This document shows, in pieces, positions 1 to 64,000 of a DNA stretch of 64,000 nucleotides; within the stretch, counting starts at the first letter, position 1; every line of letters starts with the position of its first letter. The notes below the pieces were generated by a model that saw nothing but the letters and a program-made list of their open reading frames with translations, searched no databases and was not told the DNA's origin. The stretch is from Gemmatimonadales bacterium. Lineage in GTDB: Bacteria; Gemmatimonadota; Gemmatimonadetes; Gemmatimonadales; GWC2-71-9. The translations under genes were made by a program, and so were the position numbers. The stretch lies in contig JAHBVU010000017.1 of the NCBI GenBank assembly GCA_019637315.1, positions 1 to 64,000 on the forward strand, written 5' to 3'.

Positions 1-1199
<1,199 letters not shown>

Positions 1200-1312
1200 G
1201 ACCCGTTACTCCGTCAGTGAGGTCCTTGTACCGGAGCTGCCGCTCCCCTCGGCGCGCGGCATCCGGATCGTGCCCCGGGCACCCGCCACCACCACTCCAT
1301 GAAGGCCCAGCA

Positions 1313-1385
1313 AGCTCGCGACCGGGATCGAACCGGTGACCTCATCCTTACCAAGGATGTGCTCTACCGACTGAGCTACGCGAGC
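1313..1385 (-). tRNA. tRNA-Thr (anticodon GGT)
   Basis: Folds as a complete cloverleaf: acceptor stem GCTCGCG/CGCGAGC, anticodon loop TTGGTAA and T-loop TTCGATC. No CCA is encoded. It lies immediately upstream of tuf in the tRNA-tuf operon and is the equivalent of E. coli thrT. Confidence 0.96.
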
Positions 1386-1449
1386 GCCATTCCTTTTTGC
1401 GCACCTGCCGCGACCACCCGCATCGCGCGTCCTGCGTTGTTCGTCCCAA

Positions 1450-1522
1450 GCGGGCGACGGGACTCGAACCCGCGACCCTCAGCTTGGAAGGCTGATGCTC
1501 TACCAACTGAGCTACACCCGCG
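1450..1522 (-). tRNA. tRNA-Gly (anticodon TCC)
   Basis: Cloverleaf with acceptor stem GCGGGTG/CGCCCGC (one G-T type pair), anticodon stem TCAGC/GCTGA around loop CTTCCAA, and T-loop TTCGAGT. CCA is not encoded. It is the third tRNA of the operon and the equivalent of E. coli glyT. Confidence 0.96.
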
Positions 1523-1589
1523 CTTGGACCGCACCTGCCAACCTACCGTTCGTCTGCCCGGGCGAACCGTCCCGCAATCACTGCCTCAA

Positions 1590-1673
1590 TGGTGGGGGTA
1601 GGATTCGAACCTACGTAGGGCGAAGCCCGGCAGATTTACAGTCTGCTGCCATTAGCCACTCGGCCACCCCACC
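1590..1673 (-). tRNA. tRNA-Tyr (anticodon GTA)
   Basis: Class II tRNA of 84 nt with a long variable arm, as expected for bacterial tRNA-Tyr. Acceptor stem GGTGGGG/CCCCACC, anticodon stem GCAGA/TCTGC around loop CTGTAAA. It is the second tRNA of the operon and the equivalent of E. coli tyrU. Confidence 0.96.
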
Positions 1674-1696
1674 GTCCCGACTCACCGCTTTTCGAC

Positions 1697-1730
1697 ACGG
1701 AACCCCGCTCGACCGAAAGCGGGGTTCCGT
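1697..1730 (-). other. Perfect 13-bp hairpin between tRNA-Thr and tRNA-Tyr
   Basis: A perfect inverted repeat with 13-bp arms (1697-1709 and 1718-1730) and an 8-nt loop, core GGAACCCCGCT. It lies inside the tRNA-tuf transcription unit. No T-run follows on the minus strand, so it is a poor intrinsic terminator. A processing signal or a REP-like element is more likely. Confidence 0.7.
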
Positions 1731-1753
1731 ATACCTTCCGTTCTGCGCGCTCA

Positions 1754-1826
1754 AGCTGACGAAGGGACTCGAACCCTTAACCTGCTGATTACAAATCAGC
1801 TGCTCTGCCAATTGAGCTACGCCAGC
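1754..1826 (-). tRNA. tRNA-Thr (anticodon TGT)
   Basis: Cloverleaf with acceptor stem GCTGGCG pairing CGTCAGC (one G-T pair), anticodon stem GCTGA/TCAGC around loop TTTGTAA, T-loop TTCGAGT. It is the first gene of the tRNA-tuf operon and the equivalent of E. coli thrU. A strong promoter lies about 35 bp upstream. Confidence 0.96.
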
Positions 1827-1861
1827 GGACCCCAAAGCCCGCAGAAAGTTGACAGACCCTT

Positions 1862-1890
1862 ATCTTACCTTGACTTAGCGCAATCGTCAA
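1862..1890 (-). promoter_or_regulatory. Sigma-70-type promoter of the tRNA-tuf operon
   Basis: On the minus strand a TTGACG -35 box (1890-1885) is followed by a 17-bp spacer and a TAAGAT -10 box (1867-1862). Transcription would start near 1855, about 30 nt before the first tRNA. This is one of the best promoter matches in the window, as expected for a stable-RNA/tuf operon. Confidence 0.85.
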
Positions 1891-1980
1891 CGGTCAACCA
1901 ATCGATCCCGCCCGAAACGGGGTCCAGCCTCCGGACCGGGCTCCTCAGAGCCCCAAACCGACCCTCGAACAAACCCCGAA

Positions 1981-3495
1981 TCAGGCTCCCGAGCCCCGGT
2001 CGATCAGTTCCGCGCTGCCGTCGCGCCGATCCCGGATCTCGAACCGCTCGGCTGTCAGGAGCTGGCGAATCCGGTCCGCCTCGGCGAAATCCTTGGCCCC
2101 CTTGGCTATCCGGCGCCGTACCGCCCAGCGGGTTGCCCAGCGAAGTCGGCCCTCGATGCCGCTGGGACCCGTCGGCTCCAAGAGGGTCTCGTCGTCATCA
2201 GTGGCCGACGCCGGGATCTCCGCCCGCGCCTGAGCCCGATGGGCAACCGCCAGGACCCGGTCGACGAGATCCCAGGCCTGCCGGGCTGCCGCCGTCGGTG
2301 CCACTCCGTCATCGAGCAGCCGATTGGCTTCGCGCACAAACTCGAAGACACAGCCGACTGCCTCGGGGGCGTTAAGGTCGTCGTCGAGTGCCGCCGTCAG
2401 ACCCGCTTCGAGCGCCCGGCTGGGCTCGGCCCAGGGCGAGTCGGCTCCGCCCTTCCCTTGGCCGGCCCGCTCCAGGCGATCGGCAAACTCACCGAGACGC
2501 CGAGCGCCTTCCCGCGCCGCCGCCAGCGCATCATCAGTCAGGTCGAGCTGCTGGCGATAGTGGGTCTGATAGATGAGGAGACGGATGGCTGCCGCTTCGA
2601 CCCCGTCTTCGCGCAGATCTCGGGGCGTCGTAATGTTGCCGAACCGCTTCGACATCTTGGCGCCACGAACGTTGAGAAACTCACCGTGGAGCCAGTACCG
2701 GGCAAACAGATCCTCGCCGGTATAGGCGCAGCTCTGGGCAATTTCATCCTCGTGGTGAGGAAAGATCAGGTCGACTCCGCCGGTATGAATGTCGAGCACC
2801 TGTTCGCCGTAGCGGTGGCTCACCAGCTCGAGCGCCATGGCCGAACACTCGAGGTGCCACCCGGGGCGGCCGCGACCAAACGGCGCATCCCAGGCGGCGC
2901 CGACCTTCTCGTCCTCCGGCTTGGCCGCCTTCCAGAGCACGAAGTCCTGGGCGTTGTCCTTGGTGTACTCGTCGGAGGTAATCCGACCGCTCGCCCCGGT
3001 CTTCAACTCGCGGCGGTCGAGCTGCGACAGCCGACCGTATGCCGGAAAGCGGTCGATCCCGAAATAGACCGACCCATCCTCCCCTCGATAGGCCGTCCCG
3101 TTGCGCAGCAGACCGGACACCAGCCGGATCATCGACGGCACGAAGGCCGTCGCGCGCGGGTAGGCATGGGCCGGAACGATGCGCAGGTAGTCCCGGTCCT
3201 CATAAAAGGCCGTCACATAGGGGGCGACCAGTTGATCGATGCCCACCCCCTGTTCGCCGGCCACTCGGATGATCTTGTCGTCCACATCGGTGAGATTCAT
3301 GATGTGAAAGACCTGGTACCCGCTGGCCTCGAGCCAGCGCCTGAGCAGGTCGACGAACAGAAAGGTCCGGAAGTTCCCGATGTGAGCGTAGTTATAGACG
3401 GTAGGCCCGCAGGAATAGAGCGTGACCCGAGGTGGCGCCCCTGGCACGAACGGCTCGATTCGACGAGTCAACGTATTGAAAAGTGACAGCCCCAC
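1981..3495 (-). CDS. cysS: Cysteinyl-tRNA synthetase
   Basis: Class I aminoacyl-tRNA synthetase that charges tRNA-Cys. 504 residues, the usual length being about 460-500. Near the N-terminus YSCGPTVYNYAHIGNFRT holds the zinc-binding Cys and the HIGH-type signature (HIGN); KMSKRFGN is the KMSKS loop; the C-terminal domain ends in a DRRDGSAELIDR stretch. The start is GTG at 3495, chosen because CGGAGGA lies at good spacing upstream. It lies upstream of the tRNA-tuf promoter in the same orientation but is probably a separate unit. Confidence 0.97.
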   Translation of the reverse strand: MGLSLFNTLTRRIEPFVPGAPPRVTLYSCGPTVYNYAHIGNFRTFLFVDLLRRWLEASGYQVFHIMNLTDVDDKIIRVAGEQGVGIDQLVAPYVTAFYEDRDYLRIVPAHAYPRATAFVPSMIRLVSGLLRNGTAYRGEDGSVYFGIDRFPAYGRLSQLDRRELKTGASGRITSDEYTKDNAQDFVLWKAAKPEDEKVGAAWDAPFGRGRPGWHLECSAMALELVSHRYGEQVLDIHTGGVDLIFPHHEDEIAQSCAYTGEDLFARYWLHGEFLNVRGAKMSKRFGNITTPRDLREDGVEAAAIRLLIYQTHYRQQLDLTDDALAAAREGARRLGEFADRLERAGQGKGGADSPWAEPSRALEAGLTAALDDDLNAPEAVGCVFEFVREANRLLDDGVAPTAAARQAWDLVDRVLAVAHRAQARAEIPASATDDDETLLEPTGPSGIEGRLRWATRWAVRRRIAKGAKDFAEADRIRQLLTAERFEIRDRRDGSAELIDRGSGA

Positions 3496-3594
3496 GTCTG
3501 TTCCTCCGCCTTGGCCCGAATCCCAGCCGCAACGCGAGGCGGGAAGCTAGCAATCCATGCCGAAGAGGAACAGGCCGCCGCTGCCGAGGCGGGC

Positions 3595-4509
3595 TTACCC
3601 CTCGCCGAGCGGGGCGGCGTGACTCGGCGGCGGGTTTCCCGGAGGGGGTGGCGGCTGCATCAGGATGGTCCGCTGCGCGGCCGGAATCTGAATGCCCTCG
3701 GCGTCCAGCCGCAGTTTGAGACGGCGCGAGAACTCGCGGAAGGCCGGCCCCTGCTGCCCCGGAATCGTTCGAATCAGCGTGCGAATCACGACGCCATTGT
3801 CGCCAAAACGATCGATGCCCACCACCTCCGAACCGCCATCAAAGCGGGCCTTCCAAGCCGGATCAACCTGAAACTTGACCAGCTCGTCCCGGACCACCGC
3901 CAAGGCGTGATCGACGTCGGTGCCATAGCTGACCGGGACGTCGACCACGGCTCGTGACCAGCCTCGGCTGGTGTTGACGACCCAGGGAATCGAACCATTC
4001 GGAATGATATGGAGGGCTCCGTGCAAATCTCGGATCCGAACGGCCCGCAGCGAGACCTGCTCGACGGTGCCGCTGTGCTCGCCGATGCGCACTCCGTCGC
4101 CGACGACGAACTGATTCTCGAGCAGGATGAAGAAGCCGGAGATCAGATCCTTGACGAGGCTCTGCGCACCGAACGACACCGCAAGGCTGAGAATCCCGAC
4201 GCCCGCCAGGAGGGGTCGGATATCGATAAAGAGGTTGAGGCTCGACAAGAAGACGGCCAGGATGATGACCGCTCGCCCGACACTGCGGACCAGCTGGGCA
4301 ATGGTCTGCCCGCGCTTCTCCCCGGCTGACAGCACGGTTGGGTCGCCATCGTCGGCCGCGAGCTCGATCCGACGGGCCACCAGGCGCACCAGGCCGGAGC
4401 CGGCCCAGCCGAGCAGCAGCAGCACCGCGAGTTGCAGGACCTTGCGGACCATATGGCCCCGCTCAGTCCCGAGCAGATCGGCAAGCCAGTCAATTGCAGT
4501 AAGGTCCAT
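3595..4509 (-). CDS. MscS-family mechanosensitive ion channel
   Basis: Small-conductance mechanosensitive channel that releases osmolytes on hypo-osmotic shock, in the inner membrane. About 304 residues. Hydrophobic segments lie near residues 20-45 and 75-110. The pore-lining region with GVGILSLAVSFGAQSLVKDLISGFF is diagnostic of the MscS pore helix and is followed by the beta domain (FVVGDGVRIGEHSGTVEQVSLRAVRIR) and the IPNGS motif. The C-terminus is proline-rich. I use the ATG at 4509; an upstream in-frame TTG at 4518 is possible, and neither has a clear Shine-Dalgarno. It follows the universal stress protein gene in the same direction, but a terminator lies between them. Confidence 0.9.
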   Translation of the reverse strand: MDLTAIDWLADLLGTERGHMVRKVLQLAVLLLLGWAGSGLVRLVARRIELAADDGDPTVLSAGEKRGQTIAQLVRSVGRAVIILAVFLSSLNLFIDIRPLLAGVGILSLAVSFGAQSLVKDLISGFFILLENQFVVGDGVRIGEHSGTVEQVSLRAVRIRDLHGALHIIPNGSIPWVVNTSRGWSRAVVDVPVSYGTDVDHALAVVRDELVKFQVDPAWKARFDGGSEVVGIDRFGDNGVVIRTLIRTIPGQQGPAFREFSRRLKLRLDAEGIQIPAAQRTILMQPPPPPGNPPPSHAAPLGEG

Positions 4510-4555
4510 GATGCCCAAAGCTTAGGGGCGACCGGCTCGATCGTCAAAATGGCAA

Positions 4556-4587
4556 AGGGGTGCCGTTGCTGCTGCCACGGCACCCCT
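4556..4587 (-). terminator. Intrinsic terminator after the universal stress protein gene
   Basis: Stem AGGGGTGCCGT/ACGGCACCCCT (11 bp, 10-nt loop) read on the minus strand and followed by TTTGCCATTTT. It lies between the USP gene stop and the MscS start. Confidence 0.75.
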
Positions 4588-4610
4588 CGGCCCCTGCGTG
4601 CTGCAATGAG

Positions 4611-5531
4611 TCAGCCTTTGTCCTCCGGACGCACGACCAGCACCGGCACGCCGGCGCCTCGAATGATCTCGCCAGCGACGCTCCCGAGAAGCAGTCGGCG
4701 GAAACCGGTGGCGCCCTGGGTAGTCATGGCCACGAAGTCGTAGCCTTCGGCCCTGATTTCATCCAGGATGCTCGGGACCGCCGAGGTACCGATAATGGTC
4801 TTGGTACTGACCCGAAGCCCCTCCCCCCGAAGTCGCTCGGCCACACCCTCCAAGTATCGCTCGGACGCCTGCCGCCGTGCCGTAATTTCCTCATCGGAGA
4901 ACACGATCGGGTACGGTGGCATCGAACCGACCACACCGACGGCGGGCTCATTGACGTGAAGCAGAGTGAGATGAGCCTGGGTTACCAGGGCGAATGGAAT
5001 CAGCGGCGTCAGAATCGCCTCGGAACCTTCGGACTGATCGAGTGGCACCAAACAACGGTCGAAGGGGGCCTGCTCGGGAAGCACCGGCTTGCCGTCCTTG
5101 GGCCGAATCAGAAGCACAGGCGTGGACGTCCGCCGAATCACGTAATCCGCGACGCTGCCGAGCCAGGCACGGGCCAAGGCCCCCCGCCCGTGAGTCGACA
5201 TCACGAAAACGTCGGGGCGGATTCGATCGAGTTCGCGCACCAGCGCCTCACCCGCCACACCGTCGATCAGGCGATAGCTCACGTCCGACCCGCCCACCGT
5301 GCCCAGCGAACGCGCCACAGAGGACAGGTACGCCCGGTCTTCGGCTCGAGCCTGCTCCTCATCCGGCACGCCAACCATCGGCGCCCCCTCGATCGGGGTG
5401 AGCGTGGTCGCCTGTTCGTGAACCCTGAGCAGAGTAAGGCCTGCCTTCGCCTCGCGTGCCAGGCGCGCCGCCACGGGCAGCGCCGCTTCAGCGAACAGCG
5501 AGCCATCGAGCGCCACGACCACCGATTTCAT
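4611..5531 (-). CDS. Tandem-domain universal stress protein
   Basis: Cytoplasmic stress protein of the UspA family, about 306 residues made of two Usp domains (roughly 1-145 and 155-306). Each repeats the fold ending STHGRGALARAWLGSVADYVIR..TPVLLIR and TTQGATGFRRLLLGSVAGEIIRGAGVPVLVVR, i.e. the G-2x-G-9x-G-S/T ATP-binding signature. The start is taken at the third ATG (5531), because GGGGGAG is nine bases upstream; the first ATG at 5540 abuts that ribosome site. A second two-domain USP lies 0.3 kb upstream on the same strand. Tandem USPs of this type are typical of redox or hypoxia stress regulons. Confidence 0.9.
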   Translation of the reverse strand: MKSVVVALDGSLFAEAALPVAARLAREAKAGLTLLRVHEQATTLTPIEGAPMVGVPDEEQARAEDRAYLSSVARSLGTVGGSDVSYRLIDGVAGEALVRELDRIRPDVFVMSTHGRGALARAWLGSVADYVIRRTSTPVLLIRPKDGKPVLPEQAPFDRCLVPLDQSEGSEAILTPLIPFALVTQAHLTLLHVNEPAVGVVGSMPPYPIVFSDEEITARRQASERYLEGVAERLRGEGLRVSTKTIIGTSAVPSILDEIRAEGYDFVAMTTQGATGFRRLLLGSVAGEIIRGAGVPVLVVRPEDKG

Positions 5532-5570
5532 CGTCATCATCTCCCCCTTTTCCTGGCCGACGCGTTCAGG

Positions 5571-5786
5571 TCACTGGGAAGGACCAGAGGAACCGCCGGT
5601 TCGACAGGTGTTGATGCGAAACAACGTATACATCGGGCAATTGCCGGTCAGGGCCGTTCCGATGGGGATCAGGCCCAACAGCGTAACGTAGCGCCAGGGC
5701 GGTTCGAGAGCACCGTAGAGCCCGAGAATCAGGATCCCGATGACCAGCCGTAAGCCGCGATCGATCGTGCCAACGTTGCGTACCAT
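5571..5786 (-). CDS. Small membrane protein, DUF2892 (YgaP-like) family
   Basis: 71 residues, MVRNVGTIDRGLRLVIGILI onward, with two hydrophobic segments and the CPMYTLFRINTC end typical of the DUF2892 inner-membrane domain found alone or at the C-terminus of YgaP-type rhodaneses. The ATG at 5786 is preceded by GGAGG ten bases upstream, so longer readings from 5861 are unlikely. It lies between two universal stress protein genes on the same strand, so a shared stress role is plausible. Its precise function is unknown. Confidence 0.82.
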   Translation of the reverse strand: MVRNVGTIDRGLRLVIGILILGLYGALEPPWRYVTLLGLIPIGTALTGNCPMYTLFRINTCRTGGSSGPSQ

Positions 5787-5833
5787 GTGACGATGCCCTC
5801 CAGGCGAAGGATCGGGCAGCTCCGCGCGAGCTG

Positions 5834-6661
5834 CTACAATGGCACCGTGAGTACCGCACACGGTGCGGCCAGCAAAAGACTGCGTGCCGTTTCGGTCGGT
5901 TCCACGACCTTGGGCGGCCCTCCCCGACGATAGCCGATGACGAGCACACCTGCCTCGGCCGCGCAGACTTCCTCCAGAATCTCGACGGCAGGACTGCCGG
6001 TACGCAGTGAGACTTGGATGGCGGGTGGCGTGCCGGCCATGCCTGCCGCGGAGGCCGCCACCGCGACGGACCGCCGGGTCGCGCCGGCACCGTTCTGCGT
6101 CACCGTGACGCCGACGAGGGGGAGGTCGATTTCCCGGCTCCAGCGGAGGGCCAGATCGAGCACCTGGTGCGAACGCGGTGTCTCGTCGAGCGCCACCAGG
6201 CCACGACGGAAGGGCCAGCTCCCCTTCGGGACCGAGAGGACCGGAATGCCGGCCCGCCGTACCACGGCATCCGCGGTCTCACCGAGGGACGCAGGTTGCC
6301 GGCCGGCTCGATCGCGACGGCCCAGCACAATCAATGAAGCCCGGTGCCGATCCCCGAAGCGGCTGATCTCGATACCCGGAACGCCCTGTGCAATCCACGA
6401 CGTCGCGCTTCGGGGTTGTCGTTCGAGCCAGCCCGCCAACGCGCCCGGGCTCGACCCCCCTGGCGCAGCCGAGGGAGCGAACTGGTCGACGCGCAGGATG
6501 GCCAGGGGCGCGGCATGCTCCCCTCGGAGCCGTGAGGCCACCTCGGTCGCATAGCGACCCTCCTCCGAATCATCGCTGGCCACCAGGATTCTGTCTCCGA
6601 GCACCTGCTCCTCGCCGTGCGGTCGAAGGCCAAGGTAGACGCCGAACCGTGAAGAATTCAT
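5834..6661 (-). CDS. Second tandem-domain universal stress protein
   Basis: About 275 residues with two divergent Usp-like halves. The N-terminal part (ILVASDDSEEGRYATEVASRL) ends in ASLIVLGRRDRAGRQ...GIPVLSVPKG; the C-terminal part starts GLVALDETPRSHQVLDLALRW and ends VVEPTETARSLLLAAPCAVLTVP. The ATP-binding glycine motif is weaker than in the protein at 4611. The start at 6661 has no clear Shine-Dalgarno, so a start slightly further in is possible. The gene is divergent from the GAF kinase operon, with only about 75 bp between them, suggesting shared control. Confidence 0.8.
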   Translation of the reverse strand: MNSSRFGVYLGLRPHGEEQVLGDRILVASDDSEEGRYATEVASRLRGEHAAPLAILRVDQFAPSAAPGGSSPGALAGWLERQPRSATSWIAQGVPGIEISRFGDRHRASLIVLGRRDRAGRQPASLGETADAVVRRAGIPVLSVPKGSWPFRRGLVALDETPRSHQVLDLALRWSREIDLPLVGVTVTQNGAGATRRSVAVAASAAGMAGTPPAIQVSLRTGSPAVEILEEVCAAEAGVLVIGYRRGGPPKVVEPTETARSLLLAAPCAVLTVPL

Positions 6662-6736
6662 GAATGCAGAACGAGGGCTGGCCCATTCGAAGTTGCCTGG
6701 GGTGGTTCCGTCTGTCGAGACGGCCGCCGATAACTT

Positions 6737-7981
6737 ATGATAGAAGCCATGGCTCCAAGCAACGACCCCAGCGATCGTATCGAGCAGCTGGTCCGGGCCA
6801 CGCCGGAGCTGGTGGGTGAGCTCAGCCTCGAGACCGCGCTGCCCCGGATCGCGGAGCTGGCGCGCAGCCTGCTCGAGGCCAAGTACGCGGCGGTTGGCCT
6901 GCTTAACCCGGACCACCGTACTCTCAAATCGTTCACGACGGCCGGGCTCACCGACGACGAACGCGCCCGAATCGGAACGCCCCCCATCGGTCACGGTGTC
7001 CTCGGTCTGGTAATCCGCGAGGGCCAGGTGATTCGCCTGCCCGACCTGCAACGTCATCCTGCCGCAGTCGGCTTCCCGCCCAACCATCCGCCGATGCACT
7101 CGTTCCTGGGAGTACCGATCGTCGGCCGAGCCGGCATCGTCGGCGACCTATACCTGACGGAAAAGCAGGGCGCCGCCGAATTCAGCGACGAGGACGTCCA
7201 CATTGCCCTGTTGCTGGCCTCGATCGTGGCCTCCGCCGTCGAGAACGCCCAGCTGCATGAGCGGACCATCCGGCTCCTCGAAGAAGTGCAGCAACTGCAT
7301 AGGAGCCGCGAGCGCTTCTTCGCGATGATCAATCACGAGCTGCGCAATGCTCTCGCTGCGGTGTACGGATGGGCCGAGCTGATGGTGAGGAAGAAGGATC
7401 CCGCGGCCGTTCCGCGCGGATCGATCGAAATTCTCGAGGCCGCGGAACACGCGGTTGCGCTGATCAATGACCTGCTCGATCTCAACCGGCTCGATGAGGA
7501 TCGTCTCAAGCCGATCATCCGGGATGTCGACTGTGCCGCCCTGGTGCGCTCGGCCCTGCAGCGAGTGACCCCGGTTGCCGACGAGCGGCAGGTTTCACTC
7601 GTCGGTCTCGACCCGGGCACCGCGGTGCTGTGCCGCACCGATGCCCACCGCGTCGAACAGATCTTCGTCAACGTGCTCAGCAACGCCGTCCGCTACGCAC
7701 CGAATGGCACCCGCGTGACGGTAACCGCGGCGATCAGTGGCAGTGTCGTCGAGTTCGAAGTGTTGGACCAGGGCCCTGGCGTGCCGGCCGACCAGACGGA
7801 GCATATCTTTGATATCTATTACCGTGCGGGCGCGATGGACGGCTCCGACCCCGGCCATGGAGTCGGCCTGGCGCTGTCGCGCCGGCTGGCACGGCTGCTC
7901 GGCGGCGACCTCTGGGCCATACCGCAAAGCGGCGGCCGGTTTGTCCTGCGGTTGCCGGGCGTACCCGGCACGCACCCTTAG
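6737..7981 (+). CDS. GAF-domain sensor histidine kinase with a DosS/DevS-like GAF
   Basis: Soluble sensor kinase, 414 residues (or 410 from the ATG at 6749). The GAF domain (about 25-170) contains RHPAAVGFPPNHPPM followed by SFLGVPI and LYLTEK. This closely recalls the heme-binding GAF-A of mycobacterial DosS/DosT, where a His in this region ligates heme. Then come a dimerisation/phospho-acceptor helix with MINHELRNAL (H200) and an ATPase domain with N-box NVLSNAVRYAPNG, G1 DQGPGVP and G2 GHGVGLAL. The kinase core is HisKA type, not the HisKA_3 type of DosS. It is followed by an OmpR-type regulator and a metal ATPase. An O2/NO/CO sensing role is inferred from the GAF resemblance only. Confidence 0.87.
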   Translation: MIEAMAPSNDPSDRIEQLVRATPELVGELSLETALPRIAELARSLLEAKYAAVGLLNPDHRTLKSFTTAGLTDDERARIGTPPIGHGVLGLVIREGQVIRLPDLQRHPAAVGFPPNHPPMHSFLGVPIVGRAGIVGDLYLTEKQGAAEFSDEDVHIALLLASIVASAVENAQLHERTIRLLEEVQQLHRSRERFFAMINHELRNALAAVYGWAELMVRKKDPAAVPRGSIEILEAAEHAVALINDLLDLNRLDEDRLKPIIRDVDCAALVRSALQRVTPVADERQVSLVGLDPGTAVLCRTDAHRVEQIFVNVLSNAVRYAPNGTRVTVTAAISGSVVEFEVLDQGPGVPADQTEHIFDIYYRAGAMDGSDPGHGVGLALSRRLARLLGGDLWAIPQSGGRFVLRLPGVPGTHP

Positions 7982-8017
7982 ACCCTCGAACTCCACCAGC
8001 AACATCGACGCGTACCC

Positions 8018-8695
8018 ATGAAAATCCTCCTCGTCGAAGACGATCGGAAAGTGGCCGGATTCATCGAACAAGGGCTCAAGGAGGAGGGCTACGTCGTCGA
8101 TGTGGCTCCCGATGGCGACGAAGCCACCATGCTCGCGCACGTCTACGACTACGACGTCATTCTGCTCGACGTAATGTTGCCGAAGAAGAACGGCTTTCAG
8201 GTGGCCCTGGAACTGCGCCGCGAAGGACGCACCACCCCGATCATGATGCTCACCTCTCGAGACGCGGGCGAAGATGTCGTCCGAGGTCTCGATGCCGGAG
8301 CGGACGACTATCTGACCAAGCCGTTTCAGTTCGATGAACTGCTCGCCCGGATTCGGGCGCTGCACCGCCGAGGAGGCGCCGAGCGGCTGGATGTGATCCG
8401 AGTCGGGCCGTTCGAGATCGACCGCATCAAGCACCAGGCCAGTGTCGAGGGCAAGCGGATCGATCTGACCGCCAAAGAGTTTCAGCTTTTCGAGTACTTT
8501 ATGCTGCATCCCGCCGAGGTTGTCCGGCGCACCACCCTGCTGGAGAAGGTCTGGGATATGCATTTCGACCCGGAGAGCAACGTGGTCGACGTGCACGTCG
8601 GCAACCTCCGGCGCAAACTTCTCAAACATGCCAGCGACCCGCAGATCGTGACGGTTCGCGGTGTCGGCTTCAGTCTTCGCACGGCTGAGGAGTGA
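8018..8695 (+). CDS. OmpR/PhoB-family response regulator
   Basis: 225 residues. The receiver domain (1-115) has a complete active site: E7/D8/D9, phospho-acceptor D51, T79 and K101 in LTKPF. The C-terminal winged-helix DNA-binding domain covers about 130-220 and ends VTVRGVGFSLR. It starts 37 bp after the GAF kinase, its obvious partner, and its stop overlaps the GTG of the ATPase gene by four bases, so kinase, regulator and ATPase form one unit. It is a close paralogue of the degenerate regulator at 16608. Confidence 0.95.
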   Translation: MKILLVEDDRKVAGFIEQGLKEEGYVVDVAPDGDEATMLAHVYDYDVILLDVMLPKKNGFQVALELRREGRTTPIMMLTSRDAGEDVVRGLDAGADDYLTKPFQFDELLARIRALHRRGGAERLDVIRVGPFEIDRIKHQASVEGKRIDLTAKEFQLFEYFMLHPAEVVRRTTLLEKVWDMHFDPESNVVDVHVGNLRRKLLKHASDPQIVTVRGVGFSLRTAEE

Positions 8696-10533
8696 CACTA
8701 GGCAGCTTCGCACGATCGGCGGCGCACCCGGCGGCGGCAGCACTCTTCCTCGTCGCCGGGATCCTGGCAACCGCCCTCGGCGCCGACGTCACCGTCCGAC
8801 ATCAGATCTGGACCATCGGCCTGATCGGGCTTGGCGCGCCGATCGTGCTCGGTACGCTCCGCGGGGCCCTCCGCGGCCGGTTCGCAGCCGACCTGGTTGC
8901 CTCGCTGGCCCTGATCGCCGCCGTAGTCCTGGCGGAACCGGTCGCCGGCCTGGTCATCGTAATCATGCAGACCGGAGGCGAGGCGCTCGAGGCCGGCGCT
9001 GCTCGGCGCGCATCGAAGGCCGTTGCGACACTCGAGGCGATGGCGCCCCGGACCGCCCATGTCTTCCTGGACGGAACGCTCGAGGACCGACCCGTCGGCG
9101 CCGTCAGGGTGGGCGACGTGCTCCTGGTGCGGCCGGGCGAGATGGTGCCCTGCAATGGTACGGTGCGCCAGGGAGCCGGCAGCTTCGACGTCTCCACCAT
9201 CACCGGCGAAGCCGCCCCAGTCGACGCGCAGCCGGGAATGACCGTGCTGAGCGGGTCGATTGCCCGTGAAAGCCCGGTCACCATCGAGGTCACCGCCCCA
9301 GCCGACGCCAGCCACTACCACCGGATCGTCGAGCTGGTGCGCACCGCGGAAGCAAGCAAGGCGCCGATCCAGCGCCTTGCCGATCGCGCGGCGGTCTGGT
9401 TTACACCGGTAACGCTCCTGGTATGCGTGGCCGCCTACGCCCTGTCGGGCGACCCGGTTCGGGTGCTTGCGGTGCTCGTCGTTGCCACGCCCTGCCCGCT
9501 GATCCTGGCCGCGCCGGTTGCCATGCTGGGCGGTATCAACCGCTCGGCCCGGCGGCAGATCATTGTTCGCAACGGGGTGGCACTCGAGCGGCTCGCCTCA
9601 GTGGACACAGCCGTCTTCGACAAAACCGGCACCCTGACCGCGGGAAAGCCTGAAGTCGACCGGATCACGGCGCTGCCGCCATTCACCGCTTCGACGCTGC
9701 TCCGACTGGCCGGCGCGGTCGAGCAGGGATCGGGACATCTGCTGGCGCGCTCACTGAGCGCCGCCGCGATCCGGGAGCACGGCGCGCTGCCGGAAGCAAC
9801 CGACGTCGTGGACGCGCCGGGGGGCGGCGTAACAGGGCGGGTCGAGGGTCGGACGATTACGGTTGGTGCGCAAAAGCTGATTCGGACCCGCGAACCGGAG
9901 GCGGCGGCGGCGTTCCTCGCCTACGACGGGGATCCGGGCCTTCAGGCCTATGTCGTGATCGATGGCCGGGCCGCCGGCCTGGTCCACTATGCCGACCGGA
10001 TCAGGTCCGAGGCGCGAACCGCGGTCCACGCCCTGGGGGCCGCCGGTGTTCGGCGCACCGTTCTCCTCTCGGGCGACCGTACCGCCAACGCCACAGCCGT
10101 TGCTGGGGAACTGGGAATCCGCGAAGCGGAGGGTGACCTGCTGCCCCAGGACAAGCTGTCTCGCATCGTTGCCCTCGAACGCGACGGGCACCGGGTCCTG
10201 ATGGTGGGCGACGGAGCCAACGATGCGCCGGCCCTTGCTGCTGCGCATGTCGGCCTGGCGATCGCGACAGAGACACGGGGACTGAGCGCCGAGGCCGCCG
10301 ACGTCGTGCTGCTGACCGACGACCTGCGGCGGATCCCGGAGGCGGTTGCCATTGCCCGGCGCACCATGCGGATCACCCGACAGAGTATCGGTGTCGGGCT
10401 TGGCCTGTCGCTGGTGGCGATGGGGTTTGCGGCGGCAGGTCAGATCACGCCAACAGTCGGTGCGCTACTGCAGGAGGCGATCGACGTCGCCGTCATTGTC
10501 AACGCGCTCCGCGTCCTCGGCGGACGGGTATGA
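8692..10533 (+). CDS. P1B-type heavy-metal translocating ATPase (TPC subtype)
   Basis: Inner-membrane metal pump, 613 residues, GTG start overlapping the regulator stop (GTGA). Motifs: actuator loop ITGEAAP, transmembrane metal site ATPCPLILA (T266-P267-C268), phosphorylation site D310 in DKTGTLT, and hinge GDGANDAPAL. The last membrane helix carries QEAID. TPC together with QExxD is, to my recollection, the signature of the P1B-5 subgroup implicated in Ni/Fe transport. No N-terminal metal-binding domain is present, and the N-terminal membrane region is short. The usual SEHP motif reads SGHL here. Coupling to a possible gas-sensing two-component pair suggests regulated iron or nickel export. 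Confidence 0.88.
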   Translation: MTLGSFARSAAHPAAAALFLVAGILATALGADVTVRHQIWTIGLIGLGAPIVLGTLRGALRGRFAADLVASLALIAAVVLAEPVAGLVIVIMQTGGEALEAGAARRASKAVATLEAMAPRTAHVFLDGTLEDRPVGAVRVGDVLLVRPGEMVPCNGTVRQGAGSFDVSTITGEAAPVDAQPGMTVLSGSIARESPVTIEVTAPADASHYHRIVELVRTAEASKAPIQRLADRAAVWFTPVTLLVCVAAYALSGDPVRVLAVLVVATPCPLILAAPVAMLGGINRSARRQIIVRNGVALERLASVDTAVFDKTGTLTAGKPEVDRITALPPFTASTLLRLAGAVEQGSGHLLARSLSAAAIREHGALPEATDVVDAPGGGVTGRVEGRTITVGAQKLIRTREPEAAAAFLAYDGDPGLQAYVVIDGRAAGLVHYADRIRSEARTAVHALGAAGVRRTVLLSGDRTANATAVAGELGIREAEGDLLPQDKLSRIVALERDGHRVLMVGDGANDAPALAAAHVGLAIATETRGLSAEAADVVLLTDDLRRIPEAVAIARRTMRITRQSIGVGLGLSLVAMGFAAAGQITPTVGALLQEAIDVAVIVNALRVLGGRV

Positions 10534-10561
10534 CGGCGGTGACGGGTCCGCAGCAAGCGCC

Positions 10562-13012
10562 TCAGCGCTGCGCGGCTACTGCGTCCTCCCGGGGTCGCAG
10601 CGCCAGGACAACCTGCCCCACTGACCGGGTGTCAGTTCCTGCTCCGGCTGCCAGCTCAAACGTTACCGGATCCGCCATCACACCGAGGGCTGCAGCGACC
10701 GCGCCTTCGATTGAAAGGCGATAGCGGCCGGGCCGAAGTCCCATCTGATAGAAGGAGCCATCCGAGAAGGGTTCGATCCGCATTCGCTGACCCGACGCCT
10801 CGTGTTCGAGTTGCATCCCGATCCGGCCCACCAGTGTGCCTGCCTCCCCGCTCCACTCGAGTCGCCCTTCGAGGATGGCACCAGCCACAATCGGGATCTC
10901 GACGCTGACGATCTCACCCGGCCGCGGCACGACCGCCAGCCGGGCACGATCGGGAATCCACTGAGGGTCGGCCAGGCTCGCGCTGTCGACGGTCAGATGA
11001 ATCGGCTCGAAGGGCTGGACGCCCCACAATTCAAACCGCCCGGAACGATCGGTGACCAGCGCTCGGCCCGCCGTGAACAGTCGGGTGTCGGGCAGCAGCG
11101 GCTCGTCCGCGCTCCGGGTACCGTTGCCGTCGAGATCGAGGAAGACAACACCCGCCACGCCGGCCCGATCGATCGCCGGCTCCGCCGACCACATGACTCG
11201 CCCTCCCTTCCGGTCCCAGACAGCCGACCCACCGGCAACCTGATCCATCCGGCCCGAGCTTCCCGGATCGGCAATACCGCGCACCGCATAGCGCAGCTGG
11301 GACAGCTGGGTCACCAGCCCGAGCGAAAAGGCCGGGCCGTTGCGGCCCCGCTCCCAGATCACCATCGATTCCAGGCGCCCGAGGGAGCCGAGCCCGGTCA
11401 TGGCCGCGAGACTCGACCGGCGAAGTTGCCCGTCCATGTTTGACTCGGCCTCGGCGCGGAGCCAGAGCCGGCGCAGCAGCGCCGGCCACCCCGCAGCGGG
11501 CAGGATCGTTCCCTCGAGACCGAAGGCCGATTGCTCCCCACCGAGCGAGCCCCAACTCAGCCGAACGAATGGCCGCACGTGAACCTGTGATAGCGGCATC
11601 GCCAGAGCCGCCCGGACCGTAGTTGTCGCTCCGGAATCACCCAGGGCGCGACTGACCATGCCTTCGGCCCCGACCGTGCCGCGCCCTCGCGAGCCGATCC
11701 GCCCGTGAAGTCGCCACTCGCGGCGGACGCCGGTACCTCCGGCGTAGTCCAGCAGGTCAAGCGTAAGCGCGCGATGCAGACTCGGCTCATACCGGGCGGC
11801 CGCTCGGGTGACCAGACCCGTCAGATGCTCGAGGTCGAAGCCAAGCGCGTTGAATGGCGCAGCGGTCAGGGTCCCGTAGGGGCGCCATGCCATGGCTGTA
11901 TCATCCGCCCGGATCGTGAGGCCGGCACGAGCGGACAGCCGCGAGGTTACGCCAACGGCAAGATCCGCGTTGCCCAGCCAACGGCAGGGCATCTCACGGC
12001 ACGCCCCTACCGCCATACTGTACTCGGTCGCTCCGCTCCGGAGCAGCATGGGCACGGCGCGGAAGCTCTGGTTGAGCTCCCGAATTTCGCCGTTGGGTCC
12101 GTAGGCGACGAGGTCGATCGGATTCTCGCCATAGTGCACCGGCACCATGATGCGATAGCGGCCGCCGGATCCGGCTGAATCAAAGCCGATCAGGCGGCCG
12201 GAGCGGTAGGCATCGACGCTCCAACCCGGCGGCAGGGTCCCGGAAAACGGCAGTGCCTCGAGCAGCAGCGGCCGGAAGGGTGGGCGGTTCGTCAGCGAGA
12301 AGCCGCGCACCCGCTCGGTCCGCACGCTTTGGGTCGCCACATCCCCGACCCGGAGACCGGTCAGCCAGCGACTCTGGGGCCAGGTCCGGTGCCACTCGAG
12401 GTCGACTGATCCGTCACTTCCGCTGATGCCGCGTAACCGACTGACGGCCACCCCACCCAGCAGTGCGCTGGCCAGGCCGACTCGATAGGTCGTATGGTCA
12501 AGCGGGGTGCGGCCCGTGGTGTGAACGTCGTAGTCCATCGCGACACCGCTCCACCCGGAACGCTCGGTTGCGAACGCCGCCGGCGGAATGCTGGCCGAGT
12601 CACGCAATCGTTCCCGGGCGGCGGCGCGAAGGATGCGTCGTACGACGGGCAGGTCGGCAGATGGTGCCACCCGCACCAGCGCCTGCGACTCGTCGTAGAT
12701 CAGCACGGTCTTGAGGACCCGGCCCAGTTCGTCGAGCGAGCGATAGCCGTCGGGCGGACGAGGCACTTCGAGGAGCTGGAATACCGGGGCAATCGGAAGG
12801 TACAGTGTATCTCGGACCTGTCGCGCCTCGATCGTCGTGGCGGCCACGGTGCCGAGGCGAACTTCGACCAGGACAGGGTCACCAGGCGGGGCGGCCTCGA
12901 CCGCTCCAAGCACAGGGGCCGGCAACGGGATCGGACCCGCGGGCCGACACGCCAGACACAGAACGAATGGGGCCACCCGCCGCCACGCTGCGTACCGACC
13001 AGGCATCCCCAT
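10562..13012 (-). CDS. Fimbrial-usher-like outer-membrane protein with a C-terminal SdrD-B-like domain
   Basis: 816 residues. An N-terminal export signal with a Cys-containing hydrophobic stretch is followed by a domain of about 150 residues and then usher-like barrel sequence. PFSGTLPPGWSVDAYRSGRLI closely recalls the conserved PapC/FimD segment in which an 'LPPG-W-v-ly-nG-li' motif precedes the plug. Near residue 640 GVVFLDLDGNGTRSADEPLLP is a calcium-binding SdrD B-like repeat, and further beta domains follow. It is last in an operon with two DUF4402-type subunits and a chaperone, which supports a pilus or surface-fibre export role. The usher assignment is moderate because the barrel is divergent. 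Confidence 0.72.
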   Translation of the reverse strand: MGMPGRYAAWRRVAPFVLCLACRPAGPIPLPAPVLGAVEAAPPGDPVLVEVRLGTVAATTIEARQVRDTLYLPIAPVFQLLEVPRPPDGYRSLDELGRVLKTVLIYDESQALVRVAPSADLPVVRRILRAAARERLRDSASIPPAAFATERSGWSGVAMDYDVHTTGRTPLDHTTYRVGLASALLGGVAVSRLRGISGSDGSVDLEWHRTWPQSRWLTGLRVGDVATQSVRTERVRGFSLTNRPPFRPLLLEALPFSGTLPPGWSVDAYRSGRLIGFDSAGSGGRYRIMVPVHYGENPIDLVAYGPNGEIRELNQSFRAVPMLLRSGATEYSMAVGACREMPCRWLGNADLAVGVTSRLSARAGLTIRADDTAMAWRPYGTLTAAPFNALGFDLEHLTGLVTRAAARYEPSLHRALTLDLLDYAGGTGVRREWRLHGRIGSRGRGTVGAEGMVSRALGDSGATTTVRAALAMPLSQVHVRPFVRLSWGSLGGEQSAFGLEGTILPAAGWPALLRRLWLRAEAESNMDGQLRRSSLAAMTGLGSLGRLESMVIWERGRNGPAFSLGLVTQLSQLRYAVRGIADPGSSGRMDQVAGGSAVWDRKGGRVMWSAEPAIDRAGVAGVVFLDLDGNGTRSADEPLLPDTRLFTAGRALVTDRSGRFELWGVQPFEPIHLTVDSASLADPQWIPDRARLAVVPRPGEIVSVEIPIVAGAILEGRLEWSGEAGTLVGRIGMQLEHEASGQRMRIEPFSDGSFYQMGLRPGRYRLSIEGAVAAALGVMADPVTFELAAGAGTDTRSVGQVVLALRPREDAVAAQR

Positions 13013-13023
13013 TCGGGTTCCCG

Positions 13024-13503
13024 CTAGAGCGTGACGCCGTACACGGTGAGGACCATCGTACCCGTATAGCTGCCGGCCATCTGGCTGAGCGGGGGCGAGA
13101 CTGAGCCACCGAGCCAGACATAGATGTTGGTGCCAAGAGAGATGAGGCCGAGCGAGACCGATCCGTTGGGATTGAAGGTCGTGCCACCCGGCGTGGTGTT
13201 GTTCGCACGATAAAGGCCGCAGGTGGCACAGAACGAAATCGGCATGGTGGCACCGCCGCCGACCCGACTGAGACTGGCAGGCAGCGTGAGGTCGAACGAC
13301 GGGACCAGGGCCAGCAGCGTGAAATGGATCCGCCAGCTGGCGGCACCCGTCTCAGCCGGCCCGACGCTGGTCGTCGTACCCGAGATGATCGAACCAAACT
13401 CGAGATTGGCTCGCTGGGTCACCTGCGCATCGAGGGGGCCCGACGTGGCCAACGCCAAGGCTGCGGCGAGGCACCCGCGACGCGTCCTCGCCGGCACCGT
13501 CAT
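13024..13503 (-). CDS. Secreted DUF4402-type pilin-like subunit (second copy)
   Basis: 159 residues with a signal peptide (MTVPARTRRG...SGPLDA). The mature part, beginning QVTQRANLEFGSIISG and ending AGSYTGTMVLTVYG, has the beta-strand pattern of DUF4402 / spore-coat-U-like subunits. Two cysteines (CATC) may form a disulfide. The ATG overlaps the chaperone stop by four bases (ATGA), so it is translationally coupled. Probably a structural or adhesive subunit donated to the usher. Confidence 0.72.
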   Translation of the reverse strand: MTVPARTRRGCLAAALALATSGPLDAQVTQRANLEFGSIISGTTTSVGPAETGAASWRIHFTLLALVPSFDLTLPASLSRVGGGATMPISFCATCGLYRANNTTPGGTTFNPNGSVSLGLISLGTNIYVWLGGSVSPPLSQMAGSYTGTMVLTVYGVTL

Positions 13504-14324
13504 CGTCGCAGTTCCACGACGCGCCTGACCGGCGCCGTCGGCAGGACGAACGACGTCGGAAGATCATTGCGCCGCCCGACTGCCTCGATCCGGATCAGGT
13601 AGTCCTGATCAGGCAGATCGGCGGCTGGCAGCACGAGACGCGGATGGAGCGTGTGGTACACTCCCAGAGGCAGTTCTGTCTCACGGACGACACGACCGCT
13701 TCGATCTTCAACCGTGGCCCGCAAGGTCCCGACCCAGGCAGCGTTGCCTCGACGGGTGAGCGGCACACGCACCGTGATCGAGTCGGCCCCGCGGACCGCT
13801 GTGGGCTCTCCAAGTTCGAGTGCGGTCGCCACGGTGCCCTTCCGAAAGAGAAACGGAAAGACACTCCGTACCTCCAGCGTGATCGCCACGTTGACGGCCT
13901 CGACAGCGGCAACCGGTGCCACCCGAGGCGTGGCCCGCGAGGCCACGACCAGCCGGGCCCAGTACTCCCGCTCGGGCACGCCGTCCGGCGGGCGTACCAG
14001 GAGGCGCACCGTACGCCGCGCCCCAGGCTCCAGGGCGAAACGACGGGGAAACATCTCGATCCAGTCTGCCGCGGACGGGGTGGAGTCGGTGATTGGCGTT
14101 TTGGTATCGAGCAGGAGGTTTCCGGCGGAATCGGTTACCGGCACGCCATACAGAGTCGACAGATCGACTTCAACCCGATCCTCACCGATGTTGACGACCG
14201 TGAAGGTCCCGGCGCGCTGACCGCGATCGACCACCACCGCCTGCGGTGCGATCAGCACGGCCTGCGCGGCGAGCGTCGCCGGCAACGCGCTGGCAATCAG
14301 AGTGGCGACACCGATACGCCGCAT
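13500..14324 (-). CDS. Periplasmic pilus-assembly chaperone-like protein
   Basis: 274 residues with a signal peptide (MRRIGVATLIASALPATLAAQ). The first domain reads LIAPQAVVVDRGQRAGTFTVVNIG, then IEMFPRRFALEPGARRTVRLLVRPP, which is the PapD-like N-terminal immunoglobulin fold with its G1-type strand. The second domain is beta-rich and ends PTAPVRRVVELRR. The gene lies 3 bp after the first DUF4402 gene and overlaps the second, exactly where a chaperone is expected in a chaperone-usher operon. Confidence 0.8.
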   Translation of the reverse strand: MRRIGVATLIASALPATLAAQAVLIAPQAVVVDRGQRAGTFTVVNIGEDRVEVDLSTLYGVPVTDSAGNLLLDTKTPITDSTPSAADWIEMFPRRFALEPGARRTVRLLVRPPDGVPEREYWARLVVASRATPRVAPVAAVEAVNVAITLEVRSVFPFLFRKGTVATALELGEPTAVRGADSITVRVPLTRRGNAAWVGTLRATVEDRSGRVVRETELPLGVYHTLHPRLVLPAADLPDQDYLIRIEAVGRRNDLPTSFVLPTAPVRRVVELRR

Positions 14325-14327
14325 CGG

Positions 14328-14828
14328 TCAGAAGTACACGACGGTCATCGTCATGGTTCCCGAGTACGTCCCCGCGGCCTGCGACACCGCCGGCTGAGCG
14401 GTTGCGCCAACGAACACATAGAGGAACCCGCCCACCGGAATCGAGGCCGAGGTCGCGGCAGGCGCCGGGGTAAAGTCAGTACCAGACGCCGCCGAGTTGG
14501 CCGTGTTGTGCCGTCCCTGCCAGCTTGCGATCGGCAGATTGTTCGCTCCGCTCGTGATGTTGGCCGGCAGGGCGAATGTGAGATTGATGTTCGCGCTGGC
14601 CTGCCCTTGGACCGTGAACCGTGCGGCACCAGCGTCGGTCACGGCCACGGTTCGGTCCAGCCCAGGAAACACCAGCCCGAAATCGAGATCGGCCGTCGCA
14701 GTCACCGTGATCGGCTGCTGGACGCTGGCTGTGACGTTCGCAACGGCGGAGTTCTGGGCCATGATGCGGTCCGCGCCGCTGACGGTCATGACAAGGGTGA
14801 TCAGCCCGATCCATCGTTTCAGCTGCAC
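14328..14828 (-). CDS. Secreted DUF4402-type pilin-like subunit (first copy)
   Basis: 166 residues, GTG start at 14828 preceded by a strong AGGAGG six bases upstream. Signal peptide MQLKRWIGLITLVMTVSGADRIMAQ; mature part ITVTATADLDFGLVFPG ... ARFTVQGQASANINLTFALP ... AAGTYSGTMTMTVVYF, the DUF4402 pattern. It is the first gene of the four-gene chaperone-usher-like operon and, with the best ribosome site of the four, is likely the major subunit. It is paralogous to the 13024 product. Confidence 0.8.
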   Translation of the reverse strand: MQLKRWIGLITLVMTVSGADRIMAQNSAVANVTASVQQPITVTATADLDFGLVFPGLDRTVAVTDAGAARFTVQGQASANINLTFALPANITSGANNLPIASWQGRHNTANSAASGTDFTPAPAATSASIPVGGFLYVFVGATAQPAVSQAAGTYSGTMTMTVVYF

Positions 14829-15209
14829 GAGTACCTCCTGAGATTGTCCGGAATCACACCGTCCCGATCGCTCGGCAGCGGAGGTGCGGCCACCGCCCCG
14901 TCCGCGTCAGCGCGGGCAGCGCATCACGAACCGTACGCGCAACCGGTGTGCCAGAGCCGCGCGGCTCCGATCGACGCGCACAAAAGGCCCAGCGTTGCCA
15001 GGGCATCCCCCCTCGAATGCGCAGCGAGCACCGGCTTCATCTCGCGGGTCTTGATCGGGTGGCCCGACGCAGCGCGAAGATTGCACGCCGCGCCAGCAAT
15101 TCGCGACAACCGCACTCGCACTTCTTCGTTACGCCTGCATCATCATTTCTTCATCTATGACAGCAGCTTCATGTTTCGTTCATGTAGCGCAGTTCATTTC
15201 GCGTTTCGA
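14829..15209. other. Intergenic region with no supported gene
   Basis: The 5' region of the chaperone-usher operon and the region upstream of the TPR gene. A 65-codon minus-strand frame at 14924-15121 has no ribosome site or recognisable product and is not called. The stretch 15130-15200 is notably AT-richer than its surroundings and carries four TTCAT repeats, at 15150, 15168, 15179 and 15193. Confidence 0.6.
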
Positions 15210-15227
15210 TAGGGCCGAATGGCCCTA
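15210..15227. promoter_or_regulatory. 18-bp inverted repeat, putative operator (copy 1)
   Basis: TAGGGCC-GAAT-GGCCCTA: perfect 7-bp arms around a 4-bp centre, about 120 bp upstream of the TPR gene ATG. It is one of four such sites in the window, with the same GGGnC-N4-GnCCC geometry as the DosR/DevR box. Confidence 0.7.
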
Positions 15228-15347
15228 GTCGCCCCTCGATCTCCGTCAGATGACAGGTGAAGGGCGAGGTCGGCACCCGCATTGCCCGAGTGGCTCTCGA
15301 CGCCTGACGCCCGGCGGTTCCGGAACAGTGCGCACGAGCGAGCGACC

Positions 15348-16397
15348 ATGATTGACCGAATCGACCCGACCGAACCTGCTGCTGCGGCACCGTGGAAAGC
15401 CGAGCCTGCCTCCGTCATGGTGGACGAAGGCCTCAAGCTCGTCGCCGGCGGCCGGTTCGAGCGCGCAGCCGAGCAGTTTGGCCGTGCGGCGGCTAGGGCG
15501 CATCAGGACGGCGACCACGCTGTGGGGGCGGACGCCCTGCGCCGACTCGCCGAGCTCCGCTTCCGAGCCGGGTATCCGGGGGAGGCCCGCAGCCTGGCAG
15601 AGCGGAGTCGGGAGTGCGCCTTCCGCACCAACCGCGCTCGCCTGCAGGTCGAAACCAGCAACACCATCGGCTGCATCCAACTCGAGATGGGCGACCTCGA
15701 GCATGCCAGCGAGACCTTTCTGGGGGCTCTGGCCATCGAGGGGATTCCCGATGATCTCGCCGGCAGGATCGAGCAGAACCTCGGCATCGTCGCCAGCATT
15801 CAGGGCCGTTGGGATGAGGCCGAGGGCCATTACAGCAAGGCCCTGAGCTGTCTGGCCCGCCACAGAGACACGGCGGGATTGGCCATGGTGCATCACAACC
15901 TGGCGATGATTGCCTCGGACCGGGGCAAGGCGGACGTGGCCCATCACCATTTCGGCGAAGGCCTGGCAGCTGCGGAGCGTGCGGGTGACGGACGATTGGC
16001 GGGCCTCTGTCGGCTCAATCGTGCGGAGCTGCTCCACGCGGAGGGGGCTCTCGATCGCGCGCTGGACGATGCGACCGGGGCGTATGCCGTGTTCTTGCAG
16101 ACCGGCACGCTCGTCGACATGGCTGGCGCCTGTCGGATCCTCGGCCGTATCAATGCCTCGCTCAATCGCTATCAGGCGGCCGAGTCGTTCCTCAAGGCCG
16201 CGGTCACAATGGCTGACCGGAGTCAGACACCGCTCACCGATGGCGAGGCACGACGCGAACTGGGAGATCTGCTCGCAGCGACGAGTCGACTGGCCGAAGC
16301 GAAAGCGAGCTATGAAGCCGCCGGATCCGTCTTCGCGCGTTTGAGCGCGTCGCACGACCTGGCCGACGTCGCACGCCGACTCGCGGAGCTCGAATGA
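15348..16397 (+). CDS. TPR-repeat protein, likely regulatory
   Basis: About 349 residues from the ATG at 15348 (an in-frame start at 15282 is possible; neither has a strong ribosome site). Almost the whole chain is tandem TPR helices, e.g. AAEQFGRAAARAHQDGDHAVGADALRRLAELRFRAGYPGEARSLAERS and repeats of the type ..GRWDEAEGHYSKALS.. and ..NRYQAAESFLKAAV... No catalytic or membrane domain is visible, so it is probably a cytoplasmic protein-interaction scaffold. It carries an upstream copy of the 18-bp operator and precedes the regulator gene, so it may belong to the same regulon. Confidence 0.85.
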   Translation: MIDRIDPTEPAAAAPWKAEPASVMVDEGLKLVAGGRFERAAEQFGRAAARAHQDGDHAVGADALRRLAELRFRAGYPGEARSLAERSRECAFRTNRARLQVETSNTIGCIQLEMGDLEHASETFLGALAIEGIPDDLAGRIEQNLGIVASIQGRWDEAEGHYSKALSCLARHRDTAGLAMVHHNLAMIASDRGKADVAHHHFGEGLAAAERAGDGRLAGLCRLNRAELLHAEGALDRALDDATGAYAVFLQTGTLVDMAGACRILGRINASLNRYQAAESFLKAAVTMADRSQTPLTDGEARRELGDLLAATSRLAEAKASYEAAGSVFARLSASHDLADVARRLAELE

Positions 16398-16441
16398 AGG
16401 GTCCCGATGGGCACGGCTTCTAACCACGCATTGAAGCGCAA

Positions 16442-16459
16442 TAGGGCCATTCGGCCCTA
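16442..16459. promoter_or_regulatory. 18-bp inverted repeat, putative operator (copy 2)
   Basis: TAGGGCC-ATTC-GGCCCTA, ending 49 bp before the -35 box at 16509. Sequence and spacing are identical to copy 3 at 17967, which lies in the duplicated promoter. Confidence 0.78.
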
Positions 16460-16508
16460 TTGCAGGAACGCATCACCGATTTCGTGGTTCATCATCGCGC
16501 CTAAACGG

Positions 16509-16536
16509 TTGACACCCATGACGGTTTTCGTACATT
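16509..16536 (+). promoter_or_regulatory. Promoter of the degenerate response regulator gene
   Basis: TTGACA (16509-16514), 16-bp spacer, TACATT (16531-16536). The same elements (TTGACT-N16-TACATT) are preserved in the duplicated copy at 18034, which supports function. The operator is centred near -92 relative to the predicted start. Confidence 0.7.
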
Positions 16537-16607
16537 CCGATTCACCCTCGCCAAGTGCCCTGCGCATCGAGCCACGCACGATTCACTCGAGGCGAAAGGC
16601 CGTTATC

Positions 16608-17342
16608 ATGAAGCTGCTCCTCGCTGAATCGAACCTGCCCATGATGGCGGGGCTCACCCATGAGTTGAGCGACGGCGGGTACATCGTCGACGTTGCCCGG
16701 AGCCACCGCGACATCACCAGCCTGGTAGAGCAGGCGGATTATGATGTCGTGATGATCGACGCCGACCTCGAGCACGGCACCGGGGTCGACGCCATCCGAG
16801 GATTGCGCCGCGAGGGCTGCACCGCTCCAATTCTCCTGTTTGCGCCGCCGGATGCACACGAAGCGATTGTGGCGGGGCTCGAAGCCGGAGCGGACGACTA
16901 CCTGACCAAGCCGTTTCGGATTGACGAGCTGCTGGCGCGGGTGCGCGCCTTGCAGCGGCGCCACAGCTCCGATCGACTCGACACGCTGCTGCTCGGACCG
17001 CTGAAGGTCGATCGCTTGCGCCATCGCGTCACCGCACACGGCCTCGAACTGTCCTTGACCCCGCTCGAGTTCAGGATGCTGGAGTACTTCATGCTTCATC
17101 CTGGTCATGTGATTCGCCGGAGCCGCCTGATCGAGCAGGTCTGGCAGCAGCAGGGCGATCCGGGAAGCAATGTCGTCGACGTTCAGGTCAGCAAGTTGCG
17201 CCGAAAGCTCAGGAGCATCGTTGCCAACCCGCACATCGAAACGGTCCGAGGCGTCGGGTACAGCCTTCGGCTCGACGCGGACCCACGCGTGTCGAGCGTC
17301 CCGGGAGGCTCGCTGTCGTCAAACCGTCCCATCCCGCGCTGA
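16608..17342 (+). CDS. OmpR-family response regulator with a degenerate receiver
   Basis: 244 residues starting MKLLLAESNL, with GAGGCGAAAGG upstream of the ATG at 16608. Phospho-acceptor D51 (MIDADL) and K101 (LTKPF) remain, but the acidic pair normally following strand 1 is reduced (LLLAESN instead of LLVEDD), and the switch Thr/Ser is Ala79 (LLFAPPDA). The winged-helix DNA-binding domain is intact (GNVVDVQ-type segment, ETVRGVGYSLRLD). It is paralogous to the regulator at 8018. It is followed by a kinase pseudogene, so its own adjacent kinase partner is lost; the intact kinase at 18287 is the likely partner. Phosphorylation may be weak or dispensable. Confidence 0.92.
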   Translation: MKLLLAESNLPMMAGLTHELSDGGYIVDVARSHRDITSLVEQADYDVVMIDADLEHGTGVDAIRGLRREGCTAPILLFAPPDAHEAIVAGLEAGADDYLTKPFRIDELLARVRALQRRHSSDRLDTLLLGPLKVDRLRHRVTAHGLELSLTPLEFRMLEYFMLHPGHVIRRSRLIEQVWQQQGDPGSNVVDVQVSKLRRKLRSIVANPHIETVRGVGYSLRLDADPRVSSVPGGSLSSNRPIPR

Positions 17343-17389
17343 GGGCGCCGGCCTCGGGAGGCGCCCTCGAATCTCGGCCTGGCCGAGCC

Positions 17390-17945
17390 GATACCATCTC
17401 ATTGAGGAGCTCCTCGACGCGGTGATGGAAGCCGCGCAAATGGGGACGGTGGTTGCGTTACATTCCCGATAACCGGATGCACTGGGGAGGGCACGCGACG
17501 GAGCTGCTCGCCGGTCATGAGGCGATTACTGACCTGGATCAGGTCGCCGAGACGATCCACGTCGATGATCGGAACCGGCTCTCACCACGATCGATGCATC
17601 GCGCCTCTCCGGACGACCGCTCTCGCTCGACATTCGCATCGTCCGACCGGGCGGTGAGGTACACTGGGATGCAATCTGGGGTCGCCATTTCCGTGACGAC
17701 GCAGGCGTTGCGGTCCGGTCGGTTGACGTCTTTCGCGACGTCACCGACCAGCGGCTGCTCGAGCAGCAGCTGGCTCACACCAACCGGGTCGAGGCCATCG
17801 GTCACGTCGCAGCCGGGATCGCTCATGAGATCAACACCCCGACGCAGTAGGGCGGCGACAACCTGCGCTTCCTCGAGGAAAGCTGTTCTCCACCTCGCCG
17901 CGTTCATCAGCGAGCAGACGGCGCCGACTCGGGGGCCCTGCTCTA
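17390..17945 (+). pseudogene. Remnant of a PAS histidine kinase (duplicate of 18287)
   Basis: Translating across two frameshifts (about 17445 and 17585) gives a sequence clearly matching the first ~190 residues of the kinase at 18287: ELLDAVMEAAQ, then WGGHATELLAGHEAITDLDQ, then IVRPGGEVHWDAIWGR and VFRDVTDQRLLEQQL. Next is the H-box GHVAAGIAHEINTPTQ, which runs into an in-frame TAG (17848-17850) where the intact copy has TAC. Homology fades near 17940; the ATPase domain is absent. It sits just after the regulator gene, where a cognate kinase is expected. Confidence 0.9.
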
Positions 17946-17966
17946 ACCCAACCTGTACCGTTCGAC

Positions 17967-17984
17967 TAGGGCCATTCGGCCCTA
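17967..17984. promoter_or_regulatory. 18-bp inverted repeat, putative operator (copy 3)
   Basis: TAGGGCC-ATTC-GGCCCTA, identical to copy 2 and again exactly 49 bp before a -35 box. It belongs to the duplicated promoter that now drives the intact PAS kinase operon. Confidence 0.78.
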
Positions 17985-18033
17985 TTGCACGAACGCATCA
18001 CCCTCAAAGGGATCGTTTTCGCGCACGGGCCCG

Positions 18034-18061
18034 TTGACTCCCCTGCTCGTTGTCGTACATT
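18034..18061 (+). promoter_or_regulatory. Duplicated promoter upstream of the signalling operon
   Basis: TTGACT (18034-18039), 16-bp spacer, TACATT (18056-18061); the same layout as the promoter at 16509. It is the likely promoter of the six-gene kinase/regulator operon starting at 18287. Confidence 0.65.
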
Positions 18062-18131
18062 GCGGCGAGATCGCAGGCAGTCTCTGCGCATCAAGTATGA
18101 CATTACCCGTTCGAGGCAAACCGCGGTCGCT

Positions 18132-18225
18132 ATGAAGCTTTTGCCTGCCGAATCGAGGCTTCCGCCCCCGTGTCGCGTGTTGCGACCGGGTCACGCTCAA
18201 TCTTGTCCTGACCGAGCCGATACTA
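18132..18225 (+). pseudogene. Remnant of the response regulator gene (duplicate of 16608)
   Basis: Starts ATGAAGCTTTTGCCTGCCGAATC, coding MKLLPAESRLP, which matches MKLLLAESNLP of the intact regulator. Almost all of the gene body is then deleted. The sequence rejoins homology with the downstream flank of copy 1 (CTGACCGAGCCGATAC against CTGGCCGAGCCGATAC). Only the gene ends remain. Confidence 0.8.
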
Positions 18226-18286
18226 ATACCGATCCCGCCGGGTCCGGCGGGCTCCGATCCGCGCCGCACCCGGAATCGAGCGAGGT

Positions 18287-19573
18287 ATGATCGTGGCCGA
18301 TACGGCCCTTGCACATCAGAAGACTTCAGCGCCGGCTGCGGCCGTCCCTGACACCGCGACGGCCATCGCGCACGAGGAACTCCTCCGTGCGGCGATGGAA
18401 GCTGCGCAGCTCGGCATGTGGTATCGCCTCACGGGAGTGGACCGACTGCTCTGGGGGGGACATGCGGCTGATCTCCTTGCGGGGCATGGCGAGGTCACCG
18501 ACCTCCATCAGGCTGCCGAGTTGATCCACGCCGATGACCGGAAGCGTTTCCTGGACACGATTGACGCCGCTCGTCGCTCGGGCAAGCCGTTTTCCCTCGA
18601 CGTCCGGGCAGTCCGGCCCGGGGGCGAGATCCGCTGGGTCGCCATCTGGGGGCGGCTCATCCACGACGAGGCGGGCGCCGAAGTCCGGTCCGTCGGCGTC
18701 TTTCGTGACATTACCGACCAGCGTCTGCTGGAGCATCAGCTGACCCAGTCTCATCGGGTCGAAGCCATCGGCCACCTTGCTGCCGGCATTGCCCACGAGA
18801 TCAATACCCCGACGCAGTACGCCGGCGACAACCTCCGCTTTCTGGCGGAGGGATTCCGCCGCCTGATGGCGTTCGTGAACGAGCAGACGGATGTGCTCGA
18901 GCGCGCCGGAATCGATCCGGCGGAGGCCGAGCGCCTGCGGCGAATCAGCGACGCGATCGACCTCCCCTTCCTCACCGCTGAGATTCCTCGTGCGATCCAG
19001 CAGGCGCGAGACGGGGTGCGCCGGGTCGGCGAGATCGTGAGCGGCGTGAAGAGTTTTGCCCATCCGGGATCCGGCGAACGGGAGGCCACCGACCTGAACG
19101 AACTCATCACCGCCACGCTTGCCCTGTCGCGCAACGAGTGGAAGTATGTCGCCACCATGGATACCGACCTCGACCCGGAGCTGCCGCCGGTTGCCTGCCT
19201 CCGGAGCGAGGTACAACAGGCAGTGCTGAACCTCGTCATCAACGCCGCCCACGCCGTGGCCGACGCGCGACCTAATGGCACCGGCGACGAGCGGGGCCGG
19301 ATCACGGTCCGGACTCGGGTGGTCGACTCGGACGTCGAGATCTCGGTCAGCGACACCGGCCCTGGCATTCCCGACGCCATCAAGCCGCGAATCTTCGACC
19401 TGTTCTTTACCACCAAGAAAGTCGGCCGGGGCACCGGGCAGGGTCTCCCGCTGGTCCACGATGTCGTCGTCAAGAAGCACGGCGGCTCGGTCCGCTTCGA
19501 CACGGTGCTCGGTTGCGGAACGACCTTCTACCTGCGCCTCCCGAGAGCGTGGACGCCGTCGGAGGCATCATGA
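18287..19573 (+). CDS. PAS-domain sensor histidine kinase
   Basis: Soluble kinase, 428 residues. PAS fold about 30-145 (LGMWYRLTGVDRLLWGGHA ... FRDITDQRLLEHQL), H-box GIAHEINTPTQ with H170, an insert of about 70 residues before the ATPase domain, N-box LNLVINAAHAV, G1 DTGPGIPDAIK, F-box LFFTTK and G2 GRGTGQGLPL. This is the HisKA subfamily common in chemosensory-like relays ('AHEINTPTQYAGDN'). Start ATG 18287 with GAGCGAGG upstream. Its stop overlaps the next start (ATGA). It is the intact kinase of a duplicated regulator-kinase unit. Confidence 0.92.
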   Translation: MIVADTALAHQKTSAPAAAVPDTATAIAHEELLRAAMEAAQLGMWYRLTGVDRLLWGGHAADLLAGHGEVTDLHQAAELIHADDRKRFLDTIDAARRSGKPFSLDVRAVRPGGEIRWVAIWGRLIHDEAGAEVRSVGVFRDITDQRLLEHQLTQSHRVEAIGHLAAGIAHEINTPTQYAGDNLRFLAEGFRRLMAFVNEQTDVLERAGIDPAEAERLRRISDAIDLPFLTAEIPRAIQQARDGVRRVGEIVSGVKSFAHPGSGEREATDLNELITATLALSRNEWKYVATMDTDLDPELPPVACLRSEVQQAVLNLVINAAHAVADARPNGTGDERGRITVRTRVVDSDVEISVSDTGPGIPDAIKPRIFDLFFTTKKVGRGTGQGLPLVHDVVVKKHGGSVRFDTVLGCGTTFYLRLPRAWTPSEAS

Positions 19574-20766
19574 GGCGGATCCTCTTCGTCGACGACGAAC
19601 CCCGTATCCTCGAAGGCATGCGCCGAGTGCTGCGCAGCAGACGAGACGAATGGGAGGCAGTCTTCATCAGCAGCCCGACCGATGCGCTCCTCGAGTGCAA
19701 CCGCACACCGTTCGACATCGTGGTCAGCGACATGCGGATGCCCGAAATGGACGGCGCCACCTTCCTTGGCGCAATTGCCGAGCAGTGGCCTGGCACTGTC
19801 CGCCTCGTTCTGACCGGTCAGACCGATGCCCGGAACGCGCTGATGGCCACCCGGGTGGCACACCAGTTCATCGCCAAACCCTGCGAGGCGGCGGCGCTCC
19901 AGGCGGTGCTGGACCGTGCCTGCCTGCTGCGCGACCTGATCACCGATCCGATCCAGGAGGCAATCGTCGGCAGTGCCGAGACGCTCCCGACCGTTCCTGC
20001 CGTGTACCGGCTGCTCACTGAACTCCTGTCCCAGGACGAAGTGACGGTCACGGACGTTGCGGCCGTGGTCGAGCGCGATGCCTCTCTCGCGGCCAAAGTG
20101 CTGCAGCTGGTCAACTCCTCGTTCTTCGGACCTAGCCGTGAAGTGATGAGCATCGAGTGGGCCGTGAGCCTGCTTGGCAGCCGGTTGATCCAGTCGCTCG
20201 CCATGGTGCATGGGGTCTTCCGTTCGATCGAAGAGCTCGCGCTGCCGATTGCGTTCGACCCGAAACGTGAACAAGCCCATGCAATTGCGGTGGGTGCGCT
20301 GGCCCGTCGGCTTGCGCCTGCCCCCGGCGACATGGAGGCGGCCTTCTCGGCCGGCCTGCTGCACGATGTCGGACGCCTCCTGCTCGCCAGCCGCGGTCCG
20401 GATCGCTACGACGCAGTCGTCGAGCATGCCGACGCCCACGGCATTCCCATGCACGAAGCGGAACAAGCCGTGCTCGGCACCACGCACGCCAACCTGGGCG
20501 CGTATGCGCTCGGACTCTGGGGACTGCCGTGGTCGATCATCGGCGCGGCGCGGTTTCACCACGCGCCCGCCCTGGACCCCGACCCAGCCGGGCTCGCAAT
20601 CGTTATCCATGCGGCCGACGTGCTGGTCCGGGAACAAACCTCCGAGGGCCGGGAGGCCCGCCGCCATCCGGCCGAGCTCGACGAGGCGGCCCTCGCGGCC
20701 CGCGGCTTCGGCGATGCCATTCCCCGCTGGCGCGAGCTGGCGGCGGACCTGGTACTCGCACCATGA
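19570..20766 (+). CDS. Response regulator with HDOD output domain
   Basis: 398 residues. Receiver domain 1-118 with D8/D9, acceptor D54 (VVSDMRMPEMDG), switch Thr in VLTGQTD, and Lys in FIAKPC. HDOD domain about 130-330 (LPTVPAVYRLLTELL, DASLAAKVLQLVNSSFFG, FSAGLLHDVGRLLLAS). HDOD domains are non-catalytic relatives of HD phosphohydrolases used in signalling. Translationally coupled to the preceding kinase and the next gene by 4-bp overlaps. A 19-codon-longer reading from 19513 is unlikely because the coupled ATG gives a canonical receiver N-terminus. Confidence 0.93.
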   Translation: MRRILFVDDEPRILEGMRRVLRSRRDEWEAVFISSPTDALLECNRTPFDIVVSDMRMPEMDGATFLGAIAEQWPGTVRLVLTGQTDARNALMATRVAHQFIAKPCEAAALQAVLDRACLLRDLITDPIQEAIVGSAETLPTVPAVYRLLTELLSQDEVTVTDVAAVVERDASLAAKVLQLVNSSFFGPSREVMSIEWAVSLLGSRLIQSLAMVHGVFRSIEELALPIAFDPKREQAHAIAVGALARRLAPAPGDMEAAFSAGLLHDVGRLLLASRGPDRYDAVVEHADAHGIPMHEAEQAVLGTTHANLGAYALGLWGLPWSIIGAARFHHAPALDPDPAGLAIVIHAADVLVREQTSEGREARRHPAELDEAALAARGFGDAIPRWRELAADLVLAP

Positions 20767-21899
20767 CAATCGGCGGACGCCCCCCCATCCTCTTCGTGGA
20801 TGATGACCCGCAGCTGCTGGAAGCGATGAGCAGACTGCTGCATCGGCGCTTCGACGTCACCGGCGCGGCCGACGGCAATCAGGCAATCGCGCTCGCCGCC
20901 GAGCGCCAGTTCACGGTCGTGATTTCCGACTACAGCATGCCGGGCATGAACGGTGTCAGCCTGCTTCGCACCATCCGGACCATGCAGCCGGACGCCGTCC
21001 GGATCCTGCTCACGGGACAAGCGGATCTCTCCGCAGCAATCGACGCAGTCAACGAAGGCAGCATCTTCCGGTTCCTGGAAAAGCCGTGCGCATCCGAGAC
21101 ATTGATCGGTGCGCTCGATGCGGCTTGCATCCAGCACGACCTGGTGGTGGGCGAGCGGGTCTTGCTCGAACGGACCCTGCACGGGAGCGTCGCCGCGCTG
21201 GTCGATATCCTGGCCATCTCGCAGCCGGGCGCGTTCGGGCGGGCCAGTCGAGTCAAGCGGCTCGCTCACGACATCGCGGGAGACCTGGAAGTTCCCAACT
21301 GGTGGGCCGTCGACGTCGCCGCCATGGTCTCTCAGATCGGTACCATCTCGCTGGCCCCTTCTGTGGTCGACAAGCTCTCAACTGGCGCCGGGCTGACCCA
21401 GGAGGAAACCGCAGCGGTCGCCGAAATCCCCCGCGTCGCCGCGCGGATCATTGCCAACATTCCGCGCCTCGATGCGGTGCGCGCCATCCTGCTGGGCATC
21501 GGACGACCGGCCGGATCGAGTACCGATGAGACGCCGCTCGGCGCCCGGCTGCTGACCCTCGCCTTTGCCTTCGACGATTTGCTCACAGCGAGTGTCGAGC
21601 CTGAGGAGGCGGTGCGCCGCCTCACCAGTCACATCGACCGGTACGATCCCGACCTGCTGGCCCGCCTCCACGCGCTCCACCAGCCGCAGCAGGAGGCCCC
21701 GCCGGTCCGGGAGGTCACACTCGACGCGGTGCAGCCGGGCATGATCTTCGTAACCGACGTCCGCACGGCGGACGGCAAACTGCTGATTGCTCGAGGGCAG
21801 GAGGCGACCGAGGGGTTGGTGACGCGCATCAACAACTACTGGGCCGACCTGCCCATCGCCGGTGCTGTCTACGTGACCACGGGCACGGGCCCCGCATGA
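20763..21899 (+). CDS. Response regulator with degenerate HD-GYP-like domain
   Basis: 378 residues. Intact receiver (D13-D15 region, acceptor D56 in VVISDYSMPGMNG, LTGQAD, FLEKPC). The C-terminal part aligns in layout with HD-GYP proteins, but the metal-binding HD is lost: VSQIGTISLAPSVV stands where the family has HDIGKI..P. The HHE and GYP loops are also absent (ILLGIGRPAG). The last ~75 residues have a PilZ-like or RpfG-tail pattern (GMIFVTDVRTADGKLLIARGQ). A cyclic-di-GMP hydrolase activity is therefore unlikely. Coupled by ATGA overlaps on both sides. Confidence 0.85.
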   Translation: MTIGGRPPILFVDDDPQLLEAMSRLLHRRFDVTGAADGNQAIALAAERQFTVVISDYSMPGMNGVSLLRTIRTMQPDAVRILLTGQADLSAAIDAVNEGSIFRFLEKPCASETLIGALDAACIQHDLVVGERVLLERTLHGSVAALVDILAISQPGAFGRASRVKRLAHDIAGDLEVPNWWAVDVAAMVSQIGTISLAPSVVDKLSTGAGLTQEETAAVAEIPRVAARIIANIPRLDAVRAILLGIGRPAGSSTDETPLGARLLTLAFAFDDLLTASVEPEEAVRRLTSHIDRYDPDLLARLHALHQPQQEAPPVREVTLDAVQPGMIFVTDVRTADGKLLIARGQEATEGLVTRINNYWADLPIAGAVYVTTGTGPA

Positions 21900-23650
21900 G
21901 CGGGCCCCGGTACGGCTCGCTTCGCCTTCGGTTCATCGTGGCGATGGTGGCGATGCTCCTCCTGGTCGTTGCGGCGTTCGGCATCATCGCCCACCAGGTG
22001 GTGCGTCGCAGCGCCAAGGAAGCTGCGGTCGCACGCCTGCAGTCGGTAGCCCGGCAGTTCGTCACCATGGCCACCCCCGGGTTCCTCGATGCGCGCAGCA
22101 GACTCACCGCCGCCGCAACGGATCCCCTGCTGCAGACGGCGCTCCGAACCGGCGAGAGGTCCGAGGGGCTCGAGGGAACGTTGCGTGCCCTGGCACCGGC
22201 AAACAATCCGCTCAATACCGTCAGCCTGGGGAGCCCGGCCGGCGACATCGTGGCGGCTGCGGGTGACCTCGCACCGATGCCGCCGTACCGGCGAGCGGAC
22301 ACGGCGACCGTTGGCCCGCTTTTCGTGGCGCACGACACTGTCTTCCTCGAGGTCAGCGTGCCGGTTCGAACCGGCGACACGACCGTCGGTCACCTGGTCC
22401 AAACGACGCGTCTTGTGGCCGCCGCGACGGCCATCGCGCAACTGACCAACATGATCGGGCCCGAGGCGGTCCTGTTGCTCGGAAATCAGGACGGGTCGGT
22501 CTGGACCGACTTGCGGCGCGTCGTACAGCGGCCACCCCCCGCAAGCGAGGGTCGGGAGTATGATCGGGAGGGACGGCTCCGGGTCGCGGGGAGTCAGCCA
22601 TTTGCCGGGCTGCCGCTGGCGGTGGCGATCGAGATGCCCGCCGATCAGGCCCTGACGCCGGCACGGTCGCTGGCGCAGGGGTTTCTCGGCATCGGCCTCC
22701 TCGTCACGGGGTTGGGTGCTGCCCTCGCCTGGTGGGTTGCCCGCACCATCACCGAGCCGCTCGGTTCGCTGACCCGGGCCGCCCAGGCAATTGCCGGGGG
22801 CGGCAGCCTTACGCCACCCCCGATGCCGGTCGCACGGCGCGACGAGATCGGGACCCTGGCGCGCGCCTTCACCGCGATGACGGACCAGGTGCGCACCGGC
22901 GTCGAAACCCTCGAAAGTCAGGTCAGCACCCGTACCGCGCAGCTCTCCGACGCGCTGGCCCAGCTGGAAGCGGCACAGAAGGACTTGGTTCGCAAAGAGC
23001 GACTCGCAACGCTGGGGCAGCTGTCCAGCAGCGTCGGGCACGAATTGCGCAACCCGCTCGGCGTGATGACCAATGCCGTCTACTACCTCGAGGCAACCCA
23101 GCGCGACGCGACGCCCAAGGTGCGTGAGTACCTCGGCATCATCCGAAACCAGATCCGGATCTCGGAGAAGATTGTCGCAGACCTGCTCGACTACGCTCGG
23201 GTCAATCCGCCCCAGCGAAGCGCGGTCCCCGTGGACGCCTTCATCGACGACGCCCTGACCCGCGTCTCGATTCCGGCCTCCGTGACCGTCGTGAAGGGGA
23301 TCGACGGGGCCGCGACCATGCTGGTCGACTCCGTGCAGATCGGCCAGGTCGTCATCAATCTCTTCAGCAATGCGGTCCAGGCCATGGAGCCAAACGGTGG
23401 CACGCTGACGATCCGCGCTCGGGTCGACGGAGGCTGCGTAGTCATCGAGGTCGCTGACACCGGCCCGGGCATCAGCGACGAGAATCGCGAACACATCTTC
23501 GAACCGTTGTTCACCACCAAGGCCCGGGGTATCGGGCTAGGCCTCGCCGTCTCGCGCGGCCTGGCCCGCGCCAATGGCGGCGATCTCGCCTTCGAGACAG
23601 CGCTCGGACGCGGGACGACGTTTACTCTGACCGTACCGAGCGCCGGATGA
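21896..23650 (+). CDS. Membrane sensor histidine kinase with periplasmic sensor and HAMP
   Basis: 584 residues. TM1 about 11-33, a periplasmic sensor region of about 225 residues (Cache-like length), TM2 about 262-281 and HAMP about 282-335. A coiled linker with [20 protein letters not shown] leads to the H-box [13 protein letters not shown] with H382, then N-box [13 protein letters not shown]1 [10 protein letters not shown]-box PLFTTKA and G2 [11 protein letters not shown]. It anchors the otherwise cytosolic relay operon to the membrane. Overlaps both neighbours by four bases. Confidence 0.94.
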
Positions 23651-24372
23651 CTGCCAAACGGATCCTCGTCGTCGACGACGACCGCGGAATGGTCGAGACG
23701 CTTTGCGATATCCTCGAAATTAACGGCTGGGCGACCTCCCGCGCCTTCGATGGTGAGGATGCCGTCCGCCTGGCACGCGAGCAATCCGTCGACGTCGTCC
23801 TGATGGACATCCGGATGCCCCGCCTGAACGGCGTCAAAGCCCTCCAGGCAATCAAGCAAGACCGGCCGGGTACCCGGATCATCCTGATGACGGCCTTTGC
23901 TGCGCAGGAACTGATCGCCGAGGCCGAGGGGGCCGGGGTGCTGCAGATTCTGCGCAAACCAGTCGAGCTGTCGGCGCTGTTGGCGTTCCTCGAGAGGGCA
24001 CGGCACGAGATCCGCTCCGTTCTGGTCGTCGACGACGAGCCAGAGTTCCTCGACACCCTGTGCGAGCTGCTCACCACCAAGGGCCTCACGCCAGTCAAGG
24101 CGCGCACCGTGGACGAAGCCGTGGCCCGGATGACGTCCGACCGGCCAACCGCCGTCCTGCTCGACCTGCGGCTCAACCACGTCGATCCGAAGGCCGGCAT
24201 CCTGGCGATCCGCGAGGTCGACCCGTCCGTCCTGCTCATCCTCTACAGCGGCCACAAGGATCACCTGGACCGGACCATGGAGGATGCGCCCGATGGCCTG
24301 ATCGACGCCGCGTTCACCAAACCGCTACCCATCGACCGCCTGCTGGAAGTGCTCCATGTCGACCGGCACTGA
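23647..24372 (+). CDS. Double-receiver response regulator
   Basis: 241 residues made of two complete receiver domains and no output domain. REC1 (about 4-118) has DDD at 10-12, acceptor D54 ([12 protein letters not shown]), MTAFA and LRKPVE; REC2 (about 122-238) has VVDDEPEF, acceptor Asp in [17 protein letters not shown] and FTKPLP. Such stand-alone receivers usually act as phosphate relays or sinks. It lies between a membrane kinase and a hybrid kinase and overlaps the latter by 17 bases. Confidence 0.93.
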
Positions 24373-26260
24373 TCACGTTCCCGTCCTGGTCGTTGACGAC
24401 GACGAGAACCTGACCCGGACGCTGGAAGACATTCTTCCACTCCACGGGTTCGCACCGCTCACGGCGCAAAGCGGCAGCCAGGCGCTGACCCTGGCCCAGG
24501 AGTCGGCGCAGACCCCGCCGGTCGCGGTAGTGGACCTCCGCTTGCCCGACATGGACGGGATCGATCTGGCCGTCCGCCTGCACGCCTATTCCGGGGAGAT
24601 GCAGGTCGTCATCCTGACCGGCAACGGAACCGTGGAAAGCGCGATTCGTGCGCTGCGCGAGGAGGAATGCGACTACCTGCTCAAGCCGGTGGACCCCGAC
24701 CAGCTCGTGCGTACCTTGCGTACCGCAGAAGGACGGTGGCGGCTCCGCCAGGCGCGCGACGAGCTCCATCGGACCCAGCGTCTGCTGAGCGCCGTATTCG
24801 ACGCCTCACCGCTCCCGATCGCTGTCCTGAATGACGATCTGACGGTACGGCTCTGGAATGGCGCCGCAGAACAGGTCTTCGGGGTCCCGGCAGCCCAGAT
24901 CATCGGTCAGTCCATGCCCCAGCTCGACCATACGGCGGAGGGCCCATCGCATCGGCTGCTGAGCGGTGTGCTGCAGGGGCAGCGACTGACCAGCGTCGAC
25001 CTGCAGTATCGCCGCCCGGACAACGTGGTCGTCGAGCTGCGCCTGAGCGCGGCACGGCTGGCCGATCACCCCGACATGCCGGGGGCGTTGGTCGCGATGT
25101 ACGAAGACACCACGGTGCGACGACGCCTGGAGACACAGCTTCATGATGCCCAGCGACTCGACGCCTTGGGCCGCCTGGCGGGGGGTGTCGCCCATGATTT
25201 CAACAACCTGCTCGCCGTGATCCTGGCAGAGGCGGAGACCGGACTTCACGAACCTGGGCTCGATCCGGTGATACGGTCCACGTTCGAGAGCATCGCGGCC
25301 ACGGCGAACCGAGGTGCGGCGCTGACCCGCCAGCTGCTGTCGTTTGCGCGGCGGCAACCCTCCGAGCCAACCACGCTGGACCTGAACGGAATCGTAAGAG
25401 ATCTCGAGCGCACGCTTGGACGCCTATCGGGCAGCACGGTCGAGTGCCGCACCATCCTGGAGCCCGACCTCTGGCCGACGGTCGCCGACCGCGGCCAGCT
25501 CGAGCAGGTCCTCACCAACCTGGTCGTCAATGCGCGCGATGCGATGCCGGAAGGCGGTGTCGTTACCATCGCCACCGGTAATGTTCCAGACGGCCGGCCG
25601 GATGCCGCGGCGGCCCTGGCAACCGGCGATTGGGTCCGGCTCTCAGTGACCGATACCGGCACGGGCATCCCGGACGAAGTGCGCGCCCGGATCTTCGAGC
25701 CGTTCTTCACCACCAAGCCGCGCGGCACCGGAACCGGACTCGGGCTCGCCACGTGCCACGGAATCATCGAGCGGTTCCAGGGTCTGATCACGGTCGACTC
25801 CACCATGGGCCAGGGCTCCACCTTCCACGTCTACCTGCCGCGTGTGCACCAAGCTGATGCACCGCACGACGTCGATCCGGTCCGGACCGAGGCTCGAGGA
25901 ACCGAGACCATCCTGCTGGTCGAGGACCAGCCCCGGCTCCGCGCGGTCGGCAACGCGATGCTTACGGCCAGCGGCTACGAGGTGGTGGCGGCCGCCACTA
26001 CCGCCGAAGCGATCCAGCTCGCCGACGCGATGCAGCGCCCGCCGGATCTGGTCATTGCAGACCTCAACCTGCCCGATGGTAACGGCCGAGACCTCCTGGT
26101 CCAGCTCCGGCGCCGCTTCCCGACGATCCGTACCCTGCTGACGTCCGGGGCAGCCGACCTCAGCGAGGACGAGATCGGCGAGCACCCCTTCCTGCTCAAA
26201 CCGTTCTCGCTGGAGCAGTTCACTCGTACGGTGCGTGACATCTTCGACAAGCCTGCGTAG
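24356..26260 (+). CDS. Hybrid histidine kinase, REC-PAS-HisKA-HATPase-REC
   Basis: 634 residues. N-terminal receiver (acceptor D60 in VVDLRLPDMDG, LTGNG, LLKPVD), PAS domain about 140-255 (LSAVFDASPLPIAVLNDDLTV), H-box LAGGVAHDFNNLLAVI, N-box NLVVNARDAMPEGG, G1 DTGTGIPDE, F-box PFFTTKP, G2 GTGTGLGLA, and C-terminal receiver (acceptor in VIADLNLPDGNG, LTSGA, LLKPFS). This is the NtrB-like 'AHDFNN' hybrid class. Last gene of the six-gene relay operon; a terminator follows 12 bp later. Confidence 0.94.
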   Translation: MSTGTDHVPVLVVDDDENLTRTLEDILPLHGFAPLTAQSGSQALTLAQESAQTPPVAVVDLRLPDMDGIDLAVRLHAYSGEMQVVILTGNGTVESAIRALREEECDYLLKPVDPDQLVRTLRTAEGRWRLRQARDELHRTQRLLSAVFDASPLPIAVLNDDLTVRLWNGAAEQVFGVPAAQIIGQSMPQLDHTAEGPSHRLLSGVLQGQRLTSVDLQYRRPDNVVVELRLSAARLADHPDMPGALVAMYEDTTVRRRLETQLHDAQRLDALGRLAGGVAHDFNNLLAVILAEAETGLHEPGLDPVIRSTFESIAATANRGAALTRQLLSFARRQPSEPTTLDLNGIVRDLERTLGRLSGSTVECRTILEPDLWPTVADRGQLEQVLTNLVVNARDAMPEGGVVTIATGNVPDGRPDAAAALATGDWVRLSVTDTGTGIPDEVRARIFEPFFTTKPRGTGTGLGLATCHGIIERFQGLITVDSTMGQGSTFHVYLPRVHQADAPHDVDPVRTEARGTETILLVEDQPRLRAVGNAMLTASGYEVVAAATTAEAIQLADAMQRPPDLVIADLNLPDGNGRDLLVQLRRRFPTIRTLLTSGAADLSEDEIGEHPFLLKPFSLEQFTRTVRDIFDKPA

Positions 26261-26272
26261 GGTGGAGAACGA

Positions 26273-26307
26273 GGAAGGGCGTGGCGCTTGCTGCGCCACG
26301 CCCTTCC
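26273..26307 (+). terminator. Strong hairpin terminator of the signalling operon
   Basis: Perfect 15-bp stem (GGAAGGGCGTGGCGC, loop TTGCT, complementary arm) followed by TTGTCATC. It lies 12 bp after the hybrid kinase stop and 22 bp before the end of the convergent DUF1611 gene, so it may act in both directions. Confidence 0.8.
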
Positions 26308-26329
26308 TTGTCATCGCAAGCAGAACAGA

Positions 26330-27403
26330 TCAGCGCGCGCGACGTTCCAGGTAGTTCTCCCGCTCACGCACCAGCGCATTGAGCAACGGCGCCGGATCGA
26401 ATCGGACCGGATCGGTCGCTGGCAGACCGGTCTCGTCGCTGGCGGCCTGGCAGGCCTTCCGCGCGTCCGCTTCATTGAGGTCGTAGGTATTGAGGCAGAT
26501 GCCCACCACCTTGGTCGGGTGTACTGCCGAGCCGAGCATCTCGTAGAGCTCGACGTACCGCGACAGCGGCGGGATCTTGAGCCAGGGAGTCGTCCGGTAC
26601 TCGCCGATGTGCAACCGGGTGGCCTGATGGCAGAGAATCATGGCATCGGGGCAGGACCCGTGCAGCAGACCGAGCGTCACGCCCGAGTAGCCGGGGTGAT
26701 TGATACTGCCCTGGCCCTCGACCAGAACGATATCTGCGTCCTTGGCACCCCGGAGCACGAGATCCTCGGCCGCACCCGCAATGAAGTCGGCGACTACGGC
26801 GTCGACCGCAGTGCCCCATCCCTCGATGAAGATGCCGGTCTGGCCGGTGGCAACGAACCGGGTGCGCAGCCCCCGCGCCTTGAGGCCGTCGACCAGTTGC
26901 AGCTGCGCTGTCATCTTGCCGACATTGCAGTCGGTTCCGACGGTCAGCACGACGAAAGGATCGACCAGCCGAGCCTCGCCGGCTGCGATCGGCAGGTTTG
27001 CCGGCGCCTTCCGGGCGTCGTAGATCGACCGACCCAGCCGCGCGGCCTGCGCCGAGAGATCCGGGTCATCGGACAGGAAGGTGTGGAGGCCGCTGACGAG
27101 ATCGGCACCTGCATCGAGCGACTTGATCAGCCAGCCCTTCCACTCATCCGGCAACCGCCCGCCCGCCGGGGCAATCCCGATCATCACCGCCGTCGGCTTG
27201 AAGGCCAGGCCCTCTTCGATCGAGGCGACGATCGGCGTGGCACCACCGAACCCCAACACATCCTGAACGGTTTTCCCCGCAGTCCGCCGATCCAGCACGG
27301 CAACCACCCGAGAGGGGTGATACCGGATCACAGAGTTCGCGGTCTTGGATTCGAGGGGGTGGAAGTTGCCGTCAGCAATGATCAGGTAGCGGGGGGTATC
27401 CAT
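26330..27403 (-). CDS. DUF1611 family protein (DgcN-like N-acetyltransferase/P-loop enzyme)
   Basis: 357 residues. The N-terminal Rossmann-like half (PRYLIIADGNFHPLESKTANSV, YHPSRVVAVLDRRTAGKTV) precedes a P-loop domain with VGTDCNVGKMTA (Walker A-like), VEGQGSINHPGYSG and LGLLHGSCPDAMILCHQ. This is the DUF1611 architecture; some members have been described as D-glutamate N-acetyltransferase (DgcN). The usual partner enolase-family epimerase is not beside it. The ATG at 27403 has no Shine-Dalgarno, and a stable leader hairpin lies just upstream, so translation may be controlled. An operator copy lies about 126 bp upstream. Confidence 0.82.
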   Translation of the reverse strand: MDTPRYLIIADGNFHPLESKTANSVIRYHPSRVVAVLDRRTAGKTVQDVLGFGGATPIVASIEEGLAFKPTAVMIGIAPAGGRLPDEWKGWLIKSLDAGADLVSGLHTFLSDDPDLSAQAARLGRSIYDARKAPANLPIAAGEARLVDPFVVLTVGTDCNVGKMTAQLQLVDGLKARGLRTRFVATGQTGIFIEGWGTAVDAVVADFIAGAAEDLVLRGAKDADIVLVEGQGSINHPGYSGVTLGLLHGSCPDAMILCHQATRLHIGEYRTTPWLKIPPLSRYVELYEMLGSAVHPTKVVGICLNTYDLNEADARKACQAASDETGLPATDPVRFDPAPLLNALVRERENYLERRAR

Positions 27404-27425
27404 ATATGGGTCACAGGTTTAGAAC

Positions 27426-27461
27426 GAGGTCTGCCGAGCCGGAATCTCCGGCTCGGACCTC
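27426..27461 (-). promoter_or_regulatory. Leader hairpin upstream of the DUF1611 gene
   Basis: Perfect 10-bp stem CCGAGCCGGA/TCCGGCTCGG with a 3-nt loop, extended by GAGGT/ACCTC across a 3-nt bulge. It lies 23 nt before the start codon in the predicted 5' leader. Possible attenuator or mRNA-stability element. Confidence 0.55.
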
Positions 27462-27480
27462 ATTGGTATACAGAACTGTA

Positions 27481-27502
27481 TTCGATAAAGAGAGATGGTC
27501 AA
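27481..27502 (-). promoter_or_regulatory. Putative promoter of the DUF1611 gene
   Basis: Minus strand: TTGACC (27502-27497), a 16-bp spacer and a TACAGT -10-like box just beyond (about 27480-27475). The 18-bp operator copy lies 26 bp upstream of the -35 box. Confidence 0.5.
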
Positions 27503-27528
27503 GGCAGCAACCGCCGCCGGCCCTCGAA

Positions 27529-27546
27529 TAGGGCCAAATGGCCCTC
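27529..27546. promoter_or_regulatory. 18-bp inverted repeat, putative operator (copy 4)
   Basis: TAGGGCC-AAAT-GGCCCTc: a perfect 6-bp core pair with the outermost base changed. It lies between the pspA stop and the DUF1611 promoter. Confidence 0.65.
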
Positions 27547-27565
27547 ATGAGGTTGACGACGGCCG

Positions 27566-28324
27566 TTACCGGCCATCGTCCTCGAGCACTTCCGGATCGT
27601 CGACGACCGCCTCGCCCCGACCGAGCTTCTTGGCCTCATCGGACCCGCCCTTGAGCAGTCCCATTTTGGCCTTGAGTTCGATCAGCTGCTGGTCGGAGGA
27701 CCCGTGGTACTCGAGCTGCTTGAACTGCTGGGTCAGGTCGTCGCCCTCGAACTCCTGTTGCAGTTCGGCGGCCGCAAGCGCCTTACGTTCGATCGACTCG
27801 ATTTTTTCGGTCATCCGATCGAAGGACTCGAAGGCGCTCTTGTCCGACATGCCGGACATGGTCTGCTGAATCCGCTGCTGCGCCTCGGCACGCTTGGCCC
27901 GGGCCACCAGGATGTTCTTCTTCCGCTTGGCTTCCTCGATCTTGTCGTGAAGCTGGCGAAGCTGGAGCTTCAGGTTTTCGGTATCGGCCCGATGCTTGAC
28001 CCAGGTCTCGTGCAATTGCTGCGCACCCTGCAGGGCTTCGTTGTAGCGCATCAGCGCCTGCTTGGCGAGGTCGTCACGACCCTCTTGAACCGCCAGCATG
28101 GCGCGACGCTCCCAGTCCTCCGCCTGCTTCTTGAGCGCCTCGGCGTCGGCCTGCAGCTTCTTCTCGTCCGCGATGGCACCCGCTGCTTCCTGCTTGGCTT
28201 TGGCCAACTGCGTTTTCATGTCGAGAATCAACTGATTCAACATCTTCTCGGGATTCTCAGCCCGACTGATGAGGTCGTTGATGTTCGACCGCAGCATGGT
28301 CGAAAAACGTTCGAAGATACCCAT
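27566..28324 (-). CDS. pspA: PspA/IM30 family membrane-stress protein
   Basis: Peripheral membrane ESCRT-III-like protein that oligomerises on the inner membrane under envelope stress. 252 residues, almost wholly alpha-helical coiled coil: MGIFERFSTMLRSNINDLISRAENPEKMLNQLI is the amphipathic helix and hairpin start, followed by long heptad helices (KQEAAGAIADEKKLQADAEALKKQ...). The C-terminus is acidic. It is last in a minus-strand run of PspB-like genes and a YbjN-like gene, 8 bp after the latter. No pspF or classical pspC is present here. Confidence 0.95.
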   Translation of the reverse strand: MGIFERFSTMLRSNINDLISRAENPEKMLNQLILDMKTQLAKAKQEAAGAIADEKKLQADAEALKKQAEDWERRAMLAVQEGRDDLAKQALMRYNEALQGAQQLHETWVKHRADTENLKLQLRQLHDKIEEAKRKKNILVARAKRAEAQQRIQQTMSGMSDKSAFESFDRMTEKIESIERKALAAAELQQEFEGDDLTQQFKQLEYHGSSDQQLIELKAKMGLLKGGSDEAKKLGRGEAVVDDPEVLEDDGR

Positions 28325-28331
28325 TCGCGGC

Positions 28332-28727
28332 TTACCTTTCGCGGTACGGCGCCAGAGCGCTCAGATGCGATGACAGGGCCAACGTCAGCGAGTCGAAGCT
28401 CGACTCGAACTCCGAAAAGTCGAGGTGCTCGAGGTCGAGCACATCGGTCAGGACGACGTGATCTCCCTCGATCCCATACGACCCACGCACCAGATCGCTG
28501 GCATTCAGCTCGAGCAACTGCCGGAACAGGCCGGTCCGGCGGTCGGACTCTGCCGGCTCTTCCATGACCCGGAGTCGAAGGATCACGACCGGCGGCGAGT
28601 AGGTCACCACCACCTCCGACCCGTGTTGCGATCGGACCAGCCACAGCCCGGGTTCGACCTCACGCACCTCGACCGAGCCACCTTCCAGCCGGTCGAGAAA
28701 CGTCTGCAGATCCTCCTTCGTAACCAT
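28332..28727 (-). CDS. YbjN/CesT-fold-like small protein
   Basis: 131 residues, ATG with GGAG nine bases upstream. The sequence (TFLDRLEGGSVEVREVEPGLWLVRSQHGSEVVVTYSPPVVILRLRVMEEP ... FRQLLELNASDLVRGSYGIEGDHVVLTDVLDLEHLDFSEFESSFDSL) follows the pattern of YbjN and type III secretion chaperone-like folds: a helix, a beta sheet and a C-terminal helix pair. Such proteins often bind partner proteins. The 8-bp gap to pspA suggests it modulates PspA. Confidence 0.75.
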   Translation of the reverse strand: MVTKEDLQTFLDRLEGGSVEVREVEPGLWLVRSQHGSEVVVTYSPPVVILRLRVMEEPAESDRRTGLFRQLLELNASDLVRGSYGIEGDHVVLTDVLDLEHLDFSEFESSFDSLTLALSSHLSALAPYRER

Positions 28728-28792
28728 GCGCAGAGCTCCTTCGTTTCGGGTCGGGTCTGCAAATCTACTGCCGTTGGCCGGTCAGCCGCTTC

Positions 28793-29185
28793 CTACTCGC
28801 GGCGCTCGCTCCTCTGCGGCAGCAACGCCGCCTGGTCGGCGGTCCGCGCCAGGAGCCGCTCGGTAAAGTCGAGCCGCTCTTCCAATTCGAGGACCCGAGT
28901 TTCCGCCGCTTCGAGATCGGCAACCCGCTGCTCCAGCTCCTCCAGCCGAGCGGCGGCCATCTGCCCGGTGGTAAGCCCTTCGGGGGTCTGAGCCAGCCTG
29001 GCAAGGCCGCGGGTCCGGCGCCACGAGAAGACCAGCAGCGATCCGCCAAAGACGGCTGCAACCATGGCGTCGTCCATCGGCCCGCGGACCGTTTCGGCTA
29101 CAAAGGCGGCCACCATGCCCGTCATCACCACATGAATGGTGAAGTCGATGGCGTCCATCCCGAAGTTCTTGCGAAACCAGGACAT
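28793..29185 (-). CDS. PspB-like small membrane protein A
   Basis: 130 residues. Two hydrophobic segments (IDFTIHVVMTGMVAAFVAET and MVAAVFGGSLLVFSW), then a coiled coil (AARLEELEQRVADLEAAETRVLELEERLDF) ending in the signature ERLDFTERLLARTADQ. It starts one base after gene B stops. The same C-terminal signature is found in the next three genes. The TM-plus-short-coiled-coil layout and the ERxDFxERLLA end recall PspB (RERIxxLExILD), a PspA-pathway membrane protein. The PspB relation is inferred from pattern. Confidence 0.8.
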   Translation of the reverse strand: MSWFRKNFGMDAIDFTIHVVMTGMVAAFVAETVRGPMDDAMVAAVFGGSLLVFSWRRTRGLARLAQTPEGLTTGQMAAARLEELEQRVADLEAAETRVLELEERLDFTERLLARTADQAALLPQRSERRE

Positions 29186-29186
29186 C

Positions 29187-29531
29187 TCAACCCTGATTCC
29201 GGCCGACAGACTGCGACTCGCGACCCTGAGCCAGCAGCCGCTCCGAAAAGTCGACCCGCTCCTCGAGCTCGGCGACGCGATCCTGAACCAGCTCGAGTTC
29301 GGCAACCCGGGCTCGCAGGTGGTCGACTTCAGCAGCAAGCTGCGCATCACCGCTCTTCCCGTCGATCCGACGGGCATAGGCCCTGAGTAACGGCCCGAAC
29401 ACGATGCCCGCAACGATAATGGCAACGACCATGACGCCCGCGATGAAGACTATTTCGGGCGGGCCGTCGTGAAAGCCGGGCGGCAATGGTATCTGGGGAG
29501 GCTCGGGAACCTGGACCACGACCTGTCTCAT
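29187..29531 (-). CDS. PspB-like small membrane protein B
   Basis: 114 residues. A Pro-rich N-terminus, one TM helix (IVFIAGVMVVAIIVAGIVF), the juxtamembrane motif GPLLRAYARRIDG, and a coiled coil ending ELEERVDFSERLLAQG. Its ATG shares one base with the stop of gene C (TGATG), indicating coupling. Paralogous to genes A, C and D. No catalytic motif. Confidence 0.8.
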   Translation of the reverse strand: MRQVVVQVPEPPQIPLPPGFHDGPPEIVFIAGVMVVAIIVAGIVFGPLLRAYARRIDGKSGDAQLAAEVDHLRARVAELELVQDRVAELEERVDFSERLLAQGRESQSVGRNQG

Positions 29532-29788
29532 CAGCGCGCCTCCGGAATCTGCGGGCGGGCCGCCTCGTCACGATTGGCCAGCAACCGCTCCGCGAAATCT
29601 ACCCGCTCCGCCAGCTCCGCCAATTCGTGCCGGACCCGATCGAGTTCTTCCAGGACGGCCGGGTCGGTTTCCGGCGGCGACTGGTCCCCGCGAATCCTTG
29701 CCGCAACGGCCTTCCCGATCGGGCTGTACGCCAGCACGCCGAGCGTACCGCCGCCAAAGATGAGCAGAATTGCCAGTACGCCTTCCAT
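29531..29788 (-). CDS. PspB-like small membrane protein C
   Basis: 85 residues from the ATG at 29788, which has GGGAGGAACG directly upstream; a longer GTG start at 29800 is unlikely. One TM helix (VLAILLIFGGGTLGVLAYS), juxtamembrane SPIGKAVAARIRG, coiled coil ending ELAERVDFAERLLANRDEA. Member of the four-gene tandem family. Confidence 0.8.
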   Translation of the reverse strand: MEGVLAILLIFGGGTLGVLAYSPIGKAVAARIRGDQSPPETDPAVLEELDRVRHELAELAERVDFAERLLANRDEAARPQIPEAR

Positions 29789-29827
29789 CGTTCCTCCCAC
29801 CTTCGTGAACCCTGCGACCTGCGTACT

Positions 29828-30124
29828 TCAGGATCGTCCGCCCTCTGCCGAGGACCGCTGCGCCAGCAATCGCTCGCTAAAGTCGAGGCGTTCCTCGGCC
29901 TCAGTCAGCCGCTGCTGCATCTGATCGACCTGAAGCCGCAGATCATCGAGCTCGTGGAGCAGCTCCGGCTCGGGCGCATTGCCGCCGCGTCCCTGGATCC
30001 GCCGGGCCATGGCCTGTCCTACCGGCCCCTGAAAGACCCTGACCAAGCCCCAAGCCAGAAACCCGGTCGTCAAGATACCGGTGATCATTCCAAAAACCGG
30101 GATGACGATATCCGGGTTGGCCAT
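29828..30124 (-). CDS. PspB-like small membrane protein D
   Basis: 98 residues from the ATG at 30124 (MANPDIVIPVFGMI); an upstream GTG at 30190 would add 22 residues. One TM helix (IVIPVFGMITGILTTGFLAWGLV), juxtamembrane GPVGQAMARRIQG, coiled coil (LHELDDLRLQVDQMQQRLTEAEERLDFSERLLAQR). First of the four tandem genes, 28-95 bp after the peptidase gene depending on start, so it could be read from the peptidase transcript. Confidence 0.8.
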   Translation of the reverse strand: MANPDIVIPVFGMITGILTTGFLAWGLVRVFQGPVGQAMARRIQGRGGNAPEPELLHELDDLRLQVDQMQQRLTEAEERLDFSERLLAQRSSAEGGRS

Positions 30125-30218
30125 CGCTTTCGCAGCCCTCACATCGGGACGATTGTCCTGCTTACGACCCGACGTTGCAGAATGTTTCACGTTGACCGGA
30201 CGAATCCGGCCCCCAGTC

Positions 30219-32474
30219 TCACGGCCGGCTGGGGGGCGGCTCCGACGGCGTCAGTTTCTCGACCAGATACTCGGAAATCATCGTCCGCAGATGCACCGAG
30301 GTGGTGCCGCCGGAGATGGAATGGTTCCGGTTGGGATAGGACATCAGCCGAAACTGCTTATTGGCCGCCACCAGGGCGTCGATCAGCGCCTCAGTGTTCT
30401 GGTAGTGGACGTTGTCGTCGCCGGTGCCGTGAACCAGCAGGAGATTGCCCTTCATCCCGTCGACGTACGACAGCGGCGAGCCCTGATCATACCCGGCCGC
30501 GTTCTCCTGGGGCAGTCCGTTGTATCGCTCAGTGTAGATGGTGTCGTAGTATTTCCAATGGGTAACCGGCGCCACCGATACCGCCGTGGAATACACGTCG
30601 GGAGCCTGAAACAGGCCATTCAGGCTCATGAACCCGCCGTAGCTCCAACCGTAGATTCCCATCCGCGTCGGATCGACCCACGGTTTCCGTGCAAAGGCCC
30701 GCGCCGCGGCCGCCTGGTCCTGCGTCTCGATGACGCCCAACCGACCGTAGATGATCTTGCGCCAGTCCCGGCCGCGGGCTCCGCTGCCCCGATTGTCGAC
30801 GCTCGCGACCACCACACCCCGCTGGGTCAGACTCAGGTGCCAGAGATAGTTGGTGCCACCCCAACTGTCGAGCACGGTTTGTGAACCGGGCCCGCCATAG
30901 ATCGAAAAGAGGACCGGGTAGCGCTGGGTCGAATCGAAGCCCGGCGGTCGCATGACCCAGGCATCCAGTTCGACCCCGCCGCCGATGCTGATCCGCTCGA
31001 AGCTGGCTTGCCCCCGCCTCAAGGCGTCGACCTGCGCGGCAAGCCGGCTGTTGGTCACCACCGTGCGAACGGTCCGATGCTCCGGCAGGCGCACCAGCGC
31101 CATGACGGGCGGCGTGCCGAACTTCGAATAGGTGTGGATGGCCCAGCGCGCATCGGGAGAGAGGTTATAGCCGTGGGTTCCCTGCTGCCCGGCTGGCGAG
31201 ACCCGCTCGAGCTTGCCCTTGCCGTCGAGGCGGGTCCGGTAGAGGTAGCGCTGTGTCGGGTTGTCCGGTGAGGCGATGAAATAGAGCCACCCGCCGCGCT
31301 CATCGATCGCTCGGATCCCGATCACGTCATAGGCTCCAGGCGTGATGGCGCGCACCTGGCGTCCATCGCGCGACACGACGTACGCCTTGGTCCAGCCGTC
31401 CCGCTCGCTGACCCAGGTGAACGACTTGCCGCCATCGAGCCAAACCAAATCATCCACCACTTCGACCCAGGCCGAGTCCTGTTCGGTCAGGATGGTGCGC
31501 ACCGCGCCCGTCCGGGCATCGGCCAGCAGCAGGTCGAGCCGGTTCTGCAACCGGTTGAGCCGCTGCACCACGAGTTCATCGCTCGAGGCGGCCCATTCCA
31601 TCCGGGCCAGATAGATGTTGCGCGGGTCGCCCTCTATGCTGAGCCAGCGGGTTGCTCCCCCGGTTGCCAGCACCACGCCGATCCGGACCGCCGAGTTGTC
31701 CTCGCCCGCCTTGGGGTACTGCACCGGAACCATGGAGGAGTAGAGAGAATCGGTGGTCCGGTACATCAGGAAGTCACGGACCCGATCGGCCTCGAGCTGC
31801 CAGTAGGCAATCCGGGTGCCGTCGGGGCTCCAGCGCCAGCCGTCGTGCAGCGACAGCTCCTCCTCGTAGACCCAGTCGAAGTTGCCGTTGATGACCGTCC
31901 GGGTGCCATCATGGGTCAGCTGGGTAATCGCTCCGGTGGCCAGGTCTTCGACATAGATATTGTTGTTGCGGACGTAGCCGACCCGCTCGCCGGCGGGATC
32001 GAACTTGGCGTACATCAGTGTCGATGGCTCCGCATTGCCACCCAGCTTGCTGAGCCGACCGGAGGCCCGGTCGAGCACCCAGTAGTCTCCGCGGGTGTTG
32101 AGACGCCAGACCTGCTTCGAGTTGGTGTAGACGAGCAGCTTTCGCTGGCCCGGCCCCCAGTGATAGTCGTCGATGGCCAGCGGCGCACTGGCGCCCGGGG
32201 GAATCAGACGCGACGCCGGTATCAGCATGTCGCGAGCGCCGGTCTCCGTATCGTAGCGGACGATGTCACGCCCGCCGGCCGGGCTGGCTTCGAGCGTGGT
32301 GTAGGAAGACCCATCGCCGAGCCACCGGGTCGGGCCGAACCGCTCGGGCTGGAAATCGGCGCTGCCGTAGATCCGCTGCACCGTTACGCGGGAGGGATCG
32401 GCCCGGTCGGCCTGCTGCGCCGAGGTCTGGGTGGGCGCCAGCAGCAGCAACGTCAGGAGCAGTCGTCTATCCAC
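30219..32474 (-). CDS. S9B dipeptidyl peptidase IV-like serine peptidase
   Basis: Secreted or periplasmic prolyl dipeptidase, 751 residues, GTG start with GAGG six bases upstream. Signal peptide MDRRLLLTLLLLAPTQTSAQ. N-terminal beta-propeller (DPPIV_N; GNFDWVYEEELSLHDGWRWSPDG) then the alpha/beta-hydrolase domain: nucleophile in GWSYGG, Asp in GTGDDNVHYQN, His in NRNHSISGG. Likely role in peptide scavenging. The DWVYEEEL segment supplies the Glu pair that binds the substrate N-terminus in DPP4 enzymes. Confidence 0.95.
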   Translation of the reverse strand: MDRRLLLTLLLLAPTQTSAQQADRADPSRVTVQRIYGSADFQPERFGPTRWLGDGSSYTTLEASPAGGRDIVRYDTETGARDMLIPASRLIPPGASAPLAIDDYHWGPGQRKLLVYTNSKQVWRLNTRGDYWVLDRASGRLSKLGGNAEPSTLMYAKFDPAGERVGYVRNNNIYVEDLATGAITQLTHDGTRTVINGNFDWVYEEELSLHDGWRWSPDGTRIAYWQLEADRVRDFLMYRTTDSLYSSMVPVQYPKAGEDNSAVRIGVVLATGGATRWLSIEGDPRNIYLARMEWAASSDELVVQRLNRLQNRLDLLLADARTGAVRTILTEQDSAWVEVVDDLVWLDGGKSFTWVSERDGWTKAYVVSRDGRQVRAITPGAYDVIGIRAIDERGGWLYFIASPDNPTQRYLYRTRLDGKGKLERVSPAGQQGTHGYNLSPDARWAIHTYSKFGTPPVMALVRLPEHRTVRTVVTNSRLAAQVDALRRGQASFERISIGGGVELDAWVMRPPGFDSTQRYPVLFSIYGGPGSQTVLDSWGGTNYLWHLSLTQRGVVVASVDNRGSGARGRDWRKIIYGRLGVIETQDQAAAARAFARKPWVDPTRMGIYGWSYGGFMSLNGLFQAPDVYSTAVSVAPVTHWKYYDTIYTERYNGLPQENAAGYDQGSPLSYVDGMKGNLLLVHGTGDDNVHYQNTEALIDALVAANKQFRLMSYPNRNHSISGGTTSVHLRTMISEYLVEKLTPSEPPPSRP

Positions 32475-32520
32475 AAGGACCTCACGGTTCGGCCGGGACC
32501 AGTCCCGCTACCGTCCAAGC

Positions 32521-35376
<2,856 letters not shown>

Positions 35377-35543
35377 AGCCCCTGAACATAGCCCGAAACC
35401 ATCCGCCCTTCAATCCTGCCCTCCACAGAGGGCAAAGGGGCCGGGAGTACCGACGGCGAATCGCAGCGCCGGCGCGTTGACGGACCAAAGAATCCGACTA
35501 AGGTTCGCGCAGGTATCTCGCCGTGTCTCCCCTCGGAGCGCCC

Positions 35544-36749
35544 ATGCATCGTCCTCTCACCGTTCTCTGTCTGGCCAGCTATCGCAAAGGCGATGCGTTC
35601 ATGATCGCCGCCAAGCGCCTGGGCGCCCGAGTCCTGCTGCTGACCTCCAAGAGCCTGGAGGGCGCCGACTGGCCCCGGGAATCGCTCGACGACACCTACT
35701 ACATGCCTGACGTCGACAACCGCTGGGACATGAACGACGCGATCAAGGCGGTCAGCTGGCTGGCACGCACGGTCAAGATCGACCGGATCGTGGCCCTCGA
35801 CGACTTCGATGTCGAGAAGGCCGCCGCTCTGCGCGAGCATCTGCGGGTGCCGGGAATGGGCGATACCACGGCGCGGTACTTTCGCGACAAGCTGGCTATG
35901 CGCGCCAAGGCGAGCAGCGCCGGCCTGGCAATTCCGCCGTTTGTGCCGGTGATCAACTACGACGACATCAAGACCTTTCTCCAGACCCACGCCGGCCCCT
36001 ATGTGCTCAAGCCGCGATTCATGGCGGCGGCCATCGGAATCCGGAAGCTCAGCTCTGCCGAAGAACTCTGGCCGGTGCTCGACAGCCTCGGCGACGAGCA
36101 ATCCTTCTACGTGCTGGAGCAGTTCATCCCGGGCGGCGTCTTCCATGTCGACTCGATCGTGGCCGATCATCGAGTCCGCTTCGCGCTGGCAAGCGAGTAC
36201 GGCACGCCTCCGTTGGAAGCTGCTCATGAAGGCCGTGTGTTCTCGTCGCGCACCCTGCGGCGCCGGAGTCGCGAGGAGCGGGCGCTCCTGACCTTCAATC
36301 AGCAACTGCTCAAGGCGTTGGGCTTGAAGCAGGGGGTATCGCATACCGAGTTCATCCGGCATCCTGACGGGCGCTTCTTCTTTCTGGAAACGTCGGCCCG
36401 GGTCGGCGGTGCGCACATCGTCGATATGATCGAGGCGGCCACCGGCCTCAACCTCTGGAGCGAATGGGCCAAGCTCGAGTGCCGTGAAGCGAACGAGCCC
36501 TATCTCGTGATGCCGTTCAAGAAGCATTACGCCGGGCTGATCCTTTCGCTTGCCAGGCAGGAATGGCCCGACCTGTCGAGCTACGACGCTCCCGAGATCA
36601 CCTGGCGGCTGACCAAGCGACACCATGCCGGACTGATCGTGGCGGCGGCCCGATACGACCGGGTCGAGTCCCTGGTCGAGCAGTACCAGAATGGCTTCTA
36701 TCGGGACTTCTTTGCCTCTGCTCCGCCCCTGACGCACGCCGCGGAGTAA
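35544..36749 (+). CDS. ATP-grasp family ligase-like protein
   Basis: 401 residues from the ATG at 35544, which has CGGAG seven bases upstream. An N-terminal PreATP-grasp fold (LTVLCLASYRKGDAFMIAAKRLGARVLLLTS) is followed by an ATP-grasp core: DKLAMRAKASSAGLAIPPF, YVLKPRFMAAAIGIRKL, YVLEQFIPGGVFHVDSIV and FFFLETSARVGGAHIVDMI (metal-binding E/R). It resembles carboxylate-amine ligases of the carbamoyl-phosphate synthase type. The substrate is unknown. First gene of a five-gene operon with TPR, transglutaminase-like and ABC exporter proteins. Confidence 0.87.
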   Translation: MHRPLTVLCLASYRKGDAFMIAAKRLGARVLLLTSKSLEGADWPRESLDDTYYMPDVDNRWDMNDAIKAVSWLARTVKIDRIVALDDFDVEKAAALREHLRVPGMGDTTARYFRDKLAMRAKASSAGLAIPPFVPVINYDDIKTFLQTHAGPYVLKPRFMAAAIGIRKLSSAEELWPVLDSLGDEQSFYVLEQFIPGGVFHVDSIVADHRVRFALASEYGTPPLEAAHEGRVFSSRTLRRRSREERALLTFNQQLLKALGLKQGVSHTEFIRHPDGRFFFLETSARVGGAHIVDMIEAATGLNLWSEWAKLECREANEPYLVMPFKKHYAGLILSLARQEWPDLSSYDAPEITWRLTKRHHAGLIVAAARYDRVESLVEQYQNGFYRDFFASAPPLTHAAE

Positions 36750-36752
36750 GCG

Positions 36753-37550
36753 ATGGGACGGCTCCACAATTCCCGCGCCGGCGAGGCGGACCCCGGTCTC
36801 CTCGAGGGCTTCGAGCCGTCGAGTCTGGAGGGCGATCTCCCGGTCGCCGGGGCCGATGGCATCGCAGCCTTCCGCCCCTTCGGGCGGGACATGCCTGAGC
36901 AGCGACTCCCGACGATCAGCGACCCGGACGCGCCGCTCCCGGACCGGACGGTCGAGCGCGCTCGCGACCTCAACCGCCGGGGTCGGCGTCTCGATGCGAT
37001 CGCCTCACTCGACCAGTTCCTGGCTGCCCATCCGAACGCCGTCGAACCCCGCCTGGTCCTGGCCGAACTCCTGGCAGACGCCGGTGAAGTCGACTCGGCG
37101 CTGGAGCAGCTTGGCCACCTGCTCGAACTGACCCGTAACGCGGCGCCAATCCTGGTCCGGCGTGGCGCACTCTATGCACAATCAGGACGACCGCAGGCTG
37201 CGGAAGCCGACTTCCGAGAAGCGATTCGGAAGGACGCAAGCTATTGGCCTGCTTATCGTTACCTTGGCGCCATCCGGCTGCGGCTCGGTGGAGTGGTCGA
37301 GGCGGTTGCGGTGCTTCGGGAAGCCCGTTCTCTGGCACCTCAAGACCCGGAGTGCGCTTTATACCTCGCGGAAGCACTCCTGACCAGCGGCAGTCTTGCC
37401 GAGGCTGAGACCCTGCTGCACTGGGCGGTCGAGGTTCTGCCAGGCGACCCGCGAGGATATACGCTGCTCGGCCGACTCCACGATCGGCTCGGCCAGCAGG
37501 AGATTGCGATGACGATGCACCGCAAAGCGCGCGAAGTGGCAGGACTGTGA
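36753..37550 (+). CDS. TPR-repeat protein
   Basis: 265 residues. The N-terminal ~65 residues look disordered; then four to five TPR units follow (RARDLNRRGRRLDAIASLDQFLAAHP, LVRRGALYAQSGRPQAAEADFREAIRKD, YRYLGAIRLRLGGVVEAVAVLREARSLAP, ..LHWAVEVLPGDPRGYTLLGRLHDRLG). No signal peptide. It starts 3 bp after the ATP-grasp gene and overlaps the next by four bases, so it probably scaffolds this operon's complex. Confidence 0.85.
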   Translation: MGRLHNSRAGEADPGLLEGFEPSSLEGDLPVAGADGIAAFRPFGRDMPEQRLPTISDPDAPLPDRTVERARDLNRRGRRLDAIASLDQFLAAHPNAVEPRLVLAELLADAGEVDSALEQLGHLLELTRNAAPILVRRGALYAQSGRPQAAEADFREAIRKDASYWPAYRYLGAIRLRLGGVVEAVAVLREARSLAPQDPECALYLAEALLTSGSLAEAETLLHWAVEVLPGDPRGYTLLGRLHDRLGQQEIAMTMHRKAREVAGL

Positions 37551-39088
37551 AGCTCGGCGCGTTTACCCGCCGTACCGCGGCACAAGTGATGTTGCTCGCC
37601 TGGGCTGCCGCGCTGGCCTGGCTGGCTCGCCGCGAGTTCGGCAAGACCGAGGCGGAGACCATCGCGGAGGCCACCGTTAGGCTCAACCCCGACGCGTTCT
37701 TCTATACCGTCAAGGCCGGCGACGTCCAGGTCGGCTACGCCAGTATCACCATCGATACGGCCGTAACCGGATTCCGGATTTCCCAGGTCATGGCGCTCGA
37801 CGTGCCTGCCGAGGGCGATTCGATTCGGCGAATGACCCGCCGCACCGACATCCTGCTGTCGCGCAGTTTGCGTCTCATCAGTTTCGTCCGCACCGTCACC
37901 GGCGGGGGCCAGTTCGACGAACTTCGCGGTACGATCGAGGGCGATTCCCTGCTCCGCCTGGCGCAGCGGGACGGTCGCGACGGCCCTTCGAGCGAATGGG
38001 CGCTTCGGGTCTCCGGCGACGTCGCCCTGCCCGAGACGCTGCCCTATCGCCTGGCCTTTGCGAGGCGTCTCAGGGTCGGCCAGTCTGGCACCACCAACCT
38101 GCTCGACCTGACCACCGGCACCGTCAGTCGGCTCGACATCGCAGCGACGGCAGAGTCGCTGTTCGTCTTTGCCGACAGCGCGGTCGAATCCCGGAGCACC
38201 CGACTCTGGCAACCGGCGCGGCTCGATACCGTGGCCGCGTGGCGCCTCGAACATACCGGGAGCGGCACTCCGGAGGTGCTCTGGGTCGACGCCAACGGCA
38301 ACCTGGTGGCGAGCCAGGCGCCCCTGGGTGTCCACCTGACCCGATCGGCCTTCGAACTGGTCAACATCAACTACCGTGCGGAGCTGGCCCGGAACCTCGC
38401 CGACCGCGCTCGGGTCGCCGCCATGCGAAGCTTGCTGGAAGCGGGCCTCCGCCTGCCGCGCTCCGACAGCGCCGAGTACCGGGTTCGGACCGTCGGCACG
38501 GCCGGGGCGCCGCAGACTACGTGGCTCACCGGCGGCCGCCAGACCTCGGACGGAGATCGCGTCGACATCGGTCGGCACGGTAACGGCGCTGACTCGGTTC
38601 GGCGCGGCTTCCTCGACCCTGCAGCCCAGCTCGCTCCGGTGGCGTCGAGCGTTGCGGCACGGGCTGCCACGATCGCCCCCGAGGCGCGCGGCCGCGCCGT
38701 GGTCCAGGCGCTGGCCCAATGGGTCCATCGAGAAGTTCGGCCTGACCCGTCGCTCGCCGCGGCCAAGTCTGCGGAGCGCGTCCTCGCCGAGCGGCGCGCC
38801 GGGGCGGAGGGCATGGCAACGCTGTTTGTCGACCTGGCGCGGGCGCGCGGATTGACTGCGCGAGTCGTGGGGGGGGTCGCCGTCGTCGGCGGTACCACGT
38901 ATGGGCACACCTGGGCCGAGATCCGGCTGGATGACGCCTGGGTGGCCGTGGATCCGACGTTCGGGCAGTTCCCGGCGTCGGCGTCCTTGCTGCGCATCGT
39001 CTCCGGCGGGTATGGTCGCGCCATCGACCTGGTGCCACTGGTCGGTGGCGCCGTCATCGAACCGATTCTGTCGGATGCTCAACCATGA
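37547..39088 (+). CDS. Transglutaminase-like protein lacking the catalytic Cys
   Basis: 513 residues, GTG start coupled to the TPR gene (GTGA). One N-terminal hydrophobic segment (AAQVMLLAWAAALAWLA), so membrane-anchored or exported. A beta-rich middle region is followed by a transglutaminase-core domain near 385-485: VVQALAQWVHREVRPDPS, GAEGMATLFVDLARARGLTARVVGGV, YGHTWAEIRLDDAWVAVDPTFGQ. The His and Asp of the triad are present, but the expected GxC nucleophile motif reads AGAEGMATLF, with no Cys. Likely a non-catalytic relative. Coupled to the ABC ATPase by ATGA. Confidence 0.8.
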   Translation: MKLGAFTRRTAAQVMLLAWAAALAWLARREFGKTEAETIAEATVRLNPDAFFYTVKAGDVQVGYASITIDTAVTGFRISQVMALDVPAEGDSIRRMTRRTDILLSRSLRLISFVRTVTGGGQFDELRGTIEGDSLLRLAQRDGRDGPSSEWALRVSGDVALPETLPYRLAFARRLRVGQSGTTNLLDLTTGTVSRLDIAATAESLFVFADSAVESRSTRLWQPARLDTVAAWRLEHTGSGTPEVLWVDANGNLVASQAPLGVHLTRSAFELVNINYRAELARNLADRARVAAMRSLLEAGLRLPRSDSAEYRVRTVGTAGAPQTTWLTGGRQTSDGDRVDIGRHGNGADSVRRGFLDPAAQLAPVASSVAARAATIAPEARGRAVVQALAQWVHREVRPDPSLAAAKSAERVLAERRAGAEGMATLFVDLARARGLTARVVGGVAVVGGTTYGHTWAEIRLDDAWVAVDPTFGQFPASASLLRIVSGGYGRAIDLVPLVGGAVIEPILSDAQP

Positions 39089-39843
39089 TTCAGCTTACCA
39101 ATCTGACGAAGCGGTACGGCAAGTTCACCGCGGTCGATGGGATCTCGCTCGAGATCCCGCCCGGGACATTGTACGGCCTGCTGGGTCCGAACGGCGCCGG
39201 CAAGACGACGACCATGCGGATGATTGCCGGGATTCTTCGGCCAACGTCCGGATCGGTGACCGTTGCCGGCTATGACATCGTCAGCCAGCCGATGCAGGCC
39301 AAGCAGCGCCTCGGGTTCATCCCGGACCGTCCCTTCGTCTACGACAAGCTCACGGGCGCGGAGTTCCTCCGCTTCGTGGCGGGACTGTACGGGCAGTCCG
39401 GGCCGGAAATCGAGCGGCGGGTCGACGAGCTGCTCGAACTGTTCGAACTGGCGCCGTGGAAGCACGAACTGACCGAGTCCTACAGCCACGGTATGCGCCA
39501 GAAGCTGATCATCTCGAGCGCCATGGTTCACCGTCCCGATGTGATCGTGGTCGACGAGCCGATGGTTGGCCTCGACCCCAAGAGCGCGCGGCTCCTCAAG
39601 GAGTTGTTCCGCGGTTTTGTCGGGCGCGGCGGCACCGTCCTGATGAGCACCCACACGCTCGAGATCGCCGAAGTCATGTGCGACCGGATCGGCATCGTCT
39701 TTGGCGGCAAGATCGCGGCCGCGGGCACCATGGCCGAGATCCGGGAGCAGACCGCGTCGGGCTCGGCGAGCCTGGAGGACATCTTCCTCAAACTCACCGG
39801 CGGCTTGGGAGAGCGAGAGCTGAGTGCAGTCCTCGACGGATAA
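39085..39843 (+). CDS. ABC transporter ATP-binding protein
   Basis: 252 residues. Walker A GPNGAGKTTTM, Q-loop IPDRPFVYDKLT, signature YSHGMRQKLI (SHGM in place of LSGGQ), Walker B VIVVDEPMVGLDP, H-loop MSTHTLE. Typical of ABC-2 exporters (DrrA/CcmA-like class). ATG overlaps the preceding stop; the permease start lies inside its 3' end. It supplies energy to the adjacent permease. Confidence 0.93.
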   Translation: MIQLTNLTKRYGKFTAVDGISLEIPPGTLYGLLGPNGAGKTTTMRMIAGILRPTSGSVTVAGYDIVSQPMQAKQRLGFIPDRPFVYDKLTGAEFLRFVAGLYGQSGPEIERRVDELLELFELAPWKHELTESYSHGMRQKLIISSAMVHRPDVIVVDEPMVGLDPKSARLLKELFRGFVGRGGTVLMSTHTLEIAEVMCDRIGIVFGGKIAAAGTMAEIREQTASGSASLEDIFLKLTGGLGERELSAVLDG

Positions 39844-41539
39844 GGTTGACCGCGGGGCCGGCGTCATCCGGATCCTCGAGCCCAAATGGCGCAGTGTCAG
39901 AGCCCGGATGGTCAAGGGCCGGAACGATGCGTTCCTGCGGGTGCTGCTGCTGGTCGTCATCGGCGGCGGGTTCTGGGCCGGCGCGTTTGCGGTGTTCAAC
40001 CGGGTGCTTCGCTACCTTGGCACGACGCCCGAGATCGGCGGTCTGCTCGCGGGCAAGATTCTCAGCATGCTGCTGCTGGCGTTTTCCGCCATCCTGCTGC
40101 TGTCGAACCTCGTCACGGCCCTCTCGACCTACTTCCTGGCCAAAGACCTCGACATGCTCGTCTCGGCGCCCGTCGACTGGGCCCGACTCTATCTGGCCAA
40201 GCTGGTCGAGACGCTGATTCATTCTTCCTGGATGGTCGCGCTCCTCCTGGTGCCGATCCTGACCGCGTACGGTGTGGTCTATGACGGCGGCCTGCTCTTT
40301 CCGATTGCTGCGCTTGGCGCGCTGATTCCCTATTTCCTGCTTCCGACCGTGGTGGGGTCGACCATCACCCTGCTCCTGGTCAACGTCTTTCCGGCCCGGC
40401 GCGCGCGCGACCTGCTGACCCTGATTGCCATCGGTGCGGTCGGCGGCGTGGTGTTGGTGCTGCGTTTCCTGCGTCCGGAACAGCTCTCGCGGCCGGAGGG
40501 CTTTCGGAACCTGGTCGACTTCGTGGCGGAGCTGCAGGCGCCCAGCCATCCGCTGATGCCCAGCGAATGGGCGGCCAACGCCATCATGAACTGGCTCGGC
40601 CGGGTGGCCGATCCGCTGCCGCTGATCCTCCTCTGGACCACGGCGGGTGCATTCATCGTGCTGGGCGCGGCTCTGCACAGCCGGCTCTACCCCAAGGGCT
40701 TTTCGAAGGCGCAGGAGGGAGCCGACACCTATGCGGCCGGACAGACCTGGCAGCGGGTTGCGTCACGCCTGCTCCGCTTCCTGCCGGTCACGAAGCGTGA
40801 GTTCGTCCTGAAGGACCTTCGCGTCTTTTTCCGTGACACGACGCAGTGGAGCCAGCTGATCCTGCTGGGCGTCCTCCTGATCGTCTACGTCTTCAACATC
40901 CGCGCCCTGCCGCTCTACACCGGCGAAAAAGTGCCGTACATCCTGGTGACCCTGGTCGTCTTTCTGAATCAGGGGCTCGCCGGCTTCGTGCTGGCGGCGA
41001 TTGCGGCGCGATTCATCTTTCCGTCGGTTTCGCTGGAAGGTCGGCAGCTGTGGCTGCTCAAGTCGAGTCCGCTGGACCTGCGCGCCATGCTCTGGAGCAA
41101 ATACTGGGTCGGCACGGCGCCGCTCCTGGTCGTGGCGCTGACCATCACGGTAGTCACCAACGAAATCCTGCGGGCCTCGCCGTTCATGATGTTCCTGTCG
41201 GTCGTCACGATCGCCTGTTTCACCATGGCGGCCGGCGCCCTGGCTCTCTCGCTCGGTGTGCTCTATCCGCAGTTCGACACCGAGAATGCGGCGCAGATTC
41301 CGACCAGTTTCGGCGGACTGGTCTTCATGATGACGTCCATTCTGCTGCTGGCCGGCATCATCGCCATCGAAGCCCGGCCGGTGGCGGAGCACCTGCAGCT
41401 CTATCAGATGGGCGAAGTGCAGGAGGAGCTGCCGGCCGAACTCTGGCTCGTGCTCGGCAAGGTATTTCTGCTCTGTGCGGCGGCGACCATCATTCCGCTG
41501 CAGCGCAGCCTCAAGCGCCTCGAAGCCCTGGAAGTCTGA
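39824..41539 (+). CDS. ABC-2-like exporter permease
   Basis: 571 residues, GTG start inside the end of the ATPase gene. About twelve hydrophobic segments, e.g. VLLLVVIGGGFWAGAFAVF, ILSMLLLAFSAILLLSNLV, SWMVALLLVPILTAYGVVY, LILLGVLLIVYVFNIRALPLY, MMTSILLLAGIIAI. The 'AKDLDMLVSAPVDWARLYLAKLVE' stretch is characteristic of large two-lobed ABC-2 exporters. Substrate unknown. It ends the operon beginning with the ATP-grasp gene. It is not CcmB: far too long, and not beside the ccm genes. Confidence 0.87.
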   Translation: MQSSTDKVDRGAGVIRILEPKWRSVRARMVKGRNDAFLRVLLLVVIGGGFWAGAFAVFNRVLRYLGTTPEIGGLLAGKILSMLLLAFSAILLLSNLVTALSTYFLAKDLDMLVSAPVDWARLYLAKLVETLIHSSWMVALLLVPILTAYGVVYDGGLLFPIAALGALIPYFLLPTVVGSTITLLLVNVFPARRARDLLTLIAIGAVGGVVLVLRFLRPEQLSRPEGFRNLVDFVAELQAPSHPLMPSEWAANAIMNWLGRVADPLPLILLWTTAGAFIVLGAALHSRLYPKGFSKAQEGADTYAAGQTWQRVASRLLRFLPVTKREFVLKDLRVFFRDTTQWSQLILLGVLLIVYVFNIRALPLYTGEKVPYILVTLVVFLNQGLAGFVLAAIAARFIFPSVSLEGRQLWLLKSSPLDLRAMLWSKYWVGTAPLLVVALTITVVTNEILRASPFMMFLSVVTIACFTMAAGALALSLGVLYPQFDTENAAQIPTSFGGLVFMMTSILLLAGIIAIEARPVAEHLQLYQMGEVQEELPAELWLVLGKVFLLCAAATIIPLQRSLKRLEALEV

Positions 41540-41655
41540 CGGCGCTCTTTCGCGCCATGTTGCGTTTTCTCGCTTCACGCCTCGTTCGCACCCCTTCCTA
41601 GTGTGTGATCCCGACCCGCCGACTGCGGGCCGGTCACCACTAGCAAGGGGGAACC

Positions 41656-42906
41656 ATGCTGTACCGCCGTACCGGGCTCGCCGCCGCGTTGCTCCTGGGC
41701 CTTGCCGCCTGCAGCGACCGACCGACCGTCCATCCGACCCAGCCGAATGCGGAGCAAGCGGTAGTGCCGCGGACCGACCCGCCCGAGCTGACTCGCCTCA
41801 GGGAGCGCCACGAGTGGCTTGCCGAGCAGGTCGCGATCGCCATGCGCGATCCGGGCTTCCGCCGCACCGTGCTCCAGGAGTTGCGCGGCTCACCGCTGCC
41901 GGAAGGCAAGATCAGCCTGCAACATTTCCTGAGCCGGGCACCGGGGGCCCGCGCTCATCTGGCCGGGCCGCAGGCCTCGAACGAGCTCGGCCTGACCGAG
42001 CGCATTGCCGATGGGCCCGCCATCGAGGTGTACTTTCCGGTTCCTGAGCATCGGGCCCGCTGGAGCGGCGGTGAGGACCTGCTCGTTGCCACCGCCGAGC
42101 TCGACACCGATGCACCGGTTGCCTTCGACCTGGCGGGACGGCGGCACCGCCTGAGTCCGACCACGCCCCCCGAGACCCCGGTGCTGATGATCGGCCGCGC
42201 CGAGCTCGATTTCGATCGTCCGCTGGCAAACTCGTGCCTGATAGCCTGTGATGATCTCATCGGAGGCGGGGGCGGAGGTGGTGGAGGGGATGGCAGCGCC
42301 GGCGGCTCGGCCGGATCTCAGGGCCTCTTCATGACCCGGAGCAAGTTTGTCGGCACCTTTGAAGGCTGGTTCAAGGGGGCGCCCGAGTTCGAGGTCCACG
42401 TCCTGGGCAAAGCGGGTTCGGAGAATGCCCTCACCAGCTATCAGTGCGCCGGCGAGCACGCGGGGGGGCCATACGCCTTCGATCAAAACAGCACCGAGTG
42501 GTCCGGGAGTGTGATGCTGATGAGTCAGGCCCAGCTGGACAACTACCGGATCCAGCATCCGGGGCAAGCGCTCCGGGTCTTCGTGGTGGAGGATGACGAC
42601 GGGGCCTGTCAGATCAAGATCGACCAGAACCGGGCCAACGCGCTCTTCGAATCGATTCGCCTCGTCTACGGCGACAACACCGGCGGCAAAGATGCTACGG
42701 GCCCCGGCGGGAAGATCTTTCAGCGAGCGCCGATCTACATCCGGATTCTCAAGGCGTTGTACAGCTTCTTTGCGACCAACGACGATCCGGTCGGGAACGC
42801 CGTGGAAGACGCCAACGCGGCCAATGCGTACCTGTCGGGAGCCAACTGGGTGGTGCGAGGTGAGAACAGTGTGATGAACGGAGCCATCAAGCTGGAAATG
42901 CGGTAG
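41656..42906 (+). CDS. Lipoprotein of unknown function
   Basis: 416 residues with strong ribosome site AAGGGGGAACC. Lipobox LGLAACSDR (Cys about residue 19), so it is a lipid-anchored envelope protein. The N-terminal half has FRRTVLQELRGSPLPEGKISLQHFL and AIEVYFPVPEHRARWSGGEDLLVAT. A run of nine Gly residues (GGGGGGGGG) near 208 links to a C-terminal domain starting TRSKFVGTFEGWFKGAPEFEVHVLG. I do not recognise the family. Two Cys (NSCLIACDD) precede the Gly run. Confidence 0.8.
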   Translation: MLYRRTGLAAALLLGLAACSDRPTVHPTQPNAEQAVVPRTDPPELTRLRERHEWLAEQVAIAMRDPGFRRTVLQELRGSPLPEGKISLQHFLSRAPGARAHLAGPQASNELGLTERIADGPAIEVYFPVPEHRARWSGGEDLLVATAELDTDAPVAFDLAGRRHRLSPTTPPETPVLMIGRAELDFDRPLANSCLIACDDLIGGGGGGGGGDGSAGGSAGSQGLFMTRSKFVGTFEGWFKGAPEFEVHVLGKAGSENALTSYQCAGEHAGGPYAFDQNSTEWSGSVMLMSQAQLDNYRIQHPGQALRVFVVEDDDGACQIKIDQNRANALFESIRLVYGDNTGGKDATGPGGKIFQRAPIYIRILKALYSFFATNDDPVGNAVEDANAANAYLSGANWVVRGENSVMNGAIKLEMR

Positions 42907-42959
42907 CGAGACAACGGTTCAGTGGAAAACGTCTCTGAGACGGTTGGAGGACGGACGGG

Positions 42960-43445
42960 TCACGCTGCGGCTGCCCGGCTGCCGCAACCGGAACAGAAGC
43001 GGGCACCGGCAGGCAGCGGGGCTGCGCAACCTGGGCAACTGGTCGGGGACTCGAGCGAGATGCCGCAACCGGAACAATACCGGGCGTCCGGCTCGGGTCG
43101 CGGTCCGCAGGCCGGACAAACCCCGACCGGTACCGTGCCGTCAAGTGCGGCCCTGCGAGCCGCAATGAGCTGCTCGGCGGGATCGGCGGGTTCCTGACGC
43201 AGCGCTGCCAGGGCGTCGGCAGTGAACCGGCCCTTCATCGAGAGGTAGTCGTCCTCGGAGATCTTCCCGGTCGCATGGTCGAAATCGAGGTCTTTGATGG
43301 CAAGCAGGGCCTGCCCCTGCCGGGTTTCTTCGAGCGGCAGGGGCTCGTCGAAATCATCCGGATCCGGCGCCCTGCGCAGCAACGGCGTTACCACCATGCC
43401 GACGAGCACGAGCGCAAGTACGACGATTGCGGTGAGTTCGAGCAT
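42960..43445 (-). CDS. CcmI-like membrane protein with C-terminal double zinc ribbons
   Basis: 161 residues. N-terminal TM helix (LTAIVVLALVLVGMVVTPLLRR), then a segment like the CcmI N-terminus (ALLAIKDLDFDHATGKISEDDYLSMKGRFTADALAALR), then two zinc ribbons: CPACGPRPEPDARYCSGCG and CPGCAAPLPAGARFCSGCG. In classical CcmI the C-terminus carries TPRs that bind apocytochrome; here zinc ribbons replace them. Last gene of the ccm cluster, abutting ccmH. Confidence 0.75.
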   Translation of the reverse strand: MLELTAIVVLALVLVGMVVTPLLRRAPDPDDFDEPLPLEETRQGQALLAIKDLDFDHATGKISEDDYLSMKGRFTADALAALRQEPADPAEQLIAARRAALDGTVPVGVCPACGPRPEPDARYCSGCGISLESPTSCPGCAAPLPAGARFCSGCGSRAAAA

Positions 43446-44047
43446 CAGGTCTCGAGGTCTCGAAGCGCGCGCTGGAGCCGTGCCACCTCTTCGGCCGATT
43501 GCCGATCATCGCCCCCCGCGATGTCGGGCGCCAGACCGAGCGAACCCGCCGAGGCCGCAGCCATCTCGACGCGCGCTGCGCGCAGCCGGGATCGTCGCAG
43601 GATGTACCAGCCCAGCAGGCTGGCCCCGGTCAGGATCGCTGCCCCCGGCAGCAGGTATCCGACGACCCCAAATCCTGTTGCCTTGGGCGCCATCAATGCC
43701 TCTTCGCCGTAGCGGTCGACGAAAGCGGCCACCACTTCTTCCGGGCTCTTGCCCTCCCGGAACAGCGCGACCACCTCGTCGTGCCGGGCCGGCGAATAGG
43801 TGCAGGTAAAATCGGTGGTGCGGCAGGTAAAGACATCGAGCCCGCACGGGCAGGGACAGCGGAGCCGGCGCTCGACCCCAACCACCGCCGGATCGTTCTG
43901 GACCGAATCGACGACTCGGCGCGGCGCGCCCACCACGCCCGGACGCGGCAGCGGATCGGCCGCCCCGGGCGTCTGGGCACTCCCCGCCTCGAGCCGCCGA
44001 GTCAAAGCGCCGACGGCGATCAGGCCGAGAAGTTGACGGCGATCCAT
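43445..44047 (-). CDS. ccmH: CcmH/CycL-type cytochrome c biogenesis protein with atypical Cys motif
   Basis: 200 residues. A signal peptide (MDRRQLLGLIAVGALTRRLEAGSA) is followed by the CcmH domain: RLRCPCPCGLDVFTC, then YSPARHDEVVALFREGKSPEEVVAAFVDRYGEEALMAPK, a TM helix (GYLLPGAAILTGASLLGWYIL) and a cytosolic tail. The canonical CcmH redox motif LRCxxCQ is replaced by RCPCPCG (C64, C66, C68) plus C75 and C82, so thiol chemistry may differ. The gene directly follows ccmF with a 1-base overlap. Confidence 0.82.
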   Translation of the reverse strand: MDRRQLLGLIAVGALTRRLEAGSAQTPGAADPLPRPGVVGAPRRVVDSVQNDPAVVGVERRLRCPCPCGLDVFTCRTTDFTCTYSPARHDEVVALFREGKSPEEVVAAFVDRYGEEALMAPKATGFGVVGYLLPGAAILTGASLLGWYILRRSRLRAARVEMAAASAGSLGLAPDIAGGDDRQSAEEVARLQRALRDLET

Positions 44048-46086
44048 CAGACGTTCACCGGCTCGGGCGCCGGCTCCCGAGCCTCAGGCGTGCGGACACG
44101 GGTCACCTGGGGGGCCATCCCGGGACCGCCCGGCCAGAGCGTAATCAGCCCGCCGACCACGAGCAGGACGCCGCCGAACCAGACCCACCAGACCAGGGGA
44201 TTGATGGTGATGGCAAAGGAAGCGCGCTCGGTGAAATCGACGGTGCCCGCAAAGACGACGTAAAGGTCTTCTCGGATGCTGGGCAGGATACCGACCTCCG
44301 TCGACGGTTGGAAGGTCGGGTTGCCGAAACTGTCGACGTGCTGGCGCTTCTCCGATACGACGGTTCCGATCCGCTGGCCGTCACGGCGGACCTCCAGGGT
44401 GGCAGCGGACACCTGGCGGTTGAGCGCGTCGTACTGGGAAACACCGAGATGGGTCAGACGATAGACTGCGCCAAAGGGGCTCCGCATCTCCATCGACTCG
44501 CCGACCCGAAGCGTCGCTTCCTGGGTGACCTTGAAGGCCCCCCCAGTGAAGGCGACGAAATAGACGACGATAGCAACATGCACGATGTAGCCGCCATAGC
44601 GGCGGCGGTTCCTGCCCACCAGGCGGCTGACCGCGAGCAGCCAGGACTCACTGTAAAGCCGCCGGCGCGCTCGGGTACCGCGGACAAACTCCTGCGTCAC
44701 GGTGCCGAGAACAAAGGCGGCAATGATCAGCGCAACCAGGGCGTAGAAGTCGCGCATGCCGACAACCAGCAGCAGCACAGCGGCAAGCAGCGCACTGCCG
44801 ATCGGGACCGCGAACTGGCGCTTCAAGTTGGGAATCGAGGTCTTGCGCCAGGCAATCAGAGGGCCGATGCCGGTCAGCAACAATAGCAGCAGACCAAGCG
44901 GGACGTTGACACGATTGAAGAAGGGCGGCCCGACCGAGATCTTCACATCGCGCACAGCCTCGGACAAGACCGGAAAGATGGTGCCCCAGAGGACCGAGAA
45001 GGCAATCCCGACCAGGATCAGATTATTGAACAGAAAGGCGGCTTCCCGGCTCGCGAGAGACTCGAGTTGCGCCTCGGGCTCGAGCGCCGGCCAGCGGGTG
45101 TAGAGCAGCGTGTAGCACAGCACGCCGACGACGATCAGAAACGCCAGGAAGAAGTAGCCCACGTTCGACTGTGCGAAGCTGTGAACACTCGCAATCACTC
45201 CCGACCGGGTCAGGAAGGTCCCGAAGATGCTGAGCAGAAAGGAGCCGATCACCAGGCCCACATTCCACCGCTTGAGCATCCCGCGCTTTTCCTGGATCAT
45301 GACCGAATGGAGAAAGGCGCTCAGCGTGAGCCACGGTAGCAAGCTCGCATTCTCGACCGGGTCCCAGGCCCAGTAGCCACCCCACCCGAGTTCGACATAG
45401 GCCCACCACATGCCGATGGTGATCCCAACCGAGAGGAACAGCCAGGACACCAGCGACCACTTTCGAATCGCATGGATCCAGCCGCTGTCGAGCCGCCGAT
45501 GCCAGAGCGCCGCAATGGCGAAGGCAAACGGAATGGTGAGGCCGATATAGCCGAGATACAGCATCGGCGGGTGGATCACCATGCCGGGGTTCTGCAACTG
45601 CGGATTGAGCCCGCGCCCGTCAGGGGGAACAAACGGCAGCTGGCCAAACGGGTTGGCGCCGCCTACCAGCATGACCAGGAGGAAGAACGCCAGTACGCCG
45701 CTGGTGACGCCTGCCACCGTCGGGAGGAGATCGCGATAGCGGGGCGGCGTGACGACCTGAGCCAGCGAACCAAACGACGCCAGCACCAGGGCCCACAACA
45801 GCAGGGATCCCTTCTGGCCAGCCCAGAAGGCCGAGAAGAGATAGTAGTCCGGCAGGTTGCGCGAGGTGTACGCGTAGACGTACTCGACGCTGAAGTCGTG
45901 CGCAAAGAGCGCCTTCCAGAGCGCAATCGAGGCAATCCAGACGGCCAGCGCAGACGCGTGGGGAGCGCGCCGAACCGCGCGGGCCACCTCGTCGCGCTCG
46001 ACCGTCTGCCCCGAGAAGGCGAGCACGAGGGTCCAGACCGATACAAGGAGCGCGGCCCAGAGGGCGAACTGACCAAGCAGATTCAT
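44047..46086 (-). CDS. ccmF: CcmF heme lyase
   Basis: Integral membrane component of System I cytochrome c maturation that ligates heme to CXXCH motifs. 679 residues, normal length, with many TM helices. The periplasmic WWD signature is clear: WGGYWAWDPVENASLLPWL. Also typical are FSVEYVYAYTSRNLPDYYLFSAFWAGQKGSLLLWALVL and GTFLTRSGVIASVHSF. Lies between ccmE and ccmH. ccmA, B, C and G are not in this window. Confidence 0.96.
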   Translation of the reverse strand: MNLLGQFALWAALLVSVWTLVLAFSGQTVERDEVARAVRRAPHASALAVWIASIALWKALFAHDFSVEYVYAYTSRNLPDYYLFSAFWAGQKGSLLLWALVLASFGSLAQVVTPPRYRDLLPTVAGVTSGVLAFFLLVMLVGGANPFGQLPFVPPDGRGLNPQLQNPGMVIHPPMLYLGYIGLTIPFAFAIAALWHRRLDSGWIHAIRKWSLVSWLFLSVGITIGMWWAYVELGWGGYWAWDPVENASLLPWLTLSAFLHSVMIQEKRGMLKRWNVGLVIGSFLLSIFGTFLTRSGVIASVHSFAQSNVGYFFLAFLIVVGVLCYTLLYTRWPALEPEAQLESLASREAAFLFNNLILVGIAFSVLWGTIFPVLSEAVRDVKISVGPPFFNRVNVPLGLLLLLLTGIGPLIAWRKTSIPNLKRQFAVPIGSALLAAVLLLVVGMRDFYALVALIIAAFVLGTVTQEFVRGTRARRRLYSESWLLAVSRLVGRNRRRYGGYIVHVAIVVYFVAFTGGAFKVTQEATLRVGESMEMRSPFGAVYRLTHLGVSQYDALNRQVSAATLEVRRDGQRIGTVVSEKRQHVDSFGNPTFQPSTEVGILPSIREDLYVVFAGTVDFTERASFAITINPLVWWVWFGGVLLVVGGLITLWPGGPGMAPQVTRVRTPEAREPAPEPVNV

Positions 46087-46114
46087 GTCCGTCGCCTACC
46101 CGAGTATCGGGGGG

Positions 46115-46540
46115 TCAGCTCGCCTGAGCCAGTTTCGAGTATTCCGATTCGTAGCGGGAGCCGCACTTCGCGAGCACTTCGGTCGCGTGGAACACACCAT
46201 CGCGGCCCAGCTTGCCCGACATGATGACTTCAATGTCATTCTCGTCGGTAAAGGTATCGGGGACCAGGCCTTCATAGACGACGGGAAAGGCGCCGCTCGC
46301 GTCGGAGACCTGAAACTCGATCCGCCGACTGGCGTCGTCCCGCCGGATCGAGCCTGGCACAACCTTGGCGCCGACCTTGAGCCCGACCTCGTGAAAGGAG
46401 GCGTCGGCCTCGACCCGGGCCAGCAATTCGGAGGGACTCAGGAAATAGACCCCGGTCTGACTGATCCCGGTGTAGATCAGGAGCGCCGTCGCGCCGACGA
46501 TAATCGCTGCGCCGAGCGTGAACTTGGTTCCTGCCTTCAT
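46115..46540 (-). CDS. ccmE: CcmE heme chaperone, cysteine-type
   Basis: 141 residues from the ATG at 46540, with AAGGAGG seven bases upstream. An N-terminal TM helix (FTLGAAIIVGATALLIYTGI) is followed by the OB-fold (VGLKVGAKVVPGSIRRDD ... FQVSDASGAFPVVYEGLVPDTF). The heme-binding site reads VLAKCGSRYE: C126 and Y130 replace the usual His of HxxxY. Cys-type CcmE (CxxxY) is known from some sulfate reducers and archaea. It passes heme to CcmF, encoded just downstream. Confidence 0.92.
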   Translation of the reverse strand: MKAGTKFTLGAAIIVGATALLIYTGISQTGVYFLSPSELLARVEADASFHEVGLKVGAKVVPGSIRRDDASRRIEFQVSDASGAFPVVYEGLVPDTFTDENDIEVIMSGKLGRDGVFHATEVLAKCGSRYESEYSKLAQAS

Positions 46541-46580
46541 GGGTGTGCCTCCTTGCTGCGATATAGGGTGCAATATAGCC

Positions 46581-47378
46581 CTATCGACCCGGCGGGCGAC
46601 CTCCTGATCCCGCCGCACGCTGCCGGGCCTCTCCGACGAACTGGTCGAGTATGAACTTGTGGTGCGCGTACTCGTAACGGCCTGCCGCCATCTCGGCATC
46701 GTAGTGCTGGAGCAGCCGGCCTTGTTCGGTCGAGAGCCGGGCGCTGTCGCCCTGGAGTCGGGCGACCGTGCCGCGGATCACAAAGCCGAAGAGGTGGCTC
46801 GACGCGAGGCCGGTAATGGTGTCGGCGAGGACGACCGCTCCGGCCGGGTCGCCGGTGTGAAGCCGCAGCATGGCGGCGTGGTACCGGGCGTCGATGTCGG
46901 GCTCCTCGAGCTCCCGATAGGCCTGCAACGCCTGGGGAGCGAAGCGGTTGACGGTGGCGCCGTCGCCGCGCTCCGAGGCCCGCATGACCCGATTGTACAG
47001 GGTATCGAAGCGGTCCCGTCCGGACAAGCCGTCGAGCAGCGGGGCCGGCTCGGCGCTCGCCGGGCCGAAGGCCATCGCCTCGCCGAGGGGCAGCGACGGT
47101 GAGGGGTCACGCCGAACCAGGTAGACCACCAGGGCCGCCACGACCATGATCGCAGCAAGCGCGAGAGGGAACACGGCCGGCCCTGCGCGCCAGGCGTTTC
47201 GTGACGACGCCGGAGCGCCGGCGCCAGCTGCCGCGCCGCAACTGCCGCAGAATCGGACTCCCGGGCCCAGCGCCTCGCCGCAAGCTCCACAAGAGACGGC
47301 GGCGCCGCAGTTGCCACAGAACCGACCTGCGGCGGGTTGACCGCACCCGGGACAGGTCGCGGGAGAATCCGATGCCAT
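46581..47378 (-). CDS. Zinc-ribbon membrane protein of unknown function
   Basis: 265 residues. Paired N-terminal zinc ribbons (CPGCGQPAAGRFCGNCG and CGACGEALGPGVRFCGSCG), one TM helix (AVFPLALAAIMVVAALVVYLV), then an alpha-helical, TPR-like extracytoplasmic domain (FDTLYNRVMRASERGDGATVNRFAPQALQAYRELE ... YHAAMLRLHTGDPAGAVVLADTI). First gene of the minus-strand ccm run and divergent from the cytochrome operon, suggesting a role in cytochrome maturation, but this is inferred from position. Confidence 0.75.
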   Translation of the reverse strand: MASDSPATCPGCGQPAAGRFCGNCGAAVSCGACGEALGPGVRFCGSCGAAAGAGAPASSRNAWRAGPAVFPLALAAIMVVAALVVYLVRRDPSPSLPLGEAMAFGPASAEPAPLLDGLSGRDRFDTLYNRVMRASERGDGATVNRFAPQALQAYRELEEPDIDARYHAAMLRLHTGDPAGAVVLADTITGLASSHLFGFVIRGTVARLQGDSARLSTEQGRLLQHYDAEMAAGRYEYAHHKFILDQFVGEARQRAAGSGGRPPGR

Positions 47379-47574
47379 CTGCTCTCGCTCCGTTGGGGAA
47401 TCCGATCGACGGGGCTGCCATGACCGCCGAACGCTGACTCAAGGTAAAGTAGCAAATCCAGCAATCGATCGACACTTGTTGAACAATCGAATTCCTGAAC
47501 GTCTTCGTCGCAATTTCTGCGGACCTGGATGTCACAAAAGTGCCCGCTTGGCCTCACAATCTGACCTTTCCCTA

Positions 47575-47603
47575 TTGCGCAACTGCCTCGATATTCCTAC
47601 AGT
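47575..47603 (+). promoter_or_regulatory. Putative promoter of the multiheme cytochrome operon
   Basis: TTGCGC (47575-47580), 17-bp spacer, TACAGT (47598-47603), about 52 bp before the ATG at 47655. Confidence 0.5.
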
Positions 47604-47609
47604 AGAAAT
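47593..47609. promoter_or_regulatory. Palindrome overlapping the cytochrome promoter -10 box
   Basis: ATTCCTAC-a-GTAGAAAT: 8-bp arms with one mismatch around a central base, covering the -10 hexamer. Its position suits a repressor operator. The rest of the divergent region 47379-47592 shows no other clear feature. Confidence 0.45.
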
Positions 47610-47654
47610 ACGGTAGGCGGATCCGCTCGCCGCACTTCATTGGGACATCGGCAC

Positions 47655-49223
47655 ATGCGCACTGTCGCGTCGAAGCTGCTCCGGACCCTTCCGCTGGCGG
47701 GCCTGCTCGCGGGCTGTGCCACAGACAAGATCGTCTATCGCGATCGCGATCCCTTCAATGAACCCCCTGCGGCCGCGCTCGGCTTCCTGGGGTACTATTC
47801 GACCGAGAACAAACAGACTACCTGCGGCAATTGCCACGCAGACTTCCAGACCAAGTGGCGAGCGACGGCACACGCCACGACCTATGCCGGTCTGCCGGCG
47901 TCCGCCCCAACTCAATGCGCCAGCTGCCACGCGGTCACCGAGCGCGGCAACATGGTCACTCAGGCAGCCGGCTTCAATACGACCCGGAATCCCGTCTACG
48001 GCGACGTGCAGTGCGAAAGCTGTCACGGCCCGGGTCTCGATCACGTCCGCGGCGTCGGTCAGGGACGAATCGTACGGCCGCTGGCTCGGATCGGGATGAC
48101 GGGCAACGGCACCTGTGCCGATTGCCACAGTGACACCCACCACCCCTACGTCGAGGAGTGGCAGCTGTCCCAGCACGCGCGGGTGAACGCCTCCCGCGCC
48201 GCCAACGCGACCTGCGCCGGGTGCCACGAGAGCCGGCAGGCGCTGGCTCGCTGGGGCGTTACCGGCAACTACATGGAAAAGGGCGAAGCCACGGCGTATC
48301 AGCCGGTGGCAGTGTGCGCAACCTGCCACGATCCGCACGGCTCTGAGAACCCCGCTCAACTCCGGTTCCCGATCAATACGGCGGACGTCGAGCAGAACCT
48401 CTGCATGAAGTGCCACCTTCGTTACGATGCACCGACCAACGCGACCTCCTCGCCGCATGCTCCGCAGGGATCACTCCTGCTTGGCACCGCGGGATATCGG
48501 CCGGCCGGATTCGTCTATGCCGAGGATCGAATCTTCAGTTCGCATGCCACGGAGGCGAATCCGACGCTCTGCGCCGGTTGCCACCTGAACCGTATCACCG
48601 CGCCCGATGCGCAGGGAGGGCCCGCCTTCCAGGCCACCGGTCATCTGATGCGGCCGATCCCCTGCCTCGACGCCCAGGGTCGCCCGACGGCCGAGGACAA
48701 CTGCAACTACACCCCGACCGCGCGTTCCTGGGCCACCTGCACCTCCGCCGGCTGTCATGCCAATGCCGCCGTGGCGTCGGCGGCGTTCAACACCGTCCGG
48801 GCCCGGATGCGCCTGCTTGCGAACCAGCTGTGGACCGACAGCAACGCCAACGGCTCGATGCAACCGGCCCCAGTCGACGCAGGCCTCCTGCCGAGAGTTC
48901 GCCAGCTCTACCCCCAGGAATGGAGCACGACCGACAATCGGATCAGCCCGGCGGAAGGCGCCGAGTTCAACGCCCGGATGTGCGGCGAGTACGGCCAGTC
49001 AACAGCCGACAACTCTAAAGGCATCCACAACCCGTTCTTGTGCGAGGCGCTGCTGATCGCGTCGATCAACGAGATCCAGTCGACCTACGCGCTGCCTGCG
49101 CCGTCGCCGGCAGTCCAGGCCATTCTGGACGGGCCGGTAGGCGGCAAATACTCGCACGGGCTCCGGCGCTCGAGCACTCCGATACCTGGGCATGACATCA
49201 CCGTCGCCGGCTCGAGCCGGTAG
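47655..49223 (+). CDS. Multiheme c-type cytochrome lipoprotein (8 CXXCH + 1 CX4CH)
   Basis: About 522 residues from the ATG at 47655. N-terminal lipobox LLAGC, so probably lipid-anchored at the outer membrane or inner leaflet. CXXCH motifs: CGNCH, CASCH, CESCH, CADCH, CAGCH, CATCH, CMKCH, CAGCH, plus one CTSAGCH (CX4CH). The C-terminal ~170 residues are heme-free except for two Cys. The spacing (CESCHGPG, CATCHDPHG) is typical of multiheme redox conduits. First gene of the operon containing two further multiheme proteins and a barrel. Confidence 0.93.
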   Translation: MRTVASKLLRTLPLAGLLAGCATDKIVYRDRDPFNEPPAAALGFLGYYSTENKQTTCGNCHADFQTKWRATAHATTYAGLPASAPTQCASCHAVTERGNMVTQAAGFNTTRNPVYGDVQCESCHGPGLDHVRGVGQGRIVRPLARIGMTGNGTCADCHSDTHHPYVEEWQLSQHARVNASRAANATCAGCHESRQALARWGVTGNYMEKGEATAYQPVAVCATCHDPHGSENPAQLRFPINTADVEQNLCMKCHLRYDAPTNATSSPHAPQGSLLLGTAGYRPAGFVYAEDRIFSSHATEANPTLCAGCHLNRITAPDAQGGPAFQATGHLMRPIPCLDAQGRPTAEDNCNYTPTARSWATCTSAGCHANAAVASAAFNTVRARMRLLANQLWTDSNANGSMQPAPVDAGLLPRVRQLYPQEWSTTDNRISPAEGAEFNARMCGEYGQSTADNSKGIHNPFLCEALLIASINEIQSTYALPAPSPAVQAILDGPVGGKYSHGLRRSSTPIPGHDITVAGSSR

Positions 49224-49241
49224 CAGCCAGCCATCGCCCTT

Positions 49242-49265
49242 CCCGCGGTCTCTCGAGATCGCGGG
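49242..49265 (+). terminator. Weak hairpin between first and second cytochrome genes
   Basis: CCCGCG/CGCGGG stem with an inner TCTC/GAGA pairing, followed by GCTTTGGGC. It lacks a proper T-run; it could attenuate or only separate the first gene from the rest. Confidence 0.35.
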
Positions 49266-49274
49266 GCTTTGGGC

Positions 49275-51332
49275 ATGCCCCTGAGCATGGCGCCCTTCGC
49301 TTCGTTCCTGACTGCGCTCGTCCAGCAGACGCCCGACTCGGCCAGTTTCCACCGCTTCCGCGAAGGCATCCCCGCCGAACCGCCCCCGATACCGGGCGGC
49401 GTCATGACCGTCTTGCGCGCCATTTTCAACGCACCGGCCTGGGCCTGGGGTATCGGGATCGTGGTGGGTCTGACCCTCGGCATCTGGCTGGTGCGTTTGT
49501 TCTGGCGCCGGCGCAGCGCCATTGGCCACTGGCTGGCAAGCCGCGACCGCGGCGTCAAGATCGCAATGGGAACCGGCGCCCTACTGGTGCTGGCGCTGCT
49601 CTTTCGGGGTGGCCAGGTCAGCTGGAACTTCATGCAGCATGACAACGCCTTCTGCGTTGGCTGCCACATCATGGAAGGTCCCTGGAACAAGTTTGCGACC
49701 GACGCCGGCAAGCACAGCACGCTGCAGTGCCATGACTGCCACCAGCAGTCGCTCTACGCCAGCACCCGTCAGCTCGTGCTCTGGGTCGCCAACAAACCGG
49801 TGGAGATCCCGCCGCACGCCCCGGTGCCTAACGCGCGCTGCGAATCCTGCCACGCCCAGGACCAGCCCGAGGCGTGGACCCGGATCGTCGGGACGGCGGG
49901 GCATCGGGTCCATCTGGAGTCGGATTCGAGCGCGTTGGAGAAGGTTCTGTGCGTAACCTGTCACGGCAAGGAAGTGCACGCCTTCATTCCCGCCAGCGAG
50001 ACCTGCGGCACGGCAGGCTGTCACGCCAATCTGGACATCAAGCTCGGCCGGATGGCGTCCCAGACCACACTCCACTGCAACCAGTGCCATCAGTTCACTG
50101 CCGAGGTACCGAGGCTGGCCACCCGGTCGGATGCCGCAGACGCAATGCACCCCGGCAGCCAGCAGTGCTTCTCCTGCCACGCGATGCGGGAGCTCCTGAC
50201 CAGCTTCGACCCTGAACGCGACCCCCACAACGGCACCTGCAGCACCTGCCACAACCCGCATACTCAGGAAACCCCCGCGGATGCGCGCCAGACCTGCACC
50301 CAGTGTCATGCGGACTGGCAGAAGGTGCCGTTCCACACCGGACGGGCGCACGGACAAGTCGGCCAGCAGTGTCTCGTCTGCCACAACGAACACGCGGCCC
50401 GGGTCGACGCCAGCGATTGCGTGGCCTGTCACACCAGCGTGACGGCGCGATTCGGCACACTCCGCATCCGCCCGCCGCTCCCGTTCGACACCCTGCGCGC
50501 CTTGCGTACCTCGTTGCGCGCACCTGACGCTCCATCGGGGACCGGACACTTCGACGGGGCCCGAACACCCGCCCCCGTGGCCAGGTCGGCCCGGCGAGCG
50601 GCCGAACCCGCAGCAGAGTCGTTCGAGACACCTGGGAAGGGCGATGTGCCACCACCGGACCTCCCGGCACCGGACCCGCCAGCTCCGGAGCCAGGGTCAC
50701 TCATCGCAAACGTCGACTCCTTTCCCCATGCCCGACATACCCGCCTTGCCTGCATCACCTGCCATACCACCGGAGCCAACCCTGCACCACTGACGTTCGA
50801 GCCCCCGCGCGGCTGCCAGATCTGTCACCACCAGGCGCCGCAGTCGAGCAACTGCGCCGCCTGTCATCAGCCGGGCGACCTGGCGGCGATCCGCGCGCTG
50901 GCGGTACCGATCGGCATCAAGGCGCAAGAGCCCCGAGTCAGAACCGTCAATTTTGCGCATCAGACGCACACCGAGATCCGCTGCGTCAACTGCCACACGC
51001 AGCCCGTGACGCTGGCACCGACCGCAGGCGTGCGTCAGTGCGCCGACTGTCACAGCGATCACCATACCGTGGGCCGAAGCTGTGCCACCTGTCACACGGG
51101 CACCGAGCTGCGTGCTGCGCATGCGGACGATGTCGCCGCCTCGCACCAGCGCTGCGATGCCTGTCACACCGCCTCGACCGTCGCGCGGCTCACCCCGGAT
51201 CGTTCCTTCTGCCTGACCTGTCACACCGACCAGGCGCAGGATCACTATCCTCGGCGCGAGTGCGCCACCTGCCACTTTCTCCAGCCGCCAGCTGAGCTGC
51301 GTCGGCGGCTGACCGGAGCGGCAGGCCCATGA
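49275..51332 (+). CDS. NapC/NirT-like membrane-anchored multiheme cytochrome (20 heme sites)
   Basis: About 685 residues; the start is uncertain (ATG 49275, 49287 or 49404). Two TM helices (WAWGIGIVVGLTLGIWLVRLF and IAMGTGALLVLALLFRGGQ) are followed by a NapC/NirT-like start (NAFCVGCHIMEGPWNKFATDAGKHSTLQCHDCH). Eleven heme sites, one of them CX4CH (CGTAGCH), precede a Pro-rich linker (PPPDLPAPDPPAPEP). Nine more follow (CITCH, CQICH, CAACH, CVNCH, CADCH, CATCH, CDACH, CLTCH, CATCH). It probably takes electrons from the quinone pool and passes them through the periplasm. Stop overlaps the barrel gene (ATGA). Confidence 0.93.
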   Translation: MPLSMAPFASFLTALVQQTPDSASFHRFREGIPAEPPPIPGGVMTVLRAIFNAPAWAWGIGIVVGLTLGIWLVRLFWRRRSAIGHWLASRDRGVKIAMGTGALLVLALLFRGGQVSWNFMQHDNAFCVGCHIMEGPWNKFATDAGKHSTLQCHDCHQQSLYASTRQLVLWVANKPVEIPPHAPVPNARCESCHAQDQPEAWTRIVGTAGHRVHLESDSSALEKVLCVTCHGKEVHAFIPASETCGTAGCHANLDIKLGRMASQTTLHCNQCHQFTAEVPRLATRSDAADAMHPGSQQCFSCHAMRELLTSFDPERDPHNGTCSTCHNPHTQETPADARQTCTQCHADWQKVPFHTGRAHGQVGQQCLVCHNEHAARVDASDCVACHTSVTARFGTLRIRPPLPFDTLRALRTSLRAPDAPSGTGHFDGARTPAPVARSARRAAEPAAESFETPGKGDVPPPDLPAPDPPAPEPGSLIANVDSFPHARHTRLACITCHTTGANPAPLTFEPPRGCQICHHQAPQSSNCAACHQPGDLAAIRALAVPIGIKAQEPRVRTVNFAHQTHTEIRCVNCHTQPVTLAPTAGVRQCADCHSDHHTVGRSCATCHTGTELRAAHADDVAASHQRCDACHTASTVARLTPDRSFCLTCHTDQAQDHYPRRECATCHFLQPPAELRRRLTGAAGP

Positions 51333-52828
51333 CTCCCCGACGCCTCGGCCTGGCCGCGCTCGCCCTGCTCGGCTTGCTGACGCCGGCCGGCGGGTCACCG
51401 GTCGCGGCGCAAGGCTACCGGGTTCGGCTCGACAGCCGGCTGCAGAGCGTTTCCTGGCGCGGGGTCGAGAGCGGCACCATCCCCCGCAACCAGGCCATTG
51501 CGCAACCGGGCGGCGGGTTCCTGACTCCGGACGGCTACGCCGCGCTGTGCGGCGAGGGGACCTGTTCGTTCTTCGCACCAGGCGCCGAACTGCGTGGGGT
51601 TCCCTGGGTAACCCAGGCCGATCTGACTGTCTGGGGGCTTGGGATTGCAGGGCTGAGTGCGCGTGGCAACGCACGCTGGGCCACCGATCTCGGCGACAGC
51701 GCCATCTGGCCCGGTACCGAACCCGCGGTTCAACTCCTCGAAGGCTATCTCGAATACACCCGGGCCGGTCTCAACGCCCGAGCGGGGCGTCAGCTGTTGC
51801 TGGGAAGGCTCGGAGCCTACGGGCTCGACGGCGGACGGGTGCTCTACCACCACCGGCGCTCGGGGCTCGAGGCGGGAGGATACGCCGGCTGGGGCCTGGC
51901 GCGCGGCGCCATGCTTCCGGTCACCGACCCGGCGCTCAATCCACTCGACGACTTTCAACCTCGCGATCGGCAGGTGGTGGCGGGGCTCGAACTGGGCTGG
52001 AACCGCAACGCCGTCGACGCGCGGCTGGAGTACCGCCGGGAACTCGACCCGGCGGTCGACTACTTCGTGTCCGAACGGGCCGCCGCCTCTGTCGCCCTCC
52101 GACCCCACCGTCGGCTCGGGCTTGCCGCAGGGGGCGAGTACGATCTCGCCTTTGGCCAGGTGGGCAGCGCAGACCTGTCGCTGAGCTGGATCGACGCGCG
52201 CTACAGTGTGACCGGTGGGGTCCGCCGCTATCGACCCTTCTTTGATCTGTGGACCATCTGGGGCGCCTTCAGCCCGGTGGCGCATCACGCCTGGCATCTG
52301 TCGGGAACGGTCCGTCCCGGCTCGCGCCTGACACTCCGGGCCCGGGGTGAGCGGTTCCGCTTCGACGACACGGAAACCTTCACGCCAGCCGTTACCGTGG
52401 AAGATCGAGGCTGGCGATTCGAGACGGGCGTGACCTGGAGCCCCGCCCGCGACTGGAGCGTCGATGCTGGCTATCGCACCGAGTTCGGGCCCGGGGCGTC
52501 ATCCCGGGGATTCGACGGTCGGGTAACTTGGACCGTGACCGACCGGCTCTGGCTCAGCGCGCACGGGATTCGTACCAAGCGACCGCTGGAGCTGCGCTAC
52601 GACGATGCGGAGCTGCTGGGATTCGGGGCGGACGTCGAGTTCCGACCTGACGACCGGTGGCGGCTCGGCCTCACCGCAGCGCGATACGACGAACAGCGGA
52701 AGCGTCCCGATGCGCGGGCGCTCGACTGGGACCAGCTCCGCATCGCCGCCCGCATCACGCTTCTCTTCGGCTCCAACGCCGACCGGCTCCCACTGCCGCG
52801 CGCGGTACCACGCGGAGGCCGGCAATGA
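51329..52828 (+). CDS. Outer-membrane beta-barrel (porin-cytochrome partner)
   Basis: 499 residues with a signal peptide (MTPRRLGLAALALLGLLTPAGGSPVAAQ). The rest alternates amphipathic strands ending in aromatic residues, e.g. LRGVPWVTQADLTVWGLG, AGLELGWNRNAVDARLEYRREL, WHLSGTVRPGSRLTLRARGERFRF, LRIAARITLLFGSNADRLP; the last strand ends 'TLLFGSN' rather than Phe at the very end. Its place between two multiheme cytochromes suggests the sheath of a porin-cytochrome conduit. It is smaller than MtrB and carries CGEGTC near residue 73. Confidence 0.8.
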   Translation: MTPRRLGLAALALLGLLTPAGGSPVAAQGYRVRLDSRLQSVSWRGVESGTIPRNQAIAQPGGGFLTPDGYAALCGEGTCSFFAPGAELRGVPWVTQADLTVWGLGIAGLSARGNARWATDLGDSAIWPGTEPAVQLLEGYLEYTRAGLNARAGRQLLLGRLGAYGLDGGRVLYHHRRSGLEAGGYAGWGLARGAMLPVTDPALNPLDDFQPRDRQVVAGLELGWNRNAVDARLEYRRELDPAVDYFVSERAAASVALRPHRRLGLAAGGEYDLAFGQVGSADLSLSWIDARYSVTGGVRRYRPFFDLWTIWGAFSPVAHHAWHLSGTVRPGSRLTLRARGERFRFDDTETFTPAVTVEDRGWRFETGVTWSPARDWSVDAGYRTEFGPGASSRGFDGRVTWTVTDRLWLSAHGIRTKRPLELRYDDAELLGFGADVEFRPDDRWRLGLTAARYDEQRKRPDARALDWDQLRIAARITLLFGSNADRLPLPRAVPRGGRQ

Positions 52829-52853
52829 ACCAGGATCCGCGGGAGGAGCGGCC

Positions 52854-54299
52854 ATGACGCTGCGCACCCTCCGCTGGGTGGCCGTATCGGTTGCCCTCGT
52901 CGTGGCCGCAATGGCGCTCCGGGCCGCCTCGTTGCGGGCGAGCTTCGACCACGCGGTGCATGGCAAACTGTTTCCGCTGGCCTGCGCCACCTGTCATGCC
53001 GGGGTGACCGAGCCGGAAGCAACGGTCTGGCCGGCCGCGGAGAGCTGCGCGGCGTGTCACGATGGCGAGGTGGCGCAGCGGGTTGACTGGACCCCGCCGA
53101 CGGGGCCGCCCCCGTCCAACCTGCGCTTCGTCCACCAGCGACACGCGGCGGCAACGGCCGACTCGGTCAGCTGCGCGCAATGCCACAATCAGGCCGGCCT
53201 GCGCGGCGAGGTTCACCGTGCCGTGGTGGCCCAGTGCATCGACTGCCATCAGCCTGGCGGCGAACACCTCGCCGTTGCCGACAGACAGTGCGCGACCTGC
53301 CACCTTCCGCTGGCTGAGGCCACCGCCCTGCCGGTGAGCCGAGTCGGCGCGTTCCCCGCCCCGCCCTCACACGAGGCGCCCGATTTCGCGCTCCAGGGCC
53401 ATGCCCGACTTGCCTCGCTCCGGACCCCGGGCGGAGGCCCGGCAGTTGCCGCCAGCTGCGCCACCTGCCATGCCCAGAACTTCTGCCTCAACTGTCACGT
53501 CAACGCCCCAGAGGTAACCGCGATCCAGGCCCTGCAGCCCGACGAACGATCGCTGGTCCACCGAGCGACCTTTGCGGCGCCGCCGTCGCACGCCGCCGCG
53601 AACTTTGCCACGGCTCACGGCCGCCAGGCAGAGCGCAACCCTGCCAGTTGCGCCACCTGCCACACCCAGCCCAGCTGTGCTGCCTGCCACGTTGCGCCGG
53701 TGCCCCGCGCCGTCACCGCCATGCACCTGCCCGGACCCGGCCGCGCCGGCGGCGCCCTGCTCGAACGGACCCCGCCAGCTTCGCACACCGCCGAGTTCCG
53801 GGAAGGCCATGCCACCGAGGCGAGGGTTGCGCCGCGAAGCTGCAGCAGCTGTCACGTCCGGTCGGATTGCCTCGCCTGCCACCGACCCGACCCGGGGCAG
53901 CCGTCCGGCGGGAACTACCACCCAGCCGGGTTCCTGACCAACCACCCGAGCGCCGCCTTTGCCCGACAGACCAGCTGCAGCGACTGCCACAACACCCAGC
54001 AGTTCTGCGCCAGCTGCCACGCCCAGGCCGGACTCGGCGCAAGCCGCTCGCTCGGCGGCTCCAGCTTTCACGACGGCAGGGCGTCCTTCATTCTCGGCCA
54101 TGGGCAGGCAGCCCGGCAGTCGCTCGAATCCTGCGTGTCCTGCCACACCGAGCGCGACTGCACCGCCTGCCACGCCGCCATCGGGCGCGGCTTCCGTTTC
54201 AACCCGCATGGCCCCGGCTTCGACGGCGAGCGGCTCCGTCGCCGTAACCCGGAGATGTGCGCGGCCTGCCACGGCTCCGCCATCCCGAGATCGCCCTAG
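52854..54299 (+). CDS. Multiheme c-type cytochrome with 16 CXXCH motifs
   Basis: 481 residues from the ATG at 52854 (GGGAGGAGC upstream). N-terminal hydrophobic anchor or signal (RWVAVSVALVVAAMALRAA). Sixteen CXXCH motifs, the last eleven mostly in pairs of the form SCxxCH-x4/5-CxxCH (SCATCHAQNFCLNCH, SCATCHTQPSCAACH, SCSSCHVRSDCLACH, SCSDCHNTQQFCASCH, SCVSCHTERDCTACH): five tandem repeats each bringing two hemes, with distal His in HGR/HGQ/HEA elements. Last gene of the operon. Confidence 0.93.
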   Translation: MTLRTLRWVAVSVALVVAAMALRAASLRASFDHAVHGKLFPLACATCHAGVTEPEATVWPAAESCAACHDGEVAQRVDWTPPTGPPPSNLRFVHQRHAAATADSVSCAQCHNQAGLRGEVHRAVVAQCIDCHQPGGEHLAVADRQCATCHLPLAEATALPVSRVGAFPAPPSHEAPDFALQGHARLASLRTPGGGPAVAASCATCHAQNFCLNCHVNAPEVTAIQALQPDERSLVHRATFAAPPSHAAANFATAHGRQAERNPASCATCHTQPSCAACHVAPVPRAVTAMHLPGPGRAGGALLERTPPASHTAEFREGHATEARVAPRSCSSCHVRSDCLACHRPDPGQPSGGNYHPAGFLTNHPSAAFARQTSCSDCHNTQQFCASCHAQAGLGASRSLGGSSFHDGRASFILGHGQAARQSLESCVSCHTERDCTACHAAIGRGFRFNPHGPGFDGERLRRRNPEMCAACHGSAIPRSP

Positions 54300-54319
54300 C
54301 CGCACGGCTCAAAGCCGTC

Positions 54320-54351
54320 TGGCCCGCCGGGGTGGCTCCCCCGCCGGGCCA
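54320..54351. terminator. Bidirectional hairpin between the cytochrome operon and glpK
   Basis: TGGCCCG/CGGGCCA with an inner CGGGG/CCCCG, one mismatch in about 13 bp. It lies between two convergent genes, 21 bp after one stop and 13 bp before the other. No T-run, so moderate strength. Confidence 0.5.
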
Positions 54352-54363
54352 AGGCGGGGCCGG

Positions 54364-55839
54364 TCAGGCCCGGGCCCAGTGCAATGCCGTCGAAACTGCC
54401 CGCTGCCACCCCGCAACCCAGGCGTCGCGGCTGGCGGCATCGGCGGCCGGACGGAAGGTCTCGAAGCGCCGGCTGGCCACGAAATCGCCGATCGAGGGCC
54501 AGACCCCCGTGGCGATCCCTGCCAGAGCCGCCGCACCGAGTGCGGTGGTCTCGACCGAGTCGGGCCGCTCGACCGGCACGCCCAGCAGGTCGGCCTGGAA
54601 CTGCATTAGCCGCGGATTGGCGGCGGCGCCGCCATCGACCCGCAGCACCGGAATCTCGAGCCCGGTGCCGTCCAGCATGGTGCGCAGCAAGTCACGGGTG
54701 GAGTAGGCCATCGACTCCAGCGCCGCGCGGACGAGATGAGCCCGCCCGGTCGCCCGCGTCAGGCCGGTAATGATGCCGCGCGCCTCCGGCTCCCAGTATG
54801 GCGACCCCAAGCCCACGAATGCGGGCACGAAGTAGACCCCGCCCGTGTCGGGCACCGAGGCCGCCAGGTCCGCAGACTCGCGCGCCGTGGCCAGCACGCC
54901 CAAGCCGTCGCGGAGCCACTGAATCACCGCACCCGCGATGAAGACGCTGCCCTCGAGCGCGTAGCCCAGCCCGCCCTCGGCGTTACAGGCCGCGGTGGCC
55001 AGCAGACCCGCGGGCGGCGCGGGAACCTCGCTGCCTGCGTAGAGGAGCAGGAACGCCCCGGTGCCGTAGGTGTTCTTGGCCATGCCCGGCGCGACGCACC
55101 CCTGCCCGAAGAGCGCGGCCTGCTGATCGCCGGCAACCCCGGCAATCGGGAGCGGTGCGCCGAAGATTTCCGACAGGGTCTCGCCCATGACGCCGCTCGA
55201 GGGACGCACCTCGGGCAGCAGCGACGCCGGCACCCCGAAGGTCTCGAGCAGCTCGGGATCCCAACCGTGACGCCGCAGGTTGAACAGGAGCGTCCGACTC
55301 GCGTTGGTCGGGTCGGTCGCGTGGACCGCGCCCCCCGTCAGCTTGGCAATCAGCCAGCTGTCCACCGTTCCGAAGGCCAGCTCACCCCGCTCGGCGCGCA
55401 GCCGCAGATCGCTCTGCGCGAGTAGCCACTCGAGCTTGGTGGCGGAGAAATAGGGGTCGAGCACGAGGCCGGTCCGTTCCCGGAGGTCGGGTTCGCGCCC
55501 CGCCGCGGCAAGCTCCGCACAGCGGGCGCTGGTGCGCCGGTCCTGCCAGACGATGGCGGGCGCCACCGGCTCCAGGGTCCGCCGATCCCAGAGCACCGTG
55601 GTCTCCCGCTGGTTGGTGATGCCGATACCGACCGGCCGCTCAGCCGCAGCGCGCACCGCCTCGCGCGCCGCGCGAACCGTGGTGTTCCAGAGATCGCGCG
55701 GGTCGTGCTCGACCCAGCCCGGCTCGGGGAAATGCTGAGGAAACTCGTACTGGGCGTGACCGAGTACGGTGCCATCCTGATGAATCACCATGGCCCGCGA
55801 ACTGGTGGTGCCCTGGTCGAGCGCAAGGATCGAAGACAT
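54364..55839 (-). CDS. glpK: Glycerol kinase
   Basis: FGGY-family kinase that makes glycerol 3-phosphate, 491 residues (normal length). N-terminal ATP-binding LALDQGTTSSRAMV, then GIGITNQRETTVLWDRRT, AIVWQDRRTSARCAEL, and the FGGY signature region GGVYFVPAFVGLGSPYWEPEARG and RVDGGAAANPRLMQFQADLLG. Divergent from the crotonase gene. No glpF or glpD nearby. Confidence 0.97.
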   Translation of the reverse strand: MSSILALDQGTTSSRAMVIHQDGTVLGHAQYEFPQHFPEPGWVEHDPRDLWNTTVRAAREAVRAAAERPVGIGITNQRETTVLWDRRTLEPVAPAIVWQDRRTSARCAELAAAGREPDLRERTGLVLDPYFSATKLEWLLAQSDLRLRAERGELAFGTVDSWLIAKLTGGAVHATDPTNASRTLLFNLRRHGWDPELLETFGVPASLLPEVRPSSGVMGETLSEIFGAPLPIAGVAGDQQAALFGQGCVAPGMAKNTYGTGAFLLLYAGSEVPAPPAGLLATAACNAEGGLGYALEGSVFIAGAVIQWLRDGLGVLATARESADLAASVPDTGGVYFVPAFVGLGSPYWEPEARGIITGLTRATGRAHLVRAALESMAYSTRDLLRTMLDGTGLEIPVLRVDGGAAANPRLMQFQADLLGVPVERPDSVETTALGAAALAGIATGVWPSIGDFVASRRFETFRPAADAASRDAWVAGWQRAVSTALHWARA

Positions 55840-55946
55840 GTCAGCCCGGAGCGAAGGTCAGGGGTGTAGGGAATCGGCCCGGCAGCCGCTAAACTATGAT
55901 AGCACCGACCGAGCCCGGACTCCTCTCAACCCTGACGATGACGCCC

Positions 55947-56732
55947 ATGAGCACCTTCTCGACCCTGCTCTTCGAGCCGCGCGATGGCATCGCGCTCATC
56001 ACGATCAACCGCCCCGACAAACTGAACGCGCTCAACGCCCAGGTCATCGACGAACTGGGCCAGGCCGTGGACCTGGTCCGCGCGACGCCCGAGATCCGCG
56101 CCGCGATTCTGACCGGCGCCGGGCCCAAGGCCTTCGTGGCTGGCGCCGACATCAGCGAGTTTCAGAATCTCAAAGGTGTTGCCGCGCGCCGGCTTTCGAC
56201 CAAGGGCTCGGGCATCTTCCGCAGCATCGAGACCAGCGCCAAGCCCTACATCGCAGCGATCAACGGTTTTGCCCTGGGCGGCGGCTGCGAGCTCGCCATG
56301 GCGTGCCACATCCGGATTGCCAGCGAGAACGCCAAGTTCGGCCAGCCCGAGGTGAAGCTCGGCATTCCACCGGGCTACGGCGGCACCATCCGCCTTGCCC
56401 GCCTGGTGGGCAAGGGACGGGCGCTCGAGCTGCTGACCACCGGCGGGATGATCGATGCCCGCGAGGCCGATCGAATCGGCCTGGTCAATCGGGTGCACCC
56501 GGCCGAGGTGCTCCTGGCCGAAGCAGAGAAAATTGCCAAGGCCATTCTGGCCAACGCCCCGCTCGCGGTGGCTTCGTGCATCGAGCTGGCCAACCTTCAG
56601 GAGGGCCTCCAGACCGACGACGCGCTGAGCCTCGAGTCGGCTCACTTCGGCAGCCTCTTTGCCACCGAGGACGCCCAGGAGGGCGCCGCCGCGTTCCTGG
56701 CCAAACGCGCCCCCAACTTTACGGGGCGCTGA
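55947..56732 (+). CDS. Enoyl-CoA hydratase/isomerase (crotonase) family
   Basis: 261 residues from MSTFSTLLFEPRDG; ATGs at 55938 and 55896 are possible alternatives. Crotonase oxyanion hole AFVAGADISEF and INGFALGGGCELAMACHIR; both catalytic glutamates are present (GGGCELA and FGQPEVKLGIPPGYGGTIRL). Likely a beta-oxidation hydratase. The neighbouring genes do not specify the pathway. Confidence 0.95.
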   Translation: MSTFSTLLFEPRDGIALITINRPDKLNALNAQVIDELGQAVDLVRATPEIRAAILTGAGPKAFVAGADISEFQNLKGVAARRLSTKGSGIFRSIETSAKPYIAAINGFALGGGCELAMACHIRIASENAKFGQPEVKLGIPPGYGGTIRLARLVGKGRALELLTTGGMIDAREADRIGLVNRVHPAEVLLAEAEKIAKAILANAPLAVASCIELANLQEGLQTDDALSLESAHFGSLFATEDAQEGAAAFLAKRAPNFTGR

Positions 56733-56750
56733 CCCGACTATCTTCGCAGT

Positions 56751-57845
56751 ATGCGTGCGACCCGGGTCGAGGCGACCGATTTCCGTAACCTGGAGCGCCT
56801 CGACCTGGGACTGCCTGGCGAGGGGGCCGTACTGCTGGGCCCGAACGGTCAGGGCAAGACCAATCTGCTCGAACTGATCTACTACCCCGTCCTCTTTCGC
56901 AGTCTTCGCGGCGCCCGCGACCAGGACCTGGTCCGCCATGGCGCGCCGGCCTTCCACGGCCGGCTCCACCTCGAGCGATCCACCGGCAGCCACAGCGTCG
57001 AGGCCGGCTACGCCACGACCGGCCGCCGCAAGCGGATTGCGGTCGACGGTGCGGTACCCGAGCGGATGGTCGATGCCCTGGGCCTCTGGCTCGCGGTGGC
57101 CTTCCTGCCGACCGACGTGGGACTGGTCGCGGGCGGCGCCTCGGAGCGGCGCCAGTACCTGGATCGCGTCCTGGCGCTCTCGAGCAGTGCGTACCTGACG
57201 GCGCTCCGCCGCTATCGCGCCGCGGTGGAACAGCGCAACGCCGCGCTCCGCCGCAATGAGCCGGATGCCGCCTGGGCGTTCGATCCGCTGGTCGCCCGCT
57301 ACGGGGCCGTGGTCGTTCGGGAGCGGCTCGACTGGGTTGCGCGCTTTGCGGGCGAGTGGACCAGCGGATGCGCCGAGCTGGGCGAGCCGATGCCGGTGAC
57401 GCTGCGCTATCGCGGTCGTGCCGAGCTGGCCGAGGTCGAGGCCTGGACCCCGCTGCTCCTGGCTCAGCGGGGCCGCGACCGCGCGCTGGGAGCGACCTCA
57501 CTGGGTCCGCATCGCGACGACCTGATCTTCGAGCTCGATGATCATCCGCTCCGGGTGGCGGGGTCGACCGGGCAGCAGCGCACCGCCGCGATTGCCCTCA
57601 AGCTCTGCGAACGCGACACCCTGGCTGCTGCGCACGGCCAGCCCCCTGCCCTGCTGCTCGACGACGTCTTTGCCGAACTCGATCGCGGTCGGCAGGAGCG
57701 GCTCGCCGCGCGGCTCGCCGGTCCGGGGGGGCAGGTCTTCATCTCGGCGCCCCGGCTCGACGAGCTGCCCGACGGGCTGGGGCTTCCGATCATCGAAGTC
57801 GAGGCTGGTCGCGCGGTTCGTCTCACGGAGCGGCGGGCCGCATGA
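56751..57845 (+). CDS. recF: DNA replication and repair protein RecF
   Basis: 364 residues, usual length. Walker A GPNGQGKTNLLE, FLPTDVGLVAGGASERRQYLDR, signature and Walker B region (STGQQRTAAIALKLCE ... PALLLDDVFAELDRGRQ). Loads RecA at gaps. Followed by DUF721 with ATGA overlap and, further on, gyrB, keeping much of the common dnaA-dnaN-recF-gyrB order. Confidence 0.97.
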   Translation: MRATRVEATDFRNLERLDLGLPGEGAVLLGPNGQGKTNLLELIYYPVLFRSLRGARDQDLVRHGAPAFHGRLHLERSTGSHSVEAGYATTGRRKRIAVDGAVPERMVDALGLWLAVAFLPTDVGLVAGGASERRQYLDRVLALSSSAYLTALRRYRAAVEQRNAALRRNEPDAAWAFDPLVARYGAVVVRERLDWVARFAGEWTSGCAELGEPMPVTLRYRGRAELAEVEAWTPLLLAQRGRDRALGATSLGPHRDDLIFELDDHPLRVAGSTGQQRTAAIALKLCERDTLAAAHGQPPALLLDDVFAELDRGRQERLAARLAGPGGQVFISAPRLDELPDGLGLPIIEVEAGRAVRLTERRAA

Positions 57846-58183
57846 GCGCGCGGCAGCGTCCGGCGCCACTCGGCGAGCTGGTCGGCCAGTACCTGAGCAA
57901 GTCGGGGCTGACCAAGCGCCTCGATCTCGCCGGCGCGGTCGAGCGCTGGGCCGAGATCGTGGGCGACAGGGTGGCCGCCAATGCGCGGGCCGAGGCGGTC
58001 ACCGCCGATGGAATTCTCTGGATCAGGGTCCGGACCTCGCCGTGGGCGGCCGAGCTGTCGCTGATGGCGCCGCGGATCCTGGAACGACTCAACGAAGGAC
58101 GCACCGGCAAGATCAGGGGTATCCGCTGCCTGGTCGGCTCGCGCGCCGCGGTACCCGCTGACCCTGCCGAGGAGGACGGATGA
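57842..58183 (+). CDS. DUF721/DciA-like protein
   Basis: 113 residues: [74 protein letters not shown], which is the DUF721 domain. DciA proteins of this family help load DnaB helicase in bacteria lacking DnaC/DnaI. Coupled at both ends by ATGA overlaps with recF and msrB. Confidence 0.87.
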
Positions 58184-58584
58184 GCGACGCCAAAGACAAG
58201 ATCGTCAAGACCGAGGCCGAGTGGCGTGCGGAGCTGACGCCGGAGCTGTACCGGATACTGCGAGAGCGCGGCACCGAGCGGGCCTTTACCGGCGCCTACT
58301 GGGACGAGCACGGCCAGGGCACCTACCGCTGCAAGGGTTGCGGCACGGCGCTCTTCACCTCGGACACCAAGTTCGACTCGGGCACCGGCTGGCCCAGCTT
58401 CAGCAACGTCGTCGCCAAGGAGGCGGTCGAAGAGGAAGTCGACACCAGCCTCGGCATGCGCCGGGTCGAGGTCCACTGCGCCCGGTGCGGCAGCCATCTT
58501 GGCCACCTCTTTCCTGACGGCCCGCGGCCGACCGGACTCCGCTACTGCATCAACTCCGCCTCGCTCAACTTCGAACGGTCCTGA
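58180..58584 (+). CDS. msrB: Peptide-methionine (R)-S-oxide reductase MsrB
   Basis: 134 residues. Zinc CXXC pairs ([11 protein letters not shown] and [12 protein letters not shown]), the conserved GTGWPSF and the catalytic [11 protein letters not shown]. Repairs oxidised methionine. Translationally coupled to DUF721, which is an unusual neighbour for msrB. A terminator hairpin follows. Confidence 0.96.
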
Positions 58585-58607
58585 GGCGGTTCGCCAGGGC
58601 AAAAGCA

Positions 58608-58639
58608 ACGGGCGGCCCCGGTATCCCGTGGCCGCCCGT
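58608..58639. terminator. Hairpin terminator between msrB and clpP
   Basis: 10-bp perfect stem ACGGGCGGCC/GGCCGCCCGT with a 12-nt loop. On the minus strand it is followed by TGCTTTTGCC, which favours termination of clpP. It also lies just after the convergent msrB stop. Confidence 0.65.
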
Positions 58640-58657
58640 CGTTGTGATCGGAACCGA

Positions 58658-59239
58658 TTACTTCACCTGCGACTGATCCTCGACGATCTGCCCGACCAGT
58701 CCGTAGGCAATCGCTTCCTCCGCAGAGAGCCAGAAGTTGCGGTGGGTGTCCTCTTCGATCCGCTCGAGCGGCTGTCCGGTCTGTCGGGCAAAGACCCGGT
58801 TGAGCCGGTCGCGCATCCGAATGATTTCCCGGGCCTCGATCTCGATATCGGAGGCCGCTCCGCCGGCGCCGCCCGAGGGCTGATGCAGCAGGAAGCGGGT
58901 ATTGGGCAGGCAGAAGCGGTCCTCCCGAGGCACCGCCACGTAGATCAGCGCGCCGGCGCTGGCCACCCAGCCCGAGCCGACCATCCGGACCCGCGGCGTG
59001 ATGAAGCGGATCATGTCGTGAATCATGTCCCCGGATTCGACATGCCCGCCCGGGCTGCTCACGAAGATCGTGATGTCGTCCGACGACTCGGCCGACAGGG
59101 CCAGGAGCTGCGACGCCACCGACGCGGCAACGCGCTGATTGATTTCCCCGGCAATGATCACCGTCCGCGCCTTGAAGAGCCGATCGGCAATCAACTCGGG
59201 AGGACCGGACTTCTGGCCCTGGGGGGTCGCTTCTTCCAT
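58658..59239 (-). CDS. clpP: ATP-dependent Clp protease proteolytic subunit
   Basis: 193 residues. Nucleophile in [13 protein letters not shown], His in FLLHQPSGG, and Asp further on; [24 protein letters not shown] is typical. Shorter N-terminus than E. coli ClpP. Stands alone, without clpX or tig beside it. Divergent from gyrB. Confidence 0.92.
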
Positions 59240-59355
59240 AACGGATCGCTCACGAGAGTGTGTTGCCGCGCGGGCGGCGCTGCCCCCGCGCGGGGTGTCG
59301 TAACGGGCTCGTCGAAAGTAATCGGGCCGGGCCGGTCGGGACTATGCGGGGGCCA

Positions 59356-59400
59356 TAATGGGGCACCCTCCGGGCTCTGAAATAGGCCCGGACCCCATTA
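59356..59400 (+). promoter_or_regulatory. Long hairpin in the gyrB/clpP divergent region
   Basis: Outer arms TAATGGGG/CCCCATTA (8 bp) stack on inner arms TCCGGGC/GCCCGGA (7 bp) with a 5-nt bulge on one side and a 10-nt loop. It lies about 119 bp before the gyrB ATG. A leader or supercoiling-sensitive element is possible. The rest of 59240-59518 shows no gene. Confidence 0.5.
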
Positions 59401-59401
59401 A

Positions 59402-61459
<2,058 letters not shown>

Positions 61460-61483
61460 CGATGGCGACGCCGGCGATGTGAT

Positions 61484-61516
61484 GAAGGGCGGGAGAGCCT
61501 CGTTCTCCCGCCCTTC
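61484..61516 (+). terminator. Intrinsic terminator of gyrB
   Basis: 13-bp perfect stem GAAGGGCGGGAGA with a 7-nt loop, 24 bp after the gyrB stop, followed by GTGCATTCC. Confidence 0.7.
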
Positions 61517-61659
61517 GTGCATTCCGGCCGCGGTATCAGGCAGGCATTCGGGCACCCCAGGCTGCATCGGGCGCCGTTGCGTCTTTTTTCCGACCGGTGC
61601 GTCTCTCAGGCTGAGCGGCGCCCACGCCGCCCGAACGCCCACTCTTCGAGGAGGACACG

Positions 61660-61749
61660 ATGACCAATCCCCGACTGGCACCCACCATCCTGCGCCGCAG
61701 CGAGGACCCGGGCTGTTGCGGCGGCACCGGCGAGGACACTTGCTGCTGA
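61660..61749 (+). CDS. 29-residue cysteine-rich peptide
   Basis: Predicted product begins MTNPRLAPTILRRSEDPGCC and continues GGTGEDTCC, followed by TGA. A very strong ribosome site (CGAGGAGGACACG) precedes the ATG. Four Cys occur as two vicinal pairs (19/20 and 28/29), a metal- or thiol-binding pattern. It lies 74 bp before the SigZ-like sigma gene in the same direction. Function unknown; a redox- or metal-sensing peptide or a precursor peptide are possibilities. Confidence 0.6.
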   Translation: MTNPRLAPTILRRSEDPGCCGGTGEDTCC

Positions 61750-61822
61750 GCCACGGCGCAGCCGCTGCCAACCCCTGGTCTGCCGGACCCTCGTGGCCCG
61801 GCAGGCTCGGGGCGTGGTCGCC

Positions 61823-62431
61823 ATGAGTGCCTCGACCCGGCCCGAGGCCGCACCGGCCGACTGGCAGGCCTTTCGCCAGCGGCTCGTCGCCTGGCTCGTC
61901 AGGCGGGTCCGCGACCCGTCCGACGCCGAGGATCTGACCCAGGAGATCCTGGTCCGTGCTGCGGCCAGGCTCGACACCCTGAGGGATCGCGAGCGACTGG
62001 TGCCCTGGCTCGATGCCATGGCTCGGAATGCGCTCGTCGATTACTACCGGCGTAGCGGGCGGGCGCCGGAAACCGTGCCGCTCGACCCTGCCGTCGCCGA
62101 CCCGACGGAGGACGCGCCGTCCGATCGCCGCCATCTGACCGGCTGCCTGCTGCCGCTGCTGGATGCCCTCCCGCCCAGCTACCGAGAGGCGGTGCGCCGA
62201 GTCGACCTGGAGGGTGAGCGCCAGGTCGAGGTTGCCAGGGCACTCGGCCTCAACATCTCGGCGCTCAAGAGCCGAGTCCAGCGGGGTCGCAGCATGCTCC
62301 GCGATCGCTTCGCCGACTGTTGTGGCGCAGTGGAGCGCGATGCGGCAGGACGAGTCGTTGGGTTCCGTGAGACAAACGGCAGAGCGCCGCGGACCCTGGT
62401 TCCGATTCAGCGCCGCCGTCCACCGCACTGA
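61823..62431 (+). CDS. ECF sigma factor, SigZ-like
   Basis: 202 residues from the ATG at 61823 (a GTG at 61793 would add ten). Sigma region 2 WQAFRQRLVAWLVRRVRDPSDAEDLTQEILVRAAARLD ... VPWLDAMARNALVDYYRR; region 4 LLDALPPSYREAVRRVDLEGERQVEVARALGLNISALKSRVQRGRSMLRDRF. The tail DCCGAVERDAAGRVVGF has the vicinal CC and 'G.v..f' pattern I associate with SigZ-type factors. No adjacent anti-sigma gene; the Cys-rich peptide upstream is the only close partner. Confidence 0.87.
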   Translation: MSASTRPEAAPADWQAFRQRLVAWLVRRVRDPSDAEDLTQEILVRAAARLDTLRDRERLVPWLDAMARNALVDYYRRSGRAPETVPLDPAVADPTEDAPSDRRHLTGCLLPLLDALPPSYREAVRRVDLEGERQVEVARALGLNISALKSRVQRGRSMLRDRFADCCGAVERDAAGRVVGFRETNGRAPRTLVPIQRRRPPH

Positions 62432-62468
62432 ATCGGATGGCAGGAGGGCCGGCAGGTGGCGCGGTCGT

Positions 62469-63875
62469 TCAGCTCCGCCGCTGCCAGTACAAGTAGGCGG
62501 GAACTCCGATGGCAAAGGCGATCACGCCGCGCACCGCGTTGCCGGGGTTCGACAGAACAGATCCCACCACCACATAGGCTCCGCAGGCCATGAAGATCAG
62601 CGTGCTGAAGGGATGCAGCGGCACCCGAACCCCCGGGCTGCTCGTTCCCGCCTGCCGCTCGCGTGCGCGCCAGACGAAGATCGTCGCGGCAGTGGCCGTG
62701 AAGAAGATCCAGTCGGCAAACACGACATAGTCGAGCAACTGTCCGTAGCTGCCGGTGGCAATCAGCACCAGAATCACCAGCGCCTGCGCCACCAGGGCCA
62801 CGATCGGGGTCCGCAGCACCGGATGCAGCTGAGCCATGCTCGCCAGGAAGAGGCCGTCGGCGGCCATGGTCTGCGAGACCCGGGCCGACATCAAAATCAC
62901 CATACAGTTGAAGCCGAGCGTCGAGACCAGGATCCCGGCCGCGATCAGGGTGCGGCCGGCGGGGCCGAGGTAGAGCGCCATTGCATCCGCAGCAGGCGCC
63001 GTGCTCGCGGCAAGGCCGTCGACGCCCAGGGCACGGAGGTAGGCGAGATTGACGAGCAGATAGGCGGCCACCACGATCAGCACCCCGCCAATCAGGGCGC
63101 GCGGCAAGGTGCGGGCCGGGTCGCGCAGCTCCTCGGCGACCGCACTGCTCTGCTGCCAGCCGCCGAAGGTGAACAGCACCGGCACCAGTGCCGCCGCCAT
63201 GGCGAGAACGGCCGCTCCGACGCCGTCCGGCGCCGCGGGAGGCGCCGTGACGACCGGCAGCTGCTCGGCGTAGGCTGGTGCGAGGGCAAAGGCGGCAACG
63301 ATCAGAATCGCGATGGCCGCCAGCTTGAGGACCGTGAGGATGTTGCCCGCAATCGCGCCGATCTTGACCCCGGCAATGTTGAGCGCCACGAGGAGCACGA
63401 CCATGACGGTTGCGGTCGGCCGGATGGTGGCCTCGCTCCAGCCGAGCAGTGATGCGGCGTAGCTGGCGCTGGTCATCGACACTGCGGCAATCGCGCCGCT
63501 GCCGATCATGAAGAAGAGCGCCCAGCCGTACATGAAGGCCGGGAAGCGACCATATGCTTCGCGCAAGTAGACGTAGGTGCCGCCGGTCCGCGGCAGCCGC
63601 GCACCAAGCTCCGCATAGACGAAGGCGCCGATCAGCGCGACCAGCGCACCGAGCCCCCAGGCGCCGAGGGTGAGGCCGGCGGTCCCGACGCGCTGAGCGA
63701 CGACGGCGGGAGACAGGAAGATGCCGGAGCCGATGATGCCGCCCACCACCAGCATGGTACCGGAGAAGAGACCCAGTCGCGCCGCGTACCCGCCGGCGGC
63801 CGAACTCACCACCGGCGGTATGGCATCACTGCCCTCGCTGGAGCCCGGGCCGGGCTCCCGATGTGAAGGGTTCAT
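62469..63875 (-). CDS. APC-superfamily amino acid transporter
   Basis: About 468 residues, twelve hydrophobic segments. Starts ARLGLFSGTMLVVGGIIGSGIFLSPAVVAQ, with the APC GxIIGSGIF consensus in TM1, and has YVYLREAYGRFPAFMYGW and VPVLFTFGGWQQSSAVAEELRDPARTLPRALIGG typical of L-type (LAT-like) permeases. The start is ambiguous: ATGs at 63875, 63908 and 63953 are all in frame, none with a clear ribosome site. Likely amino acid exchanger or importer. Convergent with the sigma gene. Confidence 0.9.
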   Translation of the reverse strand: MNPSHREPGPGSSEGSDAIPPVVSSAAGGYAARLGLFSGTMLVVGGIIGSGIFLSPAVVAQRVGTAGLTLGAWGLGALVALIGAFVYAELGARLPRTGGTYVYLREAYGRFPAFMYGWALFFMIGSGAIAAVSMTSASYAASLLGWSEATIRPTATVMVVLLVALNIAGVKIGAIAGNILTVLKLAAIAILIVAAFALAPAYAEQLPVVTAPPAAPDGVGAAVLAMAAALVPVLFTFGGWQQSSAVAEELRDPARTLPRALIGGVLIVVAAYLLVNLAYLRALGVDGLAASTAPAADAMALYLGPAGRTLIAAGILVSTLGFNCMVILMSARVSQTMAADGLFLASMAQLHPVLRTPIVALVAQALVILVLIATGSYGQLLDYVVFADWIFFTATAATIFVWRARERQAGTSSPGVRVPLHPFSTLIFMACGAYVVVGSVLSNPGNAVRGVIAFAIGVPAYLYWQRRS

Positions 63876-64000
63876 CGATGATGAGATGCCGCTGGAGGTT
63901 GGCTGCATGCTGCCGGTCGAGCGTACCGTAGCGATGCGCGCACCATCAAGCAACCGGTCGGATGCGTGAGGCGTGCTGTACCCACCGCAACACCGTTGCG

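Follow-up and report, generated by a model that had tools for sequence, protein, structure and literature searches.

Tandem duplication and complementary gene loss in a regulator-kinase unit of a Gemmatimonadales bacterium

Our main finding is that a unit made of an operator, a promoter, a response regulator and a sensor kinase was duplicated in tandem, with a period of 1,525 bp, and that each copy then lost a different gene; there is good support for this course of events. The window, that is, the whole stretch analyzed, covers 64,000 nucleotides of a Gemmatimonadales genome (contig JAHBVU010000017.1, positions 1 to 64,000), a draft in 36 contigs; features are on the forward strand unless stated otherwise. 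A broader explanation, which adds to duplication and reciprocal loss that the surviving kinase (HK2) would signal to the RR-HDOD and RR-HD proteins, that the surviving regulator (RR1) would be atypical, and that the operator would be bound by a protein called P0001, is in our judgment probable as a whole.

The duplication and its period had been proposed in a first-pass annotation, and both are confirmed. Comparison of 16430-17966 with 17955-19580 by BLASTN aligned the two copies over two main blocks of significant similarity, one in the kinases (519 nt, 71% identity, E=1e-87) and one in the promoters (199 nt, 66%, E=1e-19), and a repeat search recovered the same blocks in the same register. 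The promoter block, which comprises the operator, the promoter and the first 11 codons of the regulator, lies at 16442-16640 and has its counterpart at 17967-18165, at an offset of 1525. Further downstream, a spacer 3' of the RR1 stop codon (17370-17394) matches 18199-18223 with 22 of 25 positions identical at an offset of 829, so that copy 2 is shorter there by 696 nt. The kinase segment 17404-17926 matches 18374-18895 at an offset of 970/969, which makes copy 1 shorter by 141 nt, the kinase start and the first 29 codons being missing. Control DNA is best preserved at the operator with its tail (16442..16477 and 17967..18002, 36 nt), where 35 of 36 positions are identical, and in the -35/-10 block (16508-16539 in copy 1), where 25 of 32 are; the remaining promoter is about 54% identical, a value derived from a gapped alignment. 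The promoter-like boxes read TTGACA, 16 nt and TACATT in copy 1 (16509..16536), and TTGACT, 16 nt and TACATT at the aligned place in copy 2 (18034..18061), which bears out the proposed conservation of operators, boxes and spacing.

Copy 1 retains an intact regulator and the remains of a kinase, as had been described. RR1 (16608..17342) is an OmpR/PhoB-type response regulator, with a receiver (PF00072) and a Trans_reg_C winged helix (PF00486) above cut-off. Its receiver lacks the full residue set of canonical phosphorylation-controlled receivers: in the alignment, Ser (Ser8) replaces Asp as the second acidic-pocket residue and Ala replaces the switch Thr. Asp51 and Lys101 are retained, so that phosphorylation of RR1 by HK2 would be possible. 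The AES motif of RR1 also occurs in the regulator remnant of copy 2, and the Ser substitution therefore probably predates the duplication. No RR1 ortholog was found among 395 genomes of the phylum, where the best matches, at about 50%, are to generic OmpR-type regulators, and the ancestral order of regulator and kinase is thus not visible in those genomes. The kinase remnant, HK1, had been placed at 17390-17945; its homologous part is 17404-17926, and includes only the PAS and H-box region. HK1 is a pseudogene by homology to an intact gene and by its disabling changes: it has neither a start codon nor an ATPase domain, the whole C-terminal half of the kinase being gone, and carries three single-base indels (about 17447 (+1), 17581 (-1) and 17885 (+1)) and one in-frame TAG near 17848. 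A genome-wide search with HK2 recovered the same region, with five stops in the read-through frame. The single-base indels could be assembly errors, but this is an unlikely account of the missing ATPase half.

In copy 2 it is the regulator that was lost. Its first 11 codons, at the start of a remnant at 18132..18290, are followed by the net 696-nt deletion, which relative to copy 1 removed the regulator from about codon 12 to beyond its stop. The first-pass annotation held that both ends of the regulator survive here (18132-18225); this is correct for the start, but the other end is the spacer that lies 3' of the regulator stop. The remnant now forms an open frame of 52 codons whose stop overlaps the HK2 start (ATGA), and putative translational coupling of this frame to HK2 is possible because of that overlap. 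HK2 itself (18287..19573) is an intact PAS histidine kinase (PF08447), with a HATPase_c domain (PF02518) and, by reading, the H-box HEINTPTQ and N and G boxes; a Pfam search gave no HisKA model match in it.

HK2 is followed by an RR-HDOD gene (19570..20766) and an RR-HD gene (HD_5, 20763..21899), both assigned by Pfam, and this order is conserved far beyond the genus. A scan of GTDB contigs found HK2 homologs in Terriglobia, Nitrospirae, Tectomicrobia, Desulfobacteraceae, Planctomycetota, Holophaga, Spartobacteria and others; in the distant phyla, as in a locus of the same genus (L010), an HDOD-RR gene mostly comes next and an HD-RR gene usually after it. There was no HDOD match behind the kinase in the examined stretch of L034, a short contig, or of L038. 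None of the compared loci has an RR1-like regulator directly upstream of the HK2 homolog; L036 has a weak receiver match (31%) about 1.5 kb upstream, and L034 one (32%) downstream. Nor was an unduplicated unit of RR1 and kinase found in searches with HK2 in 60 relatives, with RR1 in the 395 phylum genomes, and with HK2 in the GTDB contigs. Two further observations concern this gene family. On a Holophaga contig (L035), two family kinases lie in tandem (3886-4920 and 5904-6947) before an RR-HDOD gene, and are not sisters in the tree. In the RR-HD protein encoded here, the metal-binding HD and GYP residues are, by reading, apparently absent, so that it may be catalytically dead.

Since these neighbors are conserved elsewhere, no RR1-like gene stands in front and the RR1 receiver is degenerate, signaling from HK2 to RR-HDOD appears more likely than signaling to RR1. 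This bears on the best surviving alternative, in which RR1 and HK2 represent what is left of a single cognate pair, each now driven by its own copy of an identical promoter, with RR1 possibly binding the operator itself. Such a pair would fit the complementary losses and the conserved operators, as well as the position of three of the four perfect operators of the genome at this cluster; it would also fit that RR1 has no ortholog elsewhere and that the operator reaches its highest frequency in this genome. The coupling of HK2 homologs to RR-HDOD and not to an OmpR-type regulator, and the degenerate receiver, speak against it, as does the fact that congeners carry the operator tied to the P0001 gene and offer as best RR1 matches only the generic regulators. 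We therefore regard a cognate pair as unlikely, and the earlier claim that a co-functional pair was split onto two promoters as doubtful; synteny likewise speaks against the surviving halves jointly performing the ancestral function.

Turning to when the losses occurred, HK1 and HK2 share 68% identity across 172 residues after frame correction and are sisters in the tree with support 1.0, all other homologs found being at most 36% identical over the same columns. In the frame of HK2, the differences amount to 17% at first, 20% at second and 51% at third codon positions, with a dN/dS of 0.16 and a dS of 1.27, close enough to saturation to make the dating coarse. The low dN/dS and the third-position excess indicate that both kinases were functional for most of the time since the duplication; this speaks against the idea that HK1 had been decaying ever since. 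Outgroup-conserved residues are retained at 28 of 40 sites in HK1 and 29 of 40 in HK2. The branch leading to HK1 (0.37) is 3.7 times that leading to HK2 (0.10), and relaxed selection throughout, instead of a late death of HK1, is thus compatible with the data as well. Taken together, the duplication is old, both kinases were long under selection, and relaxed selection and loss of copy 1 came later. The same age has a second possible reading, in which two related regulator-kinase systems were acquired separately and ended up adjacent to each other, this lineage having undergone no tandem duplication: the split is old, as the dS near saturation implies, and neither copy occurs in any close relative. 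Separate acquisition is nevertheless improbable, because the copies share non-coding operator, promoter boxes, spacing and the spacer between regulator and kinase, and because HK1 and HK2 form a group that contains none of the other homologs found.

The candidate operator is an 18-bp inverted repeat, TAGGGCCATTCGGCCCTA, with a 7-4-7 structure. The genome has four perfect copies, and this cluster accounts for three (15210, 16442 and 17967). Copy 3 (15210..15227, reverse strand, exact match) sits between a TPR-repeat protein gene (15348..16397, Pfam) and a divergent DUF4402 fimbria-like cluster. This cluster, at 10562-14828 on the reverse strand, encodes two DUF4402-type proteins, and chaperone- and usher-like ones recognized by reading, without a Pfam match. 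With up to two mismatches, there are about 12 sites in the genome (13 forward/reverse matches), against none for the reversed control; the motif is present a few times in congeners and rare outside the genus. The operator is thus not private to the RR1-HK2 pair. A TGC tail follows the palindrome at 6 of 12 sites of this genome (P about 1e-6, duplicate left out), a value that serves only as a guide, since the tail was picked after inspection. That the palindrome is instead an RNA hairpin, either an intrinsic terminator or a dispersed repeat, has little probability: a 7-4-7 repeat could fold as a stem-loop, and in several cases a stop codon precedes the palindrome by 20-80 bp (that of the TPR gene, the HK1 remnant, the gene ending at 27566 and the gene before P0001), but others lie between divergent genes, where no gene ends (15210, C9:153182 and C18:33507), no T-run follows, loop and TGC tail are conserved across unrelated loci, and four genomes retain the motif ahead of one and the same orthologous gene. 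A search of 14800-20000 gave no Rfam RNA family. The operator core fits a DosR-like pattern; the idea of a DosR-type box with a NarL/LuxR regulator as its binder was dropped, as in a non-exhaustive check only one of the LuxR-type HTH genes listed, that on C18, was near an operator copy, at about 1.3 kb and not directly behind it. That copy (L007, around 3089-6366) lies amid transposase fragments, and the HTH protein has 96 residues.

The orthologous gene in question encodes P0001, a 250-residue protein on contig C23, unlinked to the duplicated unit. Four genomes of the genus have a full-length copy (this one, on C23, and three congeners; L075 to L078), and in each of them the motif precedes the gene by roughly 50-85 bp, with up to four mismatches in the most diverged genome. 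At three of the four loci it leads, by reading, directly into a -35-like TTGC(C/T)G, with TACTCT 16 nt further on. Close P0001 orthologs are restricted to the genus, weaker ones being present in the sister genus and beyond; at a sister-genus locus (L079), the P0001 homolog adjoins a homolog of the TPR gene (37% over 248 aa, tblastn). Two distant homologs are preceded by other sequences: L082 has another 7-4-7 palindrome, ACTCGTATTTGTACGAGT, about 50 bp ahead of the start, and L083 has a related sequence in a comparable position. The pattern looks as though operator and regulator had changed together. As the operator is conserved upstream of P0001 orthologs in four genomes, P0001 is the likeliest candidate for its binding, ahead of RR1; RR1 alone as the explanation of the operator was down-weighted once the motif had been found there. 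We suggest, tentatively and as something short of probable, that P0001 belongs to an undescribed, weakly AraC-like family controlling a genus-restricted regulon, which would comprise its own gene, the TPR/fimbria-like cluster and both halves of the duplication, the latter being co-expressed through this third party and not through one another.

In the history that we favor, an operator, a promoter, an OmpR-type regulator and a PAS kinase, standing ahead of an RR-HDOD/RR-HD operon, were duplicated in tandem in this lineage, and both kinases functioned through most of the time since. Most of the regulator was deleted from copy 2, and the kinase of copy 1 was lost through terminal deletions, frameshifts and a stop. 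This would leave a pair of transcription units that share operator and promoter, one for RR1 and the other for HK2 with RR-HDOD and RR-HD. HK2 would most likely signal to the latter two, and RR1, given its degenerate receiver, would probably act as an atypical regulator under weak or no phospho-control. The shared operator would probably be bound by P0001, uniting RR1, HK2 and the TPR/fimbria-like cluster in one regulon.

Reciprocal loss after tandem duplication, as observed here, is ordinary in kind, and the regulon lead is more interesting than the duplication itself. The locus is nonetheless a clear natural example of paralogous sensor kinases that were both kept for long and then resolved through the loss of different genes of the same unit, with control DNA persisting in both copies. 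It carries the lesson that conserved operators beside a regulator in decay need not be that regulator's own, and the operator itself gives experiments a way into an undescribed regulator family.

Duplication-degeneration-complementation (DDC) is a model of duplicate retention, and the two copies resemble it, or subfunctionalisation, in that their losses are complementary. They differ from it in that whole genes of a two-gene unit were lost, one kinase late, and there is no evidence of functions partitioned before the loss; the first-pass description of a textbook-like case thus holds for the complementary losses, and fails in that two kinases were long kept under selection before one died. P0001 recalls AraC-family regulators in that the C-terminal half of its orthologs is weakly similar to HTH_18 (PF12833, E 0.03-0.08, below the gathering cut-off), but P0001 itself has no PF12833 match, the family stays below every curated cut-off, and an 18-bp inverted-repeat operator is unusual for AraC proteins. 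HK2 and the genes at 19570-20766 and 20763-21899 match gene for gene the HK/RR-HDOD/RR-HD module of Terriglobia, Nitrospirae and others, except that at this locus an operator-bearing promoter and an OmpR-type regulator have been added ahead of it and duplicated. Finally, bacterial two-component systems are known to duplicate, for example in the alphaproteobacteria, where one such duplication was studied by ancestral reconstruction (eLife 2022, PMC9208753). The likeness lies in paralogous kinase-regulator units that arose by duplication, both kinases being long maintained. The difference is that here the two copies end up without different genes, and that the conserved partners of the kinase that survives are other proteins.

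What the first reader, a model, noticed from the sequence alone, without database searches (positions are those of the whole stretch)
27566..30190. pspA operon preceded by four paralogous PspB-like proteins
Four consecutive small genes encode a TM helix, a juxtamembrane (G/S)PxxxAxARRIxG motif (B, C, D) and a coiled coil ending ER(L/V)DF(S/T/A)ERLLA. A YbjN-like gene and pspA follow in the same run. The layout resembles PspB (TM plus RERIxxLExILD), but in four tandem copies and without pspF or a classical pspC. It may be a combinatorial membrane sensor array for PspA, an architecture I do not know to be described.
Basis: partly seen in the sequence, partly recalled or inferred. Interest (0 to 1): 0.78.

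Follow-up and report, generated by a model that had tools for sequence, protein, structure and literature searches.

The report
Tandem PspB-like gene arrays before pspA
Many Gemmatimonadota bacteria carry a row of up to eight different small membrane-anchored coiled-coil proteins, all ending in the same short helix motif, immediately in front of the membrane-repair gene pspA; the motif also ends other membrane proteins elsewhere in the genome, which suggests a shared docking or assembly module in membrane-stress defence that I found described nowhere.

Summary
Four paralogous small genes (A-D) run into a CesT/Tir-chaperone-like gene (not YbjN) and the genome's only pspA. In pspA-anchored loci of related Gemmatimonadota, 23 of 24 in the same family and 4 of 4 in a sister family carry such genes (median 4.5 and 3, maximum 8). 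None of 12 in another family of the order does; some more distant families keep one divergent copy. Subtypes recur across genera. Models show a TM helix (C) or hairpin (D) followed by a long helix. Members share E-R-[LVM]-D-F-[ATS]-E-R-L-L, 8-25 residues from the C-terminus, with diverse codons.

PspB kinship is distant: no member reaches the PspB cut-off, but 43/91 match it weakly against 3/45 half-reversed controls, and the genome has no PspC.

Half of the listed strict-motif hits (68 of 136) lie within 5 kb of pspA (0.4 expected); the rest end other proteins, including TM2-domain and zinc-ribbon membrane proteins. The motif is a modular C-terminal element, not pspA-exclusive. Most likely these are PspB-like adaptors whose shared helix docks one cytosolic partner, probably PspA; that step is inferred. 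New variant of a known kind.

The parts
29828..30124 (-). gene A: single TM, GPVGQAMARRIQG juxtamembrane element, coiled coil, EERLDFSERLLA; first gene of the array (alternative GTG start at 30190)
   Evidence: ORF and alignment; family HMM 3.6e-23
29531..29788 (-). gene B: single TM (MEGVLAILLIFGGGTLGVLAY), SPIGKAVAARIRG, coiled coil, AERVDFAERLLA
   Evidence: family HMM 1.1e-24; GGGAGG before ATG 29788
29187..29531 (-). gene C: Pro-rich N-terminus, single TM, GPLLRAYARRIDG, coiled coil, EERVDFSERLLA
   Evidence: AlphaFold2 model helices 26-60 and 63-112; family HMM 8.2e-27
28793..29185 (-). gene D: two-TM hairpin, coiled coil, EERLDFTERLLA
   Evidence: AlphaFold2 model helices 12-32, 38-66, 73-121; family HMM 8.1e-16
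29871..29893 (-). motif ER[LV]DF[ST]ER of A
   Evidence: sequence
29586..29608 (-). motif of B
   Evidence: sequence
29239..29261 (-). motif of C
   Evidence: pattern hit
28857..28879 (-). motif of D
   Evidence: pattern hit
28332..28727 (-).
   Evidence: PF22550 2.7e-20 over cut-off; single copy in the genome
27566..28324 (-). pspA (PspA/IM30 family)
   Evidence: PF04012 8.3e-49; single copy in the genome

Best explanation
The locus is a Gemmatimonadota variant of a Psp (PspA / bacterial ESCRT-III) operon. The array encodes PspB-like membrane-anchored adaptors. Each has its own TM and periplasmic part and a cytosolic coiled coil; all end in one shared helix (E-R-phi-D-F-x-E-R-L-L) that docks the same cytosolic partner. 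The partner is most likely PspA, possibly with the CesT/Tir-like protein as an assembly chaperone. The adaptors would recruit or hold PspA at different membrane sites or states and let it act in membrane repair. The same tail is also carried by TM2, zinc-ribbon and other membrane proteins encoded elsewhere. Shown: array, conservation, predicted helical architecture, genomic linkage, motif constraint, spread of the motif to other architectures. Inferred: cytoplasmic C-terminus (positive-inside rule), docking function, PspA as the partner, sensing.
For: Arrays sit directly upstream of pspA in 23/24 same-family and 4/4 sister-family loci chosen by pspA alone. 68 of 136 listed strict-motif hits lie within 5 kb of pspA, 0.4 expected. 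In a clade without CesT the array still abuts pspA. Families f6, f7 and f9 have one divergent member before CesT-pspA. Motif conserved with varied codons while the rest diverges. Weak PspB-profile similarity, 43/91 against 3/45 controls. Models show TM plus long helix. PspB/PspC link PspA to the membrane in E. coli (PMC3068692).
Against: Half of the listed motif hits are away from pspA, and one genome (G027) has four motif proteins elsewhere but no array at pspA. Family f2 keeps pspA without array or strict motif. No interaction was modelled or measured. GspM and CcmI models score C-type members about as well as PspB.
Confidence: 0.45

Rival explanations
1. The motif is a mixing zipper: motif-bearing proteins co-oligomerise with each other through the shared helix into heteromeric membrane scaffolds, and PspA acts on or near them without binding the motif itself.
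For: The motif is part of a continuous predicted coiled-coil helix; identical tails on co-encoded paralogues are what mixed assembly would need; E. coli PspB self-associates (PMC3068692).
Against: The near-fixed F, E and R residues go beyond a heptad core; the R-h-x-x-h-E trimer rule is not met because the second h is A/T/S; does not explain why arrays sit at pspA.
Confidence: 0.27
2. The motif docks a different cytosolic partner (a general membrane-protein adaptor or quality-control factor); pspA linkage reflects shared regulation in envelope stress.
For: Motif on TM2, zinc-ribbon and hairpin proteins away from pspA; f2 has pspA but not the strict motif.
Against: Enrichment at pspA is over 100-fold; no alternative partner gene stands out.
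Confidence: 0.2
3. Ordinary small TM-coiled-coil genes expanded by tandem duplication near pspA, with generic coiled-coil similarity and no common docking role.
For: GspM and CcmI models (other TM plus coiled-coil proteins) score C-type members about as well as PspB; general coiled-coil families match weakly.
Against: Near-invariant motif with varied codons, zero control hits in 61 genomes, recurring subtypes, placement at pspA across many genera.
Confidence: 0.08

Closest known systems
PspB (TIGR02976 / PF06667) of the pspFABC system
   Same: Small protein with N-terminal TM and cytosolic helix, encoded with pspA; weak profile similarity across nearly the whole model; PspB duplicates in an operon are described (PMC11237479).
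   Different: Below the curated cut-off; shared C-terminal motif ERxDFxERLL instead of PspB's own ending; one to eight diverged paralogues; precede pspA; no PspC in the genome and no PspF in the locus.
CesT/Tir-PspA dyad operons (Ravi et al. 2024, PMC11237479)
   Same: CesT/Tir-like gene next to pspA, as here.
   Different: The described larger operons add band-7/flotillin, AAA+, spermine-synthase or ATP-grasp genes; none of the text I read has an array of TM-coiled-coil genes, and Gemmatimonadota are not mentioned.
Other PspA membrane partners (PspC, LiaI/LiaF, PspM, B. subtilis band-7/SPFH proteins)
   Same: Membrane proteins thought to link PspA to the membrane; [quoted passage not shown]
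   Different: Different folds and families; no short C-terminal motif shared across many architectures was described in what I read.

Membership tests
PspB | curated model TIGR02976 cut-off 51.7 bits | tested here: not met
   no match over cut-off in 61 genomes, best 28.3 bits
PspB | profile similarity beyond composition | tested here: met
   43/91 against 3/45 controls with reversed cytosolic half
PspB | N-terminal TM helix followed by cytosolic helix | tested here: met
   models of C and D; D has a TM hairpin; which side the C-terminus faces is inferred from positive-inside
PspB | works with PspC | tested here: not met
   no PspC (PF04024) in the genome, 95% complete
PspB | regulates PspA-PspF | not testable with these tools
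   needs experiment; no PspF in the locus
PspA/IM30 | PF04012 over cut-off | tested here: met
   166.6 bits against 33.9
PspA/IM30 | TIGR02977 (proteobacterial PspA) over cut-off | tested here: not met
   143.8 bits against 242.95
CesT/Tir-like PspA partner | PF22550 over cut-off and next to pspA | tested here: met
   73.1 bits against 27; 7 bases before pspA
YbjN | PF10722 over cut-off | tested here: not met
   17.4 bits against 22

The most novel reading that the evidence does not exclude
The E-R-phi-D-F-x-E-R-L-L helix is a class-wide C-terminal docking code in Gemmatimonadota: a common tail, attached to many membrane proteins (PspB-like arrays, TM2, zinc-ribbon and hairpin proteins), that connects diverse membrane sites to one cytosolic ESCRT-III-type machine, PspA, with the array at pspA as a set of interchangeable receptors.
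Probability: 0.35. Interest if true: 0.85.

Novelty: new variant of a known kind. Interest (0 to 1): 0.62.

Why it matters
How PspA is directed to stressed membrane in bacteria without PspB and PspC is poorly known outside the model phyla. A phylum with many different membrane anchors that share one short motif, half of them encoded beside pspA, offers a compact testable case: one motif, one predicted partner, and natural variants with zero to eight anchors. It also gives a handle on several scattered membrane proteins of unknown function.

Tried and rejected
Pfam gave nothing useful for A-D. YbjN was rejected in favour of CesT/Tir. Formal PspB membership was rejected (cut-off not met). A coiled-coil trimerisation motif (R-h-x-x-h-E) was considered: the second hydrophobic position is A/T/S, so it does not fit. 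I wanted a profile-profile test against PspB, but the PspB sequences within reach (plasmids) were nearly all enterobacterial copies of 86-100% identity; a reversed-sequence control was used instead. No Rfam family at the locus. Promoter and terminator scans found nothing above chance in the array. Fold searches of the models were not run, because one- and two-helix rods match almost anything. Literature searches for Gemmatimonadota with PspA or PspB gave no relevant paper.

Full report
OBSERVATION. On the minus strand of window 27566-30124 six ORFs run in one direction: A (98 aa), B (85), C (114), D (130), a 131-aa protein and pspA (252). B and C overlap as TGATG, B has a good Shine-Dalgarno at ATG 29788, and the CesT-like gene ends 7 bases before pspA. 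pspA matches PF04012 at 8e-49 and is the only copy in the genome. The 131-aa gene is CesT_Tir_1 (PF22550, 2.7e-20), single copy, not YbjN. No PspC is found in the genome. PspF-like activators exist, but none over the PspF cut-off and none in the locus.

CONSERVATION. pspA was found in 53 of 61 relatives. I took 40 pspA-anchored loci and counted family members upstream with an HMM: same family 23 of 24 loci (median 4.5, maximum 8), sister family f3 4 of 4 (1-5), family f2 0 of 12. These loci were chosen by pspA, not by the motif; the HMM was built from members found in them. Some arrays run off contig ends, so counts are lower bounds there. Order of genes: uvrA-[S9 peptidase]-array-[CesT]-pspA-[DUF1611-type gene], bracketed ones not always present. 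In a clade without a detected CesT the array abuts pspA directly, so the constant neighbour is pspA. In families f6, f7 and f9 of the class a single divergent member (..EEQSFLTRLL..) stands before CesT-pspA, so one such gene may be the ancestral state and the array an expansion (inference).

SUBTYPES. A tree of 95 members gives groups that hold A, B, C or D together with members from other genera, several of them well supported, and the order A-B-C-D recurs in the same genus with extra genes inserted. The short alignment leaves many deep forks unresolved. C-type proteins have a conserved Pro-rich N-terminus. D-type have two TMs. AlphaFold2 models: C, helix 26-60 and helix 63-112 (pLDDT 87); D, hairpin 12-32 and 38-66 and helix 73-121 (pLDDT 84). 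pTM is low, as expected for rods, so relative orientation is not informative.

THE MOTIF. The block E-L-x-E-R-[LVM]-[DE]-F-[ATS]-E-R-L-L lies 8-25 residues from the C-terminus; mean column identity of the family is about 22%. The complete invariance of R, F, E and R is partly by construction, because members were first picked by a motif expression. An HMM of the N-terminal half alone found 104 ORFs in the pspA-anchored loci, 86 with the strict and 18 with a relaxed motif, none without; it was trained on the same members, so this is supportive, not independent. Codons within the motif vary freely (89 distinct 24-mers of 95), so selection is on the protein.

NOT ONLY AT PSPA. A DNA pattern for ER[LVMI]DF[ATS]ER hit 41 of 61 genomes, nearly all of f1 and several of f3, none of f2; the reversed pattern hit none. 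In 24 genomes with pspA placed, 68 of 136 listed hits were within 5 kb of pspA, 0.4 expected. Array contigs broken off from pspA in at least three genomes make 68 a lower bound, and the list was cut. The other half end other proteins: TM2-domain proteins (PF05154, 3e-19 and 4e-19), zinc-ribbon proteins with TM segments (ribbon hits just below cut-off), single-TM coiled-coil proteins, and a 254-aa protein without a Pfam match in the window's own genome. Extra members in the own genome: L201, L202, L203 (TM2), L204 (degenerate) and L205. A scan of 84,980 species for the strict motif gave 141 related loci; the 80 listed are all Gemmatimonadota by title or by identity with those genomes, 41 of them with pspA in the fetched stretch.

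RELATION TO PSPB. Of 91 members, 43 match TIGR02976 at E<=1 (best 8.7e-7), against 3 of 45 with the cytosolic half reversed; Fisher p=6e-7 (members are related to each other, so this p-value is optimistic). A six-frame search of 61 genomes with the PspB model has many family members near the top, none over cut-off. For C-type members the GspM and CcmI models score about as well. I therefore call them PspB-like; remote homology is possible but not proven, and they are not filed as PspB.

LITERATURE. CesT/Tir-PspA dyads, PspB duplicates in an operon and PspC-PspB fusions are described (PMC11237479). That text and PMC9239133 do not mention Gemmatimonadota. Supplementary tables were not readable here, so an unremarked listing is possible. 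PspB self-association and the role of PspC's zipper in PspA binding: PMC3068692.

MECHANISM. Different TM and periplasmic parts with one constant cytosolic end suggest many inputs or locations and one output. The neighbour shared by the arrays is pspA, so PspA is the favoured partner (0.45), with co-oligomerisation (0.27), another partner (0.20) and an ordinary gene expansion (0.08) as rivals. None of the binding steps was tested.

Noticed in passing
L206 4061-4516, L215 3596-4036, L203 3284-3946, L144 2922-3359: TM2-domain proteins of Gemmatimonadota end in the same ERxDFxERLL motif as the pspA array proteins.
   Followed up: partly
L145 6599-7084, L122 6656-7144, L127 3759-4388: Proteins with an N-terminal zinc ribbon and TM segments end in the same motif.
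   Followed up: partly
L205 3082-3846 (own genome, contig C32): 254-aa protein without a Pfam match and without an obvious strong TM segment ends in LAERLDFAERMLAQQ.
   Followed up: no
L216 3742-5079; L247 748-1797; L260 1128-2145: Small tandem sets of two or three motif or near-motif genes away from pspA, in the same and in other Gemmatimonadota families; neighbours not studied.
   Followed up: no
window 23647-26260, + strand: A double receiver-domain protein followed by a hybrid histidine kinase with receiver domains at both ends, beyond the far side of pspA and separated from it by a DUF1611-type gene (26330-27403, -). Names by eye from the translations.
   Followed up: no
window 30219-32474, - strand: S9/DPP-IV-like peptidase directly upstream of the array; present at this place in some relatives and absent in others, where uvrA is the upstream gene.
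   Followed up: partly
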